A stretch of 64,000 nucleotides of DNA from Aminobacter sp. AP02 (lineage in GTDB: Bacteria; Pseudomonadota; Alphaproteobacteria; Rhizobiales; Rhizobiaceae), in NCBI RefSeq assembly GCF_003148805.1, contig NZ_QGGX01000004.1:1-64000 (forward strand), written 5' to 3'. The position numbers and the translations under genes were made by a program. Position 1 is the stretch's first letter, and every line of letters starts with the position of its first letter. Below are positions 1 to 64,000 of the stretch, one piece after another. The notes beneath the pieces were generated by a model. That model was not told where the DNA came from and did not search any database. It worked only from the letters and a program-made list of their open reading frames with translations.

Positions 1-1
1 G

Positions 2-34
2 ACCGAAGAAATCGTCAAGGCCATGGACCACTGA
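2..34 (+). CDS. C-terminal end of an unidentified protein (partial)
   Basis: The first bases read in one frame as TEEIVKAMDH followed by TGA, and a strong terminator lies just downstream on the same strand. This is most simply the tail of a gene whose body lies left of the window. Ten residues are too few to name a family. Confidence 0.45.
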   Translation, partial: TEEIVKAMDH

Positions 35-60
35 GCCAGGCCAGACACAGCCTGATTCCA

Positions 61-95
61 AAAAAGCCCGGCCACAGCGCCGGGCTTTTTCTTTG
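61..95 (+). terminator. Rho-independent terminator
   Basis: A perfect 12-base inverted repeat (61-72 with 79-90) has a GC-rich core, GCCCGGC/GCCGGGC, a 6-base loop and a T-run. It ends the plus-strand gene that enters from the left. The A-run on the 5' side means it could also act on the minus strand, after the LysR gene. Confidence 0.85.
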
Positions 96-231
96 GGTGC
101 CAGATGCGTGCCCGACAGCGTCAAGACCGGCCAGGCATTGAACAGCACGGCCCGTGGATTATCGCCGATGCGGACGGTGGGCCATGATCACTACGCGCGG
201 TTGGCATAGGCTGTCAGCGGTACCGTTCACA

Positions 232-1122
232 TCAGCCGCCGGCGCTGGCCCAGGCACGATTGACGATGGGACGGCGGTTCTGGCGGGAACGGTAGAGGCG
301 GATATCGACCCGGATGTCCCAGGACGCATCGCCTGTTCGAACGAGCGTGCCCTTGTCCAGTTCAGCCCGGACCAGGCTCTCGGGAACCCAGGCGACGCCC
401 CAGCCGGCAAGCGCCATGCCCTTGAGCCCTACCGACATCGAGCCGGTGTGGGCGCGCTTGTGCGCGGCAAGCCTTTCGGACAGAACTTCGCCAAACAGCA
501 GGCCGAAGAACGAGCCTTTCTCATAGCCGACATAGCTTGCCGGGCAGTCCCGGTCGGGATCATGAAGCGGCTTGCCGTCGCTGGACGGAGCAGAGATCGG
601 AATGATCGTCTCCTGGTCGAGGATGCGGTACTCGAACAGCTCGGGATCGAGCACGAGGGATACCGCAGGGTGCGCATAGGTCAGCAGGAAATCGCAGTCG
701 CCATCGACCAGCGAGCTGACATTTTCTTCCATGCTGCCCAGGTCGGGCTTGATGCGCGACAGGAGCGGGCCGACCCTGTCGCTGACAGTGCGCAGCCAGC
801 CGGGGAAATAGGTAAACGACAGCGTGTGCAGTGCGGTGACGGTGATCGTCTGGGCCTCGGCCCCTTCCTGCTCGCGCAGGCTTCGCCTCGCCTGCGTCAG
901 GCTGCGCACGGCCTCGCGCGCGACGGGCACGAACTTTTCGCCAGCAGCGGTGAGGCGCGAGGGATAGGTGGCGCGATCGATCAGGCTTGAGCCGAGCCAT
1001 ATCTCGAGTTGCTTGATGCGACGGCTGAAGGCGGACTGGGTGATGTTCCTTTCTTCCGCAGCCTTGGAGAAACTATTGGTTTCCGCCAAGGCGAGGAAGT
1101 CTTCCAGCCACTTGAGTTCCAA
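232..1122 (-). CDS. LysR-family transcriptional regulator
   Basis: This is a LysR-type DNA-binding regulator. Residues 1-60 hold the winged helix-turn-helix (KAAEERNITQSAFSRRIKQLE), followed by a co-inducer domain; the total of about 296 residues is normal for the family. I place the start at a TTG at 1122, because many relatives begin with MELKWLEDF and here the codon before ELKWLEDF is TTG, preceded by a G-rich stretch. An ATG at 1167 would add 15 unusual residues. The gene lies 169 bases downstream of the transporter ATPase gene on the same strand, so it may control the peptide transporter operon. That link is inference from position. The ligand is unknown. Confidence 0.88.
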   Translation of the reverse strand: MELKWLEDFLALAETNSFSKAAEERNITQSAFSRRIKQLEIWLGSSLIDRATYPSRLTAAGEKFVPVAREAVRSLTQARRSLREQEGAEAQTITVTALHTLSFTYFPGWLRTVSDRVGPLLSRIKPDLGSMEENVSSLVDGDCDFLLTYAHPAVSLVLDPELFEYRILDQETIIPISAPSSDGKPLHDPDRDCPASYVGYEKGSFFGLLFGEVLSERLAAHKRAHTGSMSVGLKGMALAGWGVAWVPESLVRAELDKGTLVRTGDASWDIRVDIRLYRSRQNRRPIVNRAWASAGG

Positions 1123-1291
1123 GACGCCGCCCCCTGGGCATCGCCGTGCGGCCCAGTGGGCGCGCAAGCGATGCGTAACACTTCGAATTAGTGACCATGG
1201 GATGCCGTCGAAGTCGACGTCATGTCAAGGCATGCGGCATCCGGCACGATCAGTGGCCAGATCCGAGCCCTTTGCCTGCCGGGCGACCGGT

Positions 1292-2278
1292 TCAGGCGGA
1301 TAGGCGCTGGCAACGCACCTGATGATCCTCGCTGATCGAAATCAGCTCGCTCGGCGCCGGGGCGGCGTAGACGTCGGGATTGGTGATATCTTGCGGATAA
1401 AACCGATATCCTTGAGGCGGCGGTGGCGCATTCCGCAAGACTGCCTTGACGCCGGTTTGCAAGATGGCGTCCGGGTCGGGAATGGTGCTGATCAGCTTGC
1501 GTGTATAGGGGTGCGTCGGGCTCGAGAAGATCGCGTCCCAATGACCGATCTCGACGATCTGGCCGAAATACATCACCGCAACGCGGTCGCTCATATGCTC
1601 GACCACGCCGAGATCATGACTGATCATGATGTAGGACAAAGACAGCTGTTCCTTGAGATCGAGCAACAGGTTGATGATCTGCGCCCTGATCGACACGTCC
1701 AGCGCCGATACCGGTTCGTCCAGCATGATGATGTGCGGGTCGAGGATCAGCGCGCGGGCGATGCCGATGCGCTGGCGCTGGCCGCCGGAAAATTCATGTG
1801 GGAAGCGGGTTGCCTGTTCCGGCGTCAGGCCGACGCGACGCAGCATCTCCGCGACCCGGTCGTCGATTTCGCTGCGGGACTTGGTGCCATGCAGGCGCAA
1901 CGGCTCGGCCAGCGAACGATGCACCGTCTGGCGCGGGTTGAGGGAGGCATAGGGATCCTGGAAAACCATCTGTGCGATCCGCGCGCGTTCCATGCGGGGT
2001 GGCGCGTTGGCGCCAATGATCGATTTGCCTTCGAAAAGAATATCTCCTGAGGTCGGAGCCTGGAGCCCGATCACCGACAGGGCGGTTGTCGACTTGCCGC
2101 AGCCGGATTCACCGACGATGCTCAGGCATTCGCCCTTGTTGAGATGGAGGCTGACCCCGTTGACGGCCCGCAATGCTTGCTTGCGCCGGGAAAAAAGCGC
2201 GCCGCTCACCGGGAAATGGACGTGCAGGTCGTTGATTTCGAGCAAGGGAGGTTCGGTCGCCATAGTTTGACCAGACAT
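1292..2278 (-). CDS. Dipeptide/oligopeptide ABC transporter ATP-binding protein (OppF/DppF type)
   Basis: This is a cytoplasmic ATPase subunit of a peptide-class importer. Visible motifs are Walker A GESGCGKST (about residues 56-64), signature FSGGQRQRIGIARAL, Walker B with IIMLDEP, and a C-terminal oligopeptide-transporter extension containing PPPPQGYRFYPQD. It is 328 residues, the usual size. The ATG at 2278 follows the upstream ATPase stop codon by two bases and has a GAGG motif before it; a second ATG five codons later lacks one. It is the last gene of the five-gene transporter operon. Substrate cannot be read from this subunit. Confidence 0.93.
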   Translation of the reverse strand: MSGQTMATEPPLLEINDLHVHFPVSGALFSRRKQALRAVNGVSLHLNKGECLSIVGESGCGKSTTALSVIGLQAPTSGDILFEGKSIIGANAPPRMERARIAQMVFQDPYASLNPRQTVHRSLAEPLRLHGTKSRSEIDDRVAEMLRRVGLTPEQATRFPHEFSGGQRQRIGIARALILDPHIIMLDEPVSALDVSIRAQIINLLLDLKEQLSLSYIMISHDLGVVEHMSDRVAVMYFGQIVEIGHWDAIFSSPTHPYTRKLISTIPDPDAILQTGVKAVLRNAPPPPQGYRFYPQDITNPDVYAAPAPSELISISEDHQVRCQRLSA

Positions 2279-2280
2279 GC

Positions 2281-3210
2281 TCAGCGAGCCTCGCTATCGG
2301 CACGCGCTGCCATTTGCGGCTTGCGTGGCTCGAAGTAGAATTCTTCGGTCAGCCTGCTCTTGTCGGTGACGATGCTGTCGATGTCGACGAGGCGCTGGCG
2401 ACCATGGCGTTGTCGCGAACCGAGCCTGGGCAAGGCGCCGAGCAGGCCCTTGGTGTAGGTATGCCGTGGATCGGCAAACAGGTCGTAGGTATCGCGCTCT
2501 TCGATGAGCTTGCCGGCATACATCACGCCAACGCGCTGGCACATGTTGGCGATGACGCCAAGATCGTGGCTGATCATCAAGACGGCGGTGTTGCGGGCCG
2601 AACAAAGCTCGTGGATGAGCTTCAACACCTCGGCCTGCACAGTCACGTCGAGTGCTGTCGTCGGCTCGTCGGCGATCAGAAGCTCCGGGTCACAGGCGAG
2701 TGCGATGGCGATCATGACGCGCTGGCGCATGCCTCCTGACATCTGGTGCGGGTAGTTGTGCACGCGCTGCTCGGGCGCCGGCACCTTGACGCTGGCGAGT
2801 GCCTCGACCGCGCGCTGTTCGGCGTCCTTCCAGCTCATGCCGTTGTGCAGGACGAACATCTCCGCAATCTGCCGCCCGACCGTCGCCAGCGGGTTGAGCG
2901 CGGTCATCGGCTCCTGGAAGATCATCGCGATGCGATTGCCGCGCAGATCGCGCATATCGCGGGACGACAGGCCGCGCAGATCGGTGCCGTCAAACTGGAT
3001 CTGGCCGCCGGTCACCGCAAGCGGCTTTTTCATCAGGCCGATGATCGAAAGCGAGGTGATCGTCTTGCCGCAACCTGATTCACCGACTAGGCCGAAGGCC
3101 TCGCCACGCATGATGTCGAAGGAGACGTCCTTGACGATGTTCTGCTCGTGCCCGCCGATCTTCAGGCCGATATCGAGGTTTTTGATTTCGAGAAGCGGGA
3201 TATCCCTCAT
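2281..3210 (-). CDS. Dipeptide/oligopeptide ABC transporter ATP-binding protein (OppD/DppD type)
   Basis: This is the second ATPase of the importer. It has Walker A GESGCGKT (residues 43-50), signature [15 protein letters not shown], Walker B LLIADEP followed by TTALD, and switch His in MISHDLG. I start it at the ATG at 3210 ([11 protein letters not shown]), which overlaps the permease stop in an ATGA arrangement; the longer reading frame upstream is low-complexity Arg/Pro sequence that overlaps the permease gene. The resulting 309 residues match OppD/DppD. It would pair with the adjacent OppF-type subunit. Confidence 0.93.
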
Positions 3211-4028
3211 GCGCGGCGGATCCTCATATGTGGGTCGAGCATGTCGCGCAGGCCATCGCCCAGCAGGTTGAAGCCGAGCACCGACAAGAAGATGGCGAGG
3301 CCGGGGAAGATCGCCGCCCAAGGCGCGATGACGATGAGCTCACGGGCATCGGTCAGCATGCTGCCCCAGCTGGGGAAGGGCGGGCGGATGCCAAGCCCGA
3401 GGAACGACAGCGCGGCTTCCGACAGCACAGCACCGCCCATGCCCAAGGTTCCGATCACCAGGATCGGGCCCATCATGTTGGGCAAAAGCTGGGTGATCAT
3501 GATGCGGATATTGCCGTAGCCAAGCGTCTTCGCCGCCTGGACATAGCCGAGACCCTTGAGCGACAGAGTGGAGCTGCGGGCGATACGGCAGGTCCACGAC
3601 CAGTTGGTGAGACCGAGCGCGATCAGCAGGCTCGGCAATCCCGGCCCGAGGATCGCGATGATGGCAATGGCAAAGATCAGCGAAGGAATGGCCAGCATGA
3701 CGTTGGTAAGCCCATTGACCAGATCGTCCCACCAGCCGCCGAAATAGCCGGCCGAGATACCCAGCGCGAGACCAATCACCGTGTTGATGAGCTGGGACAC
3801 GATGCCCACGGTCAGCGAGATCCGGGCCCCATAGAGCACCCGTGTGTAGATATCGCGGCCTTGCGCGTCGGTGCCGAACCAGAAGGTCCAGTCCGGCGGC
3901 AATTCGGCGTTCATCAGATCGGCGTCGAGAACCGGGTCAAGATGTGAGAGCCATGGCGCGAACAGCCCCGCCAGGATGACCAAAGCTGTCAGGAAGCCGC
4001 CGACGATCAGGTTGAACTGGATACGCAT
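3207..4028 (-). CDS. Peptide ABC transporter permease (OppC/DppC type)
   Basis: This is an inner-membrane permease of 273 residues. An N-terminal membrane segment (FNLIVGGFLTALVILAGLFA) is followed by the OppC-type sequence FGTDAQGRDIYTRVLYGARISL, then about five more membrane segments and the EAA-like loop (AAKTLGYGNIRIMITQLLPN) that contacts the ATPases. It lies three bases after the OppB-type gene and overlaps the next ATPase by four bases, so subunits are probably translationally coupled. Confidence 0.93.
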   Translation of the reverse strand: MRIQFNLIVGGFLTALVILAGLFAPWLSHLDPVLDADLMNAELPPDWTFWFGTDAQGRDIYTRVLYGARISLTVGIVSQLINTVIGLALGISAGYFGGWWDDLVNGLTNVMLAIPSLIFAIAIIAILGPGLPSLLIALGLTNWSWTCRIARSSTLSLKGLGYVQAAKTLGYGNIRIMITQLLPNMMGPILVIGTLGMGGAVLSEAALSFLGLGIRPPFPSWGSMLTDARELIVIAPWAAIFPGLAIFLSVLGFNLLGDGLRDMLDPHMRIRRA

Positions 4029-4031
4029 GGC

Positions 4032-4967
4032 TCAGTCCTGCTTGATGCGTGGATCGATCGCGGCATAGACAACGTCGACGATCGTGTTGATGAGCAAAAA
4101 CCACAGGACGATGACGAGGATGCTGCCTTGCACGACGGGGATGTCGCGCAGGGCGACACTGTCGACCAGCAATGAACCGAGGCCCGGCCAGGAAAACAGC
4201 TTTTCGATCACCACGGCCTGTCCCATCAGCGAACCGAACTGCAGGCCGATGGTCGTGACGATCAGCACCAGCGCGTTGCGCGTCACATGCCAGCGCACGA
4301 CGCGGCCACTGCTCATGCCTTTGGAATATGCCGTGCGGATGAAGTCGGCATTCATCACTTCGAGCACGCCGGCGCGAGTGGTGCGAGCCAGCAGCGCCAG
4401 AGGTGTCAACCCAAGCGTGATCGCCGGCAGGATCAGATAGCGCAGCCCGCCATCGCCGTAACCAAAGCTGGGCAGCCAGCCGAGCTGGAGCGCGAAGAGA
4501 TACATCAACAACAGGCCGAGCCAGAACTGCGGCAGAGACAAGCCCGAAACCGCGCCGATCATCGTTACGGTATCGAGGATGCTGCCTGGCTTGAGTGCCG
4601 CGAGAAACCCGAGCGGCACGCCGAACGCGACCGCAAAGACCATTGCGGCCATTGCCAGTTTCAACGACGGCCAGAGCCGCGCGCCGATCACGTCCGTCAC
4701 CGGTTCGCGCGTTCGAAACGAGGTGCCGAGATCGAAACGAGCCAGATCGTAGACGTAGGCGGTGAAGCGTTCGGGCAGCGACTTGTCGAGGCCGAATTCC
4801 TTGTTCAGCCGCTCGACAAGCATAGGGTCGGAGCCCGATCGTCCGTCGGCGATCAGACTGGACGTGAAGCTTCCCGGAACCACCGAGAAGATCACGAAGA
4901 TCAATAGCGCGACCGCAATTACGGTCGGGATCGCCTGCAAAATCCGGCGAATGATGAAGCGAAGCAT
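4032..4967 (-). CDS. Peptide ABC transporter permease (OppB/DppB type)
   Basis: This is an inner-membrane permease of 311 residues that begins MLRFIIRRILQAIPTVIAVALLIF, the signature N-terminal membrane segment of DppB/OppB proteins. It continues with a periplasmic region (LVERLNKEFGLDKSLPERFTAY) and five further membrane segments with an EAA-like loop (RTAYSKGMSSGRVVRWHVTRNAL). It follows the binding-protein gene after a 69-base gap that holds a strong hairpin. It should form the heterodimeric channel with the OppC-type subunit. Confidence 0.93.
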   Translation of the reverse strand: MLRFIIRRILQAIPTVIAVALLIFVIFSVVPGSFTSSLIADGRSGSDPMLVERLNKEFGLDKSLPERFTAYVYDLARFDLGTSFRTREPVTDVIGARLWPSLKLAMAAMVFAVAFGVPLGFLAALKPGSILDTVTMIGAVSGLSLPQFWLGLLLMYLFALQLGWLPSFGYGDGGLRYLILPAITLGLTPLALLARTTRAGVLEVMNADFIRTAYSKGMSSGRVVRWHVTRNALVLIVTTIGLQFGSLMGQAVVIEKLFSWPGLGSLLVDSVALRDIPVVQGSILVIVLWFLLINTIVDVVYAAIDPRIKQD

Positions 4968-4989
4968 CCGGGCAGGCCCCTCCGGTTAT

Positions 4990-5014
4990 CCCGACCCGCG
5001 GGCGGCGGGTCGGG
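4990..5014 (-). other. Intercistronic stem-loop after the binding-protein gene
   Basis: A perfect 10-bp stem (CCCGACCCGC at 4990-4999 with GCGGGTCGGG at 5005-5014) and a 5-base loop lie between the binding-protein gene and the first permease gene. No T-run follows on the minus strand, so it is not a typical terminator. In binding-protein operons such hairpins commonly protect the upstream message or attenuate the downstream one; here that role is inferred. Confidence 0.6.
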
Positions 5015-5036
5015 TAACTCTTAATTATGACGGAGG

Positions 5037-6623
5037 TTACTTCCGCGAAGCGGGCGCGGTCTCGTCGATCCAGATGTCTTCATAGTCCTGAAGCGCAAGC
5101 TCGGTGGCGTTCGGCTTCAGGCCGTGCAGCCAGGGCTGATAGGCCATGACCGCCTTGTTGTAGTTGAAGAACCAGACCGGTGCTTCTTCCTGCAGGAAGT
5201 TGTTGGCCTTCTTCAGAAGTTCGGTCTTGGCCGCCTCATCGCGCTCAACCTGGGCAGCTTCGAACAGCTTGTCGAATTCCGGGTTCTTGTAGTTGGCGTA
5301 GTTGCAGGCGCTTTGCGCGGTCTTCGAATAGAAGCACTGCAGAGCTGCGAGCGCGTCGGGGCCGCTGTTGTTGGACCACATATAGGCCTGGAAATCGCCT
5401 GCCGGCACGACTTCGGATAGGACCGATGCTTCGACAGGCTTGGCCTTCACCGTGACGCCGACCTTGGCGAGCATAGGAATGATCGCTTCGACGATCGGAA
5501 TGCCCCAGCTCTCATTCTGCGTTGCCGTGAGTTCGAACTCGAAACCCTTGTCGAAGCCCGCCTCGGCCAGCAGCGCCTTGGCCTTTTCCGGATCGTAGGC
5601 ATAAGGCTGGGCCGTGGTGTCGTAAGCTGGGGACGACAATGGCAGCCAGCTTACCGCGCGATAGGCCTTGTTCTTGGCCAGCCGCTCGACGATCAGCTTG
5701 GTGTCGATGGCGTAGTTGATCGCCTGGCGCACGCGCTTGTCGGCAAACGGCGCGAAATTGGGGTTGAAGCCGACATTGCGGGTGTAGCCTTCGGCCACTT
5801 CCAGGATGTTCTTGGATAGTGCTGCATCGCCCTGATAGGCGACATACTGGGTCGGGCCCAGCACCGTCACGTCGATTTCCTGGTTGCGGAAGGCCACGTC
5901 GCGCGCTGCCGAGTCCTCCATGATCACGATGTTGACCTTGTCGAGGTAGGGTTTGCCCTGCTCGTAGAACTTGTCGAACTTCTCGACCACGATGCGCGAT
6001 CCCGGCACGTGCTCGACGAATTTGAAAGGCCCAAGACCGATCGGATTGGTCGCCGCCTTGTCGCCGATATCGGCCGGATAGATGGCCGCGTTGGTGCGCA
6101 TCAGGTTGAAGCCGGGATTGATCGGCGCGGTGAAGGTGATTTCGAGCGTAAGATCGTCGATCTTCTTCAGGCCCGAAATCTCGGTCGCCTTGCCGCTGGC
6201 GAAGGCATCGGCGCCTGCGATGTCGGCGATGTAGCGGGCGCCGGGGAAGGCGTTGCTCGGCGTCGCAAGGCGCTTGTAGGACCAGATGATGTCATCTGCG
6301 CTCAGCTTGCGGCCGTTGTGGAAGAAGGCATTGTCGCGCAGCTTGTAGGTATAGACCTTGCCGTCGTCGGACACCGAGACGCTGGTCGCCAGCTCGAGCG
6401 CCGGCTCGTTCTTCAGCGAATCCCAGCTGTAGAGGCTGCGATGGATCGCCATGCCATAGAATTCGTCCTGGGTCTGGGGCGTGGCGTGGATGTCGAGCGT
6501 GGCGAAGCTGGCACCGTAAGGTGCTACGAAATTGAGTACGCCGCCCGAGCGCGGTTCTTGCGCAAATGTTGCCGTGGAGACGCCGAGCATCAGCATCGCG
6601 GTCAAGGACAAGGTTTTGAACAT
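5037..6623 (-). CDS. Periplasmic peptide-binding protein, solute-binding family 5
   Basis: This 528-residue secreted protein captures the substrate for the neighbouring importer. It has a Sec signal peptide (MFKTLSLTAMLMLGVSTATFA, cleavage likely near AQE) and the family-5 pattern: GGVLNFVAPYG at the mature N terminus, YTYKLRDNAFFHNGRKLSADDIIWSYKR near residues 92-120, and VRQAINYAIDTKLI mid-protein. Ribosome site AGGAG precedes the ATG at 6623. It is the first transporter gene, 66 bases after the amidohydrolase gene on the same strand, so peptide uptake and hydrolysis are likely co-expressed. The exact substrate is not readable. Confidence 0.93.
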   Translation of the reverse strand: MFKTLSLTAMLMLGVSTATFAQEPRSGGVLNFVAPYGASFATLDIHATPQTQDEFYGMAIHRSLYSWDSLKNEPALELATSVSVSDDGKVYTYKLRDNAFFHNGRKLSADDIIWSYKRLATPSNAFPGARYIADIAGADAFASGKATEISGLKKIDDLTLEITFTAPINPGFNLMRTNAAIYPADIGDKAATNPIGLGPFKFVEHVPGSRIVVEKFDKFYEQGKPYLDKVNIVIMEDSAARDVAFRNQEIDVTVLGPTQYVAYQGDAALSKNILEVAEGYTRNVGFNPNFAPFADKRVRQAINYAIDTKLIVERLAKNKAYRAVSWLPLSSPAYDTTAQPYAYDPEKAKALLAEAGFDKGFEFELTATQNESWGIPIVEAIIPMLAKVGVTVKAKPVEASVLSEVVPAGDFQAYMWSNNSGPDALAALQCFYSKTAQSACNYANYKNPEFDKLFEAAQVERDEAAKTELLKKANNFLQEEAPVWFFNYNKAVMAYQPWLHGLKPNATELALQDYEDIWIDETAPASRK

Positions 6624-6689
6624 GCGAGATTCCTCCTATTGGTTGTATATATCTTATTGTTTTTATTATTTTATTTGTAGTTCCCCGCA

Positions 6690-8324
6690 CTAGGCGGCGG
6701 TCGAACGGTCATAGACGACTTCGCCTGCAACGATCGTCAGGATGCATTGCGTGTCATGCAGGATTTCTTCGGGTGATGCGTCCAGCAGGTTGCGTGAGAA
6801 GACCGCGATGTCAGCCAATTGGCCAGCAACGATGCGGCCCTTGATCGTTTCGGCCTTCTGCGAAAACGCGCCATGTTCGGTGTAGGCCTGAAGCGCTTTG
6901 TCCATCGGCACACGCTGGCCTGCGTCCATGACCGTTCCCTTCCATGTCTTGCGGGTCACCATGGAGTAGAGATTGGGGAACGGGTTGGGCAGGCAGACAG
7001 GCGAGTCGCTGCCCGTGCCCGGCTTGAAACCGAGATCGACCCAGGTCTTCAGCGGATAGCTGGACAGGGCACGTTCCTCGCCCAGCACCGAAATGTAGCT
7101 GTCGCCGAAATCATAAATGAATGCCTGCTGCGGGCAGGGGTAGATGCCGGCTGCGAGCATGCGCTTATGCTGGGCTTCGGTTGAAAAGCCGCAATGCTCG
7201 ATCCGGTGGCGGCGGTCGGCATCCGGAACGGCTGCCAGCGCCTTTTCATAGGCGGTGATCAGCTGCCCGATGGCGCGGTCGCCGATGGCATGGCAAGCGA
7301 GCTGGTAGCCCTGAGCATGATGCTCCGCGACCAGCTTCTCAAGCTTGTCATCGGACAGGATCTGCACCCCGGTGTTGTCTTCGCCGAGATAGGGTTGCGA
7401 CATCCAGGCGGTGCGCCCGCCGGCCGAGCCGTCAAGGAAGATCTTGACTGCGCCGACGCGCAACCAGTCGTCGCCGGCACCCGAGACCAGCCCGGCGGCA
7501 TAGGCTTCGTCGACGACCGAATTGCCGGGATCGCCAAGCAATGTCAGCCAGACCCTCACCGGCAGCCGGCCCTCTTTCTTTGCCTTGTTGTAGGCGTGGA
7601 TTTCGGCGAAGCCGTCGACCTGTCCGACGGCTGCGTCCATGCAGCTGGTGATGCCGTAGGACAAAAGGTACTTGCCGGCCCGTTCAATGGCATCGATCAG
7701 GTCGTTTTGGCTTGGGACAGGGATCGCCGCGCGCAGTACGGATTGCGCGTTTTCCGCCACCATGCCGGTCAGGGTTCCGTTGACCGTTTCGATGACGCCG
7801 CCGGCTGGTGCCGGTGTCGAGGCGTTGACGTTCGCAAGTTCGAAGGCGCGCGAGTTGAAGATGCTGATATGGCCGCAGGCGCGCACGAGCATCAGCGGAT
7901 GGCATGAGGTCACCTGGTCGAGTTCGCTCTTGTGCGGATGACGGCCGACATCGAGCTTGACCTGGTCATAGCCGCGCGCCAGCACCCACCCGCCCTTAGG
8001 CGTTTCCTGGGCCCGCTTGCGCAGCTTGTCGAGCAGGATGGCAAGCGTCGGCGCCGATTCCGGGCTGGCGTCGACCCATTGCATGGAAAGGCCGGTGGAA
8101 ATTAGATGCAAATGGTCGTCGTTGAGGCCGGGTGTCGCGAACTGCCCGTTGAGGTCGATGAGATCGGTTTCAGCGCCTTTCAGCGCGAGAATCTCTTCGT
8201 CGGATCCGGTTGCCAGCACCGTGCCTTGGCCTATCGCGACAGCCTGCCGGATGCCCTCCGCATAGCCGCACCAGACGATGCCGTTATGCAGGATCATATC
8301 CGGGCTACCGGCACTTTTAATCAT
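6690..8324 (-). CDS. Amidohydrolase family protein (YtcJ-like)
   Basis: This is a metal-dependent hydrolase of the amidohydrolase-3 (YtcJ/NfdA) group, about 544 residues. Visible family signatures are FATPGLNDDHLHL (first metal-binding DHxH), HAIGDRAIGQL, RIEHCGF and GTGSDSPV, near the C-terminal end of the barrel. The ATG at 8324 (MIKSAGSPDMILHNG) follows GGGTGGGG, whereas the upstream extension to 8483 looks non-coding. It heads the minus-strand operon with the peptide importer. Relatives hydrolyse N-acyl or N-formyl amide bonds, so it could act on imported peptide-like or N-acylated amino-acid substrates. That is inference from context. Confidence 0.9.
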   Translation of the reverse strand: MIKSAGSPDMILHNGIVWCGYAEGIRQAVAIGQGTVLATGSDEEILALKGAETDLIDLNGQFATPGLNDDHLHLISTGLSMQWVDASPESAPTLAILLDKLRKRAQETPKGGWVLARGYDQVKLDVGRHPHKSELDQVTSCHPLMLVRACGHISIFNSRAFELANVNASTPAPAGGVIETVNGTLTGMVAENAQSVLRAAIPVPSQNDLIDAIERAGKYLLSYGITSCMDAAVGQVDGFAEIHAYNKAKKEGRLPVRVWLTLLGDPGNSVVDEAYAAGLVSGAGDDWLRVGAVKIFLDGSAGGRTAWMSQPYLGEDNTGVQILSDDKLEKLVAEHHAQGYQLACHAIGDRAIGQLITAYEKALAAVPDADRRHRIEHCGFSTEAQHKRMLAAGIYPCPQQAFIYDFGDSYISVLGEERALSSYPLKTWVDLGFKPGTGSDSPVCLPNPFPNLYSMVTRKTWKGTVMDAGQRVPMDKALQAYTEHGAFSQKAETIKGRIVAGQLADIAVFSRNLLDASPEEILHDTQCILTIVAGEVVYDRSTAA

Positions 8325-8631
8325 CGACTTTCCCCACCCTAAAATTCTTTTCCGCGAGTATCCGGATATGAGCCGACAAATGCAAATTCGCAAAAGGGCA
8401 TGGGTCATGCAGTTCCGGAATAGTGACCGCCAACCTAGCTGCGCGGCTTGCGGCAACGGCATCAAACTATTCCACCTTTGCAATGTATCCGGCCAGCAAA
8501 CGACATTAAGGATGTCGCATGAAGCATGGCCCTACAGACATTAGCGAGGCGCACGCGGGCCAAAGGCCTCATGGCTACAGCACCTTTCGTGACAAGACGC
8601 GCTAGCATTTTCTTGGATCTGGAGACTCTCA
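8325..8631. other. Divergent intergenic region between amidohydrolase and aminotransferase genes
   Basis: This 307-base region carries the promoters for two divergent transcripts. I see two perfect symmetric elements: the 10-bp palindrome TATCCGGATA (8359-8368) close to the amidohydrolase start, and CGACAT-N5-ATGTCG at 8501-8517 nearer the aminotransferase. No convincing coding frame fills it. Confidence 0.5.
8501..8517. promoter_or_regulatory. Candidate operator, CGACAT-N5-ATGTCG
   Basis: A perfect 6-bp inverted repeat with a 5-base spacer lies in the middle of the divergent promoter region, 115 bases before the aminotransferase start. Its size suits a dimeric helix-turn-helix regulator. 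Which regulator binds is unknown; the LysR protein at the end of the transporter operon is one candidate. Confidence 0.35.
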
Positions 8632-9501
8632 ATGACGAATGGCGGACAAGACCGAATTGTCTGGCTGAACGGCAGCTTTGTTGCGGCCACTGAAGCGAAG
8701 CTGTCGATTTTCGATCGCGGTTTCCTGTTTGCTGACGGCGTCTATGAAGTTACGGCGGTCCTTGGCGGCAAGCTGGTCGACAGTGCGTTGCATATGGCAC
8801 GGTTGGAACGTTCAGCGCGTGAGCTTGGTCTGCGGCTGCCTGTCACCACGGCCATGATCGAGCAGACCGAGCGAACTTTGATCGAAAGCAATGGGCTTGA
8901 AGAAGGTGTCGTCTACCTCCAGCTGACGCGTGGTGCCGAAGAGCGGAACTTCCTGTTTGGCGACCAGTTGGAACCAACGCTTCTGCTGTTCACGCAGCCC
9001 AAGGTGCTGGTCGACGTTGCCGCTGCCAAAACCGGCATTGCCGTCAAGACGGTGGCCGACCAGCGCTGGGCCCGGCGCGACATCAAGAGCGTGTCTCTCC
9101 TGCCGCAGGTTCTGGCCAAGCGGGACGCACGCGCCGCAGGCTGCGACGAGGCATGGATGGTCGAGGACGGGCATGTCACCGAAGGCGCTTCGTCCACTGC
9201 CTACATCATCACTCGTGACGGCAGGATCGTATCACCGGCAAACAGCAGTCGAACGCTGCCCGGCTGCACGCGCCAGGCGATTGTTCAGTTGATGCAAGAG
9301 AGCGGTCTGACCCTTGAAGAGCGCCGCTTCACCATCGCCGAAGCCCTGAATGCGGGTGAAGCCTTCATGACCAGCGCCTCGAGCCTGGTTATGCCAGTAA
9401 CCTGGATTGATGGCGAGCCGGTTGGCGACGGCAGGCCCGGACCGATCGTCACAAGGCTGCGTGAGCTCTACATCGAGCACGCCCGCGCAAACGCCGGTTG
9501 A
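8632..9501 (+). CDS. dat: D-amino-acid aminotransferase (PLP fold type IV)
   Basis: This class-IV aminotransferase, 289 residues, transfers an amino group from a D-amino acid to a 2-oxo acid. The PLP-binding lysine is K152 (RRDIKSVSLLPQVLAK), the conserved glutamate is E184 (VTEGASSTAY), and the N terminus has the FDRGFLFADGVYEV signature. These fit D-alanine aminotransferase better than branched-chain (IlvE) enzymes, which are longer, but aminodeoxychorismate lyase and R-amine transaminases share the fold. It is transcribed divergently from the amidohydrolase/peptide importer operon, which suggests catabolism of D-amino-acid-containing or N-acyl-D-amino-acid compounds. Confidence 0.82.
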   Translation: MTNGGQDRIVWLNGSFVAATEAKLSIFDRGFLFADGVYEVTAVLGGKLVDSALHMARLERSARELGLRLPVTTAMIEQTERTLIESNGLEEGVVYLQLTRGAEERNFLFGDQLEPTLLLFTQPKVLVDVAAAKTGIAVKTVADQRWARRDIKSVSLLPQVLAKRDARAAGCDEAWMVEDGHVTEGASSTAYIITRDGRIVSPANSSRTLPGCTRQAIVQLMQESGLTLEERRFTIAEALNAGEAFMTSASSLVMPVTWIDGEPVGDGRPGPIVTRLRELYIEHARANAG

Positions 9502-9795
9502 TTGACGCAGTGGGCCACGCTCCATGAGCAAGCGCGGTCGACCGACAGCTGAGGATGATCAAACAAGCATATCATTATATTTGTTTAGATATAACGACAT
9601 CTCGGGCTCCGTAAGTGATGATCGGAACGCGATTGTCGGCGGGAATGTTGAGGATTTTCTTCAGAAAGTATCCCCATTCTGAAATTCTTCCGCAGTGTCA
9701 AAGAAGATTTGCAAAGGCAGCCTATTTAGGTAACCTGATCGGAGAAATGAACGCGACTGATTGTTCCGTTCACGTCCAAGGCACATGAGGTGATC
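9502..9795. other. Intergenic region upstream of the nap operon
   Basis: This AT-richer stretch of 294 bases probably carries the nap promoter. I see an inverted repeat AAACAA (9561-9566) / TTGTTT (9581-9586) flanking an A/T-rich centre, and TTCAGAA (9660-9666) / TTCTGAA (9677-9683) with a 10-base spacer. I do not see the TTGCG/CGCAA-type FNR-like site found before the other denitrification units. A GAGGTGA ribosome site (9787-9793) precedes napE. Confidence 0.45.
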
Positions 9796-9987
9796 ATGAC
9801 CCAGGACCAGGCAGGACCCGCCTCGGTAAAGTCGCCGGTTTCCACGCGCCGCAAAGAACTCCTTACATTCCTTGTTCTTGCATTCGGGATTTGGCCCATC
9901 GTCGCGGTTGGCGTGGTCGGCGGCTACGGCTTTTTGGTCTGGATGTGGCAGATCATATTCGGGCCGCCCGGACCTCCCGGGGGCTGA
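9796..9987 (+). CDS. napE: Periplasmic nitrate reductase small membrane subunit NapE
   Basis: This small integral membrane protein of 63 residues has one long hydrophobic segment (LLTFLVLAFGIWPIVAVGVVGGYGFLVWMWQIIF) and a short GPPGPPGG tail, the typical NapE pattern. Start ATG 9796 follows GAGGTGA; a GTG two codons earlier is less well placed. It leads napEFDABC. Its function in nitrate respiration is accessory and poorly defined in all species. Confidence 0.9.
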   Translation: MTQDQAGPASVKSPVSTRRKELLTFLVLAFGIWPIVAVGVVGGYGFLVWMWQIIFGPPGPPGG

Positions 9988-9991
9988 GCCG

Positions 9992-10495
9992 ATGACAAAT
10001 CCGGCCTCCATCAGCCGCAGGACATTTCTTACAGGCGGCAACGAACAGCCGGTTCAAAGAATTGTGCCGCCCGGGGTGATGGAAGATGGACTTGGCTCCT
10101 GCACCGGCTGCGGTGCTTGTGTCGAAGCCTGCCCGACGGCGATCATCGCCATGGTCGCGGGCAAGCCGTCGCTGGATTTCATGGCAGGCGAATGCCTGCT
10201 TTGCGGCGACTGCGCCACGGCCTGCCCGGAGCTGGTCTTCGATCGCGCCTCAACGCCGGTTTTTTCACATGTGGTGGCCATTTCCGACGATTGTCTGGCG
10301 CGCAATGGTATCTCGTGCATGACCTGCCGCGACGCTTGTCCGCAAGCGGCGATCAGTTTTCGGCCGCGCATCGGCGGACCATTTCTTCCAGAACTGAGGG
10401 AGGCGGCCTGCACAGGCTGCGGTGCATGCATTGCGCCATGCCCTGCACGGGCGATTGCCATTGCGCGACAGCTAGCGGAGGCAGCCCATGCCTGA
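9992..10495 (+). CDS. napF: Ferredoxin-type protein NapF
   Basis: This cytoplasmic iron-sulfur protein of 167 residues is associated with maturation of NapA. It carries [4Fe-4S] cysteine groups: CTGCGACVEACP (near residue 37), CLLCGDCATACP (near 70), CMTCRDACP (near 110) and CTGCGACIAPCP (near 139). The third group is shorter than the standard CxxCxxCxxxC, as seen in many NapF proteins. The ATG at 9992 lies just after the napE stop. Its end overlaps napD. Confidence 0.93.
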   Translation: MTNPASISRRTFLTGGNEQPVQRIVPPGVMEDGLGSCTGCGACVEACPTAIIAMVAGKPSLDFMAGECLLCGDCATACPELVFDRASTPVFSHVVAISDDCLARNGISCMTCRDACPQAAISFRPRIGGPFLPELREAACTGCGACIAPCPARAIAIARQLAEAAHA

Positions 10496-10751
10496 CGCAC
10501 GGCGATATCACCACATTTCAAGCGCTGTCGTCACGGTCATGCCCGGTCGCATGGCGGACGTGTTGGCGGCGATCGCGCGACTGGATGGCCCCGAAATCCG
10601 CGCCCACGACGGCAATCGCATCGTTATCGTCATCGAAGGCACGAGCGCCGGCGAACTCGGCGGATTGCTGACCGCGATCGGTGCGCTTTCAGGCGTCGTT
10701 GCGGCAAACATGGTGTTCGAGCATATCGAAGAGCTGGAGGGCAGTGAGTGA
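10488..10751 (+). CDS. napD: NapA chaperone NapD
   Basis: This 87-residue cytoplasmic chaperone binds the twin-arginine signal peptide of NapA before export. It has the NapD core: [29 protein letters not shown], then a strand with IVIVIEG, and the C-terminal [14 protein letters not shown]. It overlaps napF at its start (8 bases) and napA at its end (TGATG), a tightly coupled arrangement. Confidence 0.92.
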
Positions 10752-13255
10752 TGACAGCTGAACTGAACCGACGCGAGCTGCTTAAGGCTCAGGCTACGGC
10801 GATCGCAGCTGCGACCGCTGGCATCGCGCTACCTGCTTCTGCTCAGCCGATCACCGGTGGCGTAAGCGCACTCGAGATAAAGTGGTCGAAGGCGCCTTGC
10901 CGTTTTTGCGGTACGGGCTGCGGCGTGATGGTCGGCGTCAAGGACGGCCAGGTGGTTGCCACCCATGGCGACACGCAGGCCGAAGTCAATCGCGGCCTCA
11001 ACTGCGTCAAGGGTTATTTCCTGTCCAAGATCATGTATGGCGCCGACCGGCTGAATACCCCTCTGGTGCGCAAGAAAAATGGAGTCTTCGACAAGGAAGG
11101 CGAGTTCGAGCCAGTGTCCTGGGACGAGGCCTTCGACCTCATGGCGGAGAAGGCCAAGCAGGTGCTTCGCGACAAGGGCCCCACCGCGCTCGGCATGTTC
11201 GGCTCCGGTCAATGGACGATCTTTGAAGGTTACGCCGCGACCAAGCTGATGCGGGCCGGCTTCCGTTCGAACAATCTCGACCCCAATGCCCGCCACTGCA
11301 TGGCGTCGGCCGCCTACGCCTTCATGCGCACCTTCGGCATGGACGAGCCGATGGGCGTGTATGACGACTTCGAGCATGCCGACGCCTTTGTGCTGTGGGG
11401 CTCGAACATGGCCGAAATGCATCCGATCCTGTGGACCCGGATCGCTGACCGCCGGCTTGGCCATCAGCATGTGCGCTGCGCCGTGCTGTCGACCTTCACG
11501 CACCGGTCGATGGACCTCGCCGATATCCCCATCGTATTCAAGCCGGGAACAGATCTCGCGATCCTGAATTACATCGCCAACCACATCATCCAGTCCGGCC
11601 GCGTCAATGAAGCCTTCGTGCGCGACCATACGACCTTCATGACGGGGCAGACCGACATTGGATACGGTCTGCGACCGGAACATCCGCTCGAGGTGGCGGC
11701 GAGCGGGACGGCCGACGCCGCCAAGATGACCCCGAGCAATTTCGAAGCCTTCAAGACGCTCGTCTCCGAATACACGCTGGACAAGGTGTCGAAGCTCACA
11801 GGCGTCGAGGCGGGCTTCCTCGAGGAACTGGCGGAGCTTTACGCCGATCCGGCAGTCAAGGTGACATCGCTTTGGACCATGGGCTTCAACCAGCATGTCC
11901 GTGGCGTCTGGGCCAACCAGATGGTCTACAACATCCATTTGCTGACAGGGAAAATCTCCGAACCCGGCAACAGCCCGTTCTCGCTGACGGGCCAGCCTTC
12001 GGCCTGCGGCACGGCGCGCGAAGTGGGCACTTTCGCACATCGCCTGCCTGCCGACATGGTCGTCACCAATCCAGAACACCGCAAGCATGTCGAGGAGGTT
12101 TGGAAGGTGCCAGCTGGGCTGTTGCCCGAAAAGCCCGGGTTCCATGCCGTCGAGCAGGACCGCATGCTGAGGGATGGCAAGCTCAACTGGTACTGGATCC
12201 AGGTCAACAATAATCTCCAGGCCGCGCCCAACTCCAGCCAGGAAACGTATCCCGGTTACCGGAATCCGGACAATTTCATTGTCGTCTCGGACGCCTACCC
12301 GACGGTCACCGCGCTTGCTGCCGACGTCATCTTGCCGGCCGCAATGTGGGTGGAAAAGGAAGGCGCCTATGGCAATGCCGAACGACGAACCCATGTCTGG
12401 CGCCAGTTGGTCAACGCGCCCGGGGAAAGCCGTTCGGACGTCTGGCAACTGGTGGAGTTTTCGAAGCGCTTCACCACCGACGAGGTCTGGCCCAAGGAAC
12501 TGCTCGACGCGAACCCCGACTTTCGGGGCAAAACCTTGTTCGAGGTCCTATACAAGAACGGCAATGTCGACCGTTTCCCGCTTTCAGACCTCGATCCCGA
12601 GTATGAGAACCAGGAAGCGAAGGATTTCGGCTTCTACCTGCAGAAGGGCCTGTTCGAGGAGTACGCAACATTCGGTCGCGGCCATGGCCACGACCTCGCG
12701 CCGTTCGACGAATACCACAGGGTGCGTGGTCTGCGCTGGCCCGTGGTCGACGGCAAGGAAACCCTCTGGCGCTACAGGGAGGGGAGCGACCCCTATGTGA
12801 AACCGGGAGAGGGTGTGAAGTTCTACGGGCGGCCCGACGGCCGGGCGGTGATCCTCGGAGTGCCCTATGAGCCGCCGGCCGAATCTCCCGACGAGGAATT
12901 CGACCTCTGGCTGGTGACCGGACGCGTTTTGGAGCACTGGCATTCCGGGTCGATGACGATGCGGGTTCCCGAGCTTTTCCGGGCATTTCCGGGTGCGCGC
13001 TGCTTCATGAACGCCGACGACGCGCGCAAGCGCGGCATCAACCAGGGGGCGGAAGTGCGCATCGTGTCGAGGCGCGGCGAGATCCGCTCACGCATCGACA
13101 CGCGCGGCCGAAATCGTATGCCGCATGGCGTGATCTTCGTCCCGTGGTTCGACGCGAGCCAGTTGATCAACATGGTCACGCTCGACGCCACCGATCCCAT
13201 CTCCAAGCAGACGGATTTCAAGAAATGCGCGGTCAAGGTTATTACAGCCGCCTGA
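10751..13255 (+). CDS. napA: Periplasmic nitrate reductase catalytic subunit NapA
   Basis: This is the molybdenum bis-MGD enzyme that reduces nitrate to nitrite in the periplasm. A twin-arginine signal (NRRELLKAQ) is followed by a hydrophobic run ending ASA. The [4Fe-4S] ligands are C50, C53, C57 and C85 (CRFCGTGC then NCVKG), and the probable Mo-ligand cysteine is C183 (NARHCMAS). The length of 834 residues matches NapA, not cytoplasmic Nas. ATG 10751 overlaps the napD stop; a GTG one codon before is possible. NapB and NapC should feed it electrons from quinol. Confidence 0.97.
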
Positions 13256-13722
13256 CGCGGCACAAGACACTCACAGCCGCTGCCATTGCAGCATTTCTGG
13301 TGGGAACGGCGGCGCTGGCGCAGATTGCCTCGCAGCCGCCGCAGCTCATCGGGGCGCAGCCGCCGATGCAGGCAATCCCTGCCGCGCCTTTGCCCAAATG
13401 GGTCGTCGACGACGTCCGCCAAATGCGCGCGTTTCCCGACCAGCCGCCGCTGATCCCGCATTCGATCGAGGGTTATCAGTTGTCGGTCAACGCGAACCGT
13501 TGCCTGACCTGCCACAAGCGCGAGTTCACCCTGGGCTCGGGAGCGCCCATGATCAGTGTCACCCACTACATGACACGCGACGGCCAGATGCTGGCCGACG
13601 TGTCTCCGAGACGCTACTTCTGCACCGCATGCCACGTGCCCCAGGCCGACATTCGCCCGCTTGTCGAAAATCGCTTCATCGACATGAGCGAGATGGGCGT
13701 CAATCACGTTGGTGACCAATGA
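13225..13722 (+). CDS. napB: Diheme cytochrome c subunit NapB
   Basis: This periplasmic electron-transfer subunit of nitrate reductase has two c-heme sites, CLTCH and CTACH, and the NapB features [18 protein letters not shown] and [15 protein letters not shown]. The start chosen is ATG 13225 ([16 protein letters not shown]), which gives a signal-peptide-like hydrophobic stretch ([15 protein letters not shown]). It overlaps the end of napA by 31 bases. Upstream in-frame starts would lie deep inside napA. Confidence 0.92.
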
Positions 13723-14438
13723 TGGGCTGGATCAAGCGGATGTTCGCGTGGGGCTGGGACATCCTGACCAAGCCCGCCGTCACGCTCGGTCTGGGCTTCC
13801 TGACGCTCGGCGGGTTCGTCGGCGGCGTCATTTTCTGGGGCGCGTTCAATACCGCCCTGGAGGTGACCAACACCGAGGCGTTTTGCACCTCCTGCCATGA
13901 GATGAAGGACAACGTTTACGAGGAGCTGACCCGCACCATCCATTTCACCAACCGCTCAGGCGTGCGGGCGTCCTGCCCGGACTGTCACGTACCGCACCAA
14001 TGGACCGACAAGATCGCCCGCAAGATGCAGGCCTCGAAGGAAGTATGGGGCAAGATCTTCGGTACGATCGACACCCGGCGGAAGTTCCTGGACAAGCGTC
14101 TGGAACTTGCCCAGCACGAGTGGGCGCGGCTTAAGGCCAATGACAGCCTCGAGTGCCGCAATTGCCATTCGTCGGTAGCCATGGATCTGACGAGGCAGAC
14201 CCAGCGAGCCGCCGAGATCCACACGCGCTATCTGCTTTCGGGGAAAGCGACGTGCATCGACTGCCACAAGGGCATCGCTCACGAACTGCCAAACATGAAG
14301 GGAGTAGCACCTGGCTGGCAGGTCCCCCCGGAACTGCAGGGCAACCAGTTGCCGCAGTCCTCGGCCGTCGATCAGCTCGATCGCTTTGTCAGGTCGCAAC
14401 ATGCCGGTATTCCGCTCGATGTCATGGCGTTTGACTGA
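13719..14438 (+). CDS. napC: Tetraheme cytochrome c NapC
   Basis: This membrane-anchored quinol dehydrogenase of the NapC/NirT family passes electrons from ubiquinol to NapAB. It has one N-terminal membrane anchor ([21 protein letters not shown]) and four CxxCH sites: CTSCH, CPDCH, CRNCH and CIDCH. The 239 residues fit. Two consecutive ATGs (13719, 13722) overlap the napB stop. It ends the nap operon; I see no clear terminator after it. Confidence 0.95.
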
Positions 14439-14529
14439 CACCCGCATCATTGCCGTTCTGTTTGTCGCCGCGCAATGACCGCGCTGCCGCTTGGGTCCAT
14501 CATGTTGGCTTCTAAAGCGGACAGCGACG

Positions 14530-14730
14530 ATGAAGCCACGTTTTGACGACGACATGACAATGGACACGATCATGCGCCAATGGCCCGGAACCATACGGGT
14601 CATTCTCGGGCATGGCCTGATTTGCGTCGGCTGTCCGATCGCTTCGTTCCATACCGTTTCAGATGCGGCACGTGAACATCGCCTGGATGAGGACGTGCTG
14701 GTCCGCGACTTGATGATGGCTATGAAATGA
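14530..14730 (+). CDS. DUF1858-type small cysteine protein
   Basis: This 66-residue soluble protein shows the DUF1858 pattern: an N-terminal MTMDTIMRQWPGTIRVILGHG helix region and a CVGCP cysteine pair. It resembles the N-terminal part of ScdA/RIC-type proteins linked to repair of nitrosatively damaged iron centres; in denitrifiers such small proteins often lie beside nap, nir or nor genes. ATG 14530 is preceded by an AGCGACG stretch, a weak ribosome site. It lies 91 bases after napC and converges on the regulator gene. A role in NO stress is inferred. Confidence 0.8.
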   Translation: MKPRFDDDMTMDTIMRQWPGTIRVILGHGLICVGCPIASFHTVSDAAREHRLDEDVLVRDLMMAMK

Positions 14731-14744
14731 AAGTGCCGGCGCGG

Positions 14745-15449
14745 TCAGCTCTTGTCAGCACGTCCTTCGGCCAGGACGAAAAGACGGTGCGGCTCGACCA
14801 CCGTCACCTTTTGACGGCCGCTTTTGACCAAGCCCTTTTCCTCCCATGCGGTGAGCAACCGGCTGACCGTGTGCAACGTCGTCCCCGTCATCTCGGCTAT
14901 GTCCTGGCGTGAGATCGGGAAGTCGATCAGGATACCCTCATCGGTCTTCTTTCCCGTCTGCTTGACAAGCCGCAGCAGCGCGTGCGCGACACGTTGCTCG
15001 ACCTGTTCGGTGGCCAATTCGACCACGCGGGCTTGGGTTTCCTGCAGCCTGGCTCCAACTGTCTTGTAGGTGCTGGTGCCGAAGCTCGGAAAGGACTCCG
15101 CCAACTCTGGCCAGAGATGTCCGGGCCAGGCGAGCACGACGCAATCGACGGCAGCGACGGCACTGGCGGGATAGGTGGAGCGCCCTAGCGCATGGGCTAT
15201 GCCCATCAGTTCTCCGGGGCTGATGTAGCGCACGATAACCTGTTGGCCATCTGGGGTGGTCTTGACGACGCGGGCGTGGCCGTCGAGCAAAAGGAAAAAC
15301 GAGTGCGCCTCTCCTTCCTGTTCGAAGACCGCCTGGTCCTTGGCGATGCGCAGCGAACGTGCCTGCTGGAGCACACGGTCAAGATCCTCCGGGGCCATGC
15401 CCTGGAAGACGGGCAAGCCGGCGATTAGCGAGCGGTCAAGACGGCTCAT
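14745..15449 (-). CDS. Crp/Fnr-family regulator, NnrR/Dnr-like
   Basis: This 234-residue transcription factor has an N-terminal cyclic-nucleotide-binding-like sensor fold (residues about 10-130), a long dimer helix, and a C-terminal HTH (SRQDIAEMTGTTLHTVSRLLTAWEEKGLV). It lacks the N-terminal cysteine cluster of oxygen-sensing FNR. That, and its place among nir/nor genes, point to the NO-responsive NnrR/Dnr group. ATG 15449 follows an AGGAGC site; the longer frame to 15500 overlaps the divergent promoter. It is the obvious candidate to bind the FNR-like boxes in this island, including the one between it and pseudoazurin. NO sensing is not proven by sequence. Confidence 0.88.
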   Translation of the reverse strand: MSRLDRSLIAGLPVFQGMAPEDLDRVLQQARSLRIAKDQAVFEQEGEAHSFFLLLDGHARVVKTTPDGQQVIVRYISPGELMGIAHALGRSTYPASAVAAVDCVVLAWPGHLWPELAESFPSFGTSTYKTVGARLQETQARVVELATEQVEQRVAHALLRLVKQTGKKTDEGILIDFPISRQDIAEMTGTTLHTVSRLLTAWEEKGLVKSGRQKVTVVEPHRLFVLAEGRADKS

Positions 15450-15511
15450 TTCTTTAGCTCCTGCGTATCCCCAATCCTGCACTCCGAAACCACAGTTCAT
15501 CTCGCTCGGGT

Positions 15512-15525
15512 TTGCGCTGGATCAA
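15512..15525. promoter_or_regulatory. FNR/NnrR-like box upstream of pseudoazurin
   Basis: TTGCG-CTGG-ATCAA is a 14-bp dyad of the Crp/Fnr kind. On the other strand it reads TTGATCCAGCGCAA, differing by one base from the box before nirK. It lies 72 bases before the pseudoazurin ATG and 62 bases before the regulator ATG, so it could serve both. Confidence 0.7.
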
Positions 15526-15597
15526 AGTGTCGATGGCAAAAACGCCATAGGCAAGAGCCCAACGGCTGGAGCCGTCGTAAAAGGAAAGAAAAAGATC

Positions 15598-16041
15598 ATG
15601 AAATACGCCATCGCTACTGCAGCCGCATTCGCAGCCGTCTTGCTGGCCGGCACCGCTCAGGCTGCCGAGATCGAGATCCAGATGCTCAACAAGGGCGAAA
15701 AGGGCTCCATGGTGTTTCAGCCCGACTACGTCGTCGCGGCACCCGGCGATACCATCACCTTCGTTCCGACCGACAAGTCCCACGATGCCGAAAGCATCAA
15801 GGACATGATCCCGGAAGGAGCGACGCCCTTCAAGGGCAAGATGAATGAGAAGATTTCCGTCACCCTCGATAAGGAAGGCGTCTACGGCGTCAAGTGCACT
15901 CCACACTACGGTATGGGCATGGTTGCGCTGATCGTGGTCGGCAAGCCGACCAATCTCGAACAGGCCAAGGCCGTCAAGCAGGTCGGCAAGGCCAAGAAGA
16001 CGTTTGAAGCGCTTCTGGCGCAGGTTCCCGCGGGCAACTGA
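15598..16041 (+). CDS. Pseudoazurin (blue copper electron carrier)
   Basis: This 147-residue periplasmic type-1 copper protein donates electrons to NirK. It has a Sec signal peptide (MKYAIATAAAFAAVLLAGTAQA) and copper ligands His in TDKSHDAE and Cys, His and Met in VKCTPHYGMGM. The C-terminal helical extension (NLEQAKAVKQVGKAKKTFEALLAQ) separates pseudoazurin from azurin and plastocyanin. A good AAGGAAAG ribosome site precedes ATG 15598. A terminator follows at 16078. Confidence 0.95.
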   Translation: MKYAIATAAAFAAVLLAGTAQAAEIEIQMLNKGEKGSMVFQPDYVVAAPGDTITFVPTDKSHDAESIKDMIPEGATPFKGKMNEKISVTLDKEGVYGVKCTPHYGMGMVALIVVGKPTNLEQAKAVKQVGKAKKTFEALLAQVPAGN

Positions 16042-16077
16042 GTGCCGGCGCGAATTACTCAATTCATCTCTAGATCA

Positions 16078-16107
16078 GCCGGGTGGACAGGCTCCACCCG
16101 GCCTTTT
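16078..16107 (+). terminator. Rho-independent terminator after pseudoazurin
   Basis: A perfect 10-bp inverted repeat, GCCGGGTGGA (16078-16087) with TCCACCCGGC (16093-16102), has a 5-base loop and is followed by CTTTT. It separates pseudoazurin from the NnrS gene. Confidence 0.85.
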
Positions 16108-16124
16108 CCGTTGAAAGGGATGTC

Positions 16125-17330
16125 ATGGCTATTCCACGCGTTCGGCCGGGCAACTATCCTGCGGTACTCTCCTACGGTTTCCGGCCATTTTTCCTGCTCG
16201 GCTCACTATACGCCGGCATCACCATCCTGTTTTGGTTGCCCATGCTCTACGGCCGGCTTGAGACCGCGAGCGCGCTGGTGCCAGTAGATTGGCATATCCA
16301 CGAGATGCTCTTTGGCTATCTTGCGGCAATCGTCACCGGATTTCTGCTGACGGCAATTCCCAATTGGACCGGCAGGCTGACTGTCCAGGGGCTGCCACTG
16401 CTCGCACTGGTCCTGCTGTGGCTGGCTGGGCGCCTGGCCGTGTTCTTTTCGGCCGACATCGGCTGGCTTGCCGCTGCCATGATCGACAGCGCGTTCCTGC
16501 TGGCGGTTGCGGTTGCGGCAGCGATCGAAATCATCGCGGGGCGCAATTGGAGGAACTTGAAAGTACTCGCGCCAGTGGCCGTGCTTTTCGCCGCCAACGT
16601 CGTGTTCCATCTTGAGGCGCACTATCAGGGCGTAGCCGATGTCGGCCGCAGGCTTGGCATCGGGGCGGGTATCGTGCTCATCATGATCATCGGCGGGCGC
16701 ATTATCCCGAGCTTTACCCGCAACTGGCTTGTGCGCGAGAACCCGGGGCGATTGCCCATTCCCTTCAGCCGCTTCGATGTGGCGACGATCGGTCTCTCCG
16801 GCCTCGCGCTGTTGGCCTGGGTCTGCTTACCCGAGCACCTCATTGCGGCCACGATGCTGCTGGTGGCAGCGCTTTTCAACACCGTGCGGCTTGTGCGGTG
16901 GGCGGGCGACCGCACGCTGCGAGACCCGCTGGTGCTCATCTTGCACGTCGCCTACACCTTCGTCCCGCTGGGGCTTGCCCTCGCTGGCCTGGCTGCCTTG
17001 CTGCCACAGGCAGTTCCACCGGCGGCCGGGCTTCACGCATTCGGCATCGGCGCAATCGGGGCGATGACGCTTGCCGTCATGGCGCGGGCGACGCTCGGGC
17101 ATACAGGGCGCGAATTGCATGCCGGTGCTGGGTCTTGCCTGGTCTTTGCCGCGATCGTCGTTTCGGGGCTGATGCGTATTGCGGCGGCCTTTCTTCCCGG
17201 CGTGCCCGCGCTGTTGCATGGATCTGCGGCGGCGTGGACAGTCGCATTTGGCGGCTATGCATTGCTGTATGGCGGCATGTTGCTACGTCCGAGGCTTCGG
17301 GTACGCCAGCCCAACGCCGCGCCGAGCTGA
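16125..17330 (+). CDS. nnrS: NnrS family membrane protein
   Basis: This is a polytopic inner-membrane protein, about 401 residues with roughly 12 membrane segments. NnrS proteins are heme- and copper-containing and protect against NO-derived stress during denitrification. Conserved family features here are the N-terminal YGFRPFFLLGSLYAG, the DWHIHEMLFGY segment, and MIIGGRIIPSFTRNWL. ATG 16125 follows an AAAGGGATG ribosome site; a 5' extension to 16083 runs into the upstream terminator and is less likely. Confidence 0.93.
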   Translation: MAIPRVRPGNYPAVLSYGFRPFFLLGSLYAGITILFWLPMLYGRLETASALVPVDWHIHEMLFGYLAAIVTGFLLTAIPNWTGRLTVQGLPLLALVLLWLAGRLAVFFSADIGWLAAAMIDSAFLLAVAVAAAIEIIAGRNWRNLKVLAPVAVLFAANVVFHLEAHYQGVADVGRRLGIGAGIVLIMIIGGRIIPSFTRNWLVRENPGRLPIPFSRFDVATIGLSGLALLAWVCLPEHLIAATMLLVAALFNTVRLVRWAGDRTLRDPLVLILHVAYTFVPLGLALAGLAALLPQAVPPAAGLHAFGIGAIGAMTLAVMARATLGHTGRELHAGAGSCLVFAAIVVSGLMRIAAAFLPGVPALLHGSAAAWTVAFGGYALLYGGMLLRPRLRVRQPNAAPS

Positions 17331-17366
17331 ACTCGCCGCAAAGCAAACCATTGCTAGATGAAAAAT

Positions 17367-17400
17367 GGCCCGGATCGCTTGAACGAGGTCCGGGCCTTTT
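17367..17400. terminator. Rho-independent terminator after nnrS
   Basis: GGCCCGGA (17367-17374) pairs with TCCGGGCC (17389-17396), followed by TTTT on the plus strand and preceded by AAAA, so it can act in both directions between the converging nnrS and nirV genes. Confidence 0.8.
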
Positions 17401-17423
17401 AGTTGTTGCTTGCCACCGCGGCT

Positions 17424-18302
17424 TTAGCCGGCGGCGCTGCGCCAGAAGGCTTTGAGCGCTGCGAACAACGAGGGGCGTTCTTTCACCAGCCGGATGCCGA
17501 GATTGTCGGGCGCCATGCCGGCGGCGCAGCCGCCGCTTTTGCCGTCGCGAATGAAGAATGACATGTAGCCGCGGTGCTGGCCGCCGGTGACCCTGACACC
17601 GCAATTGTCGGTGCTGCTTTCGACGTCGCCTTGATGGTTCACAGAGGCGCGGCGATAGCAGGTCGACGTCCATTCCCAGACATTACCCGCAAGATCATAG
17701 ACACCTTTTGAATTCGCCCCAAAATGGCCGTGGGGCTTGGGTTCGGGGTCGCGTCCTTTCGCGGCTTCCGCCTCGCTGCGATAGCGCGCGAGCCAGCGTG
17801 CGGCGGGGTTGTTGGTCTCTTCGATCCCGAGCGTGTCATCGGTGAACCGTTCGGCTGCTGCGAACGCCCATTCCTCGTCGGTGGGCAGCCGCCATGTTTC
17901 GCCGGTGCGACCCGACAGCCAGCTCGCATAGGCAGTCGCGTCGCGGAAACTTACGCCCGTCGCGGGAAGCGCGCCTTTGTTGTCGCTCGCGCCCTCGGCT
18001 GCTTCACAGGCGCCGTCGGCAACGCATTGCCCATAGTCGCTGATGCTGACTTGATAGGCCATGATCTCGAACGGGCGACGAAAGCGCACGTCCTCTTTCG
18101 GCGCGTCGACCGGGCGCTCGGACTTCAGGAATTCTCCGGGCATCCGATAGGCCAATGTTCCGGGTGTTATGGTGACTGTTCTAGGCGACGCGAACCCCGA
18201 AGGAGGAGGTGCAGCAGCGGGCCAGCCGGTCTGGGAGATTACCGCCAGCGCGATGGCTGGGACAGCGATGGCGCTGGTTACGAGAAGGCTGCCGAACTTC
18301 AT
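17424..18302 (-). CDS. nirV: NirV, formylglycine-generating-enzyme-like protein
   Basis: This 292-residue exported protein of the SUMF1/EgtB fold accompanies copper nitrite reductase in many denitrifiers. It has a signal peptide (LLVTSAIAVPAIALAVISQ) and the fold's landmarks ATGVSFRDATAYASWLSGRTGETWRLPTDEEWAFA and GVYDLAGNVWEWTSTCY. Late cysteines (CGVRV and GGCAAGM) are visible. The gene lies 78 bases after nirK with a strong hairpin terminator between them. Its exact role with NirK is not settled in the literature. Confidence 0.93.
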   Translation of the reverse strand: MKFGSLLVTSAIAVPAIALAVISQTGWPAAAPPPSGFASPRTVTITPGTLAYRMPGEFLKSERPVDAPKEDVRFRRPFEIMAYQVSISDYGQCVADGACEAAEGASDNKGALPATGVSFRDATAYASWLSGRTGETWRLPTDEEWAFAAAERFTDDTLGIEETNNPAARWLARYRSEAEAAKGRDPEPKPHGHFGANSKGVYDLAGNVWEWTSTCYRRASVNHQGDVESSTDNCGVRVTGGQHRGYMSFFIRDGKSGGCAAGMAPDNLGIRLVKERPSLFAALKAFWRSAAG

Positions 18303-18322
18303 GGAGTTGGTCCTTTTGCAAA

Positions 18323-18355
18323 GAAAAAACGGCCCGCCGTGGATGCGGCGGGCCG
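18323..18355 (-). terminator. Terminator/attenuator between nirK and nirV
   Basis: CGGCCCGCCG (18330-18339) and CGGCGGGCCG (18346-18355) form a perfect 10-bp stem; reading the minus strand a run of six T residues follows. It lies between the nirK stop (18381) and the nirV start (18302), so nirK message should greatly exceed nirV message, or nirV needs read-through. Confidence 0.8.
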
Positions 18356-18380
18356 AAAGAAGCAGCGCTGAGGCCCGCCG

Positions 18381-19499
18381 TCAGTTGGTCGGGATCGGGC
18401 CTGGGGCCTGAACCTGCTTCATCAGGTCGTCATTCCACTCGCCCTCGACCATCACATGCGCGGTTGCGCCAAGTTCGGCCGCTTCGATCAGGTTGTGGTT
18501 GACGTAGGCATAGACCCCCGGCTGGAGGAAGGTGTAGAGCGCCGCCCCTGCCGAACCGCCACGGATGAACCAGGTCTCGAGGTCCTTGGCAGGTGGGTTG
18601 ATGAACTTACCCTCTTCCCAGACATGATCGCCATGCCCACCGATCAGGTGGGGCCTGGTGTCCCGGTTTGCCTGGGCATGGACGAACAGGACAGTTTCCC
18701 CGACCTTGGCCTTCAGCGCGTTGTCACCTGTCAGCGCTCCAACCTTGCCGTTGAAGACGACGTGGGTCGGGATCAGACCGCGCATCACCTTCAGCGTCTC
18801 GTCGTAGCTGTCCCCGAGGCTCTCGTACTTCTTGTACTTGCCATTCTCGTCGCGCGGCACATAGAGATCGTGTTCGCCGACGTAGAAGATGCGGTCGTAC
18901 TTGAGCGGCTTGCCGGCCTCATCCTTCAGACCGTCGCGGGGCAGCACCATTACAGCGCCGCTCATGCCAGAGACAACGTGCCAGGGGATCATCCCCGTCG
19001 GGGCGCAGTGGTAGACGAAGGTGCCGGTGCGCGTGGCCTTCCAGCGCAGCACTGCCTGCTCGCCCGGGTTTACATGGGTCAGCGCACCGCCGCCCAATGC
19101 GCCCGTGGCGGCATGGAAGTCAATATTGTGCGGCATCTCGTTGGTCTCGGGATTGACCAGCGTTAGCTCGACATAGTCGCCTTCATGCACGATCATCAAT
19201 GGCCCGGGCATGGAGCCTTCATAGGTCATGGCCCGCAGCGTGGTGCCCTCGCCATCGATGACCATCGGCTGTTCCTTGATGGTCATCCTGTATTCGATGA
19301 TCTTCGGACCGCCCTTGGCAACCTGGTCATGGGCATGAGCAAAGGGCGGGGCGACAAGATCGACCTTGACCCGGGGAAGACCGGCGATGTCGGCTACCTT
19401 GGCCTGCGCCAGCGCCGGGGTAGCGAGTACCGAGCCCAGGAGCGCGGCCGCTGCCGCACCTGTGGCTGTACCCAAGAGTGCTTCGCGTCGCGTCAACAT
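18381..19499 (-). CDS. nirK: Copper-containing nitrite reductase NirK
   Basis: This periplasmic homotrimeric enzyme reduces nitrite to NO. An RR-type export signal ([12 protein letters not shown] then a hydrophobic run to ALAQA) is followed by two cupredoxin domains. Type-1 copper ligands are H124, C165, H174 and M179; type-2 ligands are H129, H164 and a histidine in the second domain; D127 is the catalytic aspartate (MPHNIDFH). The length of 372 residues fits class I NirK. ATG 19499 has a near-ideal AGAAGGAGA ribosome site. A FNR/NnrR-like box lies 74 bases upstream. Pseudoazurin is the likely electron donor. Confidence 0.97.
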
Positions 19500-19573
19500 T
19501 TCTAAATCTCCTTCTGGCGTGACGTTGCCTGTTGTTACGATCCGGAGAATAGGAGCCCTGCGACTACCGATCT

Positions 19574-19587
19574 TTGATGCAGCGCAA
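19574..19587. promoter_or_regulatory. FNR/NnrR-like box upstream of nirK
   Basis: TTGAT-GCAG-CGCAA, a 14-bp Crp/Fnr-type dyad, lies 74 bases before the nirK start. It is identical at 13 of 14 positions to the reversed pseudoazurin box, which supports a shared regulator. Confidence 0.75.
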
Positions 19588-19706
19588 ACAATTGCTGCGG
19601 TGCGCAAATTTATGATCGTCTTGCAGGAAATTGTCGCCTTGACCGATGCGTTGGCTTCGAATGCTTCGCCAAGCAGTACAAAACACGGTCGCGACCGACT
19701 GGCGGC

Positions 19707-20150
19707 TCAGCGTGGATTGGCGGTTATCGAAGCGAGCAAGCTTTGCTCGGATGCCACATGGCGGCGAACGGCCAGAAAATAGGCGCGCAACATGTAGCCG
19801 ATGGTATTCCAGGAGCGTCGTCCACCACCGCGCGACAGGGTGGCAAGGATGCGCTCGATTTCGTCGGCTGCCGCGCCGTCTTGGACATGTTCTTCGCGGA
19901 GACGGTCAATTGTCGTTTGAATGCCTTCGGCATGAAGGCGCTTGAGGGCTTCCGGAAAGAGAACTTTTTCTTCCAGCCTGTTTGCCGCTTCGATAGCCGG
20001 CTTGAGCGTGGTGGAAATCTGCCTGCAGCGCTTCCGGTCGGGACGAGGAAGAGAATCTGCGATTTCTTCGAGGCTGTCGCAGATCTGCAGCGTCGCGCGA
20101 TAGAGGCTGGTCAGTTCGACGAAACCAGCCGTCTGGTCGGGTTCAATCAT
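19707..20150 (-). CDS. Hemerythrin-like (HHE-type) protein with degenerate metal site
   Basis: This is a four-helix-bundle protein of 147 residues that resembles hemerythrin HHE domains: EEKVLFP at 60-66, EEH at 86-88, and HxxxE at 131-135. H88, H131 and E135 are present, but the histidines expected in the first helix and before EEKVLFP are not (Y17/R18 and A56/N57 occupy those regions), so only half of the usual di-iron ligand set is visible. Proteins of this type sit near nor genes in several rhizobia. It is followed by a tiny membrane-protein gene and precedes nirK on the same strand. A role in NO or iron handling is inference. Confidence 0.7.
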   Translation of the reverse strand: MIEPDQTAGFVELTSLYRATLQICDSLEEIADSLPRPDRKRCRQISTTLKPAIEAANRLEEKVLFPEALKRLHAEGIQTTIDRLREEHVQDGAAADEIERILATLSRGGGRRSWNTIGYMLRAYFLAVRRHVASEQSLLASITANPR

Positions 20151-20170
20151 CGCCGCCGGCCCTGCGACGC

Positions 20171-20326
20171 CTACTGATTGAAGAACAGCACTGCAGCGAT
20201 AGCGACAGACGCAAGCACTGCTGATGCCGCCCCGGCGCGCTGGAGCACACCCATCTTGTAAAGAAGCAGCGCAAAGCCGACGATGATCGGCGTGGCGACC
20301 GAAAGTCCGATCTGGGCGTTGGTCAT
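20171..20326 (-). CDS. Small membrane protein of unknown function (51 aa)
   Basis: A 51-residue protein starts MTNAQIGLSVATPIIVGFALLLYKMG and has two hydrophobic stretches separated by a short charged turn (LLYKMGVLQRAGAAS). ATG 20326 has a GGAG motif upstream and lies 61 bases from the FNR-like box at 20388, in the divergent direction from norE. It is 20 bases before the hemerythrin-like gene, so the two are probably one transcript. I do not recognise the family. Confidence 0.65.
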   Translation of the reverse strand: MTNAQIGLSVATPIIVGFALLLYKMGVLQRAGAASAVLASVAIAAVLFFNQ

Positions 20327-20387
20327 GGCGCGGGCTCCATTGGTCGATGCTGATGCCGCGATGTCGCAGATTTTCGCGCCCGCCACC

Positions 20388-20401
20388 TTGCGCAAACGCA
20401 A
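20388..20401. promoter_or_regulatory. FNR/NnrR-like box between norE and the divergent small gene
   Basis: TTGCG-CAAA-CGCAA is a perfect dyad with two CGCAA half sites. It lies 33 bases before norE and 61 bases before the divergent 51-residue gene. Confidence 0.75.
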
Positions 20402-20434
20402 AGAAGCTCTGCCGCCCCCTGCCGAAGAAGCAGC

Positions 20435-20992
20435 ATGGAGATGACCGTTGCGACGCATGTGCAGGAAGACGAAGCGCCGGATGCCGGCGATTTCCTGCTC
20501 TGGATCCTGGTGTGGAGCGAGCTTGCCGCCTTCGGCATCTTGCTTGTCGCCTTCATGGTTGCCGGCGTCGTGCAGGCGGACCAGTTCGCCGCCGGGCGCG
20601 TGCATCTCAACACGCCGCTCGCTGCGTTGAACACCGCCGTGCTGCTCACCAGCGGCTGGCAGGCCGCGCGCGCAGCGCGGCCAGGGGCGGTGCGCGGCCA
20701 GGCCAGGGGCGCGCTCATCTTAGCCGCACTTTTCGGCCTGCTGTTCGTCGCCATCAAGCTGTTCGAATTCAGCGGCGAGATCGGACATGCCGGAGATGAA
20801 GCCTACGGCGTGTTCTTCGAGCTGTATTTCCTGCTGACGGGCTTCCACCTGCTCCACGTCGCCTTCGGCGCGCTGGTGCTGCTGCTGGTCAGCTGGCGGA
20901 TCAGCCGTGCCAACGTCATCCTCATCACCACGCTGTGGCATATCTTCGATCTGGTCTGGATCGTCATGTTCCCGCTTGTCTATCTGGCGTGA
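20435..20992 (+). CDS. norE: NorE, cytochrome c oxidase subunit III-like protein
   Basis: This 185-residue inner-membrane protein of the COX3 family has five hydrophobic segments: FLLWILVWSELAAFGILLVAFMV, LAALNTAVLLTSGW, ALILAALFGLLFVAIKLFEF, the family-typical FFELYFLLTGFHLLHVAFGALVLLLV, and the C-terminal HIFDLVWIVMFPLVYLA. NorE stabilises or enhances nitric oxide reductase activity. ATG 20435 is used here; an ATG two codons in is an alternative. It is followed four bases later by norF. Confidence 0.92.
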   Translation: MEMTVATHVQEDEAPDAGDFLLWILVWSELAAFGILLVAFMVAGVVQADQFAAGRVHLNTPLAALNTAVLLTSGWQAARAARPGAVRGQARGALILAALFGLLFVAIKLFEFSGEIGHAGDEAYGVFFELYFLLTGFHLLHVAFGALVLLLVSWRISRANVILITTLWHIFDLVWIVMFPLVYLA

Positions 20993-20996
20993 GCGC

Positions 20997-21269
20997 ATGG
21001 CAGACGGCACCCCCCGGCGGCTCGCCCGCTCCTGGTTCTTCCTTCTCGCCCTGACCGGGGCGAGCGTGCTGGCCGTGCGCTTTGGCGGCGCGGCGGCAGG
21101 TACCGCGCTCGTTCTCGGCCTTGCAATGCTCAAGGCCCGCCTCGTAATTCTGGATTTCATGGGCCTGCGCGGCCAGGCGGCGATGTCGCGTGCGTTGCTG
21201 GGCTGGTGCCTGACGATCGTGCTGGGCAGCGCGGCAAAGGCGATCGCTGTGGCGATGGCGATCGGCTGA
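20997..21269 (+). CDS. norF: NorF, cytochrome c oxidase subunit IV-like protein
   Basis: This 90-residue membrane protein has three hydrophobic segments (WFFLLALTGASVLAV, AGTALVLGLAMLKARLVILDFMGL, GWCLTIVLGSAAKAIAVAMAIG), the size and pattern of NorF/COX4-family proteins. ATG 20997 starts four bases after the norE stop. It ends 160 bases before norC. Confidence 0.87.
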   Translation: MADGTPRRLARSWFFLLALTGASVLAVRFGGAAAGTALVLGLAMLKARLVILDFMGLRGQAAMSRALLGWCLTIVLGSAAKAIAVAMAIG

Positions 21270-21285
21270 GCCGTAGGCGACTTGT

Positions 21286-21299
21286 TTGCCAAAACGCAA
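21286..21299. promoter_or_regulatory. FNR/NnrR-like box upstream of norC
   Basis: TTGCC-AAAA-CGCAA matches the local consensus with one changed base in the left half site. It lies 129 bases before norC, so a 5' leader of about 90 bases is expected if it acts as a class II activator site. Confidence 0.65.
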
Positions 21300-21428
21300 A
21301 GAAGCTCCTCCCCAAACTCATAGAAGGGTTCCGGTTCGGGTAACCGGAGACCGCCGGGCTGTGCCTGTCGGGAGGGAAAACGATCGGGCCGAACCGCTGG
21401 CGCGGCCTCTGTCTGGAAAGGTGTCGTG

Positions 21429-21881
21429 ATGGCAGAACGCCTCACAAAAACGGGGGCTCGAAACGTCTTTTACGGCGGCTCGATCTTCTTCTTCGCAATC
21501 TTCGTCGGGCTGACGGCCCACAGCCATTTTTACATTCGCACCACGTCTACGGACGAAAAGACGCTGACGGACTCCGTCGCGCGCGGCAAGCACGTCTGGG
21601 AAAAGAACTCCTGCATCAACTGCCACACGATCCTGGGCGAGGGGGCTTATTTCGCTCCCGAACTCGGCAATGTGTGGAAGCGTTACGGCGGCGAAAGCGA
21701 CCCTGACGGGGCGCGTGAAACGCTCAAGGCCTGGATGGCAGCACAACCCTCGGGGATAGAGGGCCGCCGCCAGATGCCGCAGTTCCACCTCACTGACGGG
21801 GAGCTGAACGATCTCGCCGATTTTCTCGAATGGACGAGCCGCATCAACACCCAGAAGTGGCCCCCGAACGAGGCTGGCTGA
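21429..21881 (+). CDS. norC: Nitric oxide reductase cytochrome c subunit NorC
   Basis: This 150-residue membrane-anchored monoheme cytochrome c passes electrons to NorB. It has an N-terminal anchor (YGGSIFFFAIFVGLTAHSHF), a heme site CINCH within a WEKNSCINCHTILGEGAYFAPEL segment, and a candidate axial methionine in RRQMPQFHL. ATG 21429 follows AAAGGTG; a GTG one codon upstream is possible. It is the first gene of norCBQD. Confidence 0.96.
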   Translation: MAERLTKTGARNVFYGGSIFFFAIFVGLTAHSHFYIRTTSTDEKTLTDSVARGKHVWEKNSCINCHTILGEGAYFAPELGNVWKRYGGESDPDGARETLKAWMAAQPSGIEGRRQMPQFHLTDGELNDLADFLEWTSRINTQKWPPNEAG

Positions 21882-21899
21882 GGCGCCAAGGAGAGAGAT

Positions 21900-23246
21900 A
21901 TGAAATACCAAACCCAGAAGGTCGCAATGACCTACTTCTATGGCGCGCTGGTCCTGTTTTTTGCACAGGTCGCCTTCGGCGTGCTTGCCGGCCTCGTCTA
22001 TGTCGTACCCAACACGCTGTCAGAGCTCCTGCCTTTCAACATCATCCGCATGATCCACACCAATGCGCTGGTGGTCTGGCTGTTGATGGGTTTCATGGGC
22101 GCAACCTATTATCTTTTGCCCGAGGAGACCGAGACCGAGCTCTACAGCCCGAAGCTGGCGATCCTCCAGTTCTGGATGTTCTTCGTCGCCGCCGGCATCG
22201 CCGTGGTCGGCTACCTGTTCCGCATCCATGAGGGGCGCGAGTTTCTCGAGCAGCCCTTCATCATCAAGGTCGGCATCGTCGTCGTGGTTTTGATGTTCCT
22301 GTTCAACATCACCATGACAGCCCTCAAGGGGCGCAAGACGACCATCACCAACATCCTGCTGTTCGGCCTGTGGGCGCTGGCGATCTTCTTCCTGTTTTCG
22401 TTCTACAATCCGTCAAACCTCGCACTCGACAAGATGTACTGGTGGTACGTCATTCACCTTTGGGTCGAAGGCGTGTGGGAACTGATCATGGCGTCGGCGC
22501 TGGCGTTCCTGATGATCAAGCTCAATGGCGTCGATCGCGAGGTCGTAGAAAAATGGCTCTACATCATCGTTGGCCTGGCGCTGTTTTCCGGCATTCTCGG
22601 CACGGGCCACCACTACTACTGGATCGGCGCGCCCGGCTACTGGCAGTGGATCGGCTCGCTGTTTTCAACGCTTGAAGTGGCGCCGTTCTTCTCCATGGTG
22701 CTGTTCACCTTCCACATGACCTGGAAGGCAGGCCGCAATCATCCGAACAAGGCAGCGCTGCTTTGGTCCATCGGCTGCTCCGTCATGGCCTTCTTCGGCG
22801 CCGGCGTCTGGGGCTTCCTGCACACGCTGTCGTCGGTGAACTACTACACCCACGGCACGCAGATGACGGCGGCGCACGGGCATCTCGCCTTCTTCGGGGC
22901 CTATGTGATGCTCAACCTCGCAATGATGGCCTATGCCATTCCCGAGATCAAAGGCCGCGCGCCCTATCGGCAGTGGCTGAACATGGTGAGCTTCTGGATG
23001 ATGGTCACGGCGATGTCGGTGATGACCTTCGCGCTCACTTTCGCCGGTGTCGTCCAGGTGCATCTCCAGCGCGTTCTGGGCGAAAGTTACATGGACGTCC
23101 AGGATCAGCTGGCGCTGTTTTACTGGGTCCGCCTCGGTTCCGGCGTCGTCGTGGTCATCTCAGCGCTGATGTTCATGTGGGCCGTGCTCGTGCCGGGACG
23201 CGAGCGTAGCGAGAAGCCGGCGCGCGCCCTGCAGCCCGCCGAATGA
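21900..23246 (+). CDS. norB: Nitric oxide reductase catalytic subunit NorB
   Basis: This heme-copper-oxidase-superfamily membrane enzyme reduces two NO to N2O. It is 448 residues with 12 membrane segments. The conserved histidines appear in MIHTNALVVWLLMGFMG, VIHLWVEG, GTGHHYYWIG and HGHLAFFG; the second-helix and active-site glutamate positions fit a cytochrome c-dependent cNOR with a separate NorC. It lies 18 bases after norC with a GGAGAGA ribosome site. Confidence 0.97.
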   Translation: MKYQTQKVAMTYFYGALVLFFAQVAFGVLAGLVYVVPNTLSELLPFNIIRMIHTNALVVWLLMGFMGATYYLLPEETETELYSPKLAILQFWMFFVAAGIAVVGYLFRIHEGREFLEQPFIIKVGIVVVVLMFLFNITMTALKGRKTTITNILLFGLWALAIFFLFSFYNPSNLALDKMYWWYVIHLWVEGVWELIMASALAFLMIKLNGVDREVVEKWLYIIVGLALFSGILGTGHHYYWIGAPGYWQWIGSLFSTLEVAPFFSMVLFTFHMTWKAGRNHPNKAALLWSIGCSVMAFFGAGVWGFLHTLSSVNYYTHGTQMTAAHGHLAFFGAYVMLNLAMMAYAIPEIKGRAPYRQWLNMVSFWMMVTAMSVMTFALTFAGVVQVHLQRVLGESYMDVQDQLALFYWVRLGSGVVVVISALMFMWAVLVPGRERSEKPARALQPAE

Positions 23247-23322
23247 CACCGTCCCTCCGGCCCCGGTTCGTCCGGGGCCGGACATCCGCACCTGCGACCG
23301 CTTCCCCACGGAGTTCCTCCTC

Positions 23323-24135
23323 ATGACAATTGCCCTGCCGAACGTTCGCCCTGTCACCGACCTCCCGGCCTATTACAGCCCCTCGGGCAACGAATGCAGC
23401 TTGTTTGAACGCGCTTGGGCGCGCCGTCTGCCGCTGCTTCTCAAGGGGCCGACCGGATGCGGCAAGACCCGGTTCGTCAGCCATATGGCGGCCAAGCTCG
23501 GCTTGCCGCTTTCGACCGTCTCCTGCCATGACGATCTGGCGGCGGCCGATCTCACCGGACGCTACCTCCTGAGAGGTGGCGATACTGTCTGGGTCGACGG
23601 GCCGCTCACCCGCGCCGTGCGCGAGGGCGGCATCTGCTATCTCGACGAGATCGTCGAGGCCCGCAAGGACGTAGCCGTCGTCCTGCATCCGTTGACCGAC
23701 GACCGCCGCATCCTGCCGCTGGAACGCACAGGCGAGCAATTGGCTGCGCCGGCGAGCTTCATGCTCGTGGTGTCCTACAATCCTGGCTACCAGAACCTGC
23801 TGAAGAGCCTGAAGCCCAGCACCCGCCAGCGTTTCATCGCCATCGAATTCGATTTCTTGCCCAAGGCAGAGGAAATCGCCGTGGTGTCGGCGGAAAGCGG
23901 CCTGGCCGAGGCGCAGGTGGCGCCGCTTGTCGAACTCGCCCGGCGCGTCCGCGCCCTCAAGGGCCACGACCTGGAAGAGGGCGCATCGACACGCCTGCTC
24001 GTCTACTGCGCAAACCTCATCGATGCCGGCGTGCCGGTGCGCGAAGCAGTGCTTGCCGCAATGATCGAACCGCTGACTGACGAGCCGGATGTGAAGTCGG
24101 CATTGCTCGAACTTGTCGATTCCTTGATCCGCTGA
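23323..24135 (+). CDS. norQ: NorQ, MoxR-type AAA+ ATPase
   Basis: This 270-residue cytoplasmic ATPase works with NorD to insert non-heme iron into NorB. Walker A GPTGCGKTRF is near residue 46, Walker B GGICYLDEI near 105, and sensor sequence VVSYNPGYQ near 148. ATG 23323 sits 77 bases after norB behind a GGAG motif. It shares its design with CoxD further right in this window. Confidence 0.95.
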   Translation: MTIALPNVRPVTDLPAYYSPSGNECSLFERAWARRLPLLLKGPTGCGKTRFVSHMAAKLGLPLSTVSCHDDLAAADLTGRYLLRGGDTVWVDGPLTRAVREGGICYLDEIVEARKDVAVVLHPLTDDRRILPLERTGEQLAAPASFMLVVSYNPGYQNLLKSLKPSTRQRFIAIEFDFLPKAEEIAVVSAESGLAEAQVAPLVELARRVRALKGHDLEEGASTRLLVYCANLIDAGVPVREAVLAAMIEPLTDEPDVKSALLELVDSLIR

Positions 24136-24145
24136 GGCGCCTGTC

Positions 24146-26047
24146 ATGTTGGATTTTCTTGAGCTGGAGGAGACGGTCGGCCGTGCCTGGCACCGGCTCA
24201 TCGGACATGTACAGACCTGGCCGCGCCACCCAGAACATGCGGTGCGCCTTGCCGAGGTGCAGCCGGTTCTGGCTGTCTGTTTCCGCGGATTTGGCGGGGA
24301 GGGAGCGGTGCAGATTGCCACTGCGCGCGGCAAAACCTCGGGTCACAGGCTCGGTTGGCGGCAGCGCATGGGGCTCGGCGAGGAAAAGCTGACCCAGCCC
24401 GGACGCGACATGTCTTCCCTGATTTTGCCCGGCGTGATCGACCTTTTCCCGGACAAGGATCTCAATCGCGATCTCTACGTCTGGCTGGTCGCCTACATGG
24501 CAGTGATGCCGCTCGAGCCTGTGGCCGAGGCTGATCTGCTGCAGCGCGATCTGGCAATGCTTGCGCGCGCGGAAGAGACGGTAGCTCGCTTGCTTGCAAG
24601 CTTTCCCGGCTTCGAACGCCGCTACCGGCGTCTTGCTGCGGCAACGCTTGAAGCGCGCCGGCGCGGGCCATTGCCCGCGGTCGAACTTCAGGTCGAAGGC
24701 CGGATATCGAGCCTTTTGCGGAAGGGCGCTCACCAGGCCGACGATGCGCTGCCGGTCATCTTCCCGCACCGCGCGCCGCCGGGTTATCTGCCCATGCTTC
24801 CCGTACCACTCTGGCCGGATGCGTTGCTGCGCATGGAGACTGCGCCGCGCCGCGGCGAAGACGAGCCGCTTGCTGGCGGCCGTGAGGCGGATGGTGTTGA
24901 GACCGAACGTCAGGTCGCCGTCCGCGAAAACGCGGACGCGCGCAAGGACGAGCGCAGCCCGTTCATCCTCAACCGCTTCGAAAAGATCCTCGCCATGGCC
25001 GAGATGGTCAATGTTGACCGTCCGTCCGACGACAGCGACGACCAGGATGCCAAGGCTGCGGAAGACCTCGACGACATGACGCTGGGCGAGCGCAAAGGCC
25101 GCCCTGCCACGCGCTTTCGCTTCGACCTCGACCTGCCCCCGGAAGCGCTGGACAGGACGCCTTTGACAGCGGAGCGAACCTACCCGGAATGGGATTTCCG
25201 CTCCGGCACCTATCTTCCCGATCATTGCCGGGTCCTTGCCGCGCCTGCTTCGGCCCTTGGCGATTGCGCGGTAACGGATGCCGAGACCACACGCCTCATC
25301 CGGCGGGTTCGGCGCCAATTCGAGGTGCTGCGTCCGCGCCACGAGGTACTGCGCGCCCAACTCGACGGCGCCGATCTCGACCTCGACGCGGTGGTGCGTG
25401 CCCGCACAGACCTGGCAGCAGGCGGACAGGGCAGCGACCGGATCCACCTGATGAGCCGACCGCAGGTGCACGACCTCGCCGTTACCATACTCGTCGACGT
25501 GTCGTTGTCGACGGACGCCTGGTTCGACAATCGCCGGGTGCTCGACGTCGAAAAGGAGGCCTTGCTCATCCTGGCCAACGGGCTTTCAGCCTGCGGCGAC
25601 AATCACTCGATCCTGACATTCACATCGAGAAGGCGCGACTGGGTGCGCATCGAGGCGGTCAAGGCTTTCGACGAACCCATGAGCGCGACGGTCGAGGCGC
25701 GCATCGGCGCCCTCAAGCCGGGTTACTATACCCGCATAGGGACGGCTATCCGGCATGCCACGGCCGAACTGGCAAAGCAGCCCAACCGCAAGAAGCTGCT
25801 TTTGGTGCTGACCGACGGAAAGCCCAATGACATTGACCACTATGAAGGTCGCTTCGCGCTTGAAGACAGTCGCCGTGCGGTGATCGAGGCGCGACGCATG
25901 GGGCTCGGCGTCTTCGGCGTGACAGTCGACCGCGAGGCAAAATCCTACATTCCGGCGCTGTTCGGCCAGAATGGCTACGCGCTGGTTGGCGAAATCAACC
26001 GGCTTCCCGCTGCACTTCCCGCAATCTATCGCAGCCTTGCGGGCTAG
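24146..26047 (+). CDS. norD: NorD, von Willebrand factor A domain protein
   Basis: This 633-residue protein is required with NorQ for active nitric oxide reductase. The long N-terminal part is family-specific; the C-terminal vWA domain begins at about residue 440, with a MIDAS motif DVSLSTD and later VLTDGKPND. It starts 11 bases after norQ and ends at a strong bidirectional terminator. Its length is normal for NorD. Confidence 0.95.
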   Translation: MLDFLELEETVGRAWHRLIGHVQTWPRHPEHAVRLAEVQPVLAVCFRGFGGEGAVQIATARGKTSGHRLGWRQRMGLGEEKLTQPGRDMSSLILPGVIDLFPDKDLNRDLYVWLVAYMAVMPLEPVAEADLLQRDLAMLARAEETVARLLASFPGFERRYRRLAAATLEARRRGPLPAVELQVEGRISSLLRKGAHQADDALPVIFPHRAPPGYLPMLPVPLWPDALLRMETAPRRGEDEPLAGGREADGVETERQVAVRENADARKDERSPFILNRFEKILAMAEMVNVDRPSDDSDDQDAKAAEDLDDMTLGERKGRPATRFRFDLDLPPEALDRTPLTAERTYPEWDFRSGTYLPDHCRVLAAPASALGDCAVTDAETTRLIRRVRRQFEVLRPRHEVLRAQLDGADLDLDAVVRARTDLAAGGQGSDRIHLMSRPQVHDLAVTILVDVSLSTDAWFDNRRVLDVEKEALLILANGLSACGDNHSILTFTSRRRDWVRIEAVKAFDEPMSATVEARIGALKPGYYTRIGTAIRHATAELAKQPNRKKLLLVLTDGKPNDIDHYEGRFALEDSRRAVIEARRMGLGVFGVTVDREAKSYIPALFGQNGYALVGEINRLPAALPAIYRSLAG

Positions 26048-26067
26048 GGGGACAAGGCTGCGATAGC

Positions 26068-26100
26068 GAAAGGCCCGGCGCGCCACAGCCGGGCCTTTTT
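26068..26100. terminator. Bidirectional terminator between norD and hemN
   Basis: GGCCCGGC (26072-26079) and GCCGGGCC (26088-26095) form a perfect stem, flanked by A residues on the left and five Ts on the right. It can stop both the norCBQD transcript and the converging hemN transcript. Confidence 0.85.
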
Positions 26101-26121
26101 GCTTTCAGTGCTTCCGTCCGT

Positions 26122-27474
26122 TCACGCCGCCTTGCTGTGCGTACGGTTCGACTGGTCGAGATAGGCGTCGAAGGCAGCCGCGACCGCCCGTATTACAAAA
26201 CGATGATCCTGGCCGACGCGGATGATGCCGTCTTTCACGTCGAGCACGCCGTCCGCCTCGAGTTCCGCCAGTCTGTCGTTGCCATCGAGAAGCAGTGACG
26301 GGTCAAAGTCATGGGCGCCGCAAACTGTGGGAAGGTCGACGGCGAAATCGCACATGAGGCGCTCGATGATTTCAGCCCGCAGCCGGTCCTCTGCCGTCAG
26401 GCGATAGCCCTTGGCTGTCGCCAGTTGTCCCGAGGCGATGTGCTGGGCATAAAGCCCGGGCGCAACTTCGTTTTGGACATAGCCGCGGTTCATGCGGCCT
26501 ATGGCGGATGCGCCGAAGCCAATAAGCGTCTGGCAATTGTCGGTCGTATAACCTTGGAAGTTACGCCGAAGCTTCCCTGCCTCCTGGACCCCAACGAGAT
26601 CATCGCCCGGCAGCGCGAAATGGTCGAGGCCTATCTGCCGGTAGCCGGCGGCAACCAGCGTCTCGGCAATCGCCTCGGCTTGCGCGTTTCGCGCGGCGCC
26701 ATCGGGCAGGGCAGCCTCGTCGATCATGCGCTGGTGCTTCTTGAACGAGGGGATGTGCGCATATCCAAACACGGCAAAGCGGTCGGGCAGCATGGCAATA
26801 GCCGCATTGGCCGTGTCGATGCAGGATTGCACCGTCTGGTGCGGCAGGCCGTAGATCAGGTCGAAATTGATGCCACGTACGCCGGCGCGGCGGAGATTGT
26901 CCGAGGCTTCCGCTGTCTGCTGCTGGGTCTGGATCCGGTTGATCGCCTTCTGCACCACCGGATCGAAACTCTGGACGCCGAGGCTGGCCCTGTTGACGCC
27001 TGCCGCGCCAAGCGCCTGCGCCATCTCCGCGGTCAGACGGCGTGGGTCAATCTCCACGGCGATGCCTGATGTGTCTGAGAAATCGTAGTGCTCGCGCAGC
27101 AGTGCCGTCAGAGCGAGGAACTCGGCCGGCGAGATGATGGTCGGCGTGCCGCCCCCGAAATGCACTTCGCCAACGGGCAGCCGATGCGGCACGCGTTCTG
27201 CAACCATGCGGATCTCGTCGCGCAGAACGCCGAGATAGTCGAGGATCGGTCGGTCTTGCCGCGTGATCGTGGTGTGGCAGCCGCAGTACCAGCACATCGA
27301 CCGGCAAAACGGGATGTGGAGATAAAGCGAAACGGGATCATTCGCAGGCAATTGTTCCAGCCAGTCGCCATAGGCGCCGGTGCCGATCGAGGGCGAAAAG
27401 CGGGGCGCTGTCGGATAGCTGGTGTAGCGAGGCAATCGGGCCTCGCCATATTTCTGCAGGATGGATGCGGGCAT
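26122..27474 (-). CDS. hemN: Oxygen-independent coproporphyrinogen III oxidase HemN
   Basis: This 450-residue radical SAM enzyme makes protoporphyrinogen IX without oxygen, needed for heme under denitrifying conditions. The cluster motif CRSMCWYCGC (CxxxCxxC) follows YLHIPFC, and GGGTPT, GVQSFD and GLPHQ are family landmarks. ATG 27474 (MPASILQKYGEARLPRYTSYPT) matches HemN starts; the longer frame upstream covers the promoter. A FNR-like site lies 60 bases before the start. Its N-terminal TSYPTAPRF supports true HemN over the shorter HemW-like proteins. Confidence 0.95.
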   Translation of the reverse strand: MPASILQKYGEARLPRYTSYPTAPRFSPSIGTGAYGDWLEQLPANDPVSLYLHIPFCRSMCWYCGCHTTITRQDRPILDYLGVLRDEIRMVAERVPHRLPVGEVHFGGGTPTIISPAEFLALTALLREHYDFSDTSGIAVEIDPRRLTAEMAQALGAAGVNRASLGVQSFDPVVQKAINRIQTQQQTAEASDNLRRAGVRGINFDLIYGLPHQTVQSCIDTANAAIAMLPDRFAVFGYAHIPSFKKHQRMIDEAALPDGAARNAQAEAIAETLVAAGYRQIGLDHFALPGDDLVGVQEAGKLRRNFQGYTTDNCQTLIGFGASAIGRMNRGYVQNEVAPGLYAQHIASGQLATAKGYRLTAEDRLRAEIIERLMCDFAVDLPTVCGAHDFDPSLLLDGNDRLAELEADGVLDVKDGIIRVGQDHRFVIRAVAAAFDAYLDQSNRTHSKAA

Positions 27475-27534
27475 GGCTTTTCCAATTCTGTCGCTCTGGC
27501 TCGCGCTTTCTAGCCCTTCATCCAGCCCGCCTCT

Positions 27535-27548
27535 TTGCGAAATGCCAA
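27535..27548. promoter_or_regulatory. FNR/NnrR-like box upstream of hemN
   Basis: TTGCG-AAAT-GCCAA has one perfect TTGCG half site and one divergent half site. It sits 60 bases before hemN, at a spacing like that of the other boxes in this island. Confidence 0.55.
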
Positions 27549-27691
27549 GCAAGGCGGCCGTGAAGTGGTCTGGCAAATCGATCTGGAGGTGACGAGACTT
27601 CTGACGCCGCTCCACGTCTCCTCGATGGTCCGCCTTCAAGCTGCCCGCCTCGACGAAGCTGTCCATTTGTGCGCAACTGGAGCTTCAGCTC

Positions 27692-28003
27692 TCAATGACA
27701 GGTATGCTGGCTGTTTTCGAGGAATCGCGTCAGCCAAACACATATGCTCTTGAGCCGACGTGTTGACGGCGGCCGAAGCATCGGCAGTGGTCGGTGCTGG
27801 TTCGATACGCCAAGAATAGGGATGACCAGGAAGGCCGCAAATCGGCTTCGCCCAGCTGTTGTCACAACAAATCTGAGGTCCGGGAAGCGGGATTCGAGTG
27901 CTTGGCGCATTTCCTGTTGCTTCCTGGGGTCGTCAAACAAGCTGCCTTGCGGCGGCACCACGAGAAACTCACTGCACTCACCGCTGTAGTATTGCTCAGG
28001 CAT
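27692..28003 (-). CDS. Conserved hypothetical protein, copy 1 of a local paralogue pair
   Basis: This 103-residue soluble protein begins MPEQYYSGECSEFLVVPPQG and has a strongly conserved core, KQQEMRQALESRFPDLRFVVTTAGRSRFAAFL, then a basic C terminus. ATG 28003 follows GGAGG with a 5-base spacer; the paralogue at 35834-36145 has the same length, strand and ribosome-site layout. Similarity between the two may extend a few codons upstream (ERMEDIM against RRVEDLM), so an earlier ATG at 28015 or 28054 is possible. I do not recognise the family. The pair brackets the YcaO-TfuA cluster. Confidence 0.6.
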   Translation of the reverse strand: MPEQYYSGECSEFLVVPPQGSLFDDPRKQQEMRQALESRFPDLRFVVTTAGRSRFAAFLVIPILGVSNQHRPLPMLRPPSTRRLKSICVWLTRFLENSQHTCH

Positions 28004-28402
28004 GATGTCCTCCATGCGTTCGTCAACTTCGCTGGCGATATGGATGTGAGGCATGCGATCGGCGCACCGAGACCGCCTTACAACCGGCAGATTGCCGTTT
28101 ACGCGTGATCCCAGCGCTTGCCGGGCGTGAAGGCTGTGCCGGTCACGGCGATACATGCATGGTTGTTGTCACGGTCCGGCCTCCCACTCGAAGACATGCC
28201 GCAATCACGTCCGAAAACGGGTCGCACGAGAGCAGGGGAAACAAGGGCGCGCCCTGCATCTGCGGCGGCGCCGTTGGTTGCAGTAGCTGTTCGAGAGCCA
28301 GTTTCCGTTTGCCAGTCCAATGCTATAGTCGCAACGTGAAGCTGGTTCTCGCGTGCAGACATTCCGAACGCACTGATCGCGCAATTCCTACCGTGGATCC
28401 GC
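28004..28402. other. Divergent intergenic region upstream of the YcaO gene
   Basis: About 400 bases separate the divergent 103-residue gene and the YcaO gene. Short reading frames exist here on both strands but none has convincing protein character. The promoter of the YcaO-TfuA operon should be here; I cannot place it or an operator with confidence. Confidence 0.4.
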
Positions 28403-29632
28403 ATGGTTTCAGATTGTACGTCTCCCGATGCGCCAAAATTGTACCGCCAAGGTACCCATCGCACGGTATCTCCCGCCGAAACCCTTGCGCGGGTTCGCCC
28501 CTTTCTCGATGCGATGGGGATAACGCGGGTTGCCAACGTCACCGGCCTCGACCGCATCGGAATTCCGGTGGTGACCGTAGTCCGGCCGAACTCGCGTTCT
28601 GTGGCAGTGTCGCAAGGAAAAGGCGCCACACTCGATGCCGCCAAAGCCTCCGGCGTCATGGAGGCCATTGAAGGTTTCCATGCCGAGCGTATTGAAAAGC
28701 CGCTCAGGCTTGGCAGCCGAAACGAACTTGCGGCGAGCCTTGATCTGGCCGATCTGGATGGGCTAGCCCGGCTTCACGGCAGTCGCGTTGACGGCGACCT
28801 GCCACTTTTGTGGATCGAGGGATTCGACTGGATAGCCAAGCGATCGGTCTGGTTGCCCTATGAGGTGGTTCACAGCAACTACACGCTGCCTTCGGTCGCC
28901 CGCAGCGGATGCTTCGTTGAAAGCACCAATGGGCTGGCGTCCGGCAACCATATGCTGGAAGCCGTCGCCCACGGCATTGCCGAAGTCGTGGAGCGTGACG
29001 CGACCACCTTGTGGAACAGGCTGCCGGACGCGACGCGACGCAAGACCCGGCTCGATCTCGATTCCGTCGATGACTTGACCTGCTCGAGCTTGATCGGACA
29101 GTTGCGCAATGCTGGCATGTCCGTCGGCGTCTGGAACATCACCAGCGATGTCGGGGTGCCTTCCTTTTTCTGCTTGATTGTCGACGATCGGCTCAAGCTG
29201 GGCCATTCCGGCGCCGGCGCAGGCTGTCACCCGGCCCGCGAGATCGCATTGTTGCGCGCCTTGACGGAAGCCGTTCAGGTGCGAACCAACTACATCACCG
29301 GGGCCCGCGACGACCTTCGGCGCGACGAGTATGAAGCGTCGGGACTTGCTGCGAAACTGGCATGGGCGAGGCGTCTTATGGACGGGCAGACAAGCGTCGA
29401 TTTCCGCCAAATAGCCTCGACGGATTTTGTTTCGCTTGGCGAAGATATCGACTGGATGTTGGAACGGCTCCAGGGCGTAGGCATTGGCCAGGTGATTTCG
29501 GTCGACCTCACGAGGCCGGAATTCGGCGTGCCGGTGGCGCGGGTCGTCATTCCCGGCCTGGAAGGACCCGACGATCACGACCACTATAGCCCGGGGCTGC
29601 GGGCGCTTGCACTTGGTGGCAGGCGGCCATGA
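28403..29632 (+). CDS. YcaO-domain peptide cyclodehydratase/thioamidase
   Basis: This 409-residue YcaO enzyme uses ATP to activate a peptide backbone amide, giving azolines or, with a partner such as TfuA, thioamides. Three conserved nucleotide/Mg-binding blocks are visible: SQGKGATLDAAKASGVMEAIEGFHAE (about 70-95), STNGLASGNHMLEAVAHGIAEVVERD (about 174-199) and GCHPAREIALLRALTEAVQVR (about 274-294). There is no fused E1-like or flavin domain. Its stop overlaps the TfuA start (ATGA), so the two are translationally coupled. The ribosome site before ATG 28403 is weak. Its likely substrate is the repeat protein encoded at 32562. The reaction here is inference. Confidence 0.93.
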   Translation: MVSDCTSPDAPKLYRQGTHRTVSPAETLARVRPFLDAMGITRVANVTGLDRIGIPVVTVVRPNSRSVAVSQGKGATLDAAKASGVMEAIEGFHAERIEKPLRLGSRNELAASLDLADLDGLARLHGSRVDGDLPLLWIEGFDWIAKRSVWLPYEVVHSNYTLPSVARSGCFVESTNGLASGNHMLEAVAHGIAEVVERDATTLWNRLPDATRRKTRLDLDSVDDLTCSSLIGQLRNAGMSVGVWNITSDVGVPSFFCLIVDDRLKLGHSGAGAGCHPAREIALLRALTEAVQVRTNYITGARDDLRRDEYEASGLAAKLAWARRLMDGQTSVDFRQIASTDFVSLGEDIDWMLERLQGVGIGQVISVDLTRPEFGVPVARVVIPGLEGPDDHDHYSPGLRALALGGRRP

Positions 29633-30972
29633 CATTTGTCGTCTTTGCGGGCCCGACGATTTCGGCAGCCGACATCACCTCGGTCATGGACACGGTAGTC
29701 CTGCCGCCTGTTTCCATGGGCGATGTCTATCGCTGCGGACGAACCCGCCCGCGCGCGATCGGCATCGTCGACGGCTATTTCGACGGTGTGCCGTCAGTTT
29801 GGCACAAGGAGATATTGTGGGCGATCGAGCAAGGCATCGCCGTCTTCGGCGCCGCCAGCATGGGCGCGCTTCGGGCGGCGGAGTTGCGTGCGTTCGGCAT
29901 GCGCGGGGTCGGCCGCATTTTCGAGGCCTTTCGTGACGGTGTGCTGGAAGATGACGATGAAGTTGCCATCCAGCATGGCCCAGCCGAGATAGGCTATCTC
30001 CCCTTGTCGGAACCCATGGTCAATATCCGCGCAACCCTCGACCAAGCAGTGCGGGAAGGCGCGATCGGGCGGCAAGTCGCGGAGCAGCTGTCAGCAATGG
30101 CAAAGGCGAGTTTTTATCCCGAACGCCGGTGGCGGCCGCTGCTGGAACGAGCATTGGCCGATGGCCTGGACAAGGAAGCTTTTAAAGTGTTCGAAGCCTG
30201 GCTGCCGCAAGGCAAGGTCGATCAGAAGCGGCTGGACGCACTGGCCATGTTCGAGGCCATGAAGGCCTTCCGGCGTGAAGAGACCGGCCCAAGGACAGCC
30301 GGGTATCGGCTGGAATGGACGACGATGTGGGCGCAAGCCTTGCGCGACATCGAGGCCACAGAAATGGATCTGGGCTATGGATCGGCGATCATCGATGAAC
30401 TCAGGCATGATCCGCAACGGTTTCGGGTGGTAAGGCGCAATGCCACCGCAAGACTTCTTGCCGGGCGCGCCGGAAATCAGGGATCGGACACAGCACGCGA
30501 TGTCGCCCGCGCCTCGACCCGGTTTCGCACCGAACGAAGGCTGTTCACCCAGGCCGCATTCGATGGCTGGCTCATCGACAACGACTTGGACAAGAGTGGT
30601 TTCGAACAGATGATTGAAGGTGAGGCTCGGCTGGCGGCGACTGAGGCCGATACCGATCTCCGCCACCACATGCTGGACGAGCTTCGCCTTGGCGACACGT
30701 ATGGCGAACTGGCAAAAGGCGCGCGGCGAAAGCGCGACCTCCTGCAAGGCCTGGGCATGCCAGACCCTGCGCCTTCCCACACCGGCCTGACTGTCCTAGA
30801 ACTACGACGGTGGTTTTTCGAGACGCGGCTCAACCGCCGGATGCCGGCTGACCTGACCGATTTCTTTGAGGACGCTGGCTATCCGGACAACGAAACATTC
30901 GATCGCGCGATAGCTCGCGAATACATATTCTGGAGCAGGGCCGGCACTGAAAACAATTCGCCGGAGGAATGA
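29629..30972 (+). CDS. TfuA-domain protein, YcaO partner
   Basis: This 447-residue protein has a TfuA core in residues about 1-150: VFAGPTIS at the N terminus, then GVPSVWHKEILWAIEQGIAVFGAASMGALRAAEL, and DDDEVAIQHGP. The remaining about 300 residues form a helical C-terminal extension longer than in minimal TfuA proteins. TfuA was named from trifolitoxin biosynthesis in Rhizobium; TfuA-YcaO pairs are known to install backbone thioamides, for example in methyl-coenzyme M reductase, where TfuA is thought to help deliver sulfur. It overlaps the YcaO gene by four bases and is followed 52 bases later by a metalloprotease-like gene. Confidence 0.9.
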   Translation: MTFVVFAGPTISAADITSVMDTVVLPPVSMGDVYRCGRTRPRAIGIVDGYFDGVPSVWHKEILWAIEQGIAVFGAASMGALRAAELRAFGMRGVGRIFEAFRDGVLEDDDEVAIQHGPAEIGYLPLSEPMVNIRATLDQAVREGAIGRQVAEQLSAMAKASFYPERRWRPLLERALADGLDKEAFKVFEAWLPQGKVDQKRLDALAMFEAMKAFRREETGPRTAGYRLEWTTMWAQALRDIEATEMDLGYGSAIIDELRHDPQRFRVVRRNATARLLAGRAGNQGSDTARDVARASTRFRTERRLFTQAAFDGWLIDNDLDKSGFEQMIEGEARLAATEADTDLRHHMLDELRLGDTYGELAKGARRKRDLLQGLGMPDPAPSHTGLTVLELRRWFFETRLNRRMPADLTDFFEDAGYPDNETFDRAIAREYIFWSRAGTENNSPEE

Positions 30973-31024
30973 CTTGGCAGGGAGAGAACCGGCGCAGTAA
31001 TTTGCCGGGGAGGGATTTTCGGTC

Positions 31025-32380
31025 ATGTTCCGTGTTCCGCATGCAGTCGATCTTCCACAAGGGACGCGCTTCCGCTTGTTTCCGCAACTTCCGACGCGCG
31101 AAGAACAAGGAGAGCCCGAAACAGTCTGGGTTTCGCCGCCAGCAGGAACCGTCTTTGCAGGACCGGCCGATGCCCGCATTTACGTCATCCAGCCCATCGG
31201 CAAGGAAAAGCCTTATGGCTATTACGAGGAAGCGGGAGGACAAGTTATCCACTACGGGCCGCCATGGATCGGACCGATCGTTCCGCGGGCCGAGCCCGAC
31301 AGGGAAGGCCATTTCGATCATATCGAATTTGGCACGCCGCAGTTCCTCCAGGCGCATGCATATGGTGCCATACGGTTCACATTGGACATATGGCAGGAGT
31401 ATTTCGGTCGCGGCATCGGCTGGCATTTCGATGACAGCCGAGAAAAGCTGGAGGTCGTGTTCCTGCCAGGGCTAGACAATGCCTATGCCGGCTACGGCTC
31501 GATCGAAATCGGCTCGTTTTTCACACCGGCTGGCAACTGGGTCGAATTTGGATTGAGCTTCGATGTCATCTCGCACGAGACGGGCCACCTGATCATCTAT
31601 GGCGAAGTGGGCCTTCCAGACTCCGACAACATTCCCGGCGAACATTTCGGGTTCCATGAATCTTCCGCCGACATGGTGTCTTTGATCTCGCTCATGCATT
31701 TCGAAACCGCCCTGATCGGGGTGCTAGATGCGAGCCATGGTAATCTTTACAGCTACAACCGGCTCAACCGATTTGCAGAGGTGTCCGACCTCGACCAGCT
31801 GCGCCTCGCGTCCAATCCTCTGACGCTCTATGATTTCGTGGACGGATGGGTGAAAGAACATGATCTGGCCCAGCCGCTGACAGGCGCCCTGTTTGACATC
31901 TGGGTCGACGTTTTCCACGAAGATCTGCTGAGGCGGGGGCTGATCCCGGCGCAACTTGAAGACCTGTCGGATCAGCTCGAGGGTGATCCGTCTTATCACA
32001 ACGTCGTCCAGCCCCTGTTCGACGAAGCCTATGGTAAGAACCCGGAAGGCTTTGCGGCATGTCTAGCCGACGCGCGGGACTATATGGGCCGCGCGTTGGC
32101 GCAATGCTGGTCAAGTTTGCAGCCGCTTCAACTGGACTATGCCGAAGTTGCGCGGGCATTCCTTGCCGCCGACGACCAACTGAATGACGGACGGTTCCAT
32201 AGGATCATCACCGGCAATATGGAGCGGCGCGGGATCGGTCTGGTGCGCGCCGGACCAAGATTGCCGTCGTCGGCGAAGGACAGCCACAGTTTTTCGAAGC
32301 GCGCCCCCGAACCGGGGATGCAGCAGCACTACCGACATCTTCCTTACCGGACGCGGATCGCGCTCCAGCAACGTGTGTAG
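31025..32380 (+). CDS. Zinc-metalloprotease-like protein (HExxH, gluzincin type)
   Basis: This 451-residue protein has a classical zinc site HETGH at 184-188 and a downstream HESSAD at 211-216, whose E212 would be the third ligand. The spacing recalls gluzincins such as thermolysin (M4), although overall similarity to M4 is not obvious. No signal peptide is visible, so it is probably cytoplasmic. The C terminus after about residue 405 is Arg/Ser/Pro-rich. ATG 31025 follows GGGAGGGA. It lies between TfuA and the repeat-protein gene, a natural place for the protease that trims a leader or cuts between repeats. That role is inference. Confidence 0.75.
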   Translation: MFRVPHAVDLPQGTRFRLFPQLPTREEQGEPETVWVSPPAGTVFAGPADARIYVIQPIGKEKPYGYYEEAGGQVIHYGPPWIGPIVPRAEPDREGHFDHIEFGTPQFLQAHAYGAIRFTLDIWQEYFGRGIGWHFDDSREKLEVVFLPGLDNAYAGYGSIEIGSFFTPAGNWVEFGLSFDVISHETGHLIIYGEVGLPDSDNIPGEHFGFHESSADMVSLISLMHFETALIGVLDASHGNLYSYNRLNRFAEVSDLDQLRLASNPLTLYDFVDGWVKEHDLAQPLTGALFDIWVDVFHEDLLRRGLIPAQLEDLSDQLEGDPSYHNVVQPLFDEAYGKNPEGFAACLADARDYMGRALAQCWSSLQPLQLDYAEVARAFLAADDQLNDGRFHRIITGNMERRGIGLVRAGPRLPSSAKDSHSFSKRAPEPGMQQHYRHLPYRTRIALQQRV

Positions 32381-32561
32381 AGGGGCTGAGACGCTGTCCG
32401 AGGTAACGCTCGCCTATTGCGCGCCGGCACAAGCCGAGGTTGCCTCTATTGAGGCCTAGCGATAACGGCGTCGATCATTTGAATAACGATGAATTCATGT
32501 TAGCTTTCGCACAAAGCTGGGTGCGGACGATTTTTTTGTTTATTGGTCAAGGAGAGGTAAC

Positions 32562-33191
32562 GTGGCAGAAACCCTTCTCAGTACCTCCACGATGCTGTTG
32601 TTTGGCAGGGTCATGGACGACATGAAGTACAGTCCAGTCGATCCTCGGACACCTGCCGGCCCTCCGGCAGCAGCCGATGCTGGCGACCCGCCGCGATTCG
32701 GCGACAATAACGACTTGATCGAACAGTTACTTGCAGACAAGGACAATGATAACAAGAGTGTCAGATTTGCAAGAATATACGGTTTTGCTTTCGAAGGCCA
32801 GTATTATGACTTTGCCAGGCCGCAGATATTTCTCGTTCATGGAAGTGGAACCAAGGCTGAGAGCCCTGTTCCCGGAGGTGCCGCCAAGATCCGGGGCAAA
32901 CGTAGTGCCGACAGGGCCGGCGTAGCTTCAAGCGACGAGTCTTTCGCCGAGGACATCATGGTGTGGTCTTACGACAAGGGCGATTATCTCGTACGTCTGG
33001 ATCCCTCGGCAGGGCCGCTAGAGCAGATTGTCCTCGATGCAGAGCTGGATGCTGGCGCCACCTACAGCGGTGGAAAAGCCTATAGTGGTGGCAAGGCCTA
33101 CAGCGGCGGAAAAGCCTATAGTGGTGGCAAGGCCTATAGTGGTGGCAAAGCCTATAGTGGCGGCAAGGCTTACGGCGGCAACAGCGACTAG
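32562..33191 (+). CDS. Candidate RiPP precursor with C-terminal YSGGKA repeats
   Basis: This 209-residue protein starts at GTG 32562 behind an excellent AAGGAGAGG ribosome site; an ATG ten codons in is the fallback start. Residues 1-167 are a mixed, acidic, cysteine-free region (SARFARIYGFAFEGQYY-like core near 65-82, acidic stretch before the tail). Residues 168-203 are six perfect YSGGKA units and 204-209 read YGGNSD. Each unit offers one Ser, two Gly, one Tyr and one Lys. With YcaO, TfuA and a protease upstream, a leader-plus-repeated-core RiPP precursor is the best reading. The leader is unusually long, so a structural repeat protein that is merely modified is the main alternative. Confidence 0.72.
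   Translation: MAETLLSTSTMLLFGRVMDDMKYSPVDPRTPAGPPAAADAGDPPRFGDNNDLIEQLLADKDNDNKSVRFARIYGFAFEGQYYDFARPQIFLVHGSGTKAESPVPGGAAKIRGKRSADRAGVASSDESFAEDIMVWSYDKGDYLVRLDPSAGPLEQIVLDAELDAGATYSGGKAYSGGKAYSGGKAYSGGKAYSGGKAYSGGKAYGGNSD
33063..33170 (+). repeat. Six tandem 18-bp repeats encoding YSGGKA
   Basis: Six in-frame 18-bp units run without interruption. Units 2 and 4 are identical at all 18 bases, and units 1 and 3 differ at a single third-codon position, so growth by copying a 36-bp dimer is likely. Differences between units are synonymous, so the peptide is kept exact while the DNA drifts, which indicates selection on the amino-acid repeat. Confidence 0.95.
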
Positions 33192-33234
33192 CGCGGATCG
33201 TCTCGAAGCGATGGCGCGCCCGTGGGTTCCTGGC

Positions 33235-33711
33235 CTACTGGTCGCTCCACCGCATATGCAGTTTGGTGTGGTCGCTGCCATTCAGCTCGAAGCCCAATCT
33301 GCGATAGAGGCTGATGGCGCGGTTGCCCCGCAACAGTGACAGCAGCAACGGCTTGCCCATGCTGCGTGCCTCGGCCATCGTCTCACGGATCAGTTTCGTG
33401 CCAATGCCTCGCCCCCGGATCTCTTCGTTGAGGTGGATCTGGTCGAGATGGACCTCGCTCGCAGTATGCGAGACCTGTATCCAACCAGCTTTCACCCCGT
33501 CGACCAGGACAATCCTGATCTCTTCGGACTTGAAATACTCCTTGAAGGCGTTCTTCACCTTCTTTTCGTCCCAGATGCCGAGCGCCTTTTGCAGTGGGTG
33601 CATGGATGAGAGGTAAAGGGCGCGGCAGAAGCCAAAATCGCCTGCAGCGGCAGGGCGCATCGTGAAGGGCGCCAGCGCATCGCGCGCCGCTCCGGGTTCT
33701 TGCAGGCTCAT
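33235..33711 (-). CDS. GNAT-family N-acetyltransferase
   Basis: This 158-residue acetyltransferase has the acetyl-CoA pyrophosphate-binding signature EEIRGRGIGTKLIRETM near residues 95-111 and the GNAT C-terminal strand SLYRRLGFELNGSD. It starts in the last codon of the upstream regulator gene (ATGA overlap) and ends 44 bases from the converging repeat-protein gene. A lysine in every YSGGKA unit makes the neighbouring peptide a conceivable substrate; no sequence feature proves this. Substrate is otherwise unknown. Confidence 0.85.
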   Translation of the reverse strand: MSLQEPGAARDALAPFTMRPAAAGDFGFCRALYLSSMHPLQKALGIWDEKKVKNAFKEYFKSEEIRIVLVDGVKAGWIQVSHTASEVHLDQIHLNEEIRGRGIGTKLIRETMAEARSMGKPLLLSLLRGNRAISLYRRLGFELNGSDHTKLHMRWSDQ

Positions 33712-35555
33712 TTGATGCCGGCCTCTCTCAAGCCGTCGATCAGCCGTTCCCGTGGTTCCGGGTTGCGATCCGGTGGCACGTTCGTCCAGTGCGCGAGCGT
33801 GAATTCGGGATGGGTAAGCAGAAGTTGCCTGGCGTATTGCCGGGCTTCGCTCAGACGCCCGAGCAAGGCATTGCTGGCGGTCAGCATACGATAAGCCTCG
33901 GTCTTGTCATGCATCTGGTTGAGCGTACGGATCGCCTGCTCATAGTCTTGCATGTCGAAATAGGCTTCGCCCAGGTGCCAGAGATACCAGTCGGGATAAT
34001 AAGGATTTAGGCGCATGGCTCGTTTGATCAAGGAAACGGCCCGCTCCGTATCGCCATAGACTGAGACGGAATGCCCCATTTCGGCCAGCACGTCTGCATC
34101 GTTGGGATTGGCGCCGAGGGCACGCTCGTAGGCGGCCAGTGAGGCTTCGTGGTCGCGTTTATAGAGGTAGGCGCTGCCCAAGGCGGCATAGCCACGCGCG
34201 TCACCCGGATCGAGGCGGATGGCAATCTCGGCTTGCCTGACCGCTTCGTCCAGCGACGGTTCAGGTGGGTCGACCCAGTTGAAGCGCCACGCATCGTTGA
34301 GCGTGCGTGATATCCCTACGTAGGATCGGGCATAATTGGGATCGACCTCGGCTGCCTGCTCGAAAAGGCGACGGGCATGCTGGTTGGTTTCGCGCAGCAG
34401 CCGCTGGTAGACGTATTTGCCGTGCAAAATGAGGCCGTAGGCCTGCAAGTCTGACGGCGCGCTGAGCGCCATGCGGTGCATTTCCGATGCGCTCACCTCG
34501 ATCGACAGGCGCGATGCGACTACATTGGTGACTTCGTCCTGAAAGGCGAAAATGTCGTTCATGTCGCCGTCGTAGCGGTCCGACCAGATGGAGCGCTCCG
34601 ACATCGCATCTATGAGTTGAAACTGGATGCGAACCTTGTTTGCGATCCGCTGGTAGCCGCCATCGACAAGATAGCGAACCCCAAGCCGGGCACCAATCTC
34701 GCGAGGCGACAGGTTCATTCCATGGAACACCAAGGACGATCGCTGTGCGATGACGTGAAGGTCATGGAAACGGGTCAGGTTTGAAATGATATCGCCTGTC
34801 ACGCCGTGACAGATATGAGGCGGCTCCCCAGAGAGATTCTCCAGCTGCATAACCGCGATCGAGCTTACAGGCATCGAATGGAACGCAGCTTCGGACAAGC
34901 CGTTCGTTTCGCCGTATTCCGCGCCATTGCCAGAAACGAGAAACAGCCCACTTGCTTCCTTGCGGCCATTGAGCGGTGATGATTCCATCACGGCTTCCAC
35001 GCGCGCGGTGTCGCTTGGGCTCTCCGCAACATCGATTTGAGGTTTTGCCTTGTTCGTCTGAAGCAGGTGTTGCCGGGCCTGCCACCAATAGTTTCTTTCG
35101 GTGGTCAGCCAGTCCTCAAACTCCGGGTCGCGAATATCGATGCCTTCCAGGAAATCGGCATCGATGGAGTCCCGCAGGAGTGCGGCACCTTCCAACTGGG
35201 AAGAGCGTCCCTCGGTAAGAGCAAGGAGATCGAGTTCAATCAGATCCAGCCGAATACGGACCGAAGTTCGGTCTGTCTCGATCACGTCGGCGTGGGGTCC
35301 CAGGCACTTTCGGATATGGGTCAGTGCCTGTCGCAGGCTCGACGAAGCCTGTTCGGCTTCGCGGTCGCTCCAGAGCTTGTCGCACAGCCAGACCCGGCTT
35401 CGCACCCCGTGCTCGGAGGTCGCAACCAAAGCCAGGAGCGCCTGCGCTTTCTGCGCTTTCGGTGTTATGTATTTTCCGTCAGGTCCGATCAGCGCGAATG
35501 CTCCAAGCAGGCACATTTGTACGCGCCGCATGGCTACATCTTCACCATTCTTCAT
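33708..35555 (-). CDS. SARP/BTAD-like transcriptional activator with TPR domain
   Basis: This 615-residue protein has an OmpR-like winged-helix region at about 10-90 (LLGAFALIGPDGKYITPKAQKAQALLALVA, then SSLRQALTHIRKCLG), a BTAD-like segment to about 165, a TolB/FlgO-like domain at about 230-345 (SIAVMQLENLSGEPPHICHGVTGDIISNL, then DVVASRLSIEV-like end), and C-terminal TPR repeats (ARGYAALGSAYLYKRDHEASLAAYERAL, ADVLAEMGHSVSVYG). SARP proteins often activate natural-product clusters. It is coupled to the GNAT gene and faces the YcaO operon, so it is the most likely local regulator. A second start, ATG at codon 9, is possible. Confidence 0.82.
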   Translation of the reverse strand: MKNGEDVAMRRVQMCLLGAFALIGPDGKYITPKAQKAQALLALVATSEHGVRSRVWLCDKLWSDREAEQASSSLRQALTHIRKCLGPHADVIETDRTSVRIRLDLIELDLLALTEGRSSQLEGAALLRDSIDADFLEGIDIRDPEFEDWLTTERNYWWQARQHLLQTNKAKPQIDVAESPSDTARVEAVMESSPLNGRKEASGLFLVSGNGAEYGETNGLSEAAFHSMPVSSIAVMQLENLSGEPPHICHGVTGDIISNLTRFHDLHVIAQRSSLVFHGMNLSPREIGARLGVRYLVDGGYQRIANKVRIQFQLIDAMSERSIWSDRYDGDMNDIFAFQDEVTNVVASRLSIEVSASEMHRMALSAPSDLQAYGLILHGKYVYQRLLRETNQHARRLFEQAAEVDPNYARSYVGISRTLNDAWRFNWVDPPEPSLDEAVRQAEIAIRLDPGDARGYAALGSAYLYKRDHEASLAAYERALGANPNDADVLAEMGHSVSVYGDTERAVSLIKRAMRLNPYYPDWYLWHLGEAYFDMQDYEQAIRTLNQMHDKTEAYRMLTASNALLGRLSEARQYARQLLLTHPEFTLAHWTNVPPDRNPEPRERLIDGLREAGIK

Positions 35556-35833
35556 CGGGTCCCGCTCTCAATTACGCTACGGCAGGTAACAACAGTTTCC
35601 TGTGGAACGCAATGCGATTGCGGCTGGATCTGCCCTAGCTACCTGCGCGGCTAGGGTCAGGATCGGCCGGCGGAAACCGTCAGCATGTTGTCAGCCAGCT
35701 TCCGCGTGGCGAAATGCTGGGGTGAAGTGCAGCCCGTTGGCGGTCATGTGGTTTCGAATTAGGTCGGGCGCAGTTCTTCAGCGCGCCGGATACTGTGTTC
35801 ACTTTCGATCTGGTCAAGCGCATGGCGGCTTGC

Positions 35834-36145
35834 TCAATGAAGGCTTCGTTTGTTCTCTTCGAGAAATTGGGTCAAAAAAGTGCCGATTCTCTCGAGCAGA
35901 GCCAAAGATGGCAGTGGACGTTTAGGTGGCTGCCGGCCCTTGCCAGCGACGCCGCCAATCGGGACAATCAGGAAGGCCGCGAACCGGCGCCGCCCCTCCG
36001 TCGTGACCACAAATCTGAGGCTGGGGAAACTGGATTCCAGCGCTTCGCGGATCTCCTGTTGCTTCCAAGGGGCGTCGAATTGGCAGCCATTGGGTGGCAC
36101 CACGAGAAACTTATTGCACTCGCGATTTTCGAAATCACCGCGCAT
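35834..36145 (-). CDS. Conserved hypothetical protein, copy 2 of a local paralogue pair
   Basis: This 103-residue protein begins MRGDFENRECNKFLVVPPNG and shares with copy 1 the pattern FLVVPP, KQQE.R.ALES.FP.LRFVVTT.GR.RFAAFL and a C-terminal leucine/basic helix. ATG 36145 follows GGAGG with a 5-base spacer, as in copy 1. Function is not recognised. Identity in the core is high but the C-terminal third has diverged, so the duplication is not recent. Confidence 0.6.
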   Translation of the reverse strand: MRGDFENRECNKFLVVPPNGCQFDAPWKQQEIREALESSFPSLRFVVTTEGRRRFAAFLIVPIGGVAGKGRQPPKRPLPSLALLERIGTFLTQFLEENKRSLH

Positions 36146-36811
36146 CAAATCCTCCACACGTCGATCCTGCGCAGGACTGATTGCATGCCCGGCGTGATGC
36201 CATCGTATATGGAACGTGAAAAGCTGCATGCGCCGACCTGCGCCGTACAGAATGTGGCTCGGCGCTGGCTATGTCAGGGTGTGTAGGTACAACAAAGGCC
36301 TGCTTGGAAGTTTTTCCAAGCAGGCCATTTGCATCGCGCACGGCATTTTGTGCTTGGGGGGCGGGGGGCACCGACGCAATGCTCGGTTAAAGGATGTAAG
36401 GCGCCACGCCGGCACTCTGCCCACCAACCCATACCAATCCTGCCCTGCAACCCCGCAGCAAGCAACTACATCAATGGATTGATACGATCGATCTGCTTCG
36501 AGCCTGCGGCGATCAGACATGCCAAAAAACGATTGGCCTTCAATCACGACGTGAAGCAGGTTTTGCGAGCGACCAAACCGACTGCGCCGGCAAGAGGGAC
36601 AAGCGAGGGATCAATTCCGATAACGCTGGCCTAGGTCATCCATGTTCGGCGTTTAAGGGCGCCCGGCCGTCACTCCAAGCAGGTTAACTTACTGCGTCAA
36701 ACAACTGATAAGTATACTAAATAGATTGATCGAGCAGACGTCGAGCACGGATTGACACCTGCAACGATACAAGGGAGACTTGAACGACTCGGGGTCTGGT
36801 GAGGAGGGTCT
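36146..36811. other. Long intergenic region before the RND efflux genes
   Basis: This 666-base region has no convincing gene. It holds a strong hairpin at 36297-36326 and a G-run (about 36356-36372). The last part before 36812 is AT-richer and ends in a good GAGGAGGG ribosome site, so the efflux promoter probably lies there. Confidence 0.45.
36297..36326 (-). terminator. Strong hairpin, possible minus-strand terminator
   Basis: GGCCTGCTTGGAA (36297-36309) pairs perfectly with TTCCAAGCAGGCC (36314-36326) around a 4-base loop. On the minus strand TTTGTTG follows, a weak U-tract. No gene is visible immediately upstream on that strand, so it may be a leftover terminator or a mobile-element scar. 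Confidence 0.45.
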
Positions 36812-37957
36812 ATGAGAAGGTATTTCCGTCGATCGGTTGCCCTCACTTTGCTCCTTGCCGTGCAGGCTGCCGCAGGTCTTGAAGCGCAGAGCCAAGAAGC
36901 CAACAATCCGGCGGGCGCACCGCTACCAGTGACAGTTACAAAAGTCGTATCCAAAGACCTTCGCCCCACCATTTCCTTTACAGGACGCGTCGAGGCAATC
37001 GACAAAGTCGGCCTGCGTGCACGCGTCGATGGCTTTCTGGAAAAGAAGCTCTTCACCGAAGGACAGCAGGTCAAGGTTGGCGACCTGCTTTTCGTTCTAG
37101 AAAAGGGGCAATATGAAGCCGCGGTGAGCCAGGCGCAGGGCGCACTCGAGTCAGGGCAAGCGGCGCTGGCGCTTGCCAACATCGAGGTGGAACGCCAAAG
37201 CATTCTCGTCGCGAAGAACACCGCATCCAAGGCAGCACTGGATTTGGCAAATGCCAAGCAGCAGGAAGCGACCGGGAGCGTGGTTCAGTGTCAGGCATCG
37301 CTTGACAAGGCAAAGCTGGACCTTGGGTACACGGAGATCCGCGCCCCAATAACGGGGCGCGTCGGGCGCTCCCAATATTCCGTTGGGACTTTCGTCGGTC
37401 CCTCAAGCGATGCGCTGGCTATCATAGTTAGCCAGGACCCCATTTATGTGACGTTCTCGGTATCCCAACGCGAGCTGCTCGCTGTGCGCGAAAAGCTCGG
37501 CAATGCGGGGCAACTCGGTGCCGAGGTCGAAGAAGCGATCATCCGCGTCCAGCTTGCCGACGGCAGCACGTATGCCCATTCCGGCAAGGTCAATTTTGTC
37601 GACGTAACCGTGGACCAAGGCACTGATACCGTGCCCGTCAGGGCGACATTTCCCAACCCCGAACTGATCTTGATCGACGGCCAACTCGTCAATGTAACTG
37701 TCGAGGGCGGCACACCTGAGGCCAGGCTTGTCGTGCCCCAGTCCGCGATCCAGCTAGACCAATCCGGTGCATTCGCACTCGTTGTCAACAAGGATCACAA
37801 GATCGAAGTCCGGCGGATTCAGGCCGACCAAACAGCAGGGAGCGACCTTTCCGTGACTAGTGGTCTCAATGTCGGGGACATGGTTGTGACTGAAGGAATA
37901 CAGAGAGTTCGTCCAGGCCAGGTTGTCGAGCCGGTCGAAGCCAAGTCGGGCTCCTGA
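36812..37957 (+). CDS. RND efflux periplasmic adaptor (membrane fusion protein)
   Basis: This AcrA/BepF-like periplasmic adaptor of 381 residues links an RND pump to an outer-membrane channel. It has a signal peptide (VALTLLLAVQAAAGLEA), a biotinyl-lipoyl half (VGLRARVDGFLEKKLFTEGQQVKVGDLLFVL), a coiled-coil hairpin (about 105-150), the second lipoyl half (LGYTEIRAPITGRVG), and a beta-barrel domain. No lipobox cysteine is visible. It is followed three bases later by the pump gene; no outer-membrane factor gene or TetR regulator is adjacent. Confidence 0.95.
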   Translation: MRRYFRRSVALTLLLAVQAAAGLEAQSQEANNPAGAPLPVTVTKVVSKDLRPTISFTGRVEAIDKVGLRARVDGFLEKKLFTEGQQVKVGDLLFVLEKGQYEAAVSQAQGALESGQAALALANIEVERQSILVAKNTASKAALDLANAKQQEATGSVVQCQASLDKAKLDLGYTEIRAPITGRVGRSQYSVGTFVGPSSDALAIIVSQDPIYVTFSVSQRELLAVREKLGNAGQLGAEVEEAIIRVQLADGSTYAHSGKVNFVDVTVDQGTDTVPVRATFPNPELILIDGQLVNVTVEGGTPEARLVVPQSAIQLDQSGAFALVVNKDHKIEVRRIQADQTAGSDLSVTSGLNVGDMVVTEGIQRVRPGQVVEPVEAKSGS

Positions 37958-37960
37958 ACC

Positions 37961-40900
37961 ATGCTGTCGCGGATCTTCATCGACCGGCCACGGCTTGCGG
38001 TCGTCATATCGCTCGTCATCACAATCGCCGGTCTCGTTGCCCTCAGCGTGATACCCGTCGCGCAATTTCCGGACATCGTACCGCCGCAGGTATCCGTAAC
38101 TGTCAGTTACCCCGGTGCGAGTGCTGAAGTCGTCCAACAGTCGGTTGCTCAGCCCATTGAATCGCGTGTCGTGGGCGTCGACAACATGATCTACATGAAG
38201 TCGACCAGCGGCAACGACGGAAGCTACACGCTGACCGTGAGTTTTGCCGTAGGCACGGACCCCGACATCAATGCGGTCAACGTCCAAAACCGCGTCAGCC
38301 TTGCCGAGGCCCAACTGCCCCAGGAGGCACGCACTCAGGGCATCAGCGTAAAAAAGAAGTCTTCAGCGTTGATGCAACTGATCGCGCTGACGTCGCCAGA
38401 TGGAAGCCGCGACCAGCTTTTCCTGTCAAACTACGCGACCATCAACATCCTTGACGGCCTGAAGCGCATCCCTGGCGTCGGCGACGTCTCGCTCCTGACA
38501 CCGTCCGATTACAGCATGCGCGTATGGGTCACGCCGGAACGGCTGACAAGCTACGGCATGACGCCAGACGATATCGTCAATGCGCTGAAGAACCAGAACA
38601 TTCAGGCCGCGATCGGTCGCATCGGCGCCCAACCGGCGCTGCCCGACCAGCAGTTCCAGCTCACCATTCAAACCAAGGGGCGTCTCACCACCGTAGAAGA
38701 ATTCGGCAGCGTCGTTCTCCGGGCAGAGGCCAATGGCTCGTTTGTCAGGATCCGCGACGTTGCGCGCGTCGAATTGACGTCGAAGTCGGCGGAGCAAATC
38801 GGACGGCAAGACGGCACGGCCGCCGCCGTCATCGGTATCTATCAATCGCCTGGCGGCAATGCGATCGCAACGGCTGAGGCCATCGGGAATCTCCTGGAGA
38901 AGCTCAAGGTGTTGTTTCCAGAGGGGGTCGAATACAAGGTCACCTACGACACGACGAAGTTTGTCGCCGAAAGCATCCACGAAGTCGTAAAGACGTTGAT
39001 CGAGGCCTTCATCCTTGTCGTCATCGTCGTTTACCTGTTTTTGGGAAGCGTGCGCGCGACGCTCATTCCGTTGATCGCCGTTCCGGTTTCGCTCATCGGA
39101 ACCTTCGCGGTGATGATGGCGTTGGGTTTTTCGGCCAATACCGTTTCGCTGCTTGCGCTGGTGCTTGCGATTGGCATCGTCGTCGATGATGCGATCGTCG
39201 TCGTCGAAGCCGTCGAAGCCCACCTCGAGAAGGATCCGAGCATCACAGCAGCCGAGGCGGCCCGGCGCGCAATGCGAGAAATCACCGCTCCGATCGTGGC
39301 CATCACGCTCGTTTTGCTCTCCGTATTCGTTCCGGTGGCCTTCATCCCCGGCATATCGGGCGAGCTGTTTCGCCAGTTCGCCGTCGCAGTGTCGGTGTCC
39401 ATGGTGATTTCGGCCATCAACGCGCTTACTCTGTCACCCGCACTTTGCGGCGTTCTCCTCAAGGCGCATCACGGCCCCAAGCGTGGGCCTATTCGCCATG
39501 TACTCAGGGGAATCGACCTGGCCCGCGACGGGTATGCTTCCATCGTCACGCGGCTGGTCCGCTTCGCCGCGATCGGGCTTGTCGTGCTGGCGGCGCTGTT
39601 CGTCGGCACCGGGTGGCTGTTCAAGGCAACGCCGACCGGATTCCTGCCTTCCGAGGACCAAGGTGCCATCTTCGGCGAAATCGTCCTGCCAGATGGTGCC
39701 TCTGTCAACCGGACCGATGCCGTAACCAAGCAGGTCGAAGACATGATCCGCAAAACGGCGGGCGTTGATGGCGTCATGTCGGTTGTCGGCTACAGTCTGC
39801 TCGATGGACAGGTCAAGTCCAACTCCGCATTACTTGCGATTACCCTTAGCCCCTTTGCGGATCGAACCGACCCCGCACTTTCCGCGAACGGACTTATCGC
39901 CAAGCTTACTGCTGAGCTGCAGTCGATCCGGGAAGCAAATGTGATCGTCTACAACCTGCCGCCGATCATCGGTTTGGGAACGGGCAGCGGCTTTGAATAT
40001 CAGCTTCTTAGCCTATCCGGTTCAAGTTCCGCCGAAATAGCACAGGCGGCGCGTGGCCTCGTTTTCGCGGCAAACCAAAACCCTGTTCTGAACCGGGTCT
40101 ACACGACCTACACGGCCAACACGCCGCAGCTTTACCTCGATATCGATCGCGAGAAGGTCCAGACTCTCGGCATCAACGTCGCGGATGTCTTCAACGTGCT
40201 TCAGTCGGTACTTGGGAGCGCTTATGCCAACGACTTCAACCTTTTCGGCCGCACTTGGCAGGTGACGGTGCAGGGCGAGGCGTCCGAGCGGTCCAAGATC
40301 GATGACATCTACCGGATCAACGTCAGGAACAACCAGGGTCAGATGGTGCCGATAAGGGCATTCGCCGAGGCACGGCTGATCCTCGGGCCGCAGCTCATCG
40401 TGCGCTACAACAACTATGCTAGCGCCACGATCAACGGCGGGCCAGCACCTGGCCGCAGTTCCGGCGAGGCGATTGCCGCGATGGAACAGGTCTCGGCCAC
40501 CACGCTGCCACAGGGTTACAGCTACGAATGGACTGGGACGGCGCTTCAGGAGATTGAGGCGAGCGGCAAGACAGCGATGATATTGGGTCTTGCCGTGCTG
40601 TTTGCGTACCTGTTTCTCGTCGGGCTCTATGAAAGCTGGACCATTCCGATCGCCGTCTTGCTTTCGGTCACGGCCGGCATCGCCGGTTCGATGCTTGCCC
40701 TCAAGATCGCCGGGCTCGACAACAACCTCTATGCCCAGATCGGCTTGGTCGTTTTGATCGCGCTGGCCGCGAAGAACGGCATCCTCATCGTCGAATTTGC
40801 CATGGAGCGTCGAGCGCAAGGGCTCGGCATTTCGGAAGCTGCAGTGGAAGGTGCGCGCGAACGGTTCCGCGCCGTCATGATGACGAGCTTTGCTTTCATC

Positions 40901-41119
40901 GCGGGCTTGATTCCGCTTGTGATTGCCGAGGGTGCGGGCATGCTTAGCCGCCGCGGAGTCGGAACAGCCGTGTTCGGCGGCATGTTGGGGGCTGCGGCGG
41001 TCGGCATCTTCCTGATCCCGGTGCTGTATGTGAACTTCCAGTGGCTTCGAGAAAAAGCGAAGTCCCTCCGGCGACCCCCAAATGCTCCCGAAGCGGCGCC
41101 AGCGGAACTGGAAAACTGA
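37961..41119 (+). CDS. RND-type multidrug efflux transporter (HAE1 family)
   Basis: This 1052-residue inner-membrane proton-drug antiporter has twelve membrane segments and two large periplasmic loops. The proton-relay pair is in [15 protein letters not shown] (TM4) and the partner lysine in [18 protein letters not shown] (TM10), so it should be active. The N terminus [28 protein letters not shown] and [22 protein letters not shown] are typical of AcrB/MexB/BepE proteins. Substrate is unknown. It likely uses a TolC-like protein encoded elsewhere. Confidence 0.96.
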
Positions 41120-41166
41120 CACTGTTCAAACTGATCGTCGGCATAGGGTGGGCCGCGCCGTTTACA

Positions 41167-41844
41167 TCATTGATCTGCTGCCAAACCCGAAATCCCTGTC
41201 CCAAGCACGCTCATTCCGATCAGTGTGAATACCACCATCAAGATGACACTGTTGTTCCTAATCATGAATTCCTTGACTGCATCCAGGCCGCCGGCCGCCT
41301 TGTCGCCGCCCAAGGCATGACCAGCAACGATCGCGGCCACAGTGGACGAACCGATGGCGACAAGAATTGCGATTTCCAACACCACCAGCTTTGCGCTGAT
41401 TGGCTCATGCGCAAGTGACGACATTGCCGCCAAGACCAGGCCTATGTTCTTGGGATTTGCTCCACCCAACAAACCGCCCATGCGAAAGGCGCCGGCCGGG
41501 TTCATCTCAGAAAAAGCGTCCAGCCACGTCGGCCGCTCCGGCGCCTCGCCAACCCTGGGGCGGCTGCGCCATTTTTGATATGCGGCCCAAAACAATAACA
41601 AGGCTACGGTTATCCGCAGCCAATCAAGCAACAAGCGACCGCTCGAACCGGCTTCCGCGACACTGCTGACCAGCAGCGCCGAAGCTGCGGACAGCACCAC
41701 CAGGCCCACGGCCCAGCCCAAGAGAAACAGCGGACCGGCAACGCGGCCTTTGGGCGAACCAACGACCAGTGTAGCTGCAACGATAGGGAACGGACTCAAC
41801 GCAATCGCTGCTGCGATTGGGAACGCATTACCGACAGCATCCAT
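41167..41844 (-). CDS. GAP-family (Sap/LysE-like) membrane protein
   Basis: This 225-residue protein has about six membrane segments, starting AFPIAAAIALSPFPIVAATLVVGSPKGRVAGPLFLLGWAVGL, a pattern of the GAP/Sap addressing-protein family distantly related to LysE exporters. A charged cytoplasmic loop (KWRSRPRVGEAPERPTWLDAF) follows the third segment. It is tail-to-tail with the RND pump and divergent from the cox operon. Function in proteobacteria is not known. Confidence 0.75.
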   Translation of the reverse strand: MDAVGNAFPIAAAIALSPFPIVAATLVVGSPKGRVAGPLFLLGWAVGLVVLSAASALLVSSVAEAGSSGRLLLDWLRITVALLLFWAAYQKWRSRPRVGEAPERPTWLDAFSEMNPAGAFRMGGLLGGANPKNIGLVLAAMSSLAHEPISAKLVVLEIAILVAIGSSTVAAIVAGHALGGDKAAGGLDAVKEFMIRNNSVILMVVFTLIGMSVLGTGISGLAADQ

Positions 41845-42110
41845 TGGCCTGCTCCTGATGGCCGCCCCGAAATCATCAAAAGCTATGGCTGGTTTGTGCG
41901 TCCCCTACAACCTGCCGATTGACCGCCGGTCGCCAAGAGGATCGACAAGCAGCCGCTTGATGCTGGGCTTTGCCGATGGCCCTGGTTTTCAGATTCCCGG
42001 CAGACCGGCTGAGGCCTGCCCCCACATTGTCAAGGTCGCCCTTGCCCATATAGACTTCCGCGTCAGGGAGGTGGCCCGCTTGCTTGGCGCGTGGCGGTGC
42101 CGGTACCAAG

Positions 42111-43349
42111 ATGTTCGCTGGGCACAATCCATATCTGGTCGCGCTCTCGATAGTAGTTGCCGTTTTGGGCGGCTATACCGGCTTTGGCCTGGCGGCTCGG
42201 GTGCGAAGTGCTTCCGGCGCCAGTCGCCGCCTGCTGCTGGCGGGGGCGGCCGGCTTTCTGGCCGTGGGCATCTGGACCATGCACTTCATCGGAATGATGG
42301 CTGCGCCTATCCACGCGGACGTGGACTATCTCGTCCTGCCGACGATCGTCTCCTTCCTGATCTGCGCGCTTGTTGTTGGCGTGTCACTATTTTTTATCAG
42401 TTTCGGCAAACCCTCCAACGCGCGTGTCATGGCGTCGGCCCTTCTTTTGGGCGGCGGCATCGTGTCGATGCACTATGTCGGCATCCACGGGTTGGCCGGT
42501 GCGTTCACCATGCATCACGACCATGCGATGGTCGTGCTCGCCATACTTATCTCAGTCGGAGCAGCTTACGGCGGGTTGAGAATATTCCTGGCGCGGCATG
42601 GTGGCTTGAGGCTGGCACTTAGTGCCGCAGCCTTCGGTCTGGCCGTCTCGGGGATGCATTACACGGCGATGTACGGGATGCATTTCCAGTCCATGCATGC
42701 ACCCACCCATGTGGTCGACGGGCTGGCGGCATCGCCCCAGGTGCTCGCATTGGTGGTATCGTTGCTGTGCTTCATTCTTGCTGGCGGTTTTCTGTTGTTT
42801 CTTGTTCCGGAGCCGCGACGGCGCAGGCTGCCACGCGATAGCGCTACAGCGGATGAAGAGATGCTTGAGCCGGTGTCGGCCACCGATCTCCTTGTCGACG
42901 GCGCCTTCGCATCGTGGACCGATAACATTGTGCACCAGCGACAGAACTTTAGCGCCGCCCCACTCGGTGGCGTAGGCCAGCCGCGCGCGATGCTTGTGTC
43001 GCACATCCCGGTCGAAGGCGCGGACGGCACTTACTTCATCGATGTCAGTGTTGTGCGCGGTGTCCGCGCCTACGCGCACTACACCCTCGCGCACGACGGT
43101 GCCCGAGAGCACATGTCCGCCTGGTCCATTTCTGAGGCCGAGGCGCGGCTTGATCCCTCCCGGTTCATGCGCGTCCATCGCAGCCACATTATCGCGATTC
43201 AACATATCAGCGTTGTCCGGAAAGCAGGCGATGGCGCTATTGTAGAGCTTGCCGGTCCAATGCCACACAAAGTGCCGGTAAGCCGCGCCAAGACTGCCGA
43301 ACTCAGGTCACGTCTCGGCCTTGGCAGGCACAAGCCGCAACCCTACTGA
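42111..43349 (+). CDS. coxC: CoxC-like MHYT/LytTR membrane regulator
   Basis: This 412-residue protein has an N-terminal MHYT sensor of about seven membrane segments with three MHYT-like motifs (TMHFIG near 59, SMHYVGIHG near 119, GMHYTAMYG near 184) and a cytoplasmic C-terminal LytTR DNA-binding domain (SRFMRVHRSHIIAIQHISVVRK). This domain order matches CoxC/CoxH of the Oligotropha carboxidovorans cox cluster, and the gene directly precedes coxMSLDEF. MHYT domains are proposed to bind copper and sense O2, CO or NO, so it may activate the operon in response to CO. ATG 42111 is chosen; an upstream GTG at 42084 adds nine residues. Confidence 0.88.
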   Translation: MFAGHNPYLVALSIVVAVLGGYTGFGLAARVRSASGASRRLLLAGAAGFLAVGIWTMHFIGMMAAPIHADVDYLVLPTIVSFLICALVVGVSLFFISFGKPSNARVMASALLLGGGIVSMHYVGIHGLAGAFTMHHDHAMVVLAILISVGAAYGGLRIFLARHGGLRLALSAAAFGLAVSGMHYTAMYGMHFQSMHAPTHVVDGLAASPQVLALVVSLLCFILAGGFLLFLVPEPRRRRLPRDSATADEEMLEPVSATDLLVDGAFASWTDNIVHQRQNFSAAPLGGVGQPRAMLVSHIPVEGADGTYFIDVSVVRGVRAYAHYTLAHDGAREHMSAWSISEAEARLDPSRFMRVHRSHIIAIQHISVVRKAGDGAIVELAGPMPHKVPVSRAKTAELRSRLGLGRHKPQPY

Positions 43350-43535
43350 ACGGCGGATGCGTCAGGGGAACTGACGCTGTTGGTGCGCGAAATCGGGTTG
43401 TTCGTGTGAATTCCCGTTGCTCATGACATCCCCGCAAACACCGCCTTGCCCGGGCTCGCGACCCGGAACAGGTTTTCTTCAACGTCTGCATTCATGGCCA
43501 GATCAACTTGGCCAAGACGACGAATGGAGGAGACC

Positions 43536-44399
43536 ATGATCCCAGGCCCGTTCGGCTATCACAGGCCAGAAACTGTTGCCGATGCCGTCAAGCTCCTCGC
43601 TTCTCTCGGCGACGAGGCGCGGCCGCTGGCTGGTGGCCACAGCCTGATACCGATGATGAAACTGCGCCTTGCCACGCCGGGCCATCTGGTCGATCTGCAC
43701 CGTATTCCCAATCTAAAAGGCATCCGGAACGACGGTGGCAAGGTCACCATTGGCGCTATGACCACGCAGCACGAACTGCTGGCCTCGGACGTGGTCGCAA
43801 AGGCTCTGCCCATCCTGATGGAGGCAGCGCTGTTGATTGCCGACCCGCAGGTTCGCTATCGTGGCACGATCGGCGGCAACGTCGCCAACGGTGATCCGGG
43901 CAACGACATGCCCGCAATGATGATGACCCTAGGCGCGAGCTATGTGCTGGAAGGTTCTGCTGGCGCCCGCACGGTCGCTGCCACCGACTTCTACCAGGGC
44001 GCCTACTTCACCGCGCTCGATCCCGGCGAGATACTGACCGAGATCTCGATCCCCACGCCTGCCACCGGTCACGGCTATGCATATGAGAAGCTGAAGCGGA
44101 AGGTTGGCGACTATGCCACTGCTGCCGCGGCCGTGGTCCTGACCATGACGGGCGGCAAGGTCGCAACGTGCTCGATCGGGCTCACCAACCTGTCCGAAAC
44201 CCCGCTGCTCGCAACTGACGCGGCCAAAGCCGTCATTGGAACCAGCCTCGACGACGGCTCTCTCAAAGCGGCAGCAGCGGCCGCGGAGCAGATCATGTCG
44301 CCGGCCGCAGACGCGCGCGGACCGGTCGAATACCGGAAACATGTCGGCGGGATCATGGTGATGCGCGCACTGAAGCGCGCTGCACAGCGCGCGGTTTGA
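43536..44399 (+). CDS. coxM: Carbon monoxide dehydrogenase medium (FAD) subunit CoxM
   Basis: This 287-residue flavoprotein subunit moves electrons from the iron-sulfur subunit to the respiratory chain. It begins MIPGPFGYHRPETVADAV, like known CoxM, with FAD-binding ARPLAGGHSLIPMMK (about 31-45) and YRGTIGGNVANGDPGND. ATG 43536 has a GGAGGAG ribosome site. It follows coxC after 186 bases, so it may have its own promoter, and coxS follows after 12 bases. Confidence 0.97.
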   Translation: MIPGPFGYHRPETVADAVKLLASLGDEARPLAGGHSLIPMMKLRLATPGHLVDLHRIPNLKGIRNDGGKVTIGAMTTQHELLASDVVAKALPILMEAALLIADPQVRYRGTIGGNVANGDPGNDMPAMMMTLGASYVLEGSAGARTVAATDFYQGAYFTALDPGEILTEISIPTPATGHGYAYEKLKRKVGDYATAAAAVVLTMTGGKVATCSIGLTNLSETPLLATDAAKAVIGTSLDDGSLKAAAAAAEQIMSPAADARGPVEYRKHVGGIMVMRALKRAAQRAV

Positions 44400-44411
44400 G
44401 GAGGCATGAAG

Positions 44412-44912
44412 ATGGCGAAGACCCATGTGACGATGAAGGTCAACGGCAACGAGGTCGAGGGTCTCGTGGAGCCGCGCCTGCTGCTGGTGCATTTTATCCG
44501 CGACAACCTGCAACTCACCGGCACCCACATAGGTTGCGAGACGACGCATTGCGGCGCCTGCACCATCGATATCGATGGTATGTCGGTGAAGAGTTGCACC
44601 ATGTTCGCTGTTCAGGCTGACGGGGCCGATATCCTTACCATAGAAGGTGTTGCCAACGCCGACGGCACGCTGTCGGCCGTTCAGGAGGGGTTCCGCGCAA
44701 TGCACGGGCTGCAATGCGGCTTCTGCACGCCCGGCATGATCGTGCGTGCGCACCGGCTTCTCCAGGAAAATCCGAGCCCAAGCGAAGAAGACATCCGCAT
44801 GGGCATTTCCGGCAACCTTTGCCGATGCACCGGCTATCAGAACATCGTCAAAGCCATCCAGTACGCAGCCGCCAAGATCAATGGCACCGAATTCAAGGAG
44901 GCTGCGGAATGA
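44412..44912 (+). CDS. coxS: Carbon monoxide dehydrogenase small (2Fe-2S) subunit CoxS
   Basis: This 166-residue subunit carries two [2Fe-2S] clusters. The N-terminal plant-ferredoxin-type site is [15 protein letters not shown] and the C-terminal four-helix site is [10 protein letters not shown] plus [16 protein letters not shown] 44412 (MAKTHV) has the better-spaced GAGG site; ATG 44406 would sit almost on the ribosome site. Its stop overlaps the coxL start (ATGA). Confidence 0.97.
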
Positions 44913-47326
44913 ACGACATGGCTCCCACGCGCGAACAGCGCGAAGCGAAACTGGAAGGCATGGGTTGCAAGAGAAAACGCGTCGAGGACGCGCGTTTCAC
45001 CCAAGGCAAGGGCAATTATGTCGACGACCTGAAGCTGCCCGGAATGCTGCACGGCGATTTCGTCCGCTCGCCCTATGCTCACGCGCGGGTCAAGTCGATC
45101 AACACGGAGGCGGCGCTGAAGGTGCCAGGCGTGCTGGCGGTGATAACGGCCGAAACATTGAAGACCGTCAATCTCGCCTGGATGCCGACGCTGGCTGGTG
45201 ATGTGCAGATGGTGCTGGCCGACGGCAAGGTTCTCTTCCAGAATCAGGAAGTGGCTTTCGTTGTGGCGACGGACCGTTACGCGGCCGACGACGGCATCAA
45301 CGCCGTCGACGTGGAGTATGAGGCACTGCCGGTCGTCATCGATCCGTTCCACGCCATGGACGCGGACGCACCAGTGCTGCGTGAAGATATTGCCGGCAAG
45401 ATGACTGGCGCGCACGGTCCACGTAAGCATGCCAACCACATCTTTGAATGGAGTGTCGGCGACAAGGACCTGACTGACGTGGCGTTCCGCAAGGCGGACG
45501 TGTCGATCAAGGAAATGCTCTCCTACCAGCGCGTCCATCCATGCCCGCTAGAAACATGCCAGTGCGTCGCTTCCTTTGACAAGGTCAGTGGCGATCTGAC
45601 CATCTGGGGCACTTTCCAGGCACCACATGTCATCCGAACGGTCGTGGCGCTTATCGCCAGCCTACCCGAGCAGAAGATCCACGTCATATCGCCAGATGTC
45701 GGCGGCGGCTTTGGCAACAAGGTCGGAGCCTACCCCGGCTACATCTGCGCCGCCGTTGCATCCATCGTCACCGGAAAACCGGTGAAATGGGTCGAGGACC
45801 GGATCGAGAACCTGACGTCGACTTCGTTTGCTCGCGACTATCACATGACAACCGAGATCGCCGCGACCAAGGAAGGCAAGGTCACAGGTCTGCGCGTCCA
45901 TGTGCTTGCGGACCATGGCGCCTTCGACGCCTGCGCTGACCCCTCGAAATGGCCGGCGGGCTTCTTCAATATCGTCACCGGCTCCTACGATTTTCCTACA
46001 GCGCATGTGTGCGTCGACGGCATCTATTCCAACAAGGCCCCAGGCGGCGTTGCCTATCGCTGTTCGTTCCGGGTCACTGAGGCGTCTTACTGCATCGAGC
46101 GCGGCATGGACATCCTGGCCCAAAAGCTTGGCATGGACCCCGCCGAATTGCGGCTCAAAAATTTCATCAGGCCGGAGCAGTTTCCCTACCAGTCGGCGCT
46201 CGGCTGGGAATACGATTCAGGCGACTACGCCACCGCCATGAAGAAGATGATGGAGAGCGTCCAATATGCAGAACTGCGTAAGGAACAGGCGATAAAGCGC
46301 GAGGCCTTCAAACTTGGCGAAACGCGCGAGGTCATGGGCATCGGTGTTTCCTTCTTCACCGAGATCGTTGGCGCCGGCCCGTCGAAGAATTGCGACATCC
46401 TCGGCATCGCCATGTTCGACAGTTGCGAGATCAGGTTGCACCCGACCGGCGCGGGCATTGCGCGCGTCGGCACCAAAAGCACCGGCCAGGGCCACGAGAC
46501 GACCTGGGCGCAGATCATAGCAACCGAGATCGGTATTCCGGCCGACAGGATCATGGTTGAGGAGGGCAATACCGATACCGCACCTTATGGTCTTGGTACC
46601 TATGGCTCGCGCTCGACGCCGGTTGCAGGTGCTGCGATCGCCACGGCCGCACGAAAGATCAAGGCCAAGGCGCAGATGATCGCCGCCTACAGGCTCGAGG
46701 TTCACGAGGACGACCTGGAATGGGACATAGACGGCTTCCGCGTGAAAGGCCTGCCTGAAAAGACTATGTCGATGAAGGACATCTGCTGGGCGGCATATAA
46801 TTCTGTGCCCCCGGGTATGGAGCCGGGGCTGGAGGCGGTCAGCTACTATGATCCGCCCAACATGACCTATCCGTTCGGCGCCTACATCTGCGTGATGGAT
46901 ATCGACGTCGATACCGGGGTCTACAAGGTGCGTCGCTTCTATGCGCTCGACGATTGCGGCACGCGCATCAACCCGATGATCATCGAGGGGCAGGTGCATG
47001 GCGGCCTGACTGAAGCCTTCGCAATCGCGATGGGTCAGGAAATCCGCTACGACGAGACAGGCAATGTCGTGACTGGGTCGTTCATGGATTTCTTCATGCC
47101 GACCGCGGTCGAGACGCCGCACTGGGAAACTGACTTCACTGTGACACCCTCGCCGCATCATCCCATCGGCGCGAAGGGCGTCGGCGAAAGCCCCAATGTC
47201 GGAGGCGTGCCGGCTTTCTCCAACGCCGTCAACGATGCCTTCGCCTTCCTCGGATCGACGCATATCCAGATGCCGCATGACTACTGGCGGAACTGGCAAG
47301 CGGCAAAAACGCTGGGGGTCGTGTAG
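44909..47326 (+). CDS. coxL: Form I carbon monoxide dehydrogenase large (Mo-Cu) subunit CoxL
   Basis: This 805-residue catalytic subunit oxidises CO to CO2 at a Mo-S-Cu site. The diagnostic active-site loop AYRCSFR is at 382-388 with the copper-binding Cys at 385 (codon 46061-46063), so this is a true form I enzyme and not the AYRGAGR form II group. Other features are [14 protein letters not shown], the cofactor-binding DVGGGFGNK, and the C-terminal [10 protein letters not shown] carrying the catalytic glutamate. Length matches characterised CoxL. It is the centre of the cox operon. Confidence 0.98.
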
Positions 47327-47510
47327 CGGCTATCTTCATGTCTCGACACGACAATCCGTCTCCCGACAGAAACCGCCTCCGGGTGAACGGTGGCAGTAAC
47401 GATGCTGGCGCCAACGCCAGTGATCTCCTTGTCTTCTTTGCCGGTCGAAACTGGACTGAAAAAGTGGAGGAACAACGCAAGGTCAAGCCAACTATTGCGG
47501 GGGTGGGGCC

Positions 47511-48407
47511 ATGACGCTCTCGCGCGACCAGATCGCCTCTCGCCTCGCCGAAGCAGGCTACATCGCCGATACTGAACTGGCGACCGCCGTCTCGCTTATG
47601 CAGTTGCTAAAACGCCCGTTGCTGCTTGAGGGCGAAGCGGGGGTCGGCAAAACGGAGGTCGCAAAGGCACTGGCCTTAGTCCATGGGACGGAGTTGATCC
47701 GGTTGCAATGTTACGAAGGCCTGGACCAGTCGGCGGCGCTCTATGAATGGAACTATCAGCGGCAGCTTCTGGCGATCGAGGCGCATAAAACTCGTATTGA
47801 GGCCGAAAGAGAACCTAGCGCTTCGGAAATCGAAGACCAGATATTCTCTGAAAAATACCTGATGGAACGGCCGCTGCTTGCCGCAATCCGTCGCGAGACA
47901 CCTCCTGTGCTGCTGATTGACGAGGTCGACCGCGCCGACGAGGAGTTTGAAGCCTTCCTGTTTGAACTGCTGTCCGACTGGCAAGTCTCGATCCCCGAGC
48001 TCGGGACGATCGAGGCGGTGACAGTTCCCCATGTCGTGCTGACATCAAATGGCACACGTGAGCTCTCCGACGCGCTGCGCCGCCGCTGCCTCTACCACTA
48101 TGTCGATTATCCCGACGTCGACCGTGAGGCGCGCATCATCTCCGCGCACATTCCCGATGCTGGTGCTGGCCTGTCGCTGCAGATCGCCAGGATGGTCGAA
48201 AAAATCCGCAAGGAAGATCTACGGAAGGTTCCAGGCGTCGCCGAGACATTGGATTGGGCGGCGGCGTTGGTCGGGCTCGACGTGCGCGATCTCCATGACC
48301 AGCCCGAGATGGTCCACGATACGCTGATGTGCCTTCTCAAGACCCGCCAAGACAAGGCACGGTTCAAGCGGGAAGTTACCCAACGCTTGTTGGGGAGGGT
48401 GGCATGA
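47511..48407 (+). CDS. coxD: CoxD, MoxR-type AAA+ ATPase for CODH maturation
   Basis: This 298-residue ATPase is needed to build the [CuSMoO2] site after CoxL is made. Walker A GEAGVGKTEVAKA is near residue 41, Walker B PVLLIDEVDRADEEFE near 129, and sensor TSNGTREL near 178. It lies 184 bases after coxL and overlaps coxE (ATGA). Its partnership with the vWA protein CoxE parallels NorQ-NorD in this same window. Confidence 0.96.
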   Translation: MTLSRDQIASRLAEAGYIADTELATAVSLMQLLKRPLLLEGEAGVGKTEVAKALALVHGTELIRLQCYEGLDQSAALYEWNYQRQLLAIEAHKTRIEAEREPSASEIEDQIFSEKYLMERPLLAAIRRETPPVLLIDEVDRADEEFEAFLFELLSDWQVSIPELGTIEAVTVPHVVLTSNGTRELSDALRRRCLYHYVDYPDVDREARIISAHIPDAGAGLSLQIARMVEKIRKEDLRKVPGVAETLDWAAALVGLDVRDLHDQPEMVHDTLMCLLKTRQDKARFKREVTQRLLGRVA

Positions 48408-49609
48408 TCGGCTGTGCTCCTTCCCTGACACCTGAGGAGATGGACGAGGTTGCGCAATTCGTTTCGCATAAACTTGCGGCCTTCCTCACAATCCTGCGCG
48501 ATAACGCTTTCGCGGTAGGCCTGCGGGAGGGCCAGGACGCGGCAGCCCTGATGGCTTCAAGCTATGCGCAAACCCCCGGGCTCTTGCGATCGGCGTTCAA
48601 ACACCTGTTTGCGGCGCGGAAGTCCGATTGGGAAAAGTTCGACGGCCTGTTCGATGCGTTCTGGCTGGGCAAACGCATCCGCTCGCGCTCGTTGACCAGC
48701 GGTTCAGCAGCGCAGCAGCGCAATCCATTAGTCAAGGCCCTCCAGGACCAGACGGCAAATGCCAACACGCAACTGCCGGACCAGGCTGTTGGTGGCGACG
48801 AGCCCGGCGCCGACGACCGCAGTGGCGAGGGCCGCAGGGAAGGGGCTTCGCATGCGGAAAATCTCGCTGAGACGGATTTCCGGAAAATCGCTGACCCGGC
48901 TCAGATGGCTGCGGCGCATGACATCGCAGCACGGCTTGCGCGGGCAATGCGCTCCAGGCTTAGCCGCCGCGACCTTGCTCGCCGCCGAGGAACTCGGCTG
49001 GATTTGCGCCGCACCATCCACAAGAACATCACTCATGGTGGCGTTCCGGTCAGCTTGGTGAAGCGCTGGCGCAAGGACAAGCCGCTCAGATTGGTGGTCC
49101 TGCTCGACGCGTCGGGCTCCATGAGCATGTATACCGCTGTCTTCCTGCGCTTCATTCACGGCGTGCTCGACGAGTTTCGCGAGGCCGAGGCGTTTTTGTT
49201 TCACACGCGGCTCGTCCATGTCTCCGATGCGATGAAGGAGCGCGACGCCCAGCGGGCGCTCGATCGGCTGTCCATGATGGCTCAAGGCGCCGGTGGCGGC
49301 ACAAGGATTGGCGAGAGCCTTGCGAGCTTCAACCGTTGGCATGCAGCACGCACGATCCATTCGCGCACATGCGTGATGATTGTCTCCGATGGCTACGAGA
49401 CGGGTGACGCTGCCCTGCTCGGCCGCGAGATGGCGCAACTGGGCAGGCGCTGTCGCCGCATCGTCTGGCTCAATCCGATGATGGGGTGGGATGGTTACGC
49501 ACCCGAGGCTGCGGGCATAAAGGCCGCGCTCCCGCATATCGAACTCTATGCGCCGGCGCATACGCTGCAAAGCCTCGCCGCGCTCGAACCGTATCTCGCA
49601 AGGCTCTGA
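48404..49609 (+). CDS. coxE: CoxE, von Willebrand factor A domain protein
   Basis: This 401-residue protein works with CoxD in inserting sulfur and copper into CODH. A helical N-terminal half is followed by a vWA domain from about residue 230, with MIDAS motif VVLLDASGSMSMY and a later VSDGYETGD. ATG 48404 overlaps the coxD stop and has a GGGAGGG site. It ends 16 bases before coxF. Confidence 0.96.
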   Translation: MIGCAPSLTPEEMDEVAQFVSHKLAAFLTILRDNAFAVGLREGQDAAALMASSYAQTPGLLRSAFKHLFAARKSDWEKFDGLFDAFWLGKRIRSRSLTSGSAAQQRNPLVKALQDQTANANTQLPDQAVGGDEPGADDRSGEGRREGASHAENLAETDFRKIADPAQMAAAHDIAARLARAMRSRLSRRDLARRRGTRLDLRRTIHKNITHGGVPVSLVKRWRKDKPLRLVVLLDASGSMSMYTAVFLRFIHGVLDEFREAEAFLFHTRLVHVSDAMKERDAQRALDRLSMMAQGAGGGTRIGESLASFNRWHAARTIHSRTCVMIVSDGYETGDAALLGREMAQLGRRCRRIVWLNPMMGWDGYAPEAAGIKAALPHIELYAPAHTLQSLAALEPYLARL

Positions 49610-49625
49610 CGGAGACGTTTTGGCC

Positions 49626-50450
49626 ATGACCGCTCATGTCGATGTAATGGACCTCGTATCCCGGCTTAAAGCTGCCGAGCAGGCTTTTGTCTTGGCCACC
49701 GTCGTGCGGACCGTTTCGGTAACGGCTGCGAAAGCAGGTGCCAAGGCGGTTATCCGGCCGGACGGTGTCATGGTCGCCGGCTGGATCGGCGGCGGTTGTG
49801 CAAAAGGGGCTGTGCTGAAGGCCGCGCGCGAGGCGCTGGCCGACGGCAAGTCGCGACTGGTGTCGGTCCAGCCCGAGGACCTTTTGGCCGAACTCGGGGT
49901 CAAGCCGGGTGAAAACCGGCAGGGCGTGAACTTCGCCAGGAACATGTGCCCAAGCCAGGGCACGATGGACATTTTCGTCGAGCCAATGCTGCCGCACCCT
50001 TCGTTGGTCATATTGGGTGCCAGCCCGGTGGCGCTGGCGCTTGCCGAACAGGCCCGGCCGCTCGGCTACCACGTCACCGTAGCAGTGCCTGCCGCCGATA
50101 TGTCGACCACGCCCGATGCAGACGTTGTGATCGACGGCTTCGCGCTCGACGAACTTCACGAGGCGCAGCGCTTCGTAGTCGTTTCCACGCAAGGCAAGGG
50201 CGACGAAGCCGCGCTCAAGTCCGCGCTGCATGTTCAGGCAGGGTATCGGGCTTTTGTCGGCAGCCGCCGCAAGATGGGGTCGTTGCGCGAAAAACTTCTG
50301 CAAGAGGGCATTGAAGCCGCCGCTCTCGACGCCGTCAAAGCCCCAGCCGGTCTCGATCTCGGTGCCATCACTCCCGAAGAAATCGCACTTTCTATCCTCG
50401 CAGAAGTGACGGCCGCGCGCCGCCGTGGCCAACGCGGCAACCTGAGCTAA
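49626..50450 (+). CDS. coxF: CoxF, XdhC/CoxI-family molybdenum-enzyme maturation protein
   Basis: This 274-residue protein of the XdhC/CoxF group probably handles the molybdenum cofactor for CODH. The N-terminal domain has GVMVAGWIGGGCAKGAVLKAAREAL, and the C-terminal Rossmann part has LVILGASPVALALAEQARPLGY and FVGSRRKMGSL. It ends the operon here; coxG, coxB, coxH, coxI and coxK homologues are not in the window. Confidence 0.93.
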   Translation: MTAHVDVMDLVSRLKAAEQAFVLATVVRTVSVTAAKAGAKAVIRPDGVMVAGWIGGGCAKGAVLKAAREALADGKSRLVSVQPEDLLAELGVKPGENRQGVNFARNMCPSQGTMDIFVEPMLPHPSLVILGASPVALALAEQARPLGYHVTVAVPAADMSTTPDADVVIDGFALDELHEAQRFVVVSTQGKGDEAALKSALHVQAGYRAFVGSRRKMGSLREKLLQEGIEAAALDAVKAPAGLDLGAITPEEIALSILAEVTAARRRGQRGNLS

Positions 50451-50475
50451 GGAGTATCCATTCGGCACGAGCCCG

Positions 50476-50489
50476 TTGGCAGGTGCCAA
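50476..50489. promoter_or_regulatory. Palindrome TTGGCA-GG-TGCCAA after coxF
   Basis: A perfect 6-bp inverted repeat with a 2-base spacer lies 25 bases after coxF. It could be an operator or part of a weak terminator; no T-run follows. The rest of 50451-50732 shows no gene. Confidence 0.3.
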
Positions 50490-50732
50490 GTATCCAAGTC
50501 CTGCCAGGGACTAGTCTTGTTGCCGCTCAATGATGTTAGATGCTTCGGCTAGAAAGGAGTCGGAGAATCTCAAAGCTGACTGTAGCAAGAAATGATGTCT
50601 TGTTGGGGGTGAGCGCGCTCATTTGGCAAATGGCGCGCAGGTTTGGAATTCCATTGCGGACAGTCGATTTTCATTTGCTGAATGATGTTCGATTGACAGA
50701 CCTTCCTCAAACTATCTAGTTTCATACATGGA

Positions 50733-50905
50733 ATCGGTTCCGCCGCGAGGCGGATGAAAAGGGAACGCGGTGAGGGCCTCGGCCAAATCCGCGACTGCCC
50801 CCGCAACTGTAACCGTTGAGCCTCTTCCACTATGCCACTGACCGCACAGCGCGGTCGGGAAGGCGGAAAAAGGCTGTGACACGGAAGTCAGGAGACCTGC
50901 CCGTT
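50733..50905 (+). promoter_or_regulatory. Cobalamin riboswitch
   Basis: The characteristic cobalamin-riboswitch sequence elements appear in order: GGTTCCGCC, GGCGGATGAAAAGGGAACG near 50750-50768, GCGACTGCCCCCGCAACTGTAA (the B12 box region ends near 50813), GCCACTG near 50834, GGGAAGGC near 50857, and GACACGGAAGTCAGGAGACCTGCC ending near 50902. It lies in the leader of the BtuB-like receptor operon and should switch it off when adenosylcobalamin is abundant. Confidence 0.95.
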
Positions 50906-51099
50906 CCAGTCACCCATGCTTGTCCACGGGGTGTGGTCAAGCGCGGTCGCTCGTGGCGGTGACATCGAAAAGTGTTGCCGCATGCGGAAGGCCGCCGGGT
51001 CAATCTTGTCCCAAAGTCTGCCTGCCGACCTGTCTTGCCTGCGGTTTGGAAACCGGGTGCGATCCTTGTCGCGCCCACCGAACCATTTTGGGGGCAGAA

Positions 51100-52959
51100 T
51101 TGCAGAAACTGATATTTGCCGCCGGCGCTCTCGCGCTGGCCATTCCGACGCAGGCCGAGGCGCAGCAGGCGCCTTCGTCCGACACGACCGTGCTCGACCG
51201 TTTGGTTGTTACCACTCCGCTCCGCCGCGAGGCGTCGCTGCTGCGCTCGACCTCCTCGGTTACCGTCATCAACGAGGACGACATCGCCGGCTCTGCCGCG
51301 CCCGACCTGCCTTCGCTGCTCAAGCGGTACACTGGCGTGTCGATCATCGGCTATGGCGGCCAAGGTGCTGCTTCCAACGTCTATCTTCGCGGCATGTCGG
51401 CAGGCCAGACGCTGGTGCTGGTCAACGGTGTCCGCACAGCTTCGGCAACCAGCGGCACAAGTTCGATCTTTAACATTCCGCTGTCTTCGATCGAGCTGGT
51501 CGAGATCGCCAAGGGCCCACATTCGGCCCAGTATGGTGCCGATGCCATAGGCGGCGTCATCAACATCATCACCAGGCAAGGCGGACAGTGCGCGGACGGC
51601 CGCAACCGCTGCGCGAACGTCACCACAGGCGTTACCCACCCCTGGGGAGGCTACGTCTCGGGCGATTTGCGCGGACGCACCGCCGATGGCGTGGACTATG
51701 CCGTCGGCGGCAGCCTTCTTGGCACGCGCGGCTACGATTTCACCACGCCGCTGGCCTGGGGCCATGAGCCCGACGACGACGGCTTCCTTCAGGGGGCGCT
51801 CAATTTCGCCCTGGCAAAAGACTATGGCTGGGGCAGGTTCTATGCCGACGGCCTTTTCGCCCGCGGCCGCACCCAATACGACGCCTCGTTCCCAGGTGCC
51901 AACGAAGTCGACACCGACACCTTTGCCGGCAAGATTGGCGGGCTGATCAGACACAGCGACAGCTGGTCATCTACCCTGGAGCTGACGAGCAGCCTCGACA
52001 ATTCGACCAATTTCCGCAGTGGTGTTGCAGGAGATAGCGAGTTCGATACCAAACGCCACGGTATCTTCGCCTCGACCGAAAAAAACTTCGATACGGGTGA
52101 TGTCACGCACGTTGTCGTTGGCGGCGCCGAAGCCTACCGCGAAAACGTCGATTCAACGGTCAATTTCGACGTCACATCGCGCAATCTCGCGGCTGTTTTC
52201 GGTCAATACTCGGTCGAATATGGCACGCTTACTGTCGATAGCGGCTTGCGCTACGATCACAACGAACAGTTTGGCGATGCGACCACCTATAACATCGGTG
52301 CCAGCTACGAGATCGTGCCGGATTTGGTCGCGCGGGTCTCGTATGGCACAGGGTTTCGCGCGCCAACCTTCAACGATCTTTACTACCCCAACTTTTCAAA
52401 CCCGAACCTGAAACCGGAAAAGTCAAAATCCTACGAAGTTGGGTTCAACTGGCGGCCGACCGAGCAGACCGCAATTGATGCTGCCCTTTATCAAACCTGG
52501 CTGACGGACGCGATTGCCTCCAATCCGCCGACATACCTGCCGTTCAATGTCGCCCGGGCCAAGGTGACAGGATTCGAAGCCACCATCGAGCATGCATTCG
52601 ACCACCGCTGGAGCGGCAAGGCGTCGATCGATTATCGCTCGCCCAAGAATGAGGATACTGGCCGCTACATTCCCTACCGCGACCGGTTCAAGGCCGCAGC
52701 CGAAGTGACCTTCGCTGCAACCGAGAGCCTGAACCTGAATGCCAAGCTGCTCTATGGCGCGGCCCGCTTTGCCAATGCCGCCAATACCGTCAAGCTGCCA
52801 GAATATGTGACGGTGGATTTTCTGGCCAACTACACCTTTGATGCGCGTTCGAGCCTGAAATTCTCGGTCGAGAACCTGCTTGACGAGCAATATTCGACTG
52901 TCACCAACTACCGCGCGCCAGGCCGGACCTTCAATCTGAGCTTCACGCGGGTGTTCTGA
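51100..52959 (+). CDS. btuB: TonB-dependent vitamin B12 receptor, BtuB-like
   Basis: This outer-membrane receptor of about 619 residues imports cobalamin. A signal peptide (LIFAAGALALAIPTQAEA) is followed by a TonB-box-like TVLDRLVVTT, a plug domain (LLKRYTGVSIIGYGGQGAASNVYLRGM, ELVEIAKGPHSAQYGADAIGGVINIIT) and a 22-strand barrel ending LSFTRVF with terminal Phe. There is no ATG near the signal peptide; TTG 51100, with GGGGGC upstream, gives the most natural N terminus, and this choice is uncertain. The riboswitch just upstream supports a cobalamin substrate. Confidence 0.92.
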   Translation: MQKLIFAAGALALAIPTQAEAQQAPSSDTTVLDRLVVTTPLRREASLLRSTSSVTVINEDDIAGSAAPDLPSLLKRYTGVSIIGYGGQGAASNVYLRGMSAGQTLVLVNGVRTASATSGTSSIFNIPLSSIELVEIAKGPHSAQYGADAIGGVINIITRQGGQCADGRNRCANVTTGVTHPWGGYVSGDLRGRTADGVDYAVGGSLLGTRGYDFTTPLAWGHEPDDDGFLQGALNFALAKDYGWGRFYADGLFARGRTQYDASFPGANEVDTDTFAGKIGGLIRHSDSWSSTLELTSSLDNSTNFRSGVAGDSEFDTKRHGIFASTEKNFDTGDVTHVVVGGAEAYRENVDSTVNFDVTSRNLAAVFGQYSVEYGTLTVDSGLRYDHNEQFGDATTYNIGASYEIVPDLVARVSYGTGFRAPTFNDLYYPNFSNPNLKPEKSKSYEVGFNWRPTEQTAIDAALYQTWLTDAIASNPPTYLPFNVARAKVTGFEATIEHAFDHRWSGKASIDYRSPKNEDTGRYIPYRDRFKAAAEVTFAATESLNLNAKLLYGAARFANAANTVKLPEYVTVDFLANYTFDARSSLKFSVENLLDEQYSTVTNYRAPGRTFNLSFTRVF

Positions 52960-53852
52960 TGGGGGATGGCGTGCAAATCAATCAGATCCTGTCTCGCTGT
53001 GCCCGCCTGCGCGCACTGCTGGTCGCACTGTCAGGTTTTGCGTCTGGGCTCGGCTTGCCTGTGGCGGCTGCCGAGCAACCCCGGCGAGTCGTGTCGATGA
53101 ACGTCTGCACCGACCAGCTGGCAATGCTCGTAGCTGCCGAAGGCCAGTTGCATTCGGTCTCCTACCTGGCGCGCGATCCCAACACTTCGGTACTGGCTGA
53201 TAGGACCCATGGCCTGGTCCTAAACCATGGCCTTGCCGAAGAAATATTCCTGATGCGGCCGGACCTGGTGCTCGCTGGCACATACACGACGCGAACAACG
53301 GTAGAGTTGCTCCGGCGGCTTGGCATACGGGTTGAAGAATTCGCCCCAGACAGCTCCATTGCCGACATCAGGTTGAACATCCTTCGCATGGGCGAAGTTC
53401 TCGGCAGAAACGAGCGGGCGGCCGCGCTGGTCGCCGAGCTCGATCAAGGTGTAGCCGAGTTGGCCGGGGCCAAGGCCTCGCAGCGGACGGTCGCGACCTA
53501 TTACGCCAACAGCTACACGTCAGGTAGTGGCACGCTTGTCGACGAGATCGTCAAGCTGTCCGGTCTCGTCAATGTCGCCGACACGCTCGGGCTCAGAGGC
53601 ACAGCGCGGCTGCCGCTGGAGATGCTGGTTCTGGCCAGTCCAGACCTCATTGCCGCCAGCGACGAGAACTATGACGCGCCGGCACTTGCCCAGGCGAACT
53701 TTGTCCATCCGGCCTTTCGCGCGATTGCCGAAAATGGCCGCTCCGTGGCGCTGCCATCCCGCTACACGATCTGTGGCGCACCCTTCACGCTCGAGGCGGC
53801 ACGCCTGCTGCGCGGTGCGGCCAGCAAACTGGACCAGGAAAACGCGAGATGA
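52959..53852 (+). CDS. btuF: Cobalamin ABC transporter periplasmic binding protein, BtuF-like
   Basis: This 297-residue periplasmic binding protein of the helical-backbone (type III) class has a signal region (LRALLVALSGFASGLGLPVAAAE), then RRVVSMNVCTDQLAMLVA typical of BtuF, and the central IFLMRPDLVLAG. It should deliver cobalamin to BtuCD. Its ATG overlaps the receptor stop by one base and its stop overlaps btuC by four. Confidence 0.9.
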   Translation: MGDGVQINQILSRCARLRALLVALSGFASGLGLPVAAAEQPRRVVSMNVCTDQLAMLVAAEGQLHSVSYLARDPNTSVLADRTHGLVLNHGLAEEIFLMRPDLVLAGTYTTRTTVELLRRLGIRVEEFAPDSSIADIRLNILRMGEVLGRNERAAALVAELDQGVAELAGAKASQRTVATYYANSYTSGSGTLVDEIVKLSGLVNVADTLGLRGTARLPLEMLVLASPDLIAASDENYDAPALAQANFVHPAFRAIAENGRSVALPSRYTICGAPFTLEAARLLRGAASKLDQENAR

Positions 53853-54850
53853 ATGACACCTTCCGCTACAGGCTGGTGCTCGCCGTTCTTGCCCTCGTAG
53901 CAGCCATCCTCTTTTTGCTTTCGCTGACGGTTGGTCCGGCGGCACTTGGCTTCACCGACGGCATCGCCGCACTGTTTTCCGCCAAGGCCGGCGCCATCGA
54001 ACTGATCATGCGCGAGATCCGCCTGCCACGCGCGCTGCTCGGCCTGATGGTCGGTGCGACGCTTGGCCTTTCAGGTGCGGCCCTGCAGGGCTATCTACGC
54101 AATCCGCTGGCGGAACCGGGACTGATCGGTGTTAGTGCAGCAGCCTCACTGGGCGCGGTCATCGCCATCTATTCCGGCCTGACCATGGTCATCCCGCTCG
54201 CGCTGCCGCTGTCTGCGCTGGCTGCGGCTGTGATTGCGGTGGTGGTCGTTCAGGCGCTCGCTGGCCTGCGCGGCGGCACGCTGACCATAATCCTGGCCGG
54301 TGTTGCCGTTTCGAGCTTCGCCGGCGCCCTGACGTCGCTTGCGCTTAATTTGTCGCCCAACCCATTCGCCGCGCTTGAGATCATGTTCTGGATGCTCGGC
54401 TCGCTCACCGACCGGTCGATGAGCCATGTCTGGCTCGCCGCGCCTTTCATGCTGGCAGGCTGGTTGATGCTGGCGGCACTCGGCCGCGCACTTGATGCGC
54501 TGACGCTCGGCAACGAAACGGCGGCAAGCATGGGCATCGACATGCGCCGCGTGCAGTCGCTGGCCGTGTTCGGAACGGCAGCATCGGTTGGCGCGGCAAC
54601 GGCGGTGTCGGGCGCCATCGGCTTCGTGGGCCTTATCGTGCCGCATGTGCTTAGACCGCTTGTCGGCGCGCGGCCATCGCGGCTGTTGCCGGCGTCGGCC
54701 CTGGGCGGCGCCTGCATGCTGCTTGCCGCAGACATTTTGGTTCGCGTCATCGCGCCGGACAGGGACCTCAAGCTCGGCGTGCTCACCGCCATCGTGGGGG
54801 CGCCTTTCTTCCTCTGGCTGGTTTATCGCACGAGAAGGAAACTCGCCTGA
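53849..54850 (+). CDS. btuC: Cobalamin ABC transporter permease, BtuC/FecCD family
   Basis: This 333-residue inner-membrane permease has about ten membrane segments. Family features are IRLPRALLGLMVGATLGLSGAALQGYLRNPLAEPGLIGVS and GAIGFVGLIVPHVLRPLVG. FecCD-family permeases also serve siderophores; the riboswitch, BtuB-like receptor and operon structure favour cobalamin. Confidence 0.92.
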   Translation: MNDTFRYRLVLAVLALVAAILFLLSLTVGPAALGFTDGIAALFSAKAGAIELIMREIRLPRALLGLMVGATLGLSGAALQGYLRNPLAEPGLIGVSAAASLGAVIAIYSGLTMVIPLALPLSALAAAVIAVVVVQALAGLRGGTLTIILAGVAVSSFAGALTSLALNLSPNPFAALEIMFWMLGSLTDRSMSHVWLAAPFMLAGWLMLAALGRALDALTLGNETAASMGIDMRRVQSLAVFGTAASVGAATAVSGAIGFVGLIVPHVLRPLVGARPSRLLPASALGGACMLLAADILVRVIAPDRDLKLGVLTAIVGAPFFLWLVYRTRRKLA

Positions 54851-55641
54851 TGTTGCTCGACGTTCAAAATCTTCAAGCGACACTTGGCGGAAGGTCCGTG
54901 CTCAACGGCCTGTCCTTTTCGGTCATGCCGGGCGAATTCATTGGTCTGATCGGACCCAATGGCGCTGGCAAGTCGACCCTGTTGCGGGCTCTTCTGGATC
55001 TTACGCCATGTGACGGTGCTGTCGCCCTTGGCGCGCTCGACGCCGCATATGTGGGTCCCAGAGAGCGCGCCCTGCAAATGTCCTATGTCGCGCAGGAGCG
55101 CGAGGTCGCCTGGGCCGTACCGGTCGAGATGCTGGTTGCGCTCGGCCGTTCGCCCCATCGACCGGGTTTTGCACCGCTTACCGATGCCGACCGCATTGCC
55201 GTCGAACGAGCGATGCAGCGGATGGAGGTCGACAATTTGCGCGACCGCCCGGCAACCGAGCTTTCAGGTGGTGAAAAGGCGCGCGTGCTCATTGCGCGCG
55301 CGCTGGCTCAAGAAACGCCGTTGTTGCTCGCCGACGAACCTGCTGCCGGCCTCGACCCGTCTCACCAGATCGCCTTGATGCGCCTGTTCGCCGAACTCGC
55401 GGCTAATGGAAAAAGCGTGGTCGCCTCGCTGCACGATCTCGGCCTCGCTGCGCGATGGTGTACCCGGCTTCTCCTCATCGATGCCGGCAGAATTGTCGCC
55501 GACGGACCTCCCTCACAGGTGCTGACCCCTCAAACCCTGCGCGACATCTATGGCGTCGAAGCCTTCTTCGGCGAGACGTCAGGCGGACTTGTCGTACAGC
55601 CGCTGGATCTCGTTGCCGCCGACACTGGAGCACGATCATGA
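54850..55641 (+). CDS. btuD: Cobalamin ABC transporter ATPase, BtuD-like
   Basis: This 263-residue ATPase has Walker A GPNGAGKST, signature ELSGGEKARVLIARAL, Walker B LLLADEPAAGLD and switch SLHDLGLAARWC. Start ATG 54850 overlaps the btuC stop by one base. It overlaps the next gene by four bases, which makes a five-gene coupled operon. Confidence 0.93.
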   Translation: MLLDVQNLQATLGGRSVLNGLSFSVMPGEFIGLIGPNGAGKSTLLRALLDLTPCDGAVALGALDAAYVGPRERALQMSYVAQEREVAWAVPVEMLVALGRSPHRPGFAPLTDADRIAVERAMQRMEVDNLRDRPATELSGGEKARVLIARALAQETPLLLADEPAAGLDPSHQIALMRLFAELAANGKSVVASLHDLGLAARWCTRLLLIDAGRIVADGPPSQVLTPQTLRDIYGVEAFFGETSGGLVVQPLDLVAADTGARS

Positions 55642-56663
55642 GTTTTCTGGAACAGTTGTTGCGCCGCCACCTGACAGACTGGCGCAGCGGATGGAGCATG
55701 GGCACGTTCGGCGCCATTGCCGAATTTCATCAGGACGACGGCGAGGTGGCGGTGATCGATGACCTTCTTACCCGGGCGACGCGTCGCGGAGGTGTCCGCA
55801 TCGATCGCAAGATGGTGCATGAACTGGTCCCTGTTGCTTATGAGACGCTGAGCCCCAAGCGGCATCGCTGGAGCCAGACGCTGGCACTATGCCTGCCCGA
55901 GGCAAAAGCCAGACGCAGCGGCAACAGTGTCCTGACGGAGATCGGTCCCGACGATCATGCCATTCGCGGGATCGACCGTACCGGCATCCTGTTTGACATG
56001 GGGCTGTCGCTGCCGCAATGCGACTTCTGCATCCGGACCAGCGACCCCAAGCTTCTGACGATGCTGAGGGCCAATCTCGGCGGCTCGGTCTTTGACCCGG
56101 CCAATGGCGCCATGCCAGCCATCCTGAACACGCATCCGCATCGCGTCGCCCTGACCAATATCGGGCGTGTCGAGGTCTACCAAAAGATTGGCGGGCCCGA
56201 CACTGGCGGCGTCTCGCCGGCAGGGCCACATACGCACGTTTTGCCAAAGCTGTTGAAGGGTGGGCGCACGCATTCGGCCAACGCGCCTATCCCAGAGGGC
56301 CTGCTGCCGCTCGGGGCGCTGCATCCGGGAAATCCCGTCATTGATCCGCTGGGCAACGATCGGTCTTTCGACCTGCATCTGCATGCGGAGTTCCAGGAAC
56401 TGCTCGGGGTTTTCGGAACGGCGGAATCCCTGGCCGGCAAGAACGCGGTCCATGAAGCCCTCGACGTGGCAATGGGAGCTGAGCAGGCCCTGGTACCTGC
56501 GGGACGGTTTGCGCGTTCGGCGGCCCGGATCGCACTACGCCAAAAGGCACGGCTTGCCGAGTATTTTGGCGATCAGGCGCTGATCCGCAAAGTTACCGCA
56601 TGGCAGGGCCTGCTTGAGCAGTCCGAGCCCGAAAGCGAAGACGACGACGCGCCAGGGCATTGA
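55638..56663 (+). CDS. Conserved protein of the cobalamin operon, DUF6925-like
   Basis: This 341-residue soluble protein has no signal peptide or membrane segment. It starts MSFLEQLLRRHLTDWRSGWSMGTFGAIAEF and carries CDFCIRT in mid-protein and several His-rich spots (NTHPHRV, GPHTHVLPK, DLHLHAEFQELLG), suggestive of metal or corrinoid contacts. I associate it with DUF6925, from memory and not from a search. It shares an ATGA overlap with btuD, so it is under the same riboswitch, and a role in cobalamin uptake or processing is likely. The catalytic role is unknown. Confidence 0.72.
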   Translation: MSFLEQLLRRHLTDWRSGWSMGTFGAIAEFHQDDGEVAVIDDLLTRATRRGGVRIDRKMVHELVPVAYETLSPKRHRWSQTLALCLPEAKARRSGNSVLTEIGPDDHAIRGIDRTGILFDMGLSLPQCDFCIRTSDPKLLTMLRANLGGSVFDPANGAMPAILNTHPHRVALTNIGRVEVYQKIGGPDTGGVSPAGPHTHVLPKLLKGGRTHSANAPIPEGLLPLGALHPGNPVIDPLGNDRSFDLHLHAEFQELLGVFGTAESLAGKNAVHEALDVAMGAEQALVPAGRFARSAARIALRQKARLAEYFGDQALIRKVTAWQGLLEQSEPESEDDDAPGH

Positions 56664-56760
56664 TACGCTAGAAATCACCAGCCTGCGCGCCAATCGGAGA
56701 GAGCGCGACCGAACGATACTCAACCAGCACCCCGGATCACGGATCGGTCCCAACCTGCGG

Positions 56761-58530
56761 TCAGTGCGAGTCCTTGGGCACGTCCTTGCCACGGTAGCCA
56801 CGAAGGAAGTCGAAATCCGCACCGGTGTCCGCGCCGGTCACGTGTCTATGGTAGAGCTGGGCGTAGCCGCTCTTCGGCTGCTCTACCGGACTGCTCCATG
56901 CTGCCAGCCGGCGCTCGATCTCGGCTTGCGGGATATCGAGATGCAGGCGCCGATTGGGCACGTCGAGTTCGATGAAATCGCCATCCTGCACGATCGCAAG
57001 CGGGCCGCCAGCGGCGGCCTCGGGACTGGTGTGGAGGATCACAGTGCCGTAGGCAGTACCAGACATGCGCGCGTCCGAGATGCGCACCATGTCGGTAATT
57101 CCCTTCTTGAGCACCTTCGACGGCAGGCCCATGTTGCCGACCTCGGCCATGCCGGGATAGCCGCGCGGCCCGCAATTCTTGAGCACCATCACGCAAGTCT
57201 CATCGATATCGAGATCAGGGTCGTCGATCTTCCTCTTGTAGTCGCCAATGTCTTCAAAGACCACGGCTCGGCCGCGATGCACCATCAGAGAGGGGGTTGC
57301 GGCCGAAGGCTTCAGCACCGCGCCATTTGGGGCCAGATTGCCACGCAGCACTGCAATGCCGCCTTGTGCGGTCAATGCGCTGTTTACCGGGCGGATGACA
57401 TCGGTGTTCCAGTTGGACGCGTCCTTGACTTCATCCCATAGGGTCTCGCCGGAAACAGTTAGCGTATCCTTGTTGAGCAGGCCGCCTTCGCCCAGGGCCT
57501 TAAGAACGACGGGCAAGCCCCCGGCGTAGAAGAATTCTTCCATCAGATATTTGCCGGACGGCATGAGGTTGACGATGGTCGGCACGTCGCGCCCCAGCCG
57601 GTCCCAATCGTCGAGCGTCAGATCGACTTCGGTGCGGCCAGACAGCGCCAGAAGGTGGACGACGGCATTTGTCGAACCACCGATGGCGCCATTGCAGCGG
57701 ATGGCATTCTCAAAGGCAGCCCTCGTCAGCACGTCGGACGGCTTCAAGTCGTCCTTGACCATCTGCACGATGCGGCGGCCGGTCAGCTGGGCCATTACGC
57801 GGCGACGGCTATCCACGGCCGGGATGGCGGCATTGCCGGACAGGGCCATACCCAAGGCCTCGGCCATCGAAGCCATGGTCGATGCCGTACCCATCGTGTT
57901 GCACGATCCAGGAGAGCGGCTCATGGCCTGTTCGGCCTCGAGGAAATCGGCCTGGCTCATCGTCCCGGCCTTGATCGCCTCCGACATCTGCCACAGCGCG
58001 GTGCCTGAGCCGATGCGTTCGTTTCGGAACCAGCCGTTCAGCATCGGCCCGCCGGTGACCACGATCGCTGGAATGTCGACCGAGGCAGCCCCCATCAAGA
58101 GCGCGGGCGTGGTCTTGTCGCAGCCGACCATGAGCACCACGCCGTCGAGCGGGTTGGCCCGCAACGCCTCTTCGACATCCATCGAAGCGAGGTTGCGATA
58201 CATCATTGCAGTTGGACGCAGCGCGCTTTCGCCCGGCGAAAAGACCGGAAATTCCAGCGGCAGGCCGCCGGCTTCGTAAATGCCGTGTTTCACGCGTTCC
58301 GCCAGGTCGCGCAAATGCGCGTTGCACGGCGTCAACTCCGACCAGGTATTGCATATACCAATGACTGGCCGACCATCGAACAGATCTGCCGGCAGCCCTT
58401 GGTTTTTCATCCATGACCGGTGATAGATATGGTCGCGCGACGTGCCGCCGAACCATTCGGTTGAACGCAGCTTGCGGGGCCATTGAGCCGGCACGAATTT
58501 TGTCGGCTGCGGCTTGGTGTGTACTGTCAC
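56761..58530 (-). CDS. IlvD/Edd-family sugar-acid dehydratase (L-arabinonate dehydratase type)
   Basis: This 589-residue iron-sulfur dehydratase removes water from a sugar acid. It has the family cysteines in GICNTWSELTPCN, VGCDKTTPALLMG and SPGSCNTMGTASTM, and the sugar-acid subgroup mark STEWFGGTSRDH at the N terminus. It therefore fits L-arabinonate, D-xylonate or D-fuconate dehydratases better than true dihydroxyacid dehydratase (IlvD). It is the last gene of the sugar transporter operon, starting in the last codon of the GntR gene. The probable pathway is oxidative, non-phosphorylated sugar breakdown. Confidence 0.88.
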   Translation of the reverse strand: MTVHTKPQPTKFVPAQWPRKLRSTEWFGGTSRDHIYHRSWMKNQGLPADLFDGRPVIGICNTWSELTPCNAHLRDLAERVKHGIYEAGGLPLEFPVFSPGESALRPTAMMYRNLASMDVEEALRANPLDGVVLMVGCDKTTPALLMGAASVDIPAIVVTGGPMLNGWFRNERIGSGTALWQMSEAIKAGTMSQADFLEAEQAMSRSPGSCNTMGTASTMASMAEALGMALSGNAAIPAVDSRRRVMAQLTGRRIVQMVKDDLKPSDVLTRAAFENAIRCNGAIGGSTNAVVHLLALSGRTEVDLTLDDWDRLGRDVPTIVNLMPSGKYLMEEFFYAGGLPVVLKALGEGGLLNKDTLTVSGETLWDEVKDASNWNTDVIRPVNSALTAQGGIAVLRGNLAPNGAVLKPSAATPSLMVHRGRAVVFEDIGDYKRKIDDPDLDIDETCVMVLKNCGPRGYPGMAEVGNMGLPSKVLKKGITDMVRISDARMSGTAYGTVILHTSPEAAAGGPLAIVQDGDFIELDVPNRRLHLDIPQAEIERRLAAWSSPVEQPKSGYAQLYHRHVTGADTGADFDFLRGYRGKDVPKDSH

Positions 58531-59288
58531 GCGGTTGGCCCTCCTGGCGGTTGCTTGCCAGTCACTTCCGACACCCTGTCGACGCCTTCCTGGATGACCT
58601 TGCGCATGGCATTGCGGGCGGCCTCTGGATTGCGCATTTCGATCGCGACCGCGATCGCACGATGGCGCTCGACAGTGAGCTTGTGCTGTCTGGTGTTGGG
58701 GATGGGCGAACTGACCCTGAATGTCGCGGCCAGGGCCACTTCAATCAGCGCACTGATGGCGCGCATGAATGGGTTCTGCGATGCTTCCGCAACTGCCACA
58801 TGAAACCGCAGATCATATTCGACGAAGTCCTGTCCCGAAACGGTCGGCTCGCCCATGTGATCAACCCAGGAGTAGAGCTCGGCAACCTGCTCGTCCGAGC
58901 GTCGCCCTGCAGCAAGTGCGGCGGCCTCCGGCTCGAGCGCGAGGCGCATCTCGGAGAGGCTGAACAGGAATTTGGCGTCGACAGCGCCGACCTCCGCATG
59001 CCACTGCAGGATATCAGGATCAAACAGGTTCCAGCCTTGCCGGGACAGAACCCGCGTACCTACCTTCGCCTTTGGTTGCACCATCCCCTTGGCGGCGAGT
59101 GTTTTCAGGGCTTCGCGCATGACAGTGCGCGAAACGCCGTAACGATGTTGCAACTCGCTATCGCGTGGCAGGATCGAATTCTCGGGGTAGACCCCTCCCA
59201 CGATGCTGCGGCCCAGGTCGCCCATGACATGACCGTGGAAGCCTTTGGCGGGAAGCGTGCGGATGATGCCGCCCTGAATCGACTTCAT
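58527..59288 (-). CDS. GntR/FadR-family transcriptional regulator
   Basis: This 253-residue regulator has an N-terminal winged helix (LGRSIVGGVYPENSILPRDSELQHRYGVSRTVMREALKTLAAKGMV) and a C-terminal FCD ligand-binding domain with metal-site candidates D and H in YDLRFHVAVAEAS and H in TVERHRAI. ATG 59288 overlaps the permease stop. It lies between transporter and dehydratase genes, so it probably senses a sugar-acid intermediate and controls this operon through a site such as the palindrome at 63902. Confidence 0.92.
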   Translation of the reverse strand: MKSIQGGIIRTLPAKGFHGHVMGDLGRSIVGGVYPENSILPRDSELQHRYGVSRTVMREALKTLAAKGMVQPKAKVGTRVLSRQGWNLFDPDILQWHAEVGAVDAKFLFSLSEMRLALEPEAAALAAGRRSDEQVAELYSWVDHMGEPTVSGQDFVEYDLRFHVAVAEASQNPFMRAISALIEVALAATFRVSSPIPNTRQHKLTVERHRAIAVAIEMRNPEAARNAMRKVIQEGVDRVSEVTGKQPPGGPTA

Positions 59289-60268
59289 GGAATGGCGCCT
59301 CTCAATGACCCCTTGCGGGCCGACAAGACAACCAATAGCCGCTGGAGTGCGATGAAGGCAAAGAGCAACAGGCCGACGACGATCTTCGTCCACCAGCTCG
59401 ACAAGGTGCCGTCAAAGACGATGTAGGTTTGGATAATCCCCTGGATAATGACCCCGACAAAGGTGCCCGCAACCAGTCCCACACCACCGGTCAGGAGTGT
59501 GCCTCCAATGACGACCGCAGCAATCGTGTCGAGTTCGACGCCGACTGCCGACAGCGAATACCCCGCCGAAGTGTAGAGCGAAAAAACAATGCCAGCGAGG
59601 CCAGACAGAAAGCCTGACAGGGCGTAGATGGCAATGGTCGTGCGCGCGACCGGCACTCCCATCAGTTCGGCCGACACCTTGTTGCCGCCGATGGCGTAAA
59701 CATAGGAGCCGAAGCGCGTGAAATGCGCGAGCATGATGCCAGCGACGAAGACCAACACCATCAACCCGCCTATGAACGTGATGCGCCCACCGCCTGGCAT
59801 GCGCACGAACAGTCCCGATAGGGTCGAATAGAACTCATGCTTGATCGGGATGGATTCGGTGGTGATGACGAAGGCCATGCCGCGGGCCAGGAACATGCCG
59901 GCGAGCGTGACGATGAAGGCCGGCACGTCGAGATAGTGGATCACTGCACCCATCACCGCGCCGAATGCCGTGGCAATGACCAGAGCGATGAAAAAGGCGG
60001 CCAGCGGGTGAACCCCATACCAACTGATCAGCACGGCGATTAGAACGCCCGTGAAACCGATGACGGATCCAACGGACAGATCGATGCCGCCGGACAGGAT
60101 GACGAAGGTCATGCCCACCGCCGCAATGCCGAGGAAGGCGTTGTCCGTGAGCAGATTGCCCAGCACGCGCGTCGAGAGCATATTGGGAAACTGAAATACG
60201 CACACCGCGTAGGCGAGCACGCAGATCACCACTGTGGCGTAAAAGGGCAGGAGGCGTGAAGACATCAT
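59285..60268 (-). CDS. yjfF: Sugar ABC transporter permease (YjfF type)
   Basis: This 327-residue inner-membrane permease of the BPD-transp-2 (RbsC) family has about ten membrane segments, among them FLGIAAVGMTFVILSGGIDLSVGSVIGFTGVLIAVL. Two adjacent ATGs (60268, 60265) overlap the stop of the preceding permease gene. Paired with the next permease it resembles the galactofuranose importer YtfQRT-YjfF of E. coli. Confidence 0.88.
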   Translation of the reverse strand: MMSSRLLPFYATVVICVLAYAVCVFQFPNMLSTRVLGNLLTDNAFLGIAAVGMTFVILSGGIDLSVGSVIGFTGVLIAVLISWYGVHPLAAFFIALVIATAFGAVMGAVIHYLDVPAFIVTLAGMFLARGMAFVITTESIPIKHEFYSTLSGLFVRMPGGGRITFIGGLMVLVFVAGIMLAHFTRFGSYVYAIGGNKVSAELMGVPVARTTIAIYALSGFLSGLAGIVFSLYTSAGYSLSAVGVELDTIAAVVIGGTLLTGGVGLVAGTFVGVIIQGIIQTYIVFDGTLSSWWTKIVVGLLLFAFIALQRLLVVLSARKGSLRGAIP

Positions 60269-61278
60269 TTCACACCGGCCTTTTTCGGCGCCAGCTCGGC
60301 CCTGACCCACCAACCGAAGCCGGATAGCGAGGCGGACTGCGCAAGCAGGATCATGATGATCACGCAAGCCTTTACGATCAAATTGTATTCCGGCGGAAAA
60401 CCGGAGATCAAAATGCCGGTGTTCATCGACTGTATAATGATGGCTCCAAGCATCGACATCAGGATGGAGAAGCGCCCGCCAAGAAGCGACGTTCCGCCGA
60501 TGACCACGGCAAGGATCGCGTCGAGCTCCAGCCAAAGACCGGCATTGTTGGCGTCGGCGCCGCGAATATCAGCGGCAACTATGATGCCTGCCAAGGCGGC
60601 GCAGAAGCCACTGAACGTGTAGACAAGTATCAGCAGCCCCCGACTGTTGATGCCGGCGTAACTCGACGCTGAGCGGTTGACGCCGATGGACTCGATAAGC
60701 AGACCGAGCGCTGTGCGTCGGATGACGAAAGTGCTCAAAAGTACCAAGACAGCCGCAATGATCACCGGCATCGGCAGGCCGAGGAAAGAGCCGCTGCCAA
60801 AGAAGATCAGGCCAGGCTCGACGAACGTGACTATCACACCTTCGGTGATCAGCTGGGCAATTCCGCGACCGGCCACCATCAGGATCAGCGTTGCCACGAT
60901 CGGCTGCAAATCGAGAACCGCTACCAGCAAGCCATTCAGCAAGCCGCAGGCGATGCCGGTGGCAAGTGCTGCGGCAAGCACAACCGGCAATGCGTGGCCA
61001 TCGACGGTCATCGTGGCAGCTACGGCGCCTGCCATCGCCATCACGGCTCCAACCGAAAGGTCGACGCCTTTCGAGGCAATGACGGGTGTCATGCCGATGG
61101 CCAGGATGGCAACCGGGGCGCCGCGGTTCAGAACGTCGACCAGACTGCCAAACAGCCGGCCATCCTGGAGGCGCAGCTCAAAGAAGCCGGGGAATGCCAG
61201 CCAGTTGAAAAACAGGATGATCGCCAAGCATATCAGCTGCGGCAACGCCTTGCGCAGGCCAGCTGGGAGTGCGTTCAT
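60265..61278 (-). CDS. ytfT: Sugar ABC transporter permease (YtfT type)
   Basis: This 337-residue permease of the RbsC family has the motif PVIASKGVDLSVGAVMAMAGAVAATM and about ten membrane segments. It overlaps the ATPase gene at its start and the second permease at its end, both by four bases. The two-permease arrangement is typical of the YtfT-YjfF pair. Confidence 0.88.
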   Translation of the reverse strand: MNALPAGLRKALPQLICLAIILFFNWLAFPGFFELRLQDGRLFGSLVDVLNRGAPVAILAIGMTPVIASKGVDLSVGAVMAMAGAVAATMTVDGHALPVVLAAALATGIACGLLNGLLVAVLDLQPIVATLILMVAGRGIAQLITEGVIVTFVEPGLIFFGSGSFLGLPMPVIIAAVLVLLSTFVIRRTALGLLIESIGVNRSASSYAGINSRGLLILVYTFSGFCAALAGIIVAADIRGADANNAGLWLELDAILAVVIGGTSLLGGRFSILMSMLGAIIIQSMNTGILISGFPPEYNLIVKACVIIMILLAQSASLSGFGWWVRAELAPKKAGVK

Positions 61279-62786
61279 TGCGCCGCTCCTTCCTGCGCGA
61301 TGGCGCGCATGATGTTGCCTGTCGAAATGTCGTTGCCGGTCAATTCGCCCACGTGGACGCGGTCGCGGATTACGCGCACCCGCGTCGAATAGGCAACAAT
61401 CTCTTCAATTTCCGAGGAGATGACGACCAGGGCAAGTCCATCGTCGCAAAGCCGGTTGATCAGTTCAATGATCTCGGCATGTGCGCCTACATCGATCCCG
61501 CGTGTCGGTTCATCGAGGATCAGGAACCGCGGCTGGGTTGCCAGCCAGCGCGCGAGGATCACCTTTTGCTGATTGCCGCCGGAAAGCAGTTTCACCGGTT
61601 TTTCGATATCGGTGGTGCGGATATCGAGCGCCTTGACGAACCGGGTCGCCAGATCCGTCTGCTCGCGCGTCGACATGCGTTTGAACCAGCCGTGGCGGGC
61701 CTGGAGGGCGAGCGCGATGTTTTCGCGAACCGAAAGATCGCCAATGATGCCGTCGGCCTTGCGGTCTTCCGGGCAGAGCCCGAAACCGAAGCGGATCGCA
61801 GCGCGCGGCGAAGCAATCCTGACTGGTCTGCCTTCGATCTCGATCGAACCGCTGTCGGGCATGTCGACGCCGAACATCAGCCGCGCGGTTTCAGTGCGCC
61901 CAGACCCCAGAAGGCCCGCCACGCCAACCACCTCGCCAGCGCCAATCGTCAAGTCGAAGGGGGCAATTGAACGCGCCCGACCAAATTGCCCAAAGCTGAT
62001 CTTGCGCTCCGAGGCTGCCGGTGCAAGACGCCGGCCGTGCTCTGTCGCTGCGGCAAGGGTGCGGCCGAGCATCAAGGAGACGAGCTCGACTTTCGACAAA
62101 AGCTTGCTTTCATGGGTTCCCATGACCCTACCGTTGCGCAGGACGGTAATCCGGTCGCTCACCGCATACACCTGGTCGAGGAAATGCGTGATGAAGATTA
62201 TGCCGATGCCGCGCGCTCGCAGCTTTCGCATTACGGCAAAAAGCAATTCGACTTCATGACTGTCGAGGCTGGCGGTTGGCTCATCAAGGACAAGCACGGC
62301 GCCCGACATGTCGACCGCCCGGGCGATTGCGATCAACTGCTGCACAGCGACAGAAAAACTGGAGAGCTGCGCACTGACGTCGATAGAGATATCATATTGG
62401 GCGAGCAGCGCCCTCGCTTGTCGGCGCATGCTTCTTGCATCCACGAGGCCGAACCGTTTTGGCTGGCGGCCGATGTACAGGTTCTCCGCCACGGTCAGGT
62501 TCGGCAGCAGATTGACCTCCTGATAAACGGTACCGATGCCGAGTTGCTGCGCATGCAGCGTGTCTCGTACTGCGACCGGCTCGCCGTTGAGCACGATGAC
62601 CCCGCTATCGGCTTTCACGACGCCTGTCAGAACCTTGATCAGGGTCGACTTGCCAGCCCCGTTTTCGCCAAGCAACGCGTGGATTTCACCACTTCGGATC
62701 GAGAAGTCCACGTTGTCCAAGGCCTTGAAACCCAGGAACGATTTGCAGATACCTTTTGCGACGAGTCGCGGCTCAGGCTCGCTCAC
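61275..62786 (-). CDS. ytfR: Sugar ABC transporter ATP-binding protein (YtfR type)
   Basis: This is a fused double ATPase of about 503 residues. The first half has GENGAGKST and LSSFSVAVQQLIAIARAV followed by VLVLDEPTASLD; the second has a degenerate Walker A (GLLGSGRTE) and LLSGGNQQKVILARWL with LILDEPTRGIDVGA, the usual pattern for sugar importers. I choose GTG 62786, which follows GGAGG by five bases; a TTG at 62807 would place the ribosome site inside the gene. It lies 95 bases after ytfQ. Confidence 0.9.
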   Translation of the reverse strand: MSEPEPRLVAKGICKSFLGFKALDNVDFSIRSGEIHALLGENGAGKSTLIKVLTGVVKADSGVIVLNGEPVAVRDTLHAQQLGIGTVYQEVNLLPNLTVAENLYIGRQPKRFGLVDARSMRRQARALLAQYDISIDVSAQLSSFSVAVQQLIAIARAVDMSGAVLVLDEPTASLDSHEVELLFAVMRKLRARGIGIIFITHFLDQVYAVSDRITVLRNGRVMGTHESKLLSKVELVSLMLGRTLAAATEHGRRLAPAASERKISFGQFGRARSIAPFDLTIGAGEVVGVAGLLGSGRTETARLMFGVDMPDSGSIEIEGRPVRIASPRAAIRFGFGLCPEDRKADGIIGDLSVRENIALALQARHGWFKRMSTREQTDLATRFVKALDIRTTDIEKPVKLLSGGNQQKVILARWLATQPRFLILDEPTRGIDVGAHAEIIELINRLCDDGLALVVISSEIEEIVAYSTRVRVIRDRVHVGELTGNDISTGNIMRAIAQEGAAQ

Positions 62787-62842
62787 GACGTCCTCCACGC
62801 AAGTCAAACGGCGTTTGGTCTCCGTCCGATCACTTTGAAAGG

Positions 62843-62870
62843 CGAGCCGGGCGCTGGCGCGTCCGGCTCG
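62843..62870 (-). other. Intercistronic stem-loop after ytfQ
   Basis: CGAGCCGG (62843-62850) pairs with CCGGCTCG (62863-62870) around a 12-base loop, between the binding-protein stop and the ATPase start. Only a short CCTTTC follows on the minus strand, so it is more likely a message-stabilising or attenuating hairpin than a full terminator. Confidence 0.5.
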
Positions 62871-62881
62871 TTGAGGCGACG

Positions 62882-63847
62882 TCAGTAACCGAGGCCCTTC
62901 TTCTCCTCGTAAACCTTCATGGGATCGTCGGCTTGCGTATAGAGCTTCGATTCCGTGATGATCTGCTTGGGGGGTACCGTGCCGTCCTTCTTGAACGCTT
63001 CGAGCGCATCAAAGGCCGGGCCTGCCATGTTCGGTGTCAATTCCACCGTCGCGTTGGCTTCCTTGTCCGCCATCGCCTTGAAAATATCAGGCACGGCATC
63101 AATCGACACGACCTTGATGTCAGTACCTGGTTTCAGGCCGGCTTCCTTGATCGCCTGGATGGCGCCGACAGCCATGTCGTCATTGTGAGCGTATAGGGCG
63201 CAAATGTTCTTGCCGCCGTTTTCGGCCTTCAAGAAGCCCTCCATGACTTCCTTGCCCTTGGCGCGGGTAAAGTCGCCGGTCTGGCTGCGGGTGATCTTGA
63301 TGTTCGAAGCGCCAGCAATGGCTTCTTCGAAGCCCTTCTTGCGGTTGATGGCAGGCGACGATCCCGTCGTACCTTGCAGTTCAACCACGTTGCAGTCCTT
63401 GCCAGCCACATCCTTGACAAGCCATTCGCCGGCGACCTTGCCTTCGAGGACCTGATCAGAGGCCACCATCGTCATGTAAAGATCGGGAGAGCCTTCGATG
63501 CCCCGGTCGAGAAGGATGACGGGAATTGACGCATCCTTGGCTTCCTGAAGCACGGTGTCCCACCCTGTCGCCACGACCGGCGCGACCATGATCGCGTCGA
63601 CGCCCTGCGCGATGAAGCCGCGAATGGCCTTGATCTGGTTTTCCTGCTTTTGCTGCGCATCAGCGAACTTCAGCGCAACCCCGCGCTTTTCGGCCTCTTG
63701 TTTCGTGACGCTGGTTTCGGCCGCGCGCCATCCGGATTCTGAACCGATCTGTGAAAAACCAACCGTAAGTCCAGCAGCGTGAACGGCGCCTCCCAGCGCC
63801 AATGCAGTGGCCGAACCTAGTAGCAGGGTCTTGAGAATTCTCGTCAT
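62882..63847 (-). CDS. ytfQ: Periplasmic sugar-binding protein (YtfQ type)
   Basis: This 321-residue periplasmic protein of the type I (ribose/galactose) class has a signal peptide (ILKTLLLGSATALALGGAVHA), then LTVGFSQIGSESGWRAAETSV, and the hinge and ligand-contact sequences DAIMVAPVVATGWD, ILLDRGIEG and YAHNDDMAVGAIQAI. These match YtfQ-like galactofuranose- or arabinose-binding proteins. ATG 63847 has a GGGAGGTG ribosome site. It is the first gene of the minus-strand sugar operon. Confidence 0.92.
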   Translation of the reverse strand: MTRILKTLLLGSATALALGGAVHAAGLTVGFSQIGSESGWRAAETSVTKQEAEKRGVALKFADAQQKQENQIKAIRGFIAQGVDAIMVAPVVATGWDTVLQEAKDASIPVILLDRGIEGSPDLYMTMVASDQVLEGKVAGEWLVKDVAGKDCNVVELQGTTGSSPAINRKKGFEEAIAGASNIKITRSQTGDFTRAKGKEVMEGFLKAENGGKNICALYAHNDDMAVGAIQAIKEAGLKPGTDIKVVSIDAVPDIFKAMADKEANATVELTPNMAGPAFDALEAFKKDGTVPPKQIITESKLYTQADDPMKVYEEKKGLGY

Positions 63848-63901
63848 TGACACCTCCCAGAAGACACAATCGCAGACCAACCCACGACTGACGCCATATA
63901 G

Positions 63902-63914
63902 TCATATAGTATGA
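63902..63914. promoter_or_regulatory. Candidate GntR operator TCATA-TAG-TATGA
   Basis: A perfect 5-bp inverted repeat with a 3-base spacer lies 55 bases before the ytfQ start. The CATATAG half is repeated directly at 63895-63901 and 63903-63909. The size and A/T character suit a FadR-subfamily GntR dimer, and such a regulator is encoded in the same operon. Confidence 0.5.
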
Positions 63915-64000
63915 TTTTTGGAAACGGAAGATGGGTAAGCAGGAATCGTCGCACGCAGCGGTTCGCAGCTCCTTTCTTGGCTTCCCTGGTCGCTGACCAG

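Follow-up and report, generated by a model that had tools for sequence, protein, structure and literature searches.

A conserved YcaO–TfuA–protease cassette with a repeat-tailed protein seems to point to a family of sulfur-modified peptides not described before

What does a YcaO enzyme act on when its gene is followed by those of TfuA, a protease-like protein and a protein with a repetitive tail? Four genes on the forward strand of the window (the whole stretch of 64,000 nucleotides that was analysed) raise this question. The genes of the YcaO enzyme (28403..29632; 409 aa) and of TfuA (29629..30972; 447 aa) overlap by four bases, the third gene (31025..32380) carries the motifs HETGH and HESSAD, and the fourth (32562..33191) encodes RepN, a cysteine-free protein of 209 residues that ends in six exact YSGGKA units (33063..33170), the candidate core array, followed by YGGNSD. 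Apart from YGGNSD, these features had been described in a sequence-only reading and are confirmed here. A GNAT acetyltransferase gene (33235..33711; Pfam, 1e-10), which is an optional part of the cassette, and a convergent TPR regulator gene (33708..35555; Pfam TPR) lie on the reverse strand and share four bases. In a promoter and terminator scan, sites were rarer than in shuffled sequences. An anti-phage defence function was dropped, as PADLOC returned no match for six proteins.

A total of 84,980 species were scanned with the RepN domain alone, the tail being left out, which yielded 142 relatives; 80 loci were kept. We consider it fairly probable (roughly 0.6) that RepN is made by the ribosome as the precursor of a thioamidated peptide with several cores, a system which would work in the manner of thiovarsolin with a folded leader domain and a protease of its own.

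RepN and its repeat tail

Alignments and a structure model divide RepN into a small beta domain and the repeat tail. RepN starts with GTG at the same position as its relatives, which range from about 150 to 313 residues. The model has a mean pLDDT of 64, with 82–92 in the strand blocks; residues 167–209 lie below 50 except one, and the tail is predicted to be disordered. The best Pfam match of RepN (0.18) is below the cut-off, NCBIfam and PHROG contain no match to the window protein, and no PDB fold was found at E ≤ 0.001 with the model, which is only partly confident. Two PDB sequence matches to the repeat region (E 0.3–0.4) were taken as chance. The papers searched hold no description of a RepN precursor or of one with its unit strings, and the earlier claim that no RiPP family with this core and gene set had been described stands as far as that literature extends.

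The repetition of the tail is far beyond chance. Among 95 non-identical clade A proteins, 94 score higher than 99.9% of a set of 1900 shuffled tails. When rows with identical last 80 residues are merged, 91 distinct ends remain, of which 90 (all but L080) contain a tandem array with a period of five (71/90) or of six or seven (19/90; six in the window), amounting to 23 unit types. In locus L058 the place of repN is taken by a divergent gene, which was missed by the RepN profiles and encodes a tail of about 14 QSRAMM units with an acidic end. The tail is also under purifying selection: summed over unit pairs, the six units of the window show 46 synonymous and 0 non-synonymous differences, and across the arrays of the family the crude pN/pS between units is 0.03.

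On a tree built from YcaO, TfuA and protease (65 loci), most unit types group by clade. Distances between RepN proteins correlate with those between the copies of each enzyme (r 0.74–0.76; 0 of 999 permutations as high), as shared descent alone would also produce. Gly occurs in 22 of the 23 unit types and Arg or Lys in 20. Ala, Gly or Ser precedes Arg, Lys or His in 17/23 types, or in 21/23 when Val, Gln, Thr, Pro and Cys are allowed; AMVSG and ANLSG break this rule. Exactly one of VLIMFYW is present in 17/23 types and the rule fails in 6/23. Both patterns are raw counts, taken without a null model from units that are rich in small residues; they count for a thioamidated precursor, and the exceptions to them, the missing repeat of L080 and the partial confidence of the RepN model count against it. 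As a sequence pattern, RepN combines a conserved leader with a variable core in a co-encoded precursor, which is characteristic of thioamidated RiPPs.

RepN may instead be a lasting protein that works within the cell with several thioamidated tail units, much like McrA and the ribosomal protein uL16 with one thioamide each, the protease only trimming its end or controlling its level; we regard this as unlikely. Both the length and the sequence of the unit change from one lineage to another, as is the case for cores, and the complete protease site is kept in 118/118 loci, both of which argue against this reading. On the other side stand the size of RepN (up to 313 aa), its predicted folded domain, its common inserted segment (44/95 proteins over 255 aa) and the Asp or Glu kept as C-terminal residue in 87/91 proteins. 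In addition, EcYcaO is an example of a YcaO that requires its protein substrate to be folded (PMC13063428). A signal peptide is not evident at the RepN start by eye, and a widely conserved exporter is absent from the 80 loci: no transporter family occurs in more than 20 of them, and the one that comes up looks by eye like generic ABC ATPases, which is odd for a secreted product. Export by a neighbouring RND pump was rejected, since no such pump is among the recurring neighbours in these loci.

We judge similarly unlikely a reading in which RepN is folded and keeps a modular tail with a thioamide in each of its units, the unit being swapped between lineages and the enzymes keeping pace. Examples of swapped units are YSGGKA, VSGAK, MNARG, RADMT and QSRAMM. 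As far as we know, such a poly-thioamide RepN would be the first folded bacterial protein with backbone thioamides at several sites.

Genomic distribution and neighbouring genes

The genes of YcaO, TfuA, the protease and RepN make up a conserved cassette that commonly lies next to the TPR regulator gene. A relative of this regulator occurs in 75/80 loci, and two relatives that were scanned contain a cyclase domain. YcaO, TfuA and protease are all present in 63/80 RepN-found loci, and their order is kept in 39 of the 40 Rhizobiaceae loci fetched, which were drawn from 41 strong protease matches with the window excluded. The suggested co-occurrence of the four genes is thus widespread. A repeat protein found widely without YcaO and TfuA, which would have spoken against the proposal, was looked for and not seen. 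The remaining 17 loci comprise six cut by a contig end, three with TfuA elsewhere in the genome (Leisingera and a Rhodobacteraceae MAG), one with an unrelated frame upstream and seven that belong to one branch. Two Paracoccus plasmids, which also speak against the proposal, encode RepN with a protease match nowhere on the record; the one fetched has YcaO–TfuA–RepN. A GNAT of the window type is found in 8/80 loci and another GNAT type in 46/80. The hosts are Pseudomonadota, many of them marine and soil bacteria.

The branch of seven, mostly Rhizobium with SRSGG- or GRSSG-like tails, is the main evidence against the thioamide reading. It keeps the protease, RepN and the regulator with no YcaO or TfuA nearby; TfuA lies elsewhere, without a tie to RepN, in 5/7 genomes and is found nowhere in the other two, both MAGs. 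This persistent pairing would fit an unmodified tail, in which RepN and the protease are partners (RepN as substrate, inhibitor or chaperone) and YcaO and TfuA act on something else, a reading to which we give a rather low probability. The repeats might then form a cationic binding or structural element, such as a short pentapeptide-repeat-like stretch. The frequent Arg or Lys of the units and pentapeptide-repeat matches in 9/36 members would agree with this, yet these matches are weak (best 7e-6), and a pentapeptide helix was dropped: it does not fit periods of six and seven, a period of five does not run through the window array, and the window tail is predicted to be disordered. YcaO and TfuA are, moreover, retained in the great majority of loci, and no other candidate substrate stands out. 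The only frames of at least 100 aa in over 20/80 loci are the cassette, its regulator and GNAT. The twelve commonest families of 20–99 aa frames (top 39/63 loci) are, judged by eye from their coordinates, shadow frames in the regulator gene. A small precursor elsewhere was rejected for want of a convincing family in this range, in a search that covers shared families and not short peptides unique to one locus.

The protease, YcaO and TfuA

The third gene is predicted to encode a thermolysin/fungalysin-like zinc protease. Its AlphaFold2 model (mean pLDDT 81.5) retrieves M36/M4 proteases in Foldseek (best 1e-7). HExGH is present in 118/118 loci examined (some being one genome counted twice). The E..D third-ligand motif was recognised by a pattern in 105 of these loci and by eye in the other 13. 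Pfam gives no match for the window protein and weak ones among 25 members: Peptidase_M4 in seven (best 0.0018), M36 in two and Reprolysin_4 in five. The HExxH motif, the downstream Glu ligand and the fold of M4/M36 peptidases were accordingly found, and a curated Pfam match was not; the metalloprotease-like assignment made earlier holds. In a PDB sequence search with the protease, designed repeat proteins (Cake, nvBagel) matched at best at 3e-8 over the whole sequence with no single stretch passing, and were taken as chance. HEXXH oxygenases with a zincin-like fold are described in RiPP clusters (PMC12636437), but the retrieved folds and the conserved Glu ligand motif of thermolysin-type proteases make an iron oxygenase improbable here.

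YcaO and TfuA appear, by sequence, nearest to thioamide-forming enzymes. For YcaO (Pfam YcaO, 7e-80), the closest named family is NCBIfam methan_mark_1, which serves archaeal McrA-glycine thioamidation, at 245.8 bits and below its cut-off of 365; the SagD cyclodehydratase family scores lower (127.5 bits). The best PDB match is MJ1094 (4e-34), with the ATP-site motifs aligned by eye. TfuA consists of an N-terminal TfuA domain (Pfam, 2.5e-48 over residues 48–166; PDB 6xp8, 7.5e-36, residues 4–214) and an extension at the C-terminus that adds about 230 aa. Its median length is 444 in repeat-tail loci (81 measured, from 233 up) and 249 in clade B (23 measured). Adjacent ycaO and tfuA genes, a mark of thioamidated RiPPs, are present in the window, and TfuA accompanies YcaO in all 63 loci that have YcaO.

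Azoline-forming YcaO enzymes, as in LAP and cyanobactin pathways, have a PxPxP C-terminus. The alternative offered earlier, an oxazoline at the Ser of each unit, suits the one Ser in YSGGKA and the Ser or Thr in 19/23 unit types. It is unsupported, and we consider it very improbable, because four unit types (AARADM, ANARG, ARGMN and GGGKV; 7/90 proteins) have no Ser, Thr or Cys, PxPxP is present in 0/103 YcaO proteins within the last 25 residues, and no ThiF-type gene is among the 13 window ORFs scanned (23323 to 41119); the constant presence of TfuA also argues against it. Units such as MNARG, NARGA and GGGKV offer no residue for such a ring. In L150, other copies in the array do hold Thr.

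Proposed pathway and relation to known thioamidation systems

We therefore retain the multi-copy-core reading for its thioamide form, on the co-occurrence of the four genes, the lineage-variable, repeated and selected tail, and the protease site and fold; the oxazoline at each Ser is given up. In the thioamidated-precursor pathway that we infer, the N-terminal motif and beta domain of RepN would serve as a folded leader to which the enzymes bind, and YcaO and TfuA would exchange backbone oxygen for sulfur in RepN. Thermolysin-type enzymes cut before hydrophobic residues, and the zinc protease may then cleave the array, with the position in front of each unit's hydrophobic residue as a plausible site. 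In loci that encode an acetyltransferase, this enzyme may cap the product.

The closest parallel is thiovarsolin from the var cluster of Streptomyces varsoviensis, which is N-acetylated and has a Pro-Arg thioamide from a repeated APR core (PMC6511847). Both systems have a YcaO–TfuA pair and a repeated-core precursor, and the var family spans non-repeating to repeated precursors (PMC6511847). The thioamide there precedes Arg, and most units here have a residue before Arg or Lys that could correspond. In contrast, the heme oxygenase, ATP-grasp, amidinotransferase and MFS genes were not seen among recurring neighbours here, and VarO-, VarL- and VarS-type genes were not recognised by eye among the recurring families of the 80 loci or in the 13 scanned window ORFs. 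The cassette encodes its own zinc protease, occurs in Pseudomonadota and has a precursor of about 150–313 residues, in which a predicted domain is joined to near-identical units of 5–7 residues; acetylation, shown for thiovarsolin, is a guess here. Among named families, the YcaO and TfuA of the cassette score highest with those of the McrA thioglycine system of methanogens (PMC5589413), both scores being below curated cut-offs. The cassette differs from that system in being bacterial, with a separate many-unit substrate and a long TfuA extension. EcYcaO resembles the proposed system in its need for a folded protein substrate, and differs in having no TfuA, one site and a ribosomal substrate, uL16 (PMC13063428).

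A published TfuA survey reports over 500 clusters in Rhizobium alone, most clusters being proteobacterial, and only nine of those examined resemble known thioamidated ones (PMC8120280). The RepN cassette is probably among its proteobacterial clusters. The survey searched for precursors with RiPPER at standard settings, and its main text does not contain the word "repeat" (PMC8120280). Since the RiPPER default window is 20–120 residues (PMC6511847), RepN would be missed. In 199 Rhizobiaceae genomes, 23 of 66 TfuA genes adjoin the cassette protease (hand matching, the window's own counted), so that the cassette could supply the substrate for about a third of the TfuA genes in this family. As RepN shows, length-limited precursor searches can miss a substrate class, and its more than 20 natural unit sequences, for most of which the partner enzymes have been sequenced too, form a test bed for site choice by YcaO–TfuA.

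Architecture of the cassette and its enzymes

Re-examination of the window bears out the four-gene arrangement proposed by the sequence-only reading. YcaO (28403–29632), TfuA (29629–30972), a zinc protease (31025–32380) and the candidate precursor RepN (32562–33191) are all encoded on the forward strand of this 5.6 Mb genome. YcaO and TfuA overlap by the sequence ATGA, 52 bases lie between TfuA and the protease, and a further 181 bases separate the latter from RepN, whose GTG start codon is preceded, as judged by eye, by an AAGGAG stretch. A stem-loop followed by a T run (32506–32527), found in a scan that overall was not above chance, lies in the protease-RepN gap and might set the ratio of the two proteins. 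On the 3´ side of RepN are a convergent GNAT gene and a convergent TPR regulator gene (33708–35555, minus strand), which overlap each other by four bases. The nearby RND efflux pair (HlyD-type and AcrB-type; 36812–41119) is absent from the neighbour families that recur with the cassette across 80 RepN loci, and no exporter family is present in more than 20 of the 80, a point against the reading below, since it is unexpected if the product is secreted.

The YcaO is nearest to the archaeal YcaOs of McrA-glycine thioamidation, by profile and by a PDB match to MJ1094, behind which the cyclodehydratases TruD and LynD rank. TfuA residues 4–214 match 6xp8, a TfuA-domain protein of solved structure. 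For the third protein the predicted fold resembles that of M36/M4 zinc proteases, and HExGH is present in all 118 protease loci examined, some of which represent the same genome twice.

The repeat tail

Tails were pooled from the window, 5 plasmid loci, 16 family loci and the 80 RepN loci (102 rows, 95 non-identical), and 91 rows remain when distinct last 80 residues are required. A tandem array occurs in 90 of these 91 proteins, with 23 unit types and a period of 5 in 71, 6 in 7 and 7 in 12; 68 of the 94 arrays among the 95 non-identical proteins hold 6 to 8 copies. Unit changes within a gene are nearly all silent (pN/pS 0.03, a simple count over non-independent unit pairs), and Lys and Arg are swapped while the remainder of the unit is unchanged (VSGAK/VSGAR). 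On an enzyme tree of 65 loci the unit types sort largely by clade: the YSGGKA group comprises the window and loci L079, L081 and L151, while VSGAR and VSGAK appear at more than one place. The C-terminal residue is Asp or Glu in 87 of the 91 proteins, and the window's tail, the single one modelled, is disordered in the structure model.

RepN proteins longer than 255 aa (44/95; e.g. locus L042, 8374–9279, minus strand) carry extra sequence, inserted after the N-terminal motif and ahead of the beta domain. The L042 insert, the one scanned, resembles a segment of phage head-decoration/tail-fibre proteins (phrog_2647, 2e-9).

Co-occurrence, exceptions and divergent candidate substrates

A profile of the RepN domain without its tail, searched against 84,980 species, found 142 relatives, 80 of which were kept for locus analysis. 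The hosts are Ruegeria, Leisingera, Roseovarius, Mesorhizobium, Rhizobium, other Alphaproteobacteria and some gammaproteobacterial MAGs. Among 10 genomes of the window's genus only its own contains RepN; counting that genome each time, the domain profile applied to wider samples gave 16/397 (order), 5/385 (class) and 3/398 (phylum). Of 297 family genomes, 53 contain the protease (the window's counted); 41 of these, apart from the window's, score strongly, and 40 of their loci were analysed, with one genome (G209) left out. Because the plasmid and family loci pooled for the tails were picked via RepN or protease matches, co-occurrence figures are restricted to the 80 and 40 loci. The predicted co-occurrence of the four genes holds there: YcaO and TfuA adjoin the protease in 39 of those 40 loci, and all three enzymes accompany RepN in 63/80 (YcaO 63, TfuA 64, protease 74, regulator 75).

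Contig ends account for 6 of the 17 incomplete loci (L078, L083, L091, L126, L137, L155). In three others (L110 and L113, Leisingera; L120, a Rhodobacteraceae MAG) TfuA lies elsewhere in the genome together with the protease, for L113 and L120 about 19 kb away on a contig of equal length. A large unrelated frame lies upstream in L082. The remaining seven (L111, L115, L117, L133, L144, L148, L152) form a branch whose tails resemble SRSGG or GRSSG; it stands against the association in that protease and RepN occur together without YcaO/TfuA alongside. TfuA is elsewhere in the genome in 5 of these 7, once in a cluster of clade B (described below); the other copies are YcaO-TfuA pairs with no protease match in the stretches examined. 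The converse, RepN without the protease, is seen on two Paracoccus plasmids, which have no protease match anywhere on the plasmid record; the one locus analysed reads YcaO-TfuA-RepN, and its array is short, with 3 imperfect units.

Two side observations concern Rhizobium. After RepN, the Rhizobium SRSGG branch carries a gene of about 110 aa (L033, 8600–8932; L117, 9450–9779; 4/80 loci), whose L033 copy has no Pfam match. Rhizobium-type genomes (L191–L195) also have extra YcaO-TfuA pairs adjoining SARP/TPR regulators akin to the window's; those stretches contain neither a protease match nor a recognised substrate.

Clade B candidate substrates contain Cys, and their tail, PGxRSPxxYA..., is conserved and present once instead of as a repeat (alignment of 17 proteins). 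Their profile matches that of the repeat-tailed clade A (hhalign probability 97.1, E 5e-11) and finds the window's RepN at 4e-8 (2/289 genomes, own included). In repeat-tail clusters TfuA usually carries a long C-terminal extension (median TfuA length 444 aa, 81 measured); clade B TfuA is without it (median 249 aa, 23 measured). In a more distant protease group YcaO and TfuA are present in 23/23 loci analysed. The frame in the RepN slot of one such YcaO-TfuA-protease cluster (L058, 8583–9569, minus strand, 329 codons) has no match to the RepN profiles, and its C-terminus is an array of about 14 QSRAMM units, then SGDAHHNSDDE; codon differences summed over unit pairs are 174 synonymous vs 26 non-synonymous.

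Proposed working of the RepN system

What the analysis shows is an array under selection, specific to lineages and attached to a conserved domain; its gene usually has a thioamidation pair and a protease as neighbours. Since the array varies along with the enzymes, the simplest account is that it is their substrate. Thermolysin cleaves before a hydrophobic residue, and exactly one such residue is present in 17/23 unit types, so the protease would cut the array before it. The thioamide would be placed at the residue preceding Arg/Lys in each unit, by analogy with thiovarsolin, a precedent for a thioamide before Arg (PMC6511847), and because Ala, Gly or Ser stands there in 17/23 unit types (a count without a null). 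GNAT genes of two types, in 8/80 and 46/80 RepN loci, are in keeping with an acetylated product, short of proof.

On present evidence this is not an azoline system, and any product assignment is putative. RepN is a real, widespread precursor family for YcaO-TfuA, apparently undescribed so far, which would work like the thiovarsolins in being multi-core, yet lies outside the thiovarsolin family.
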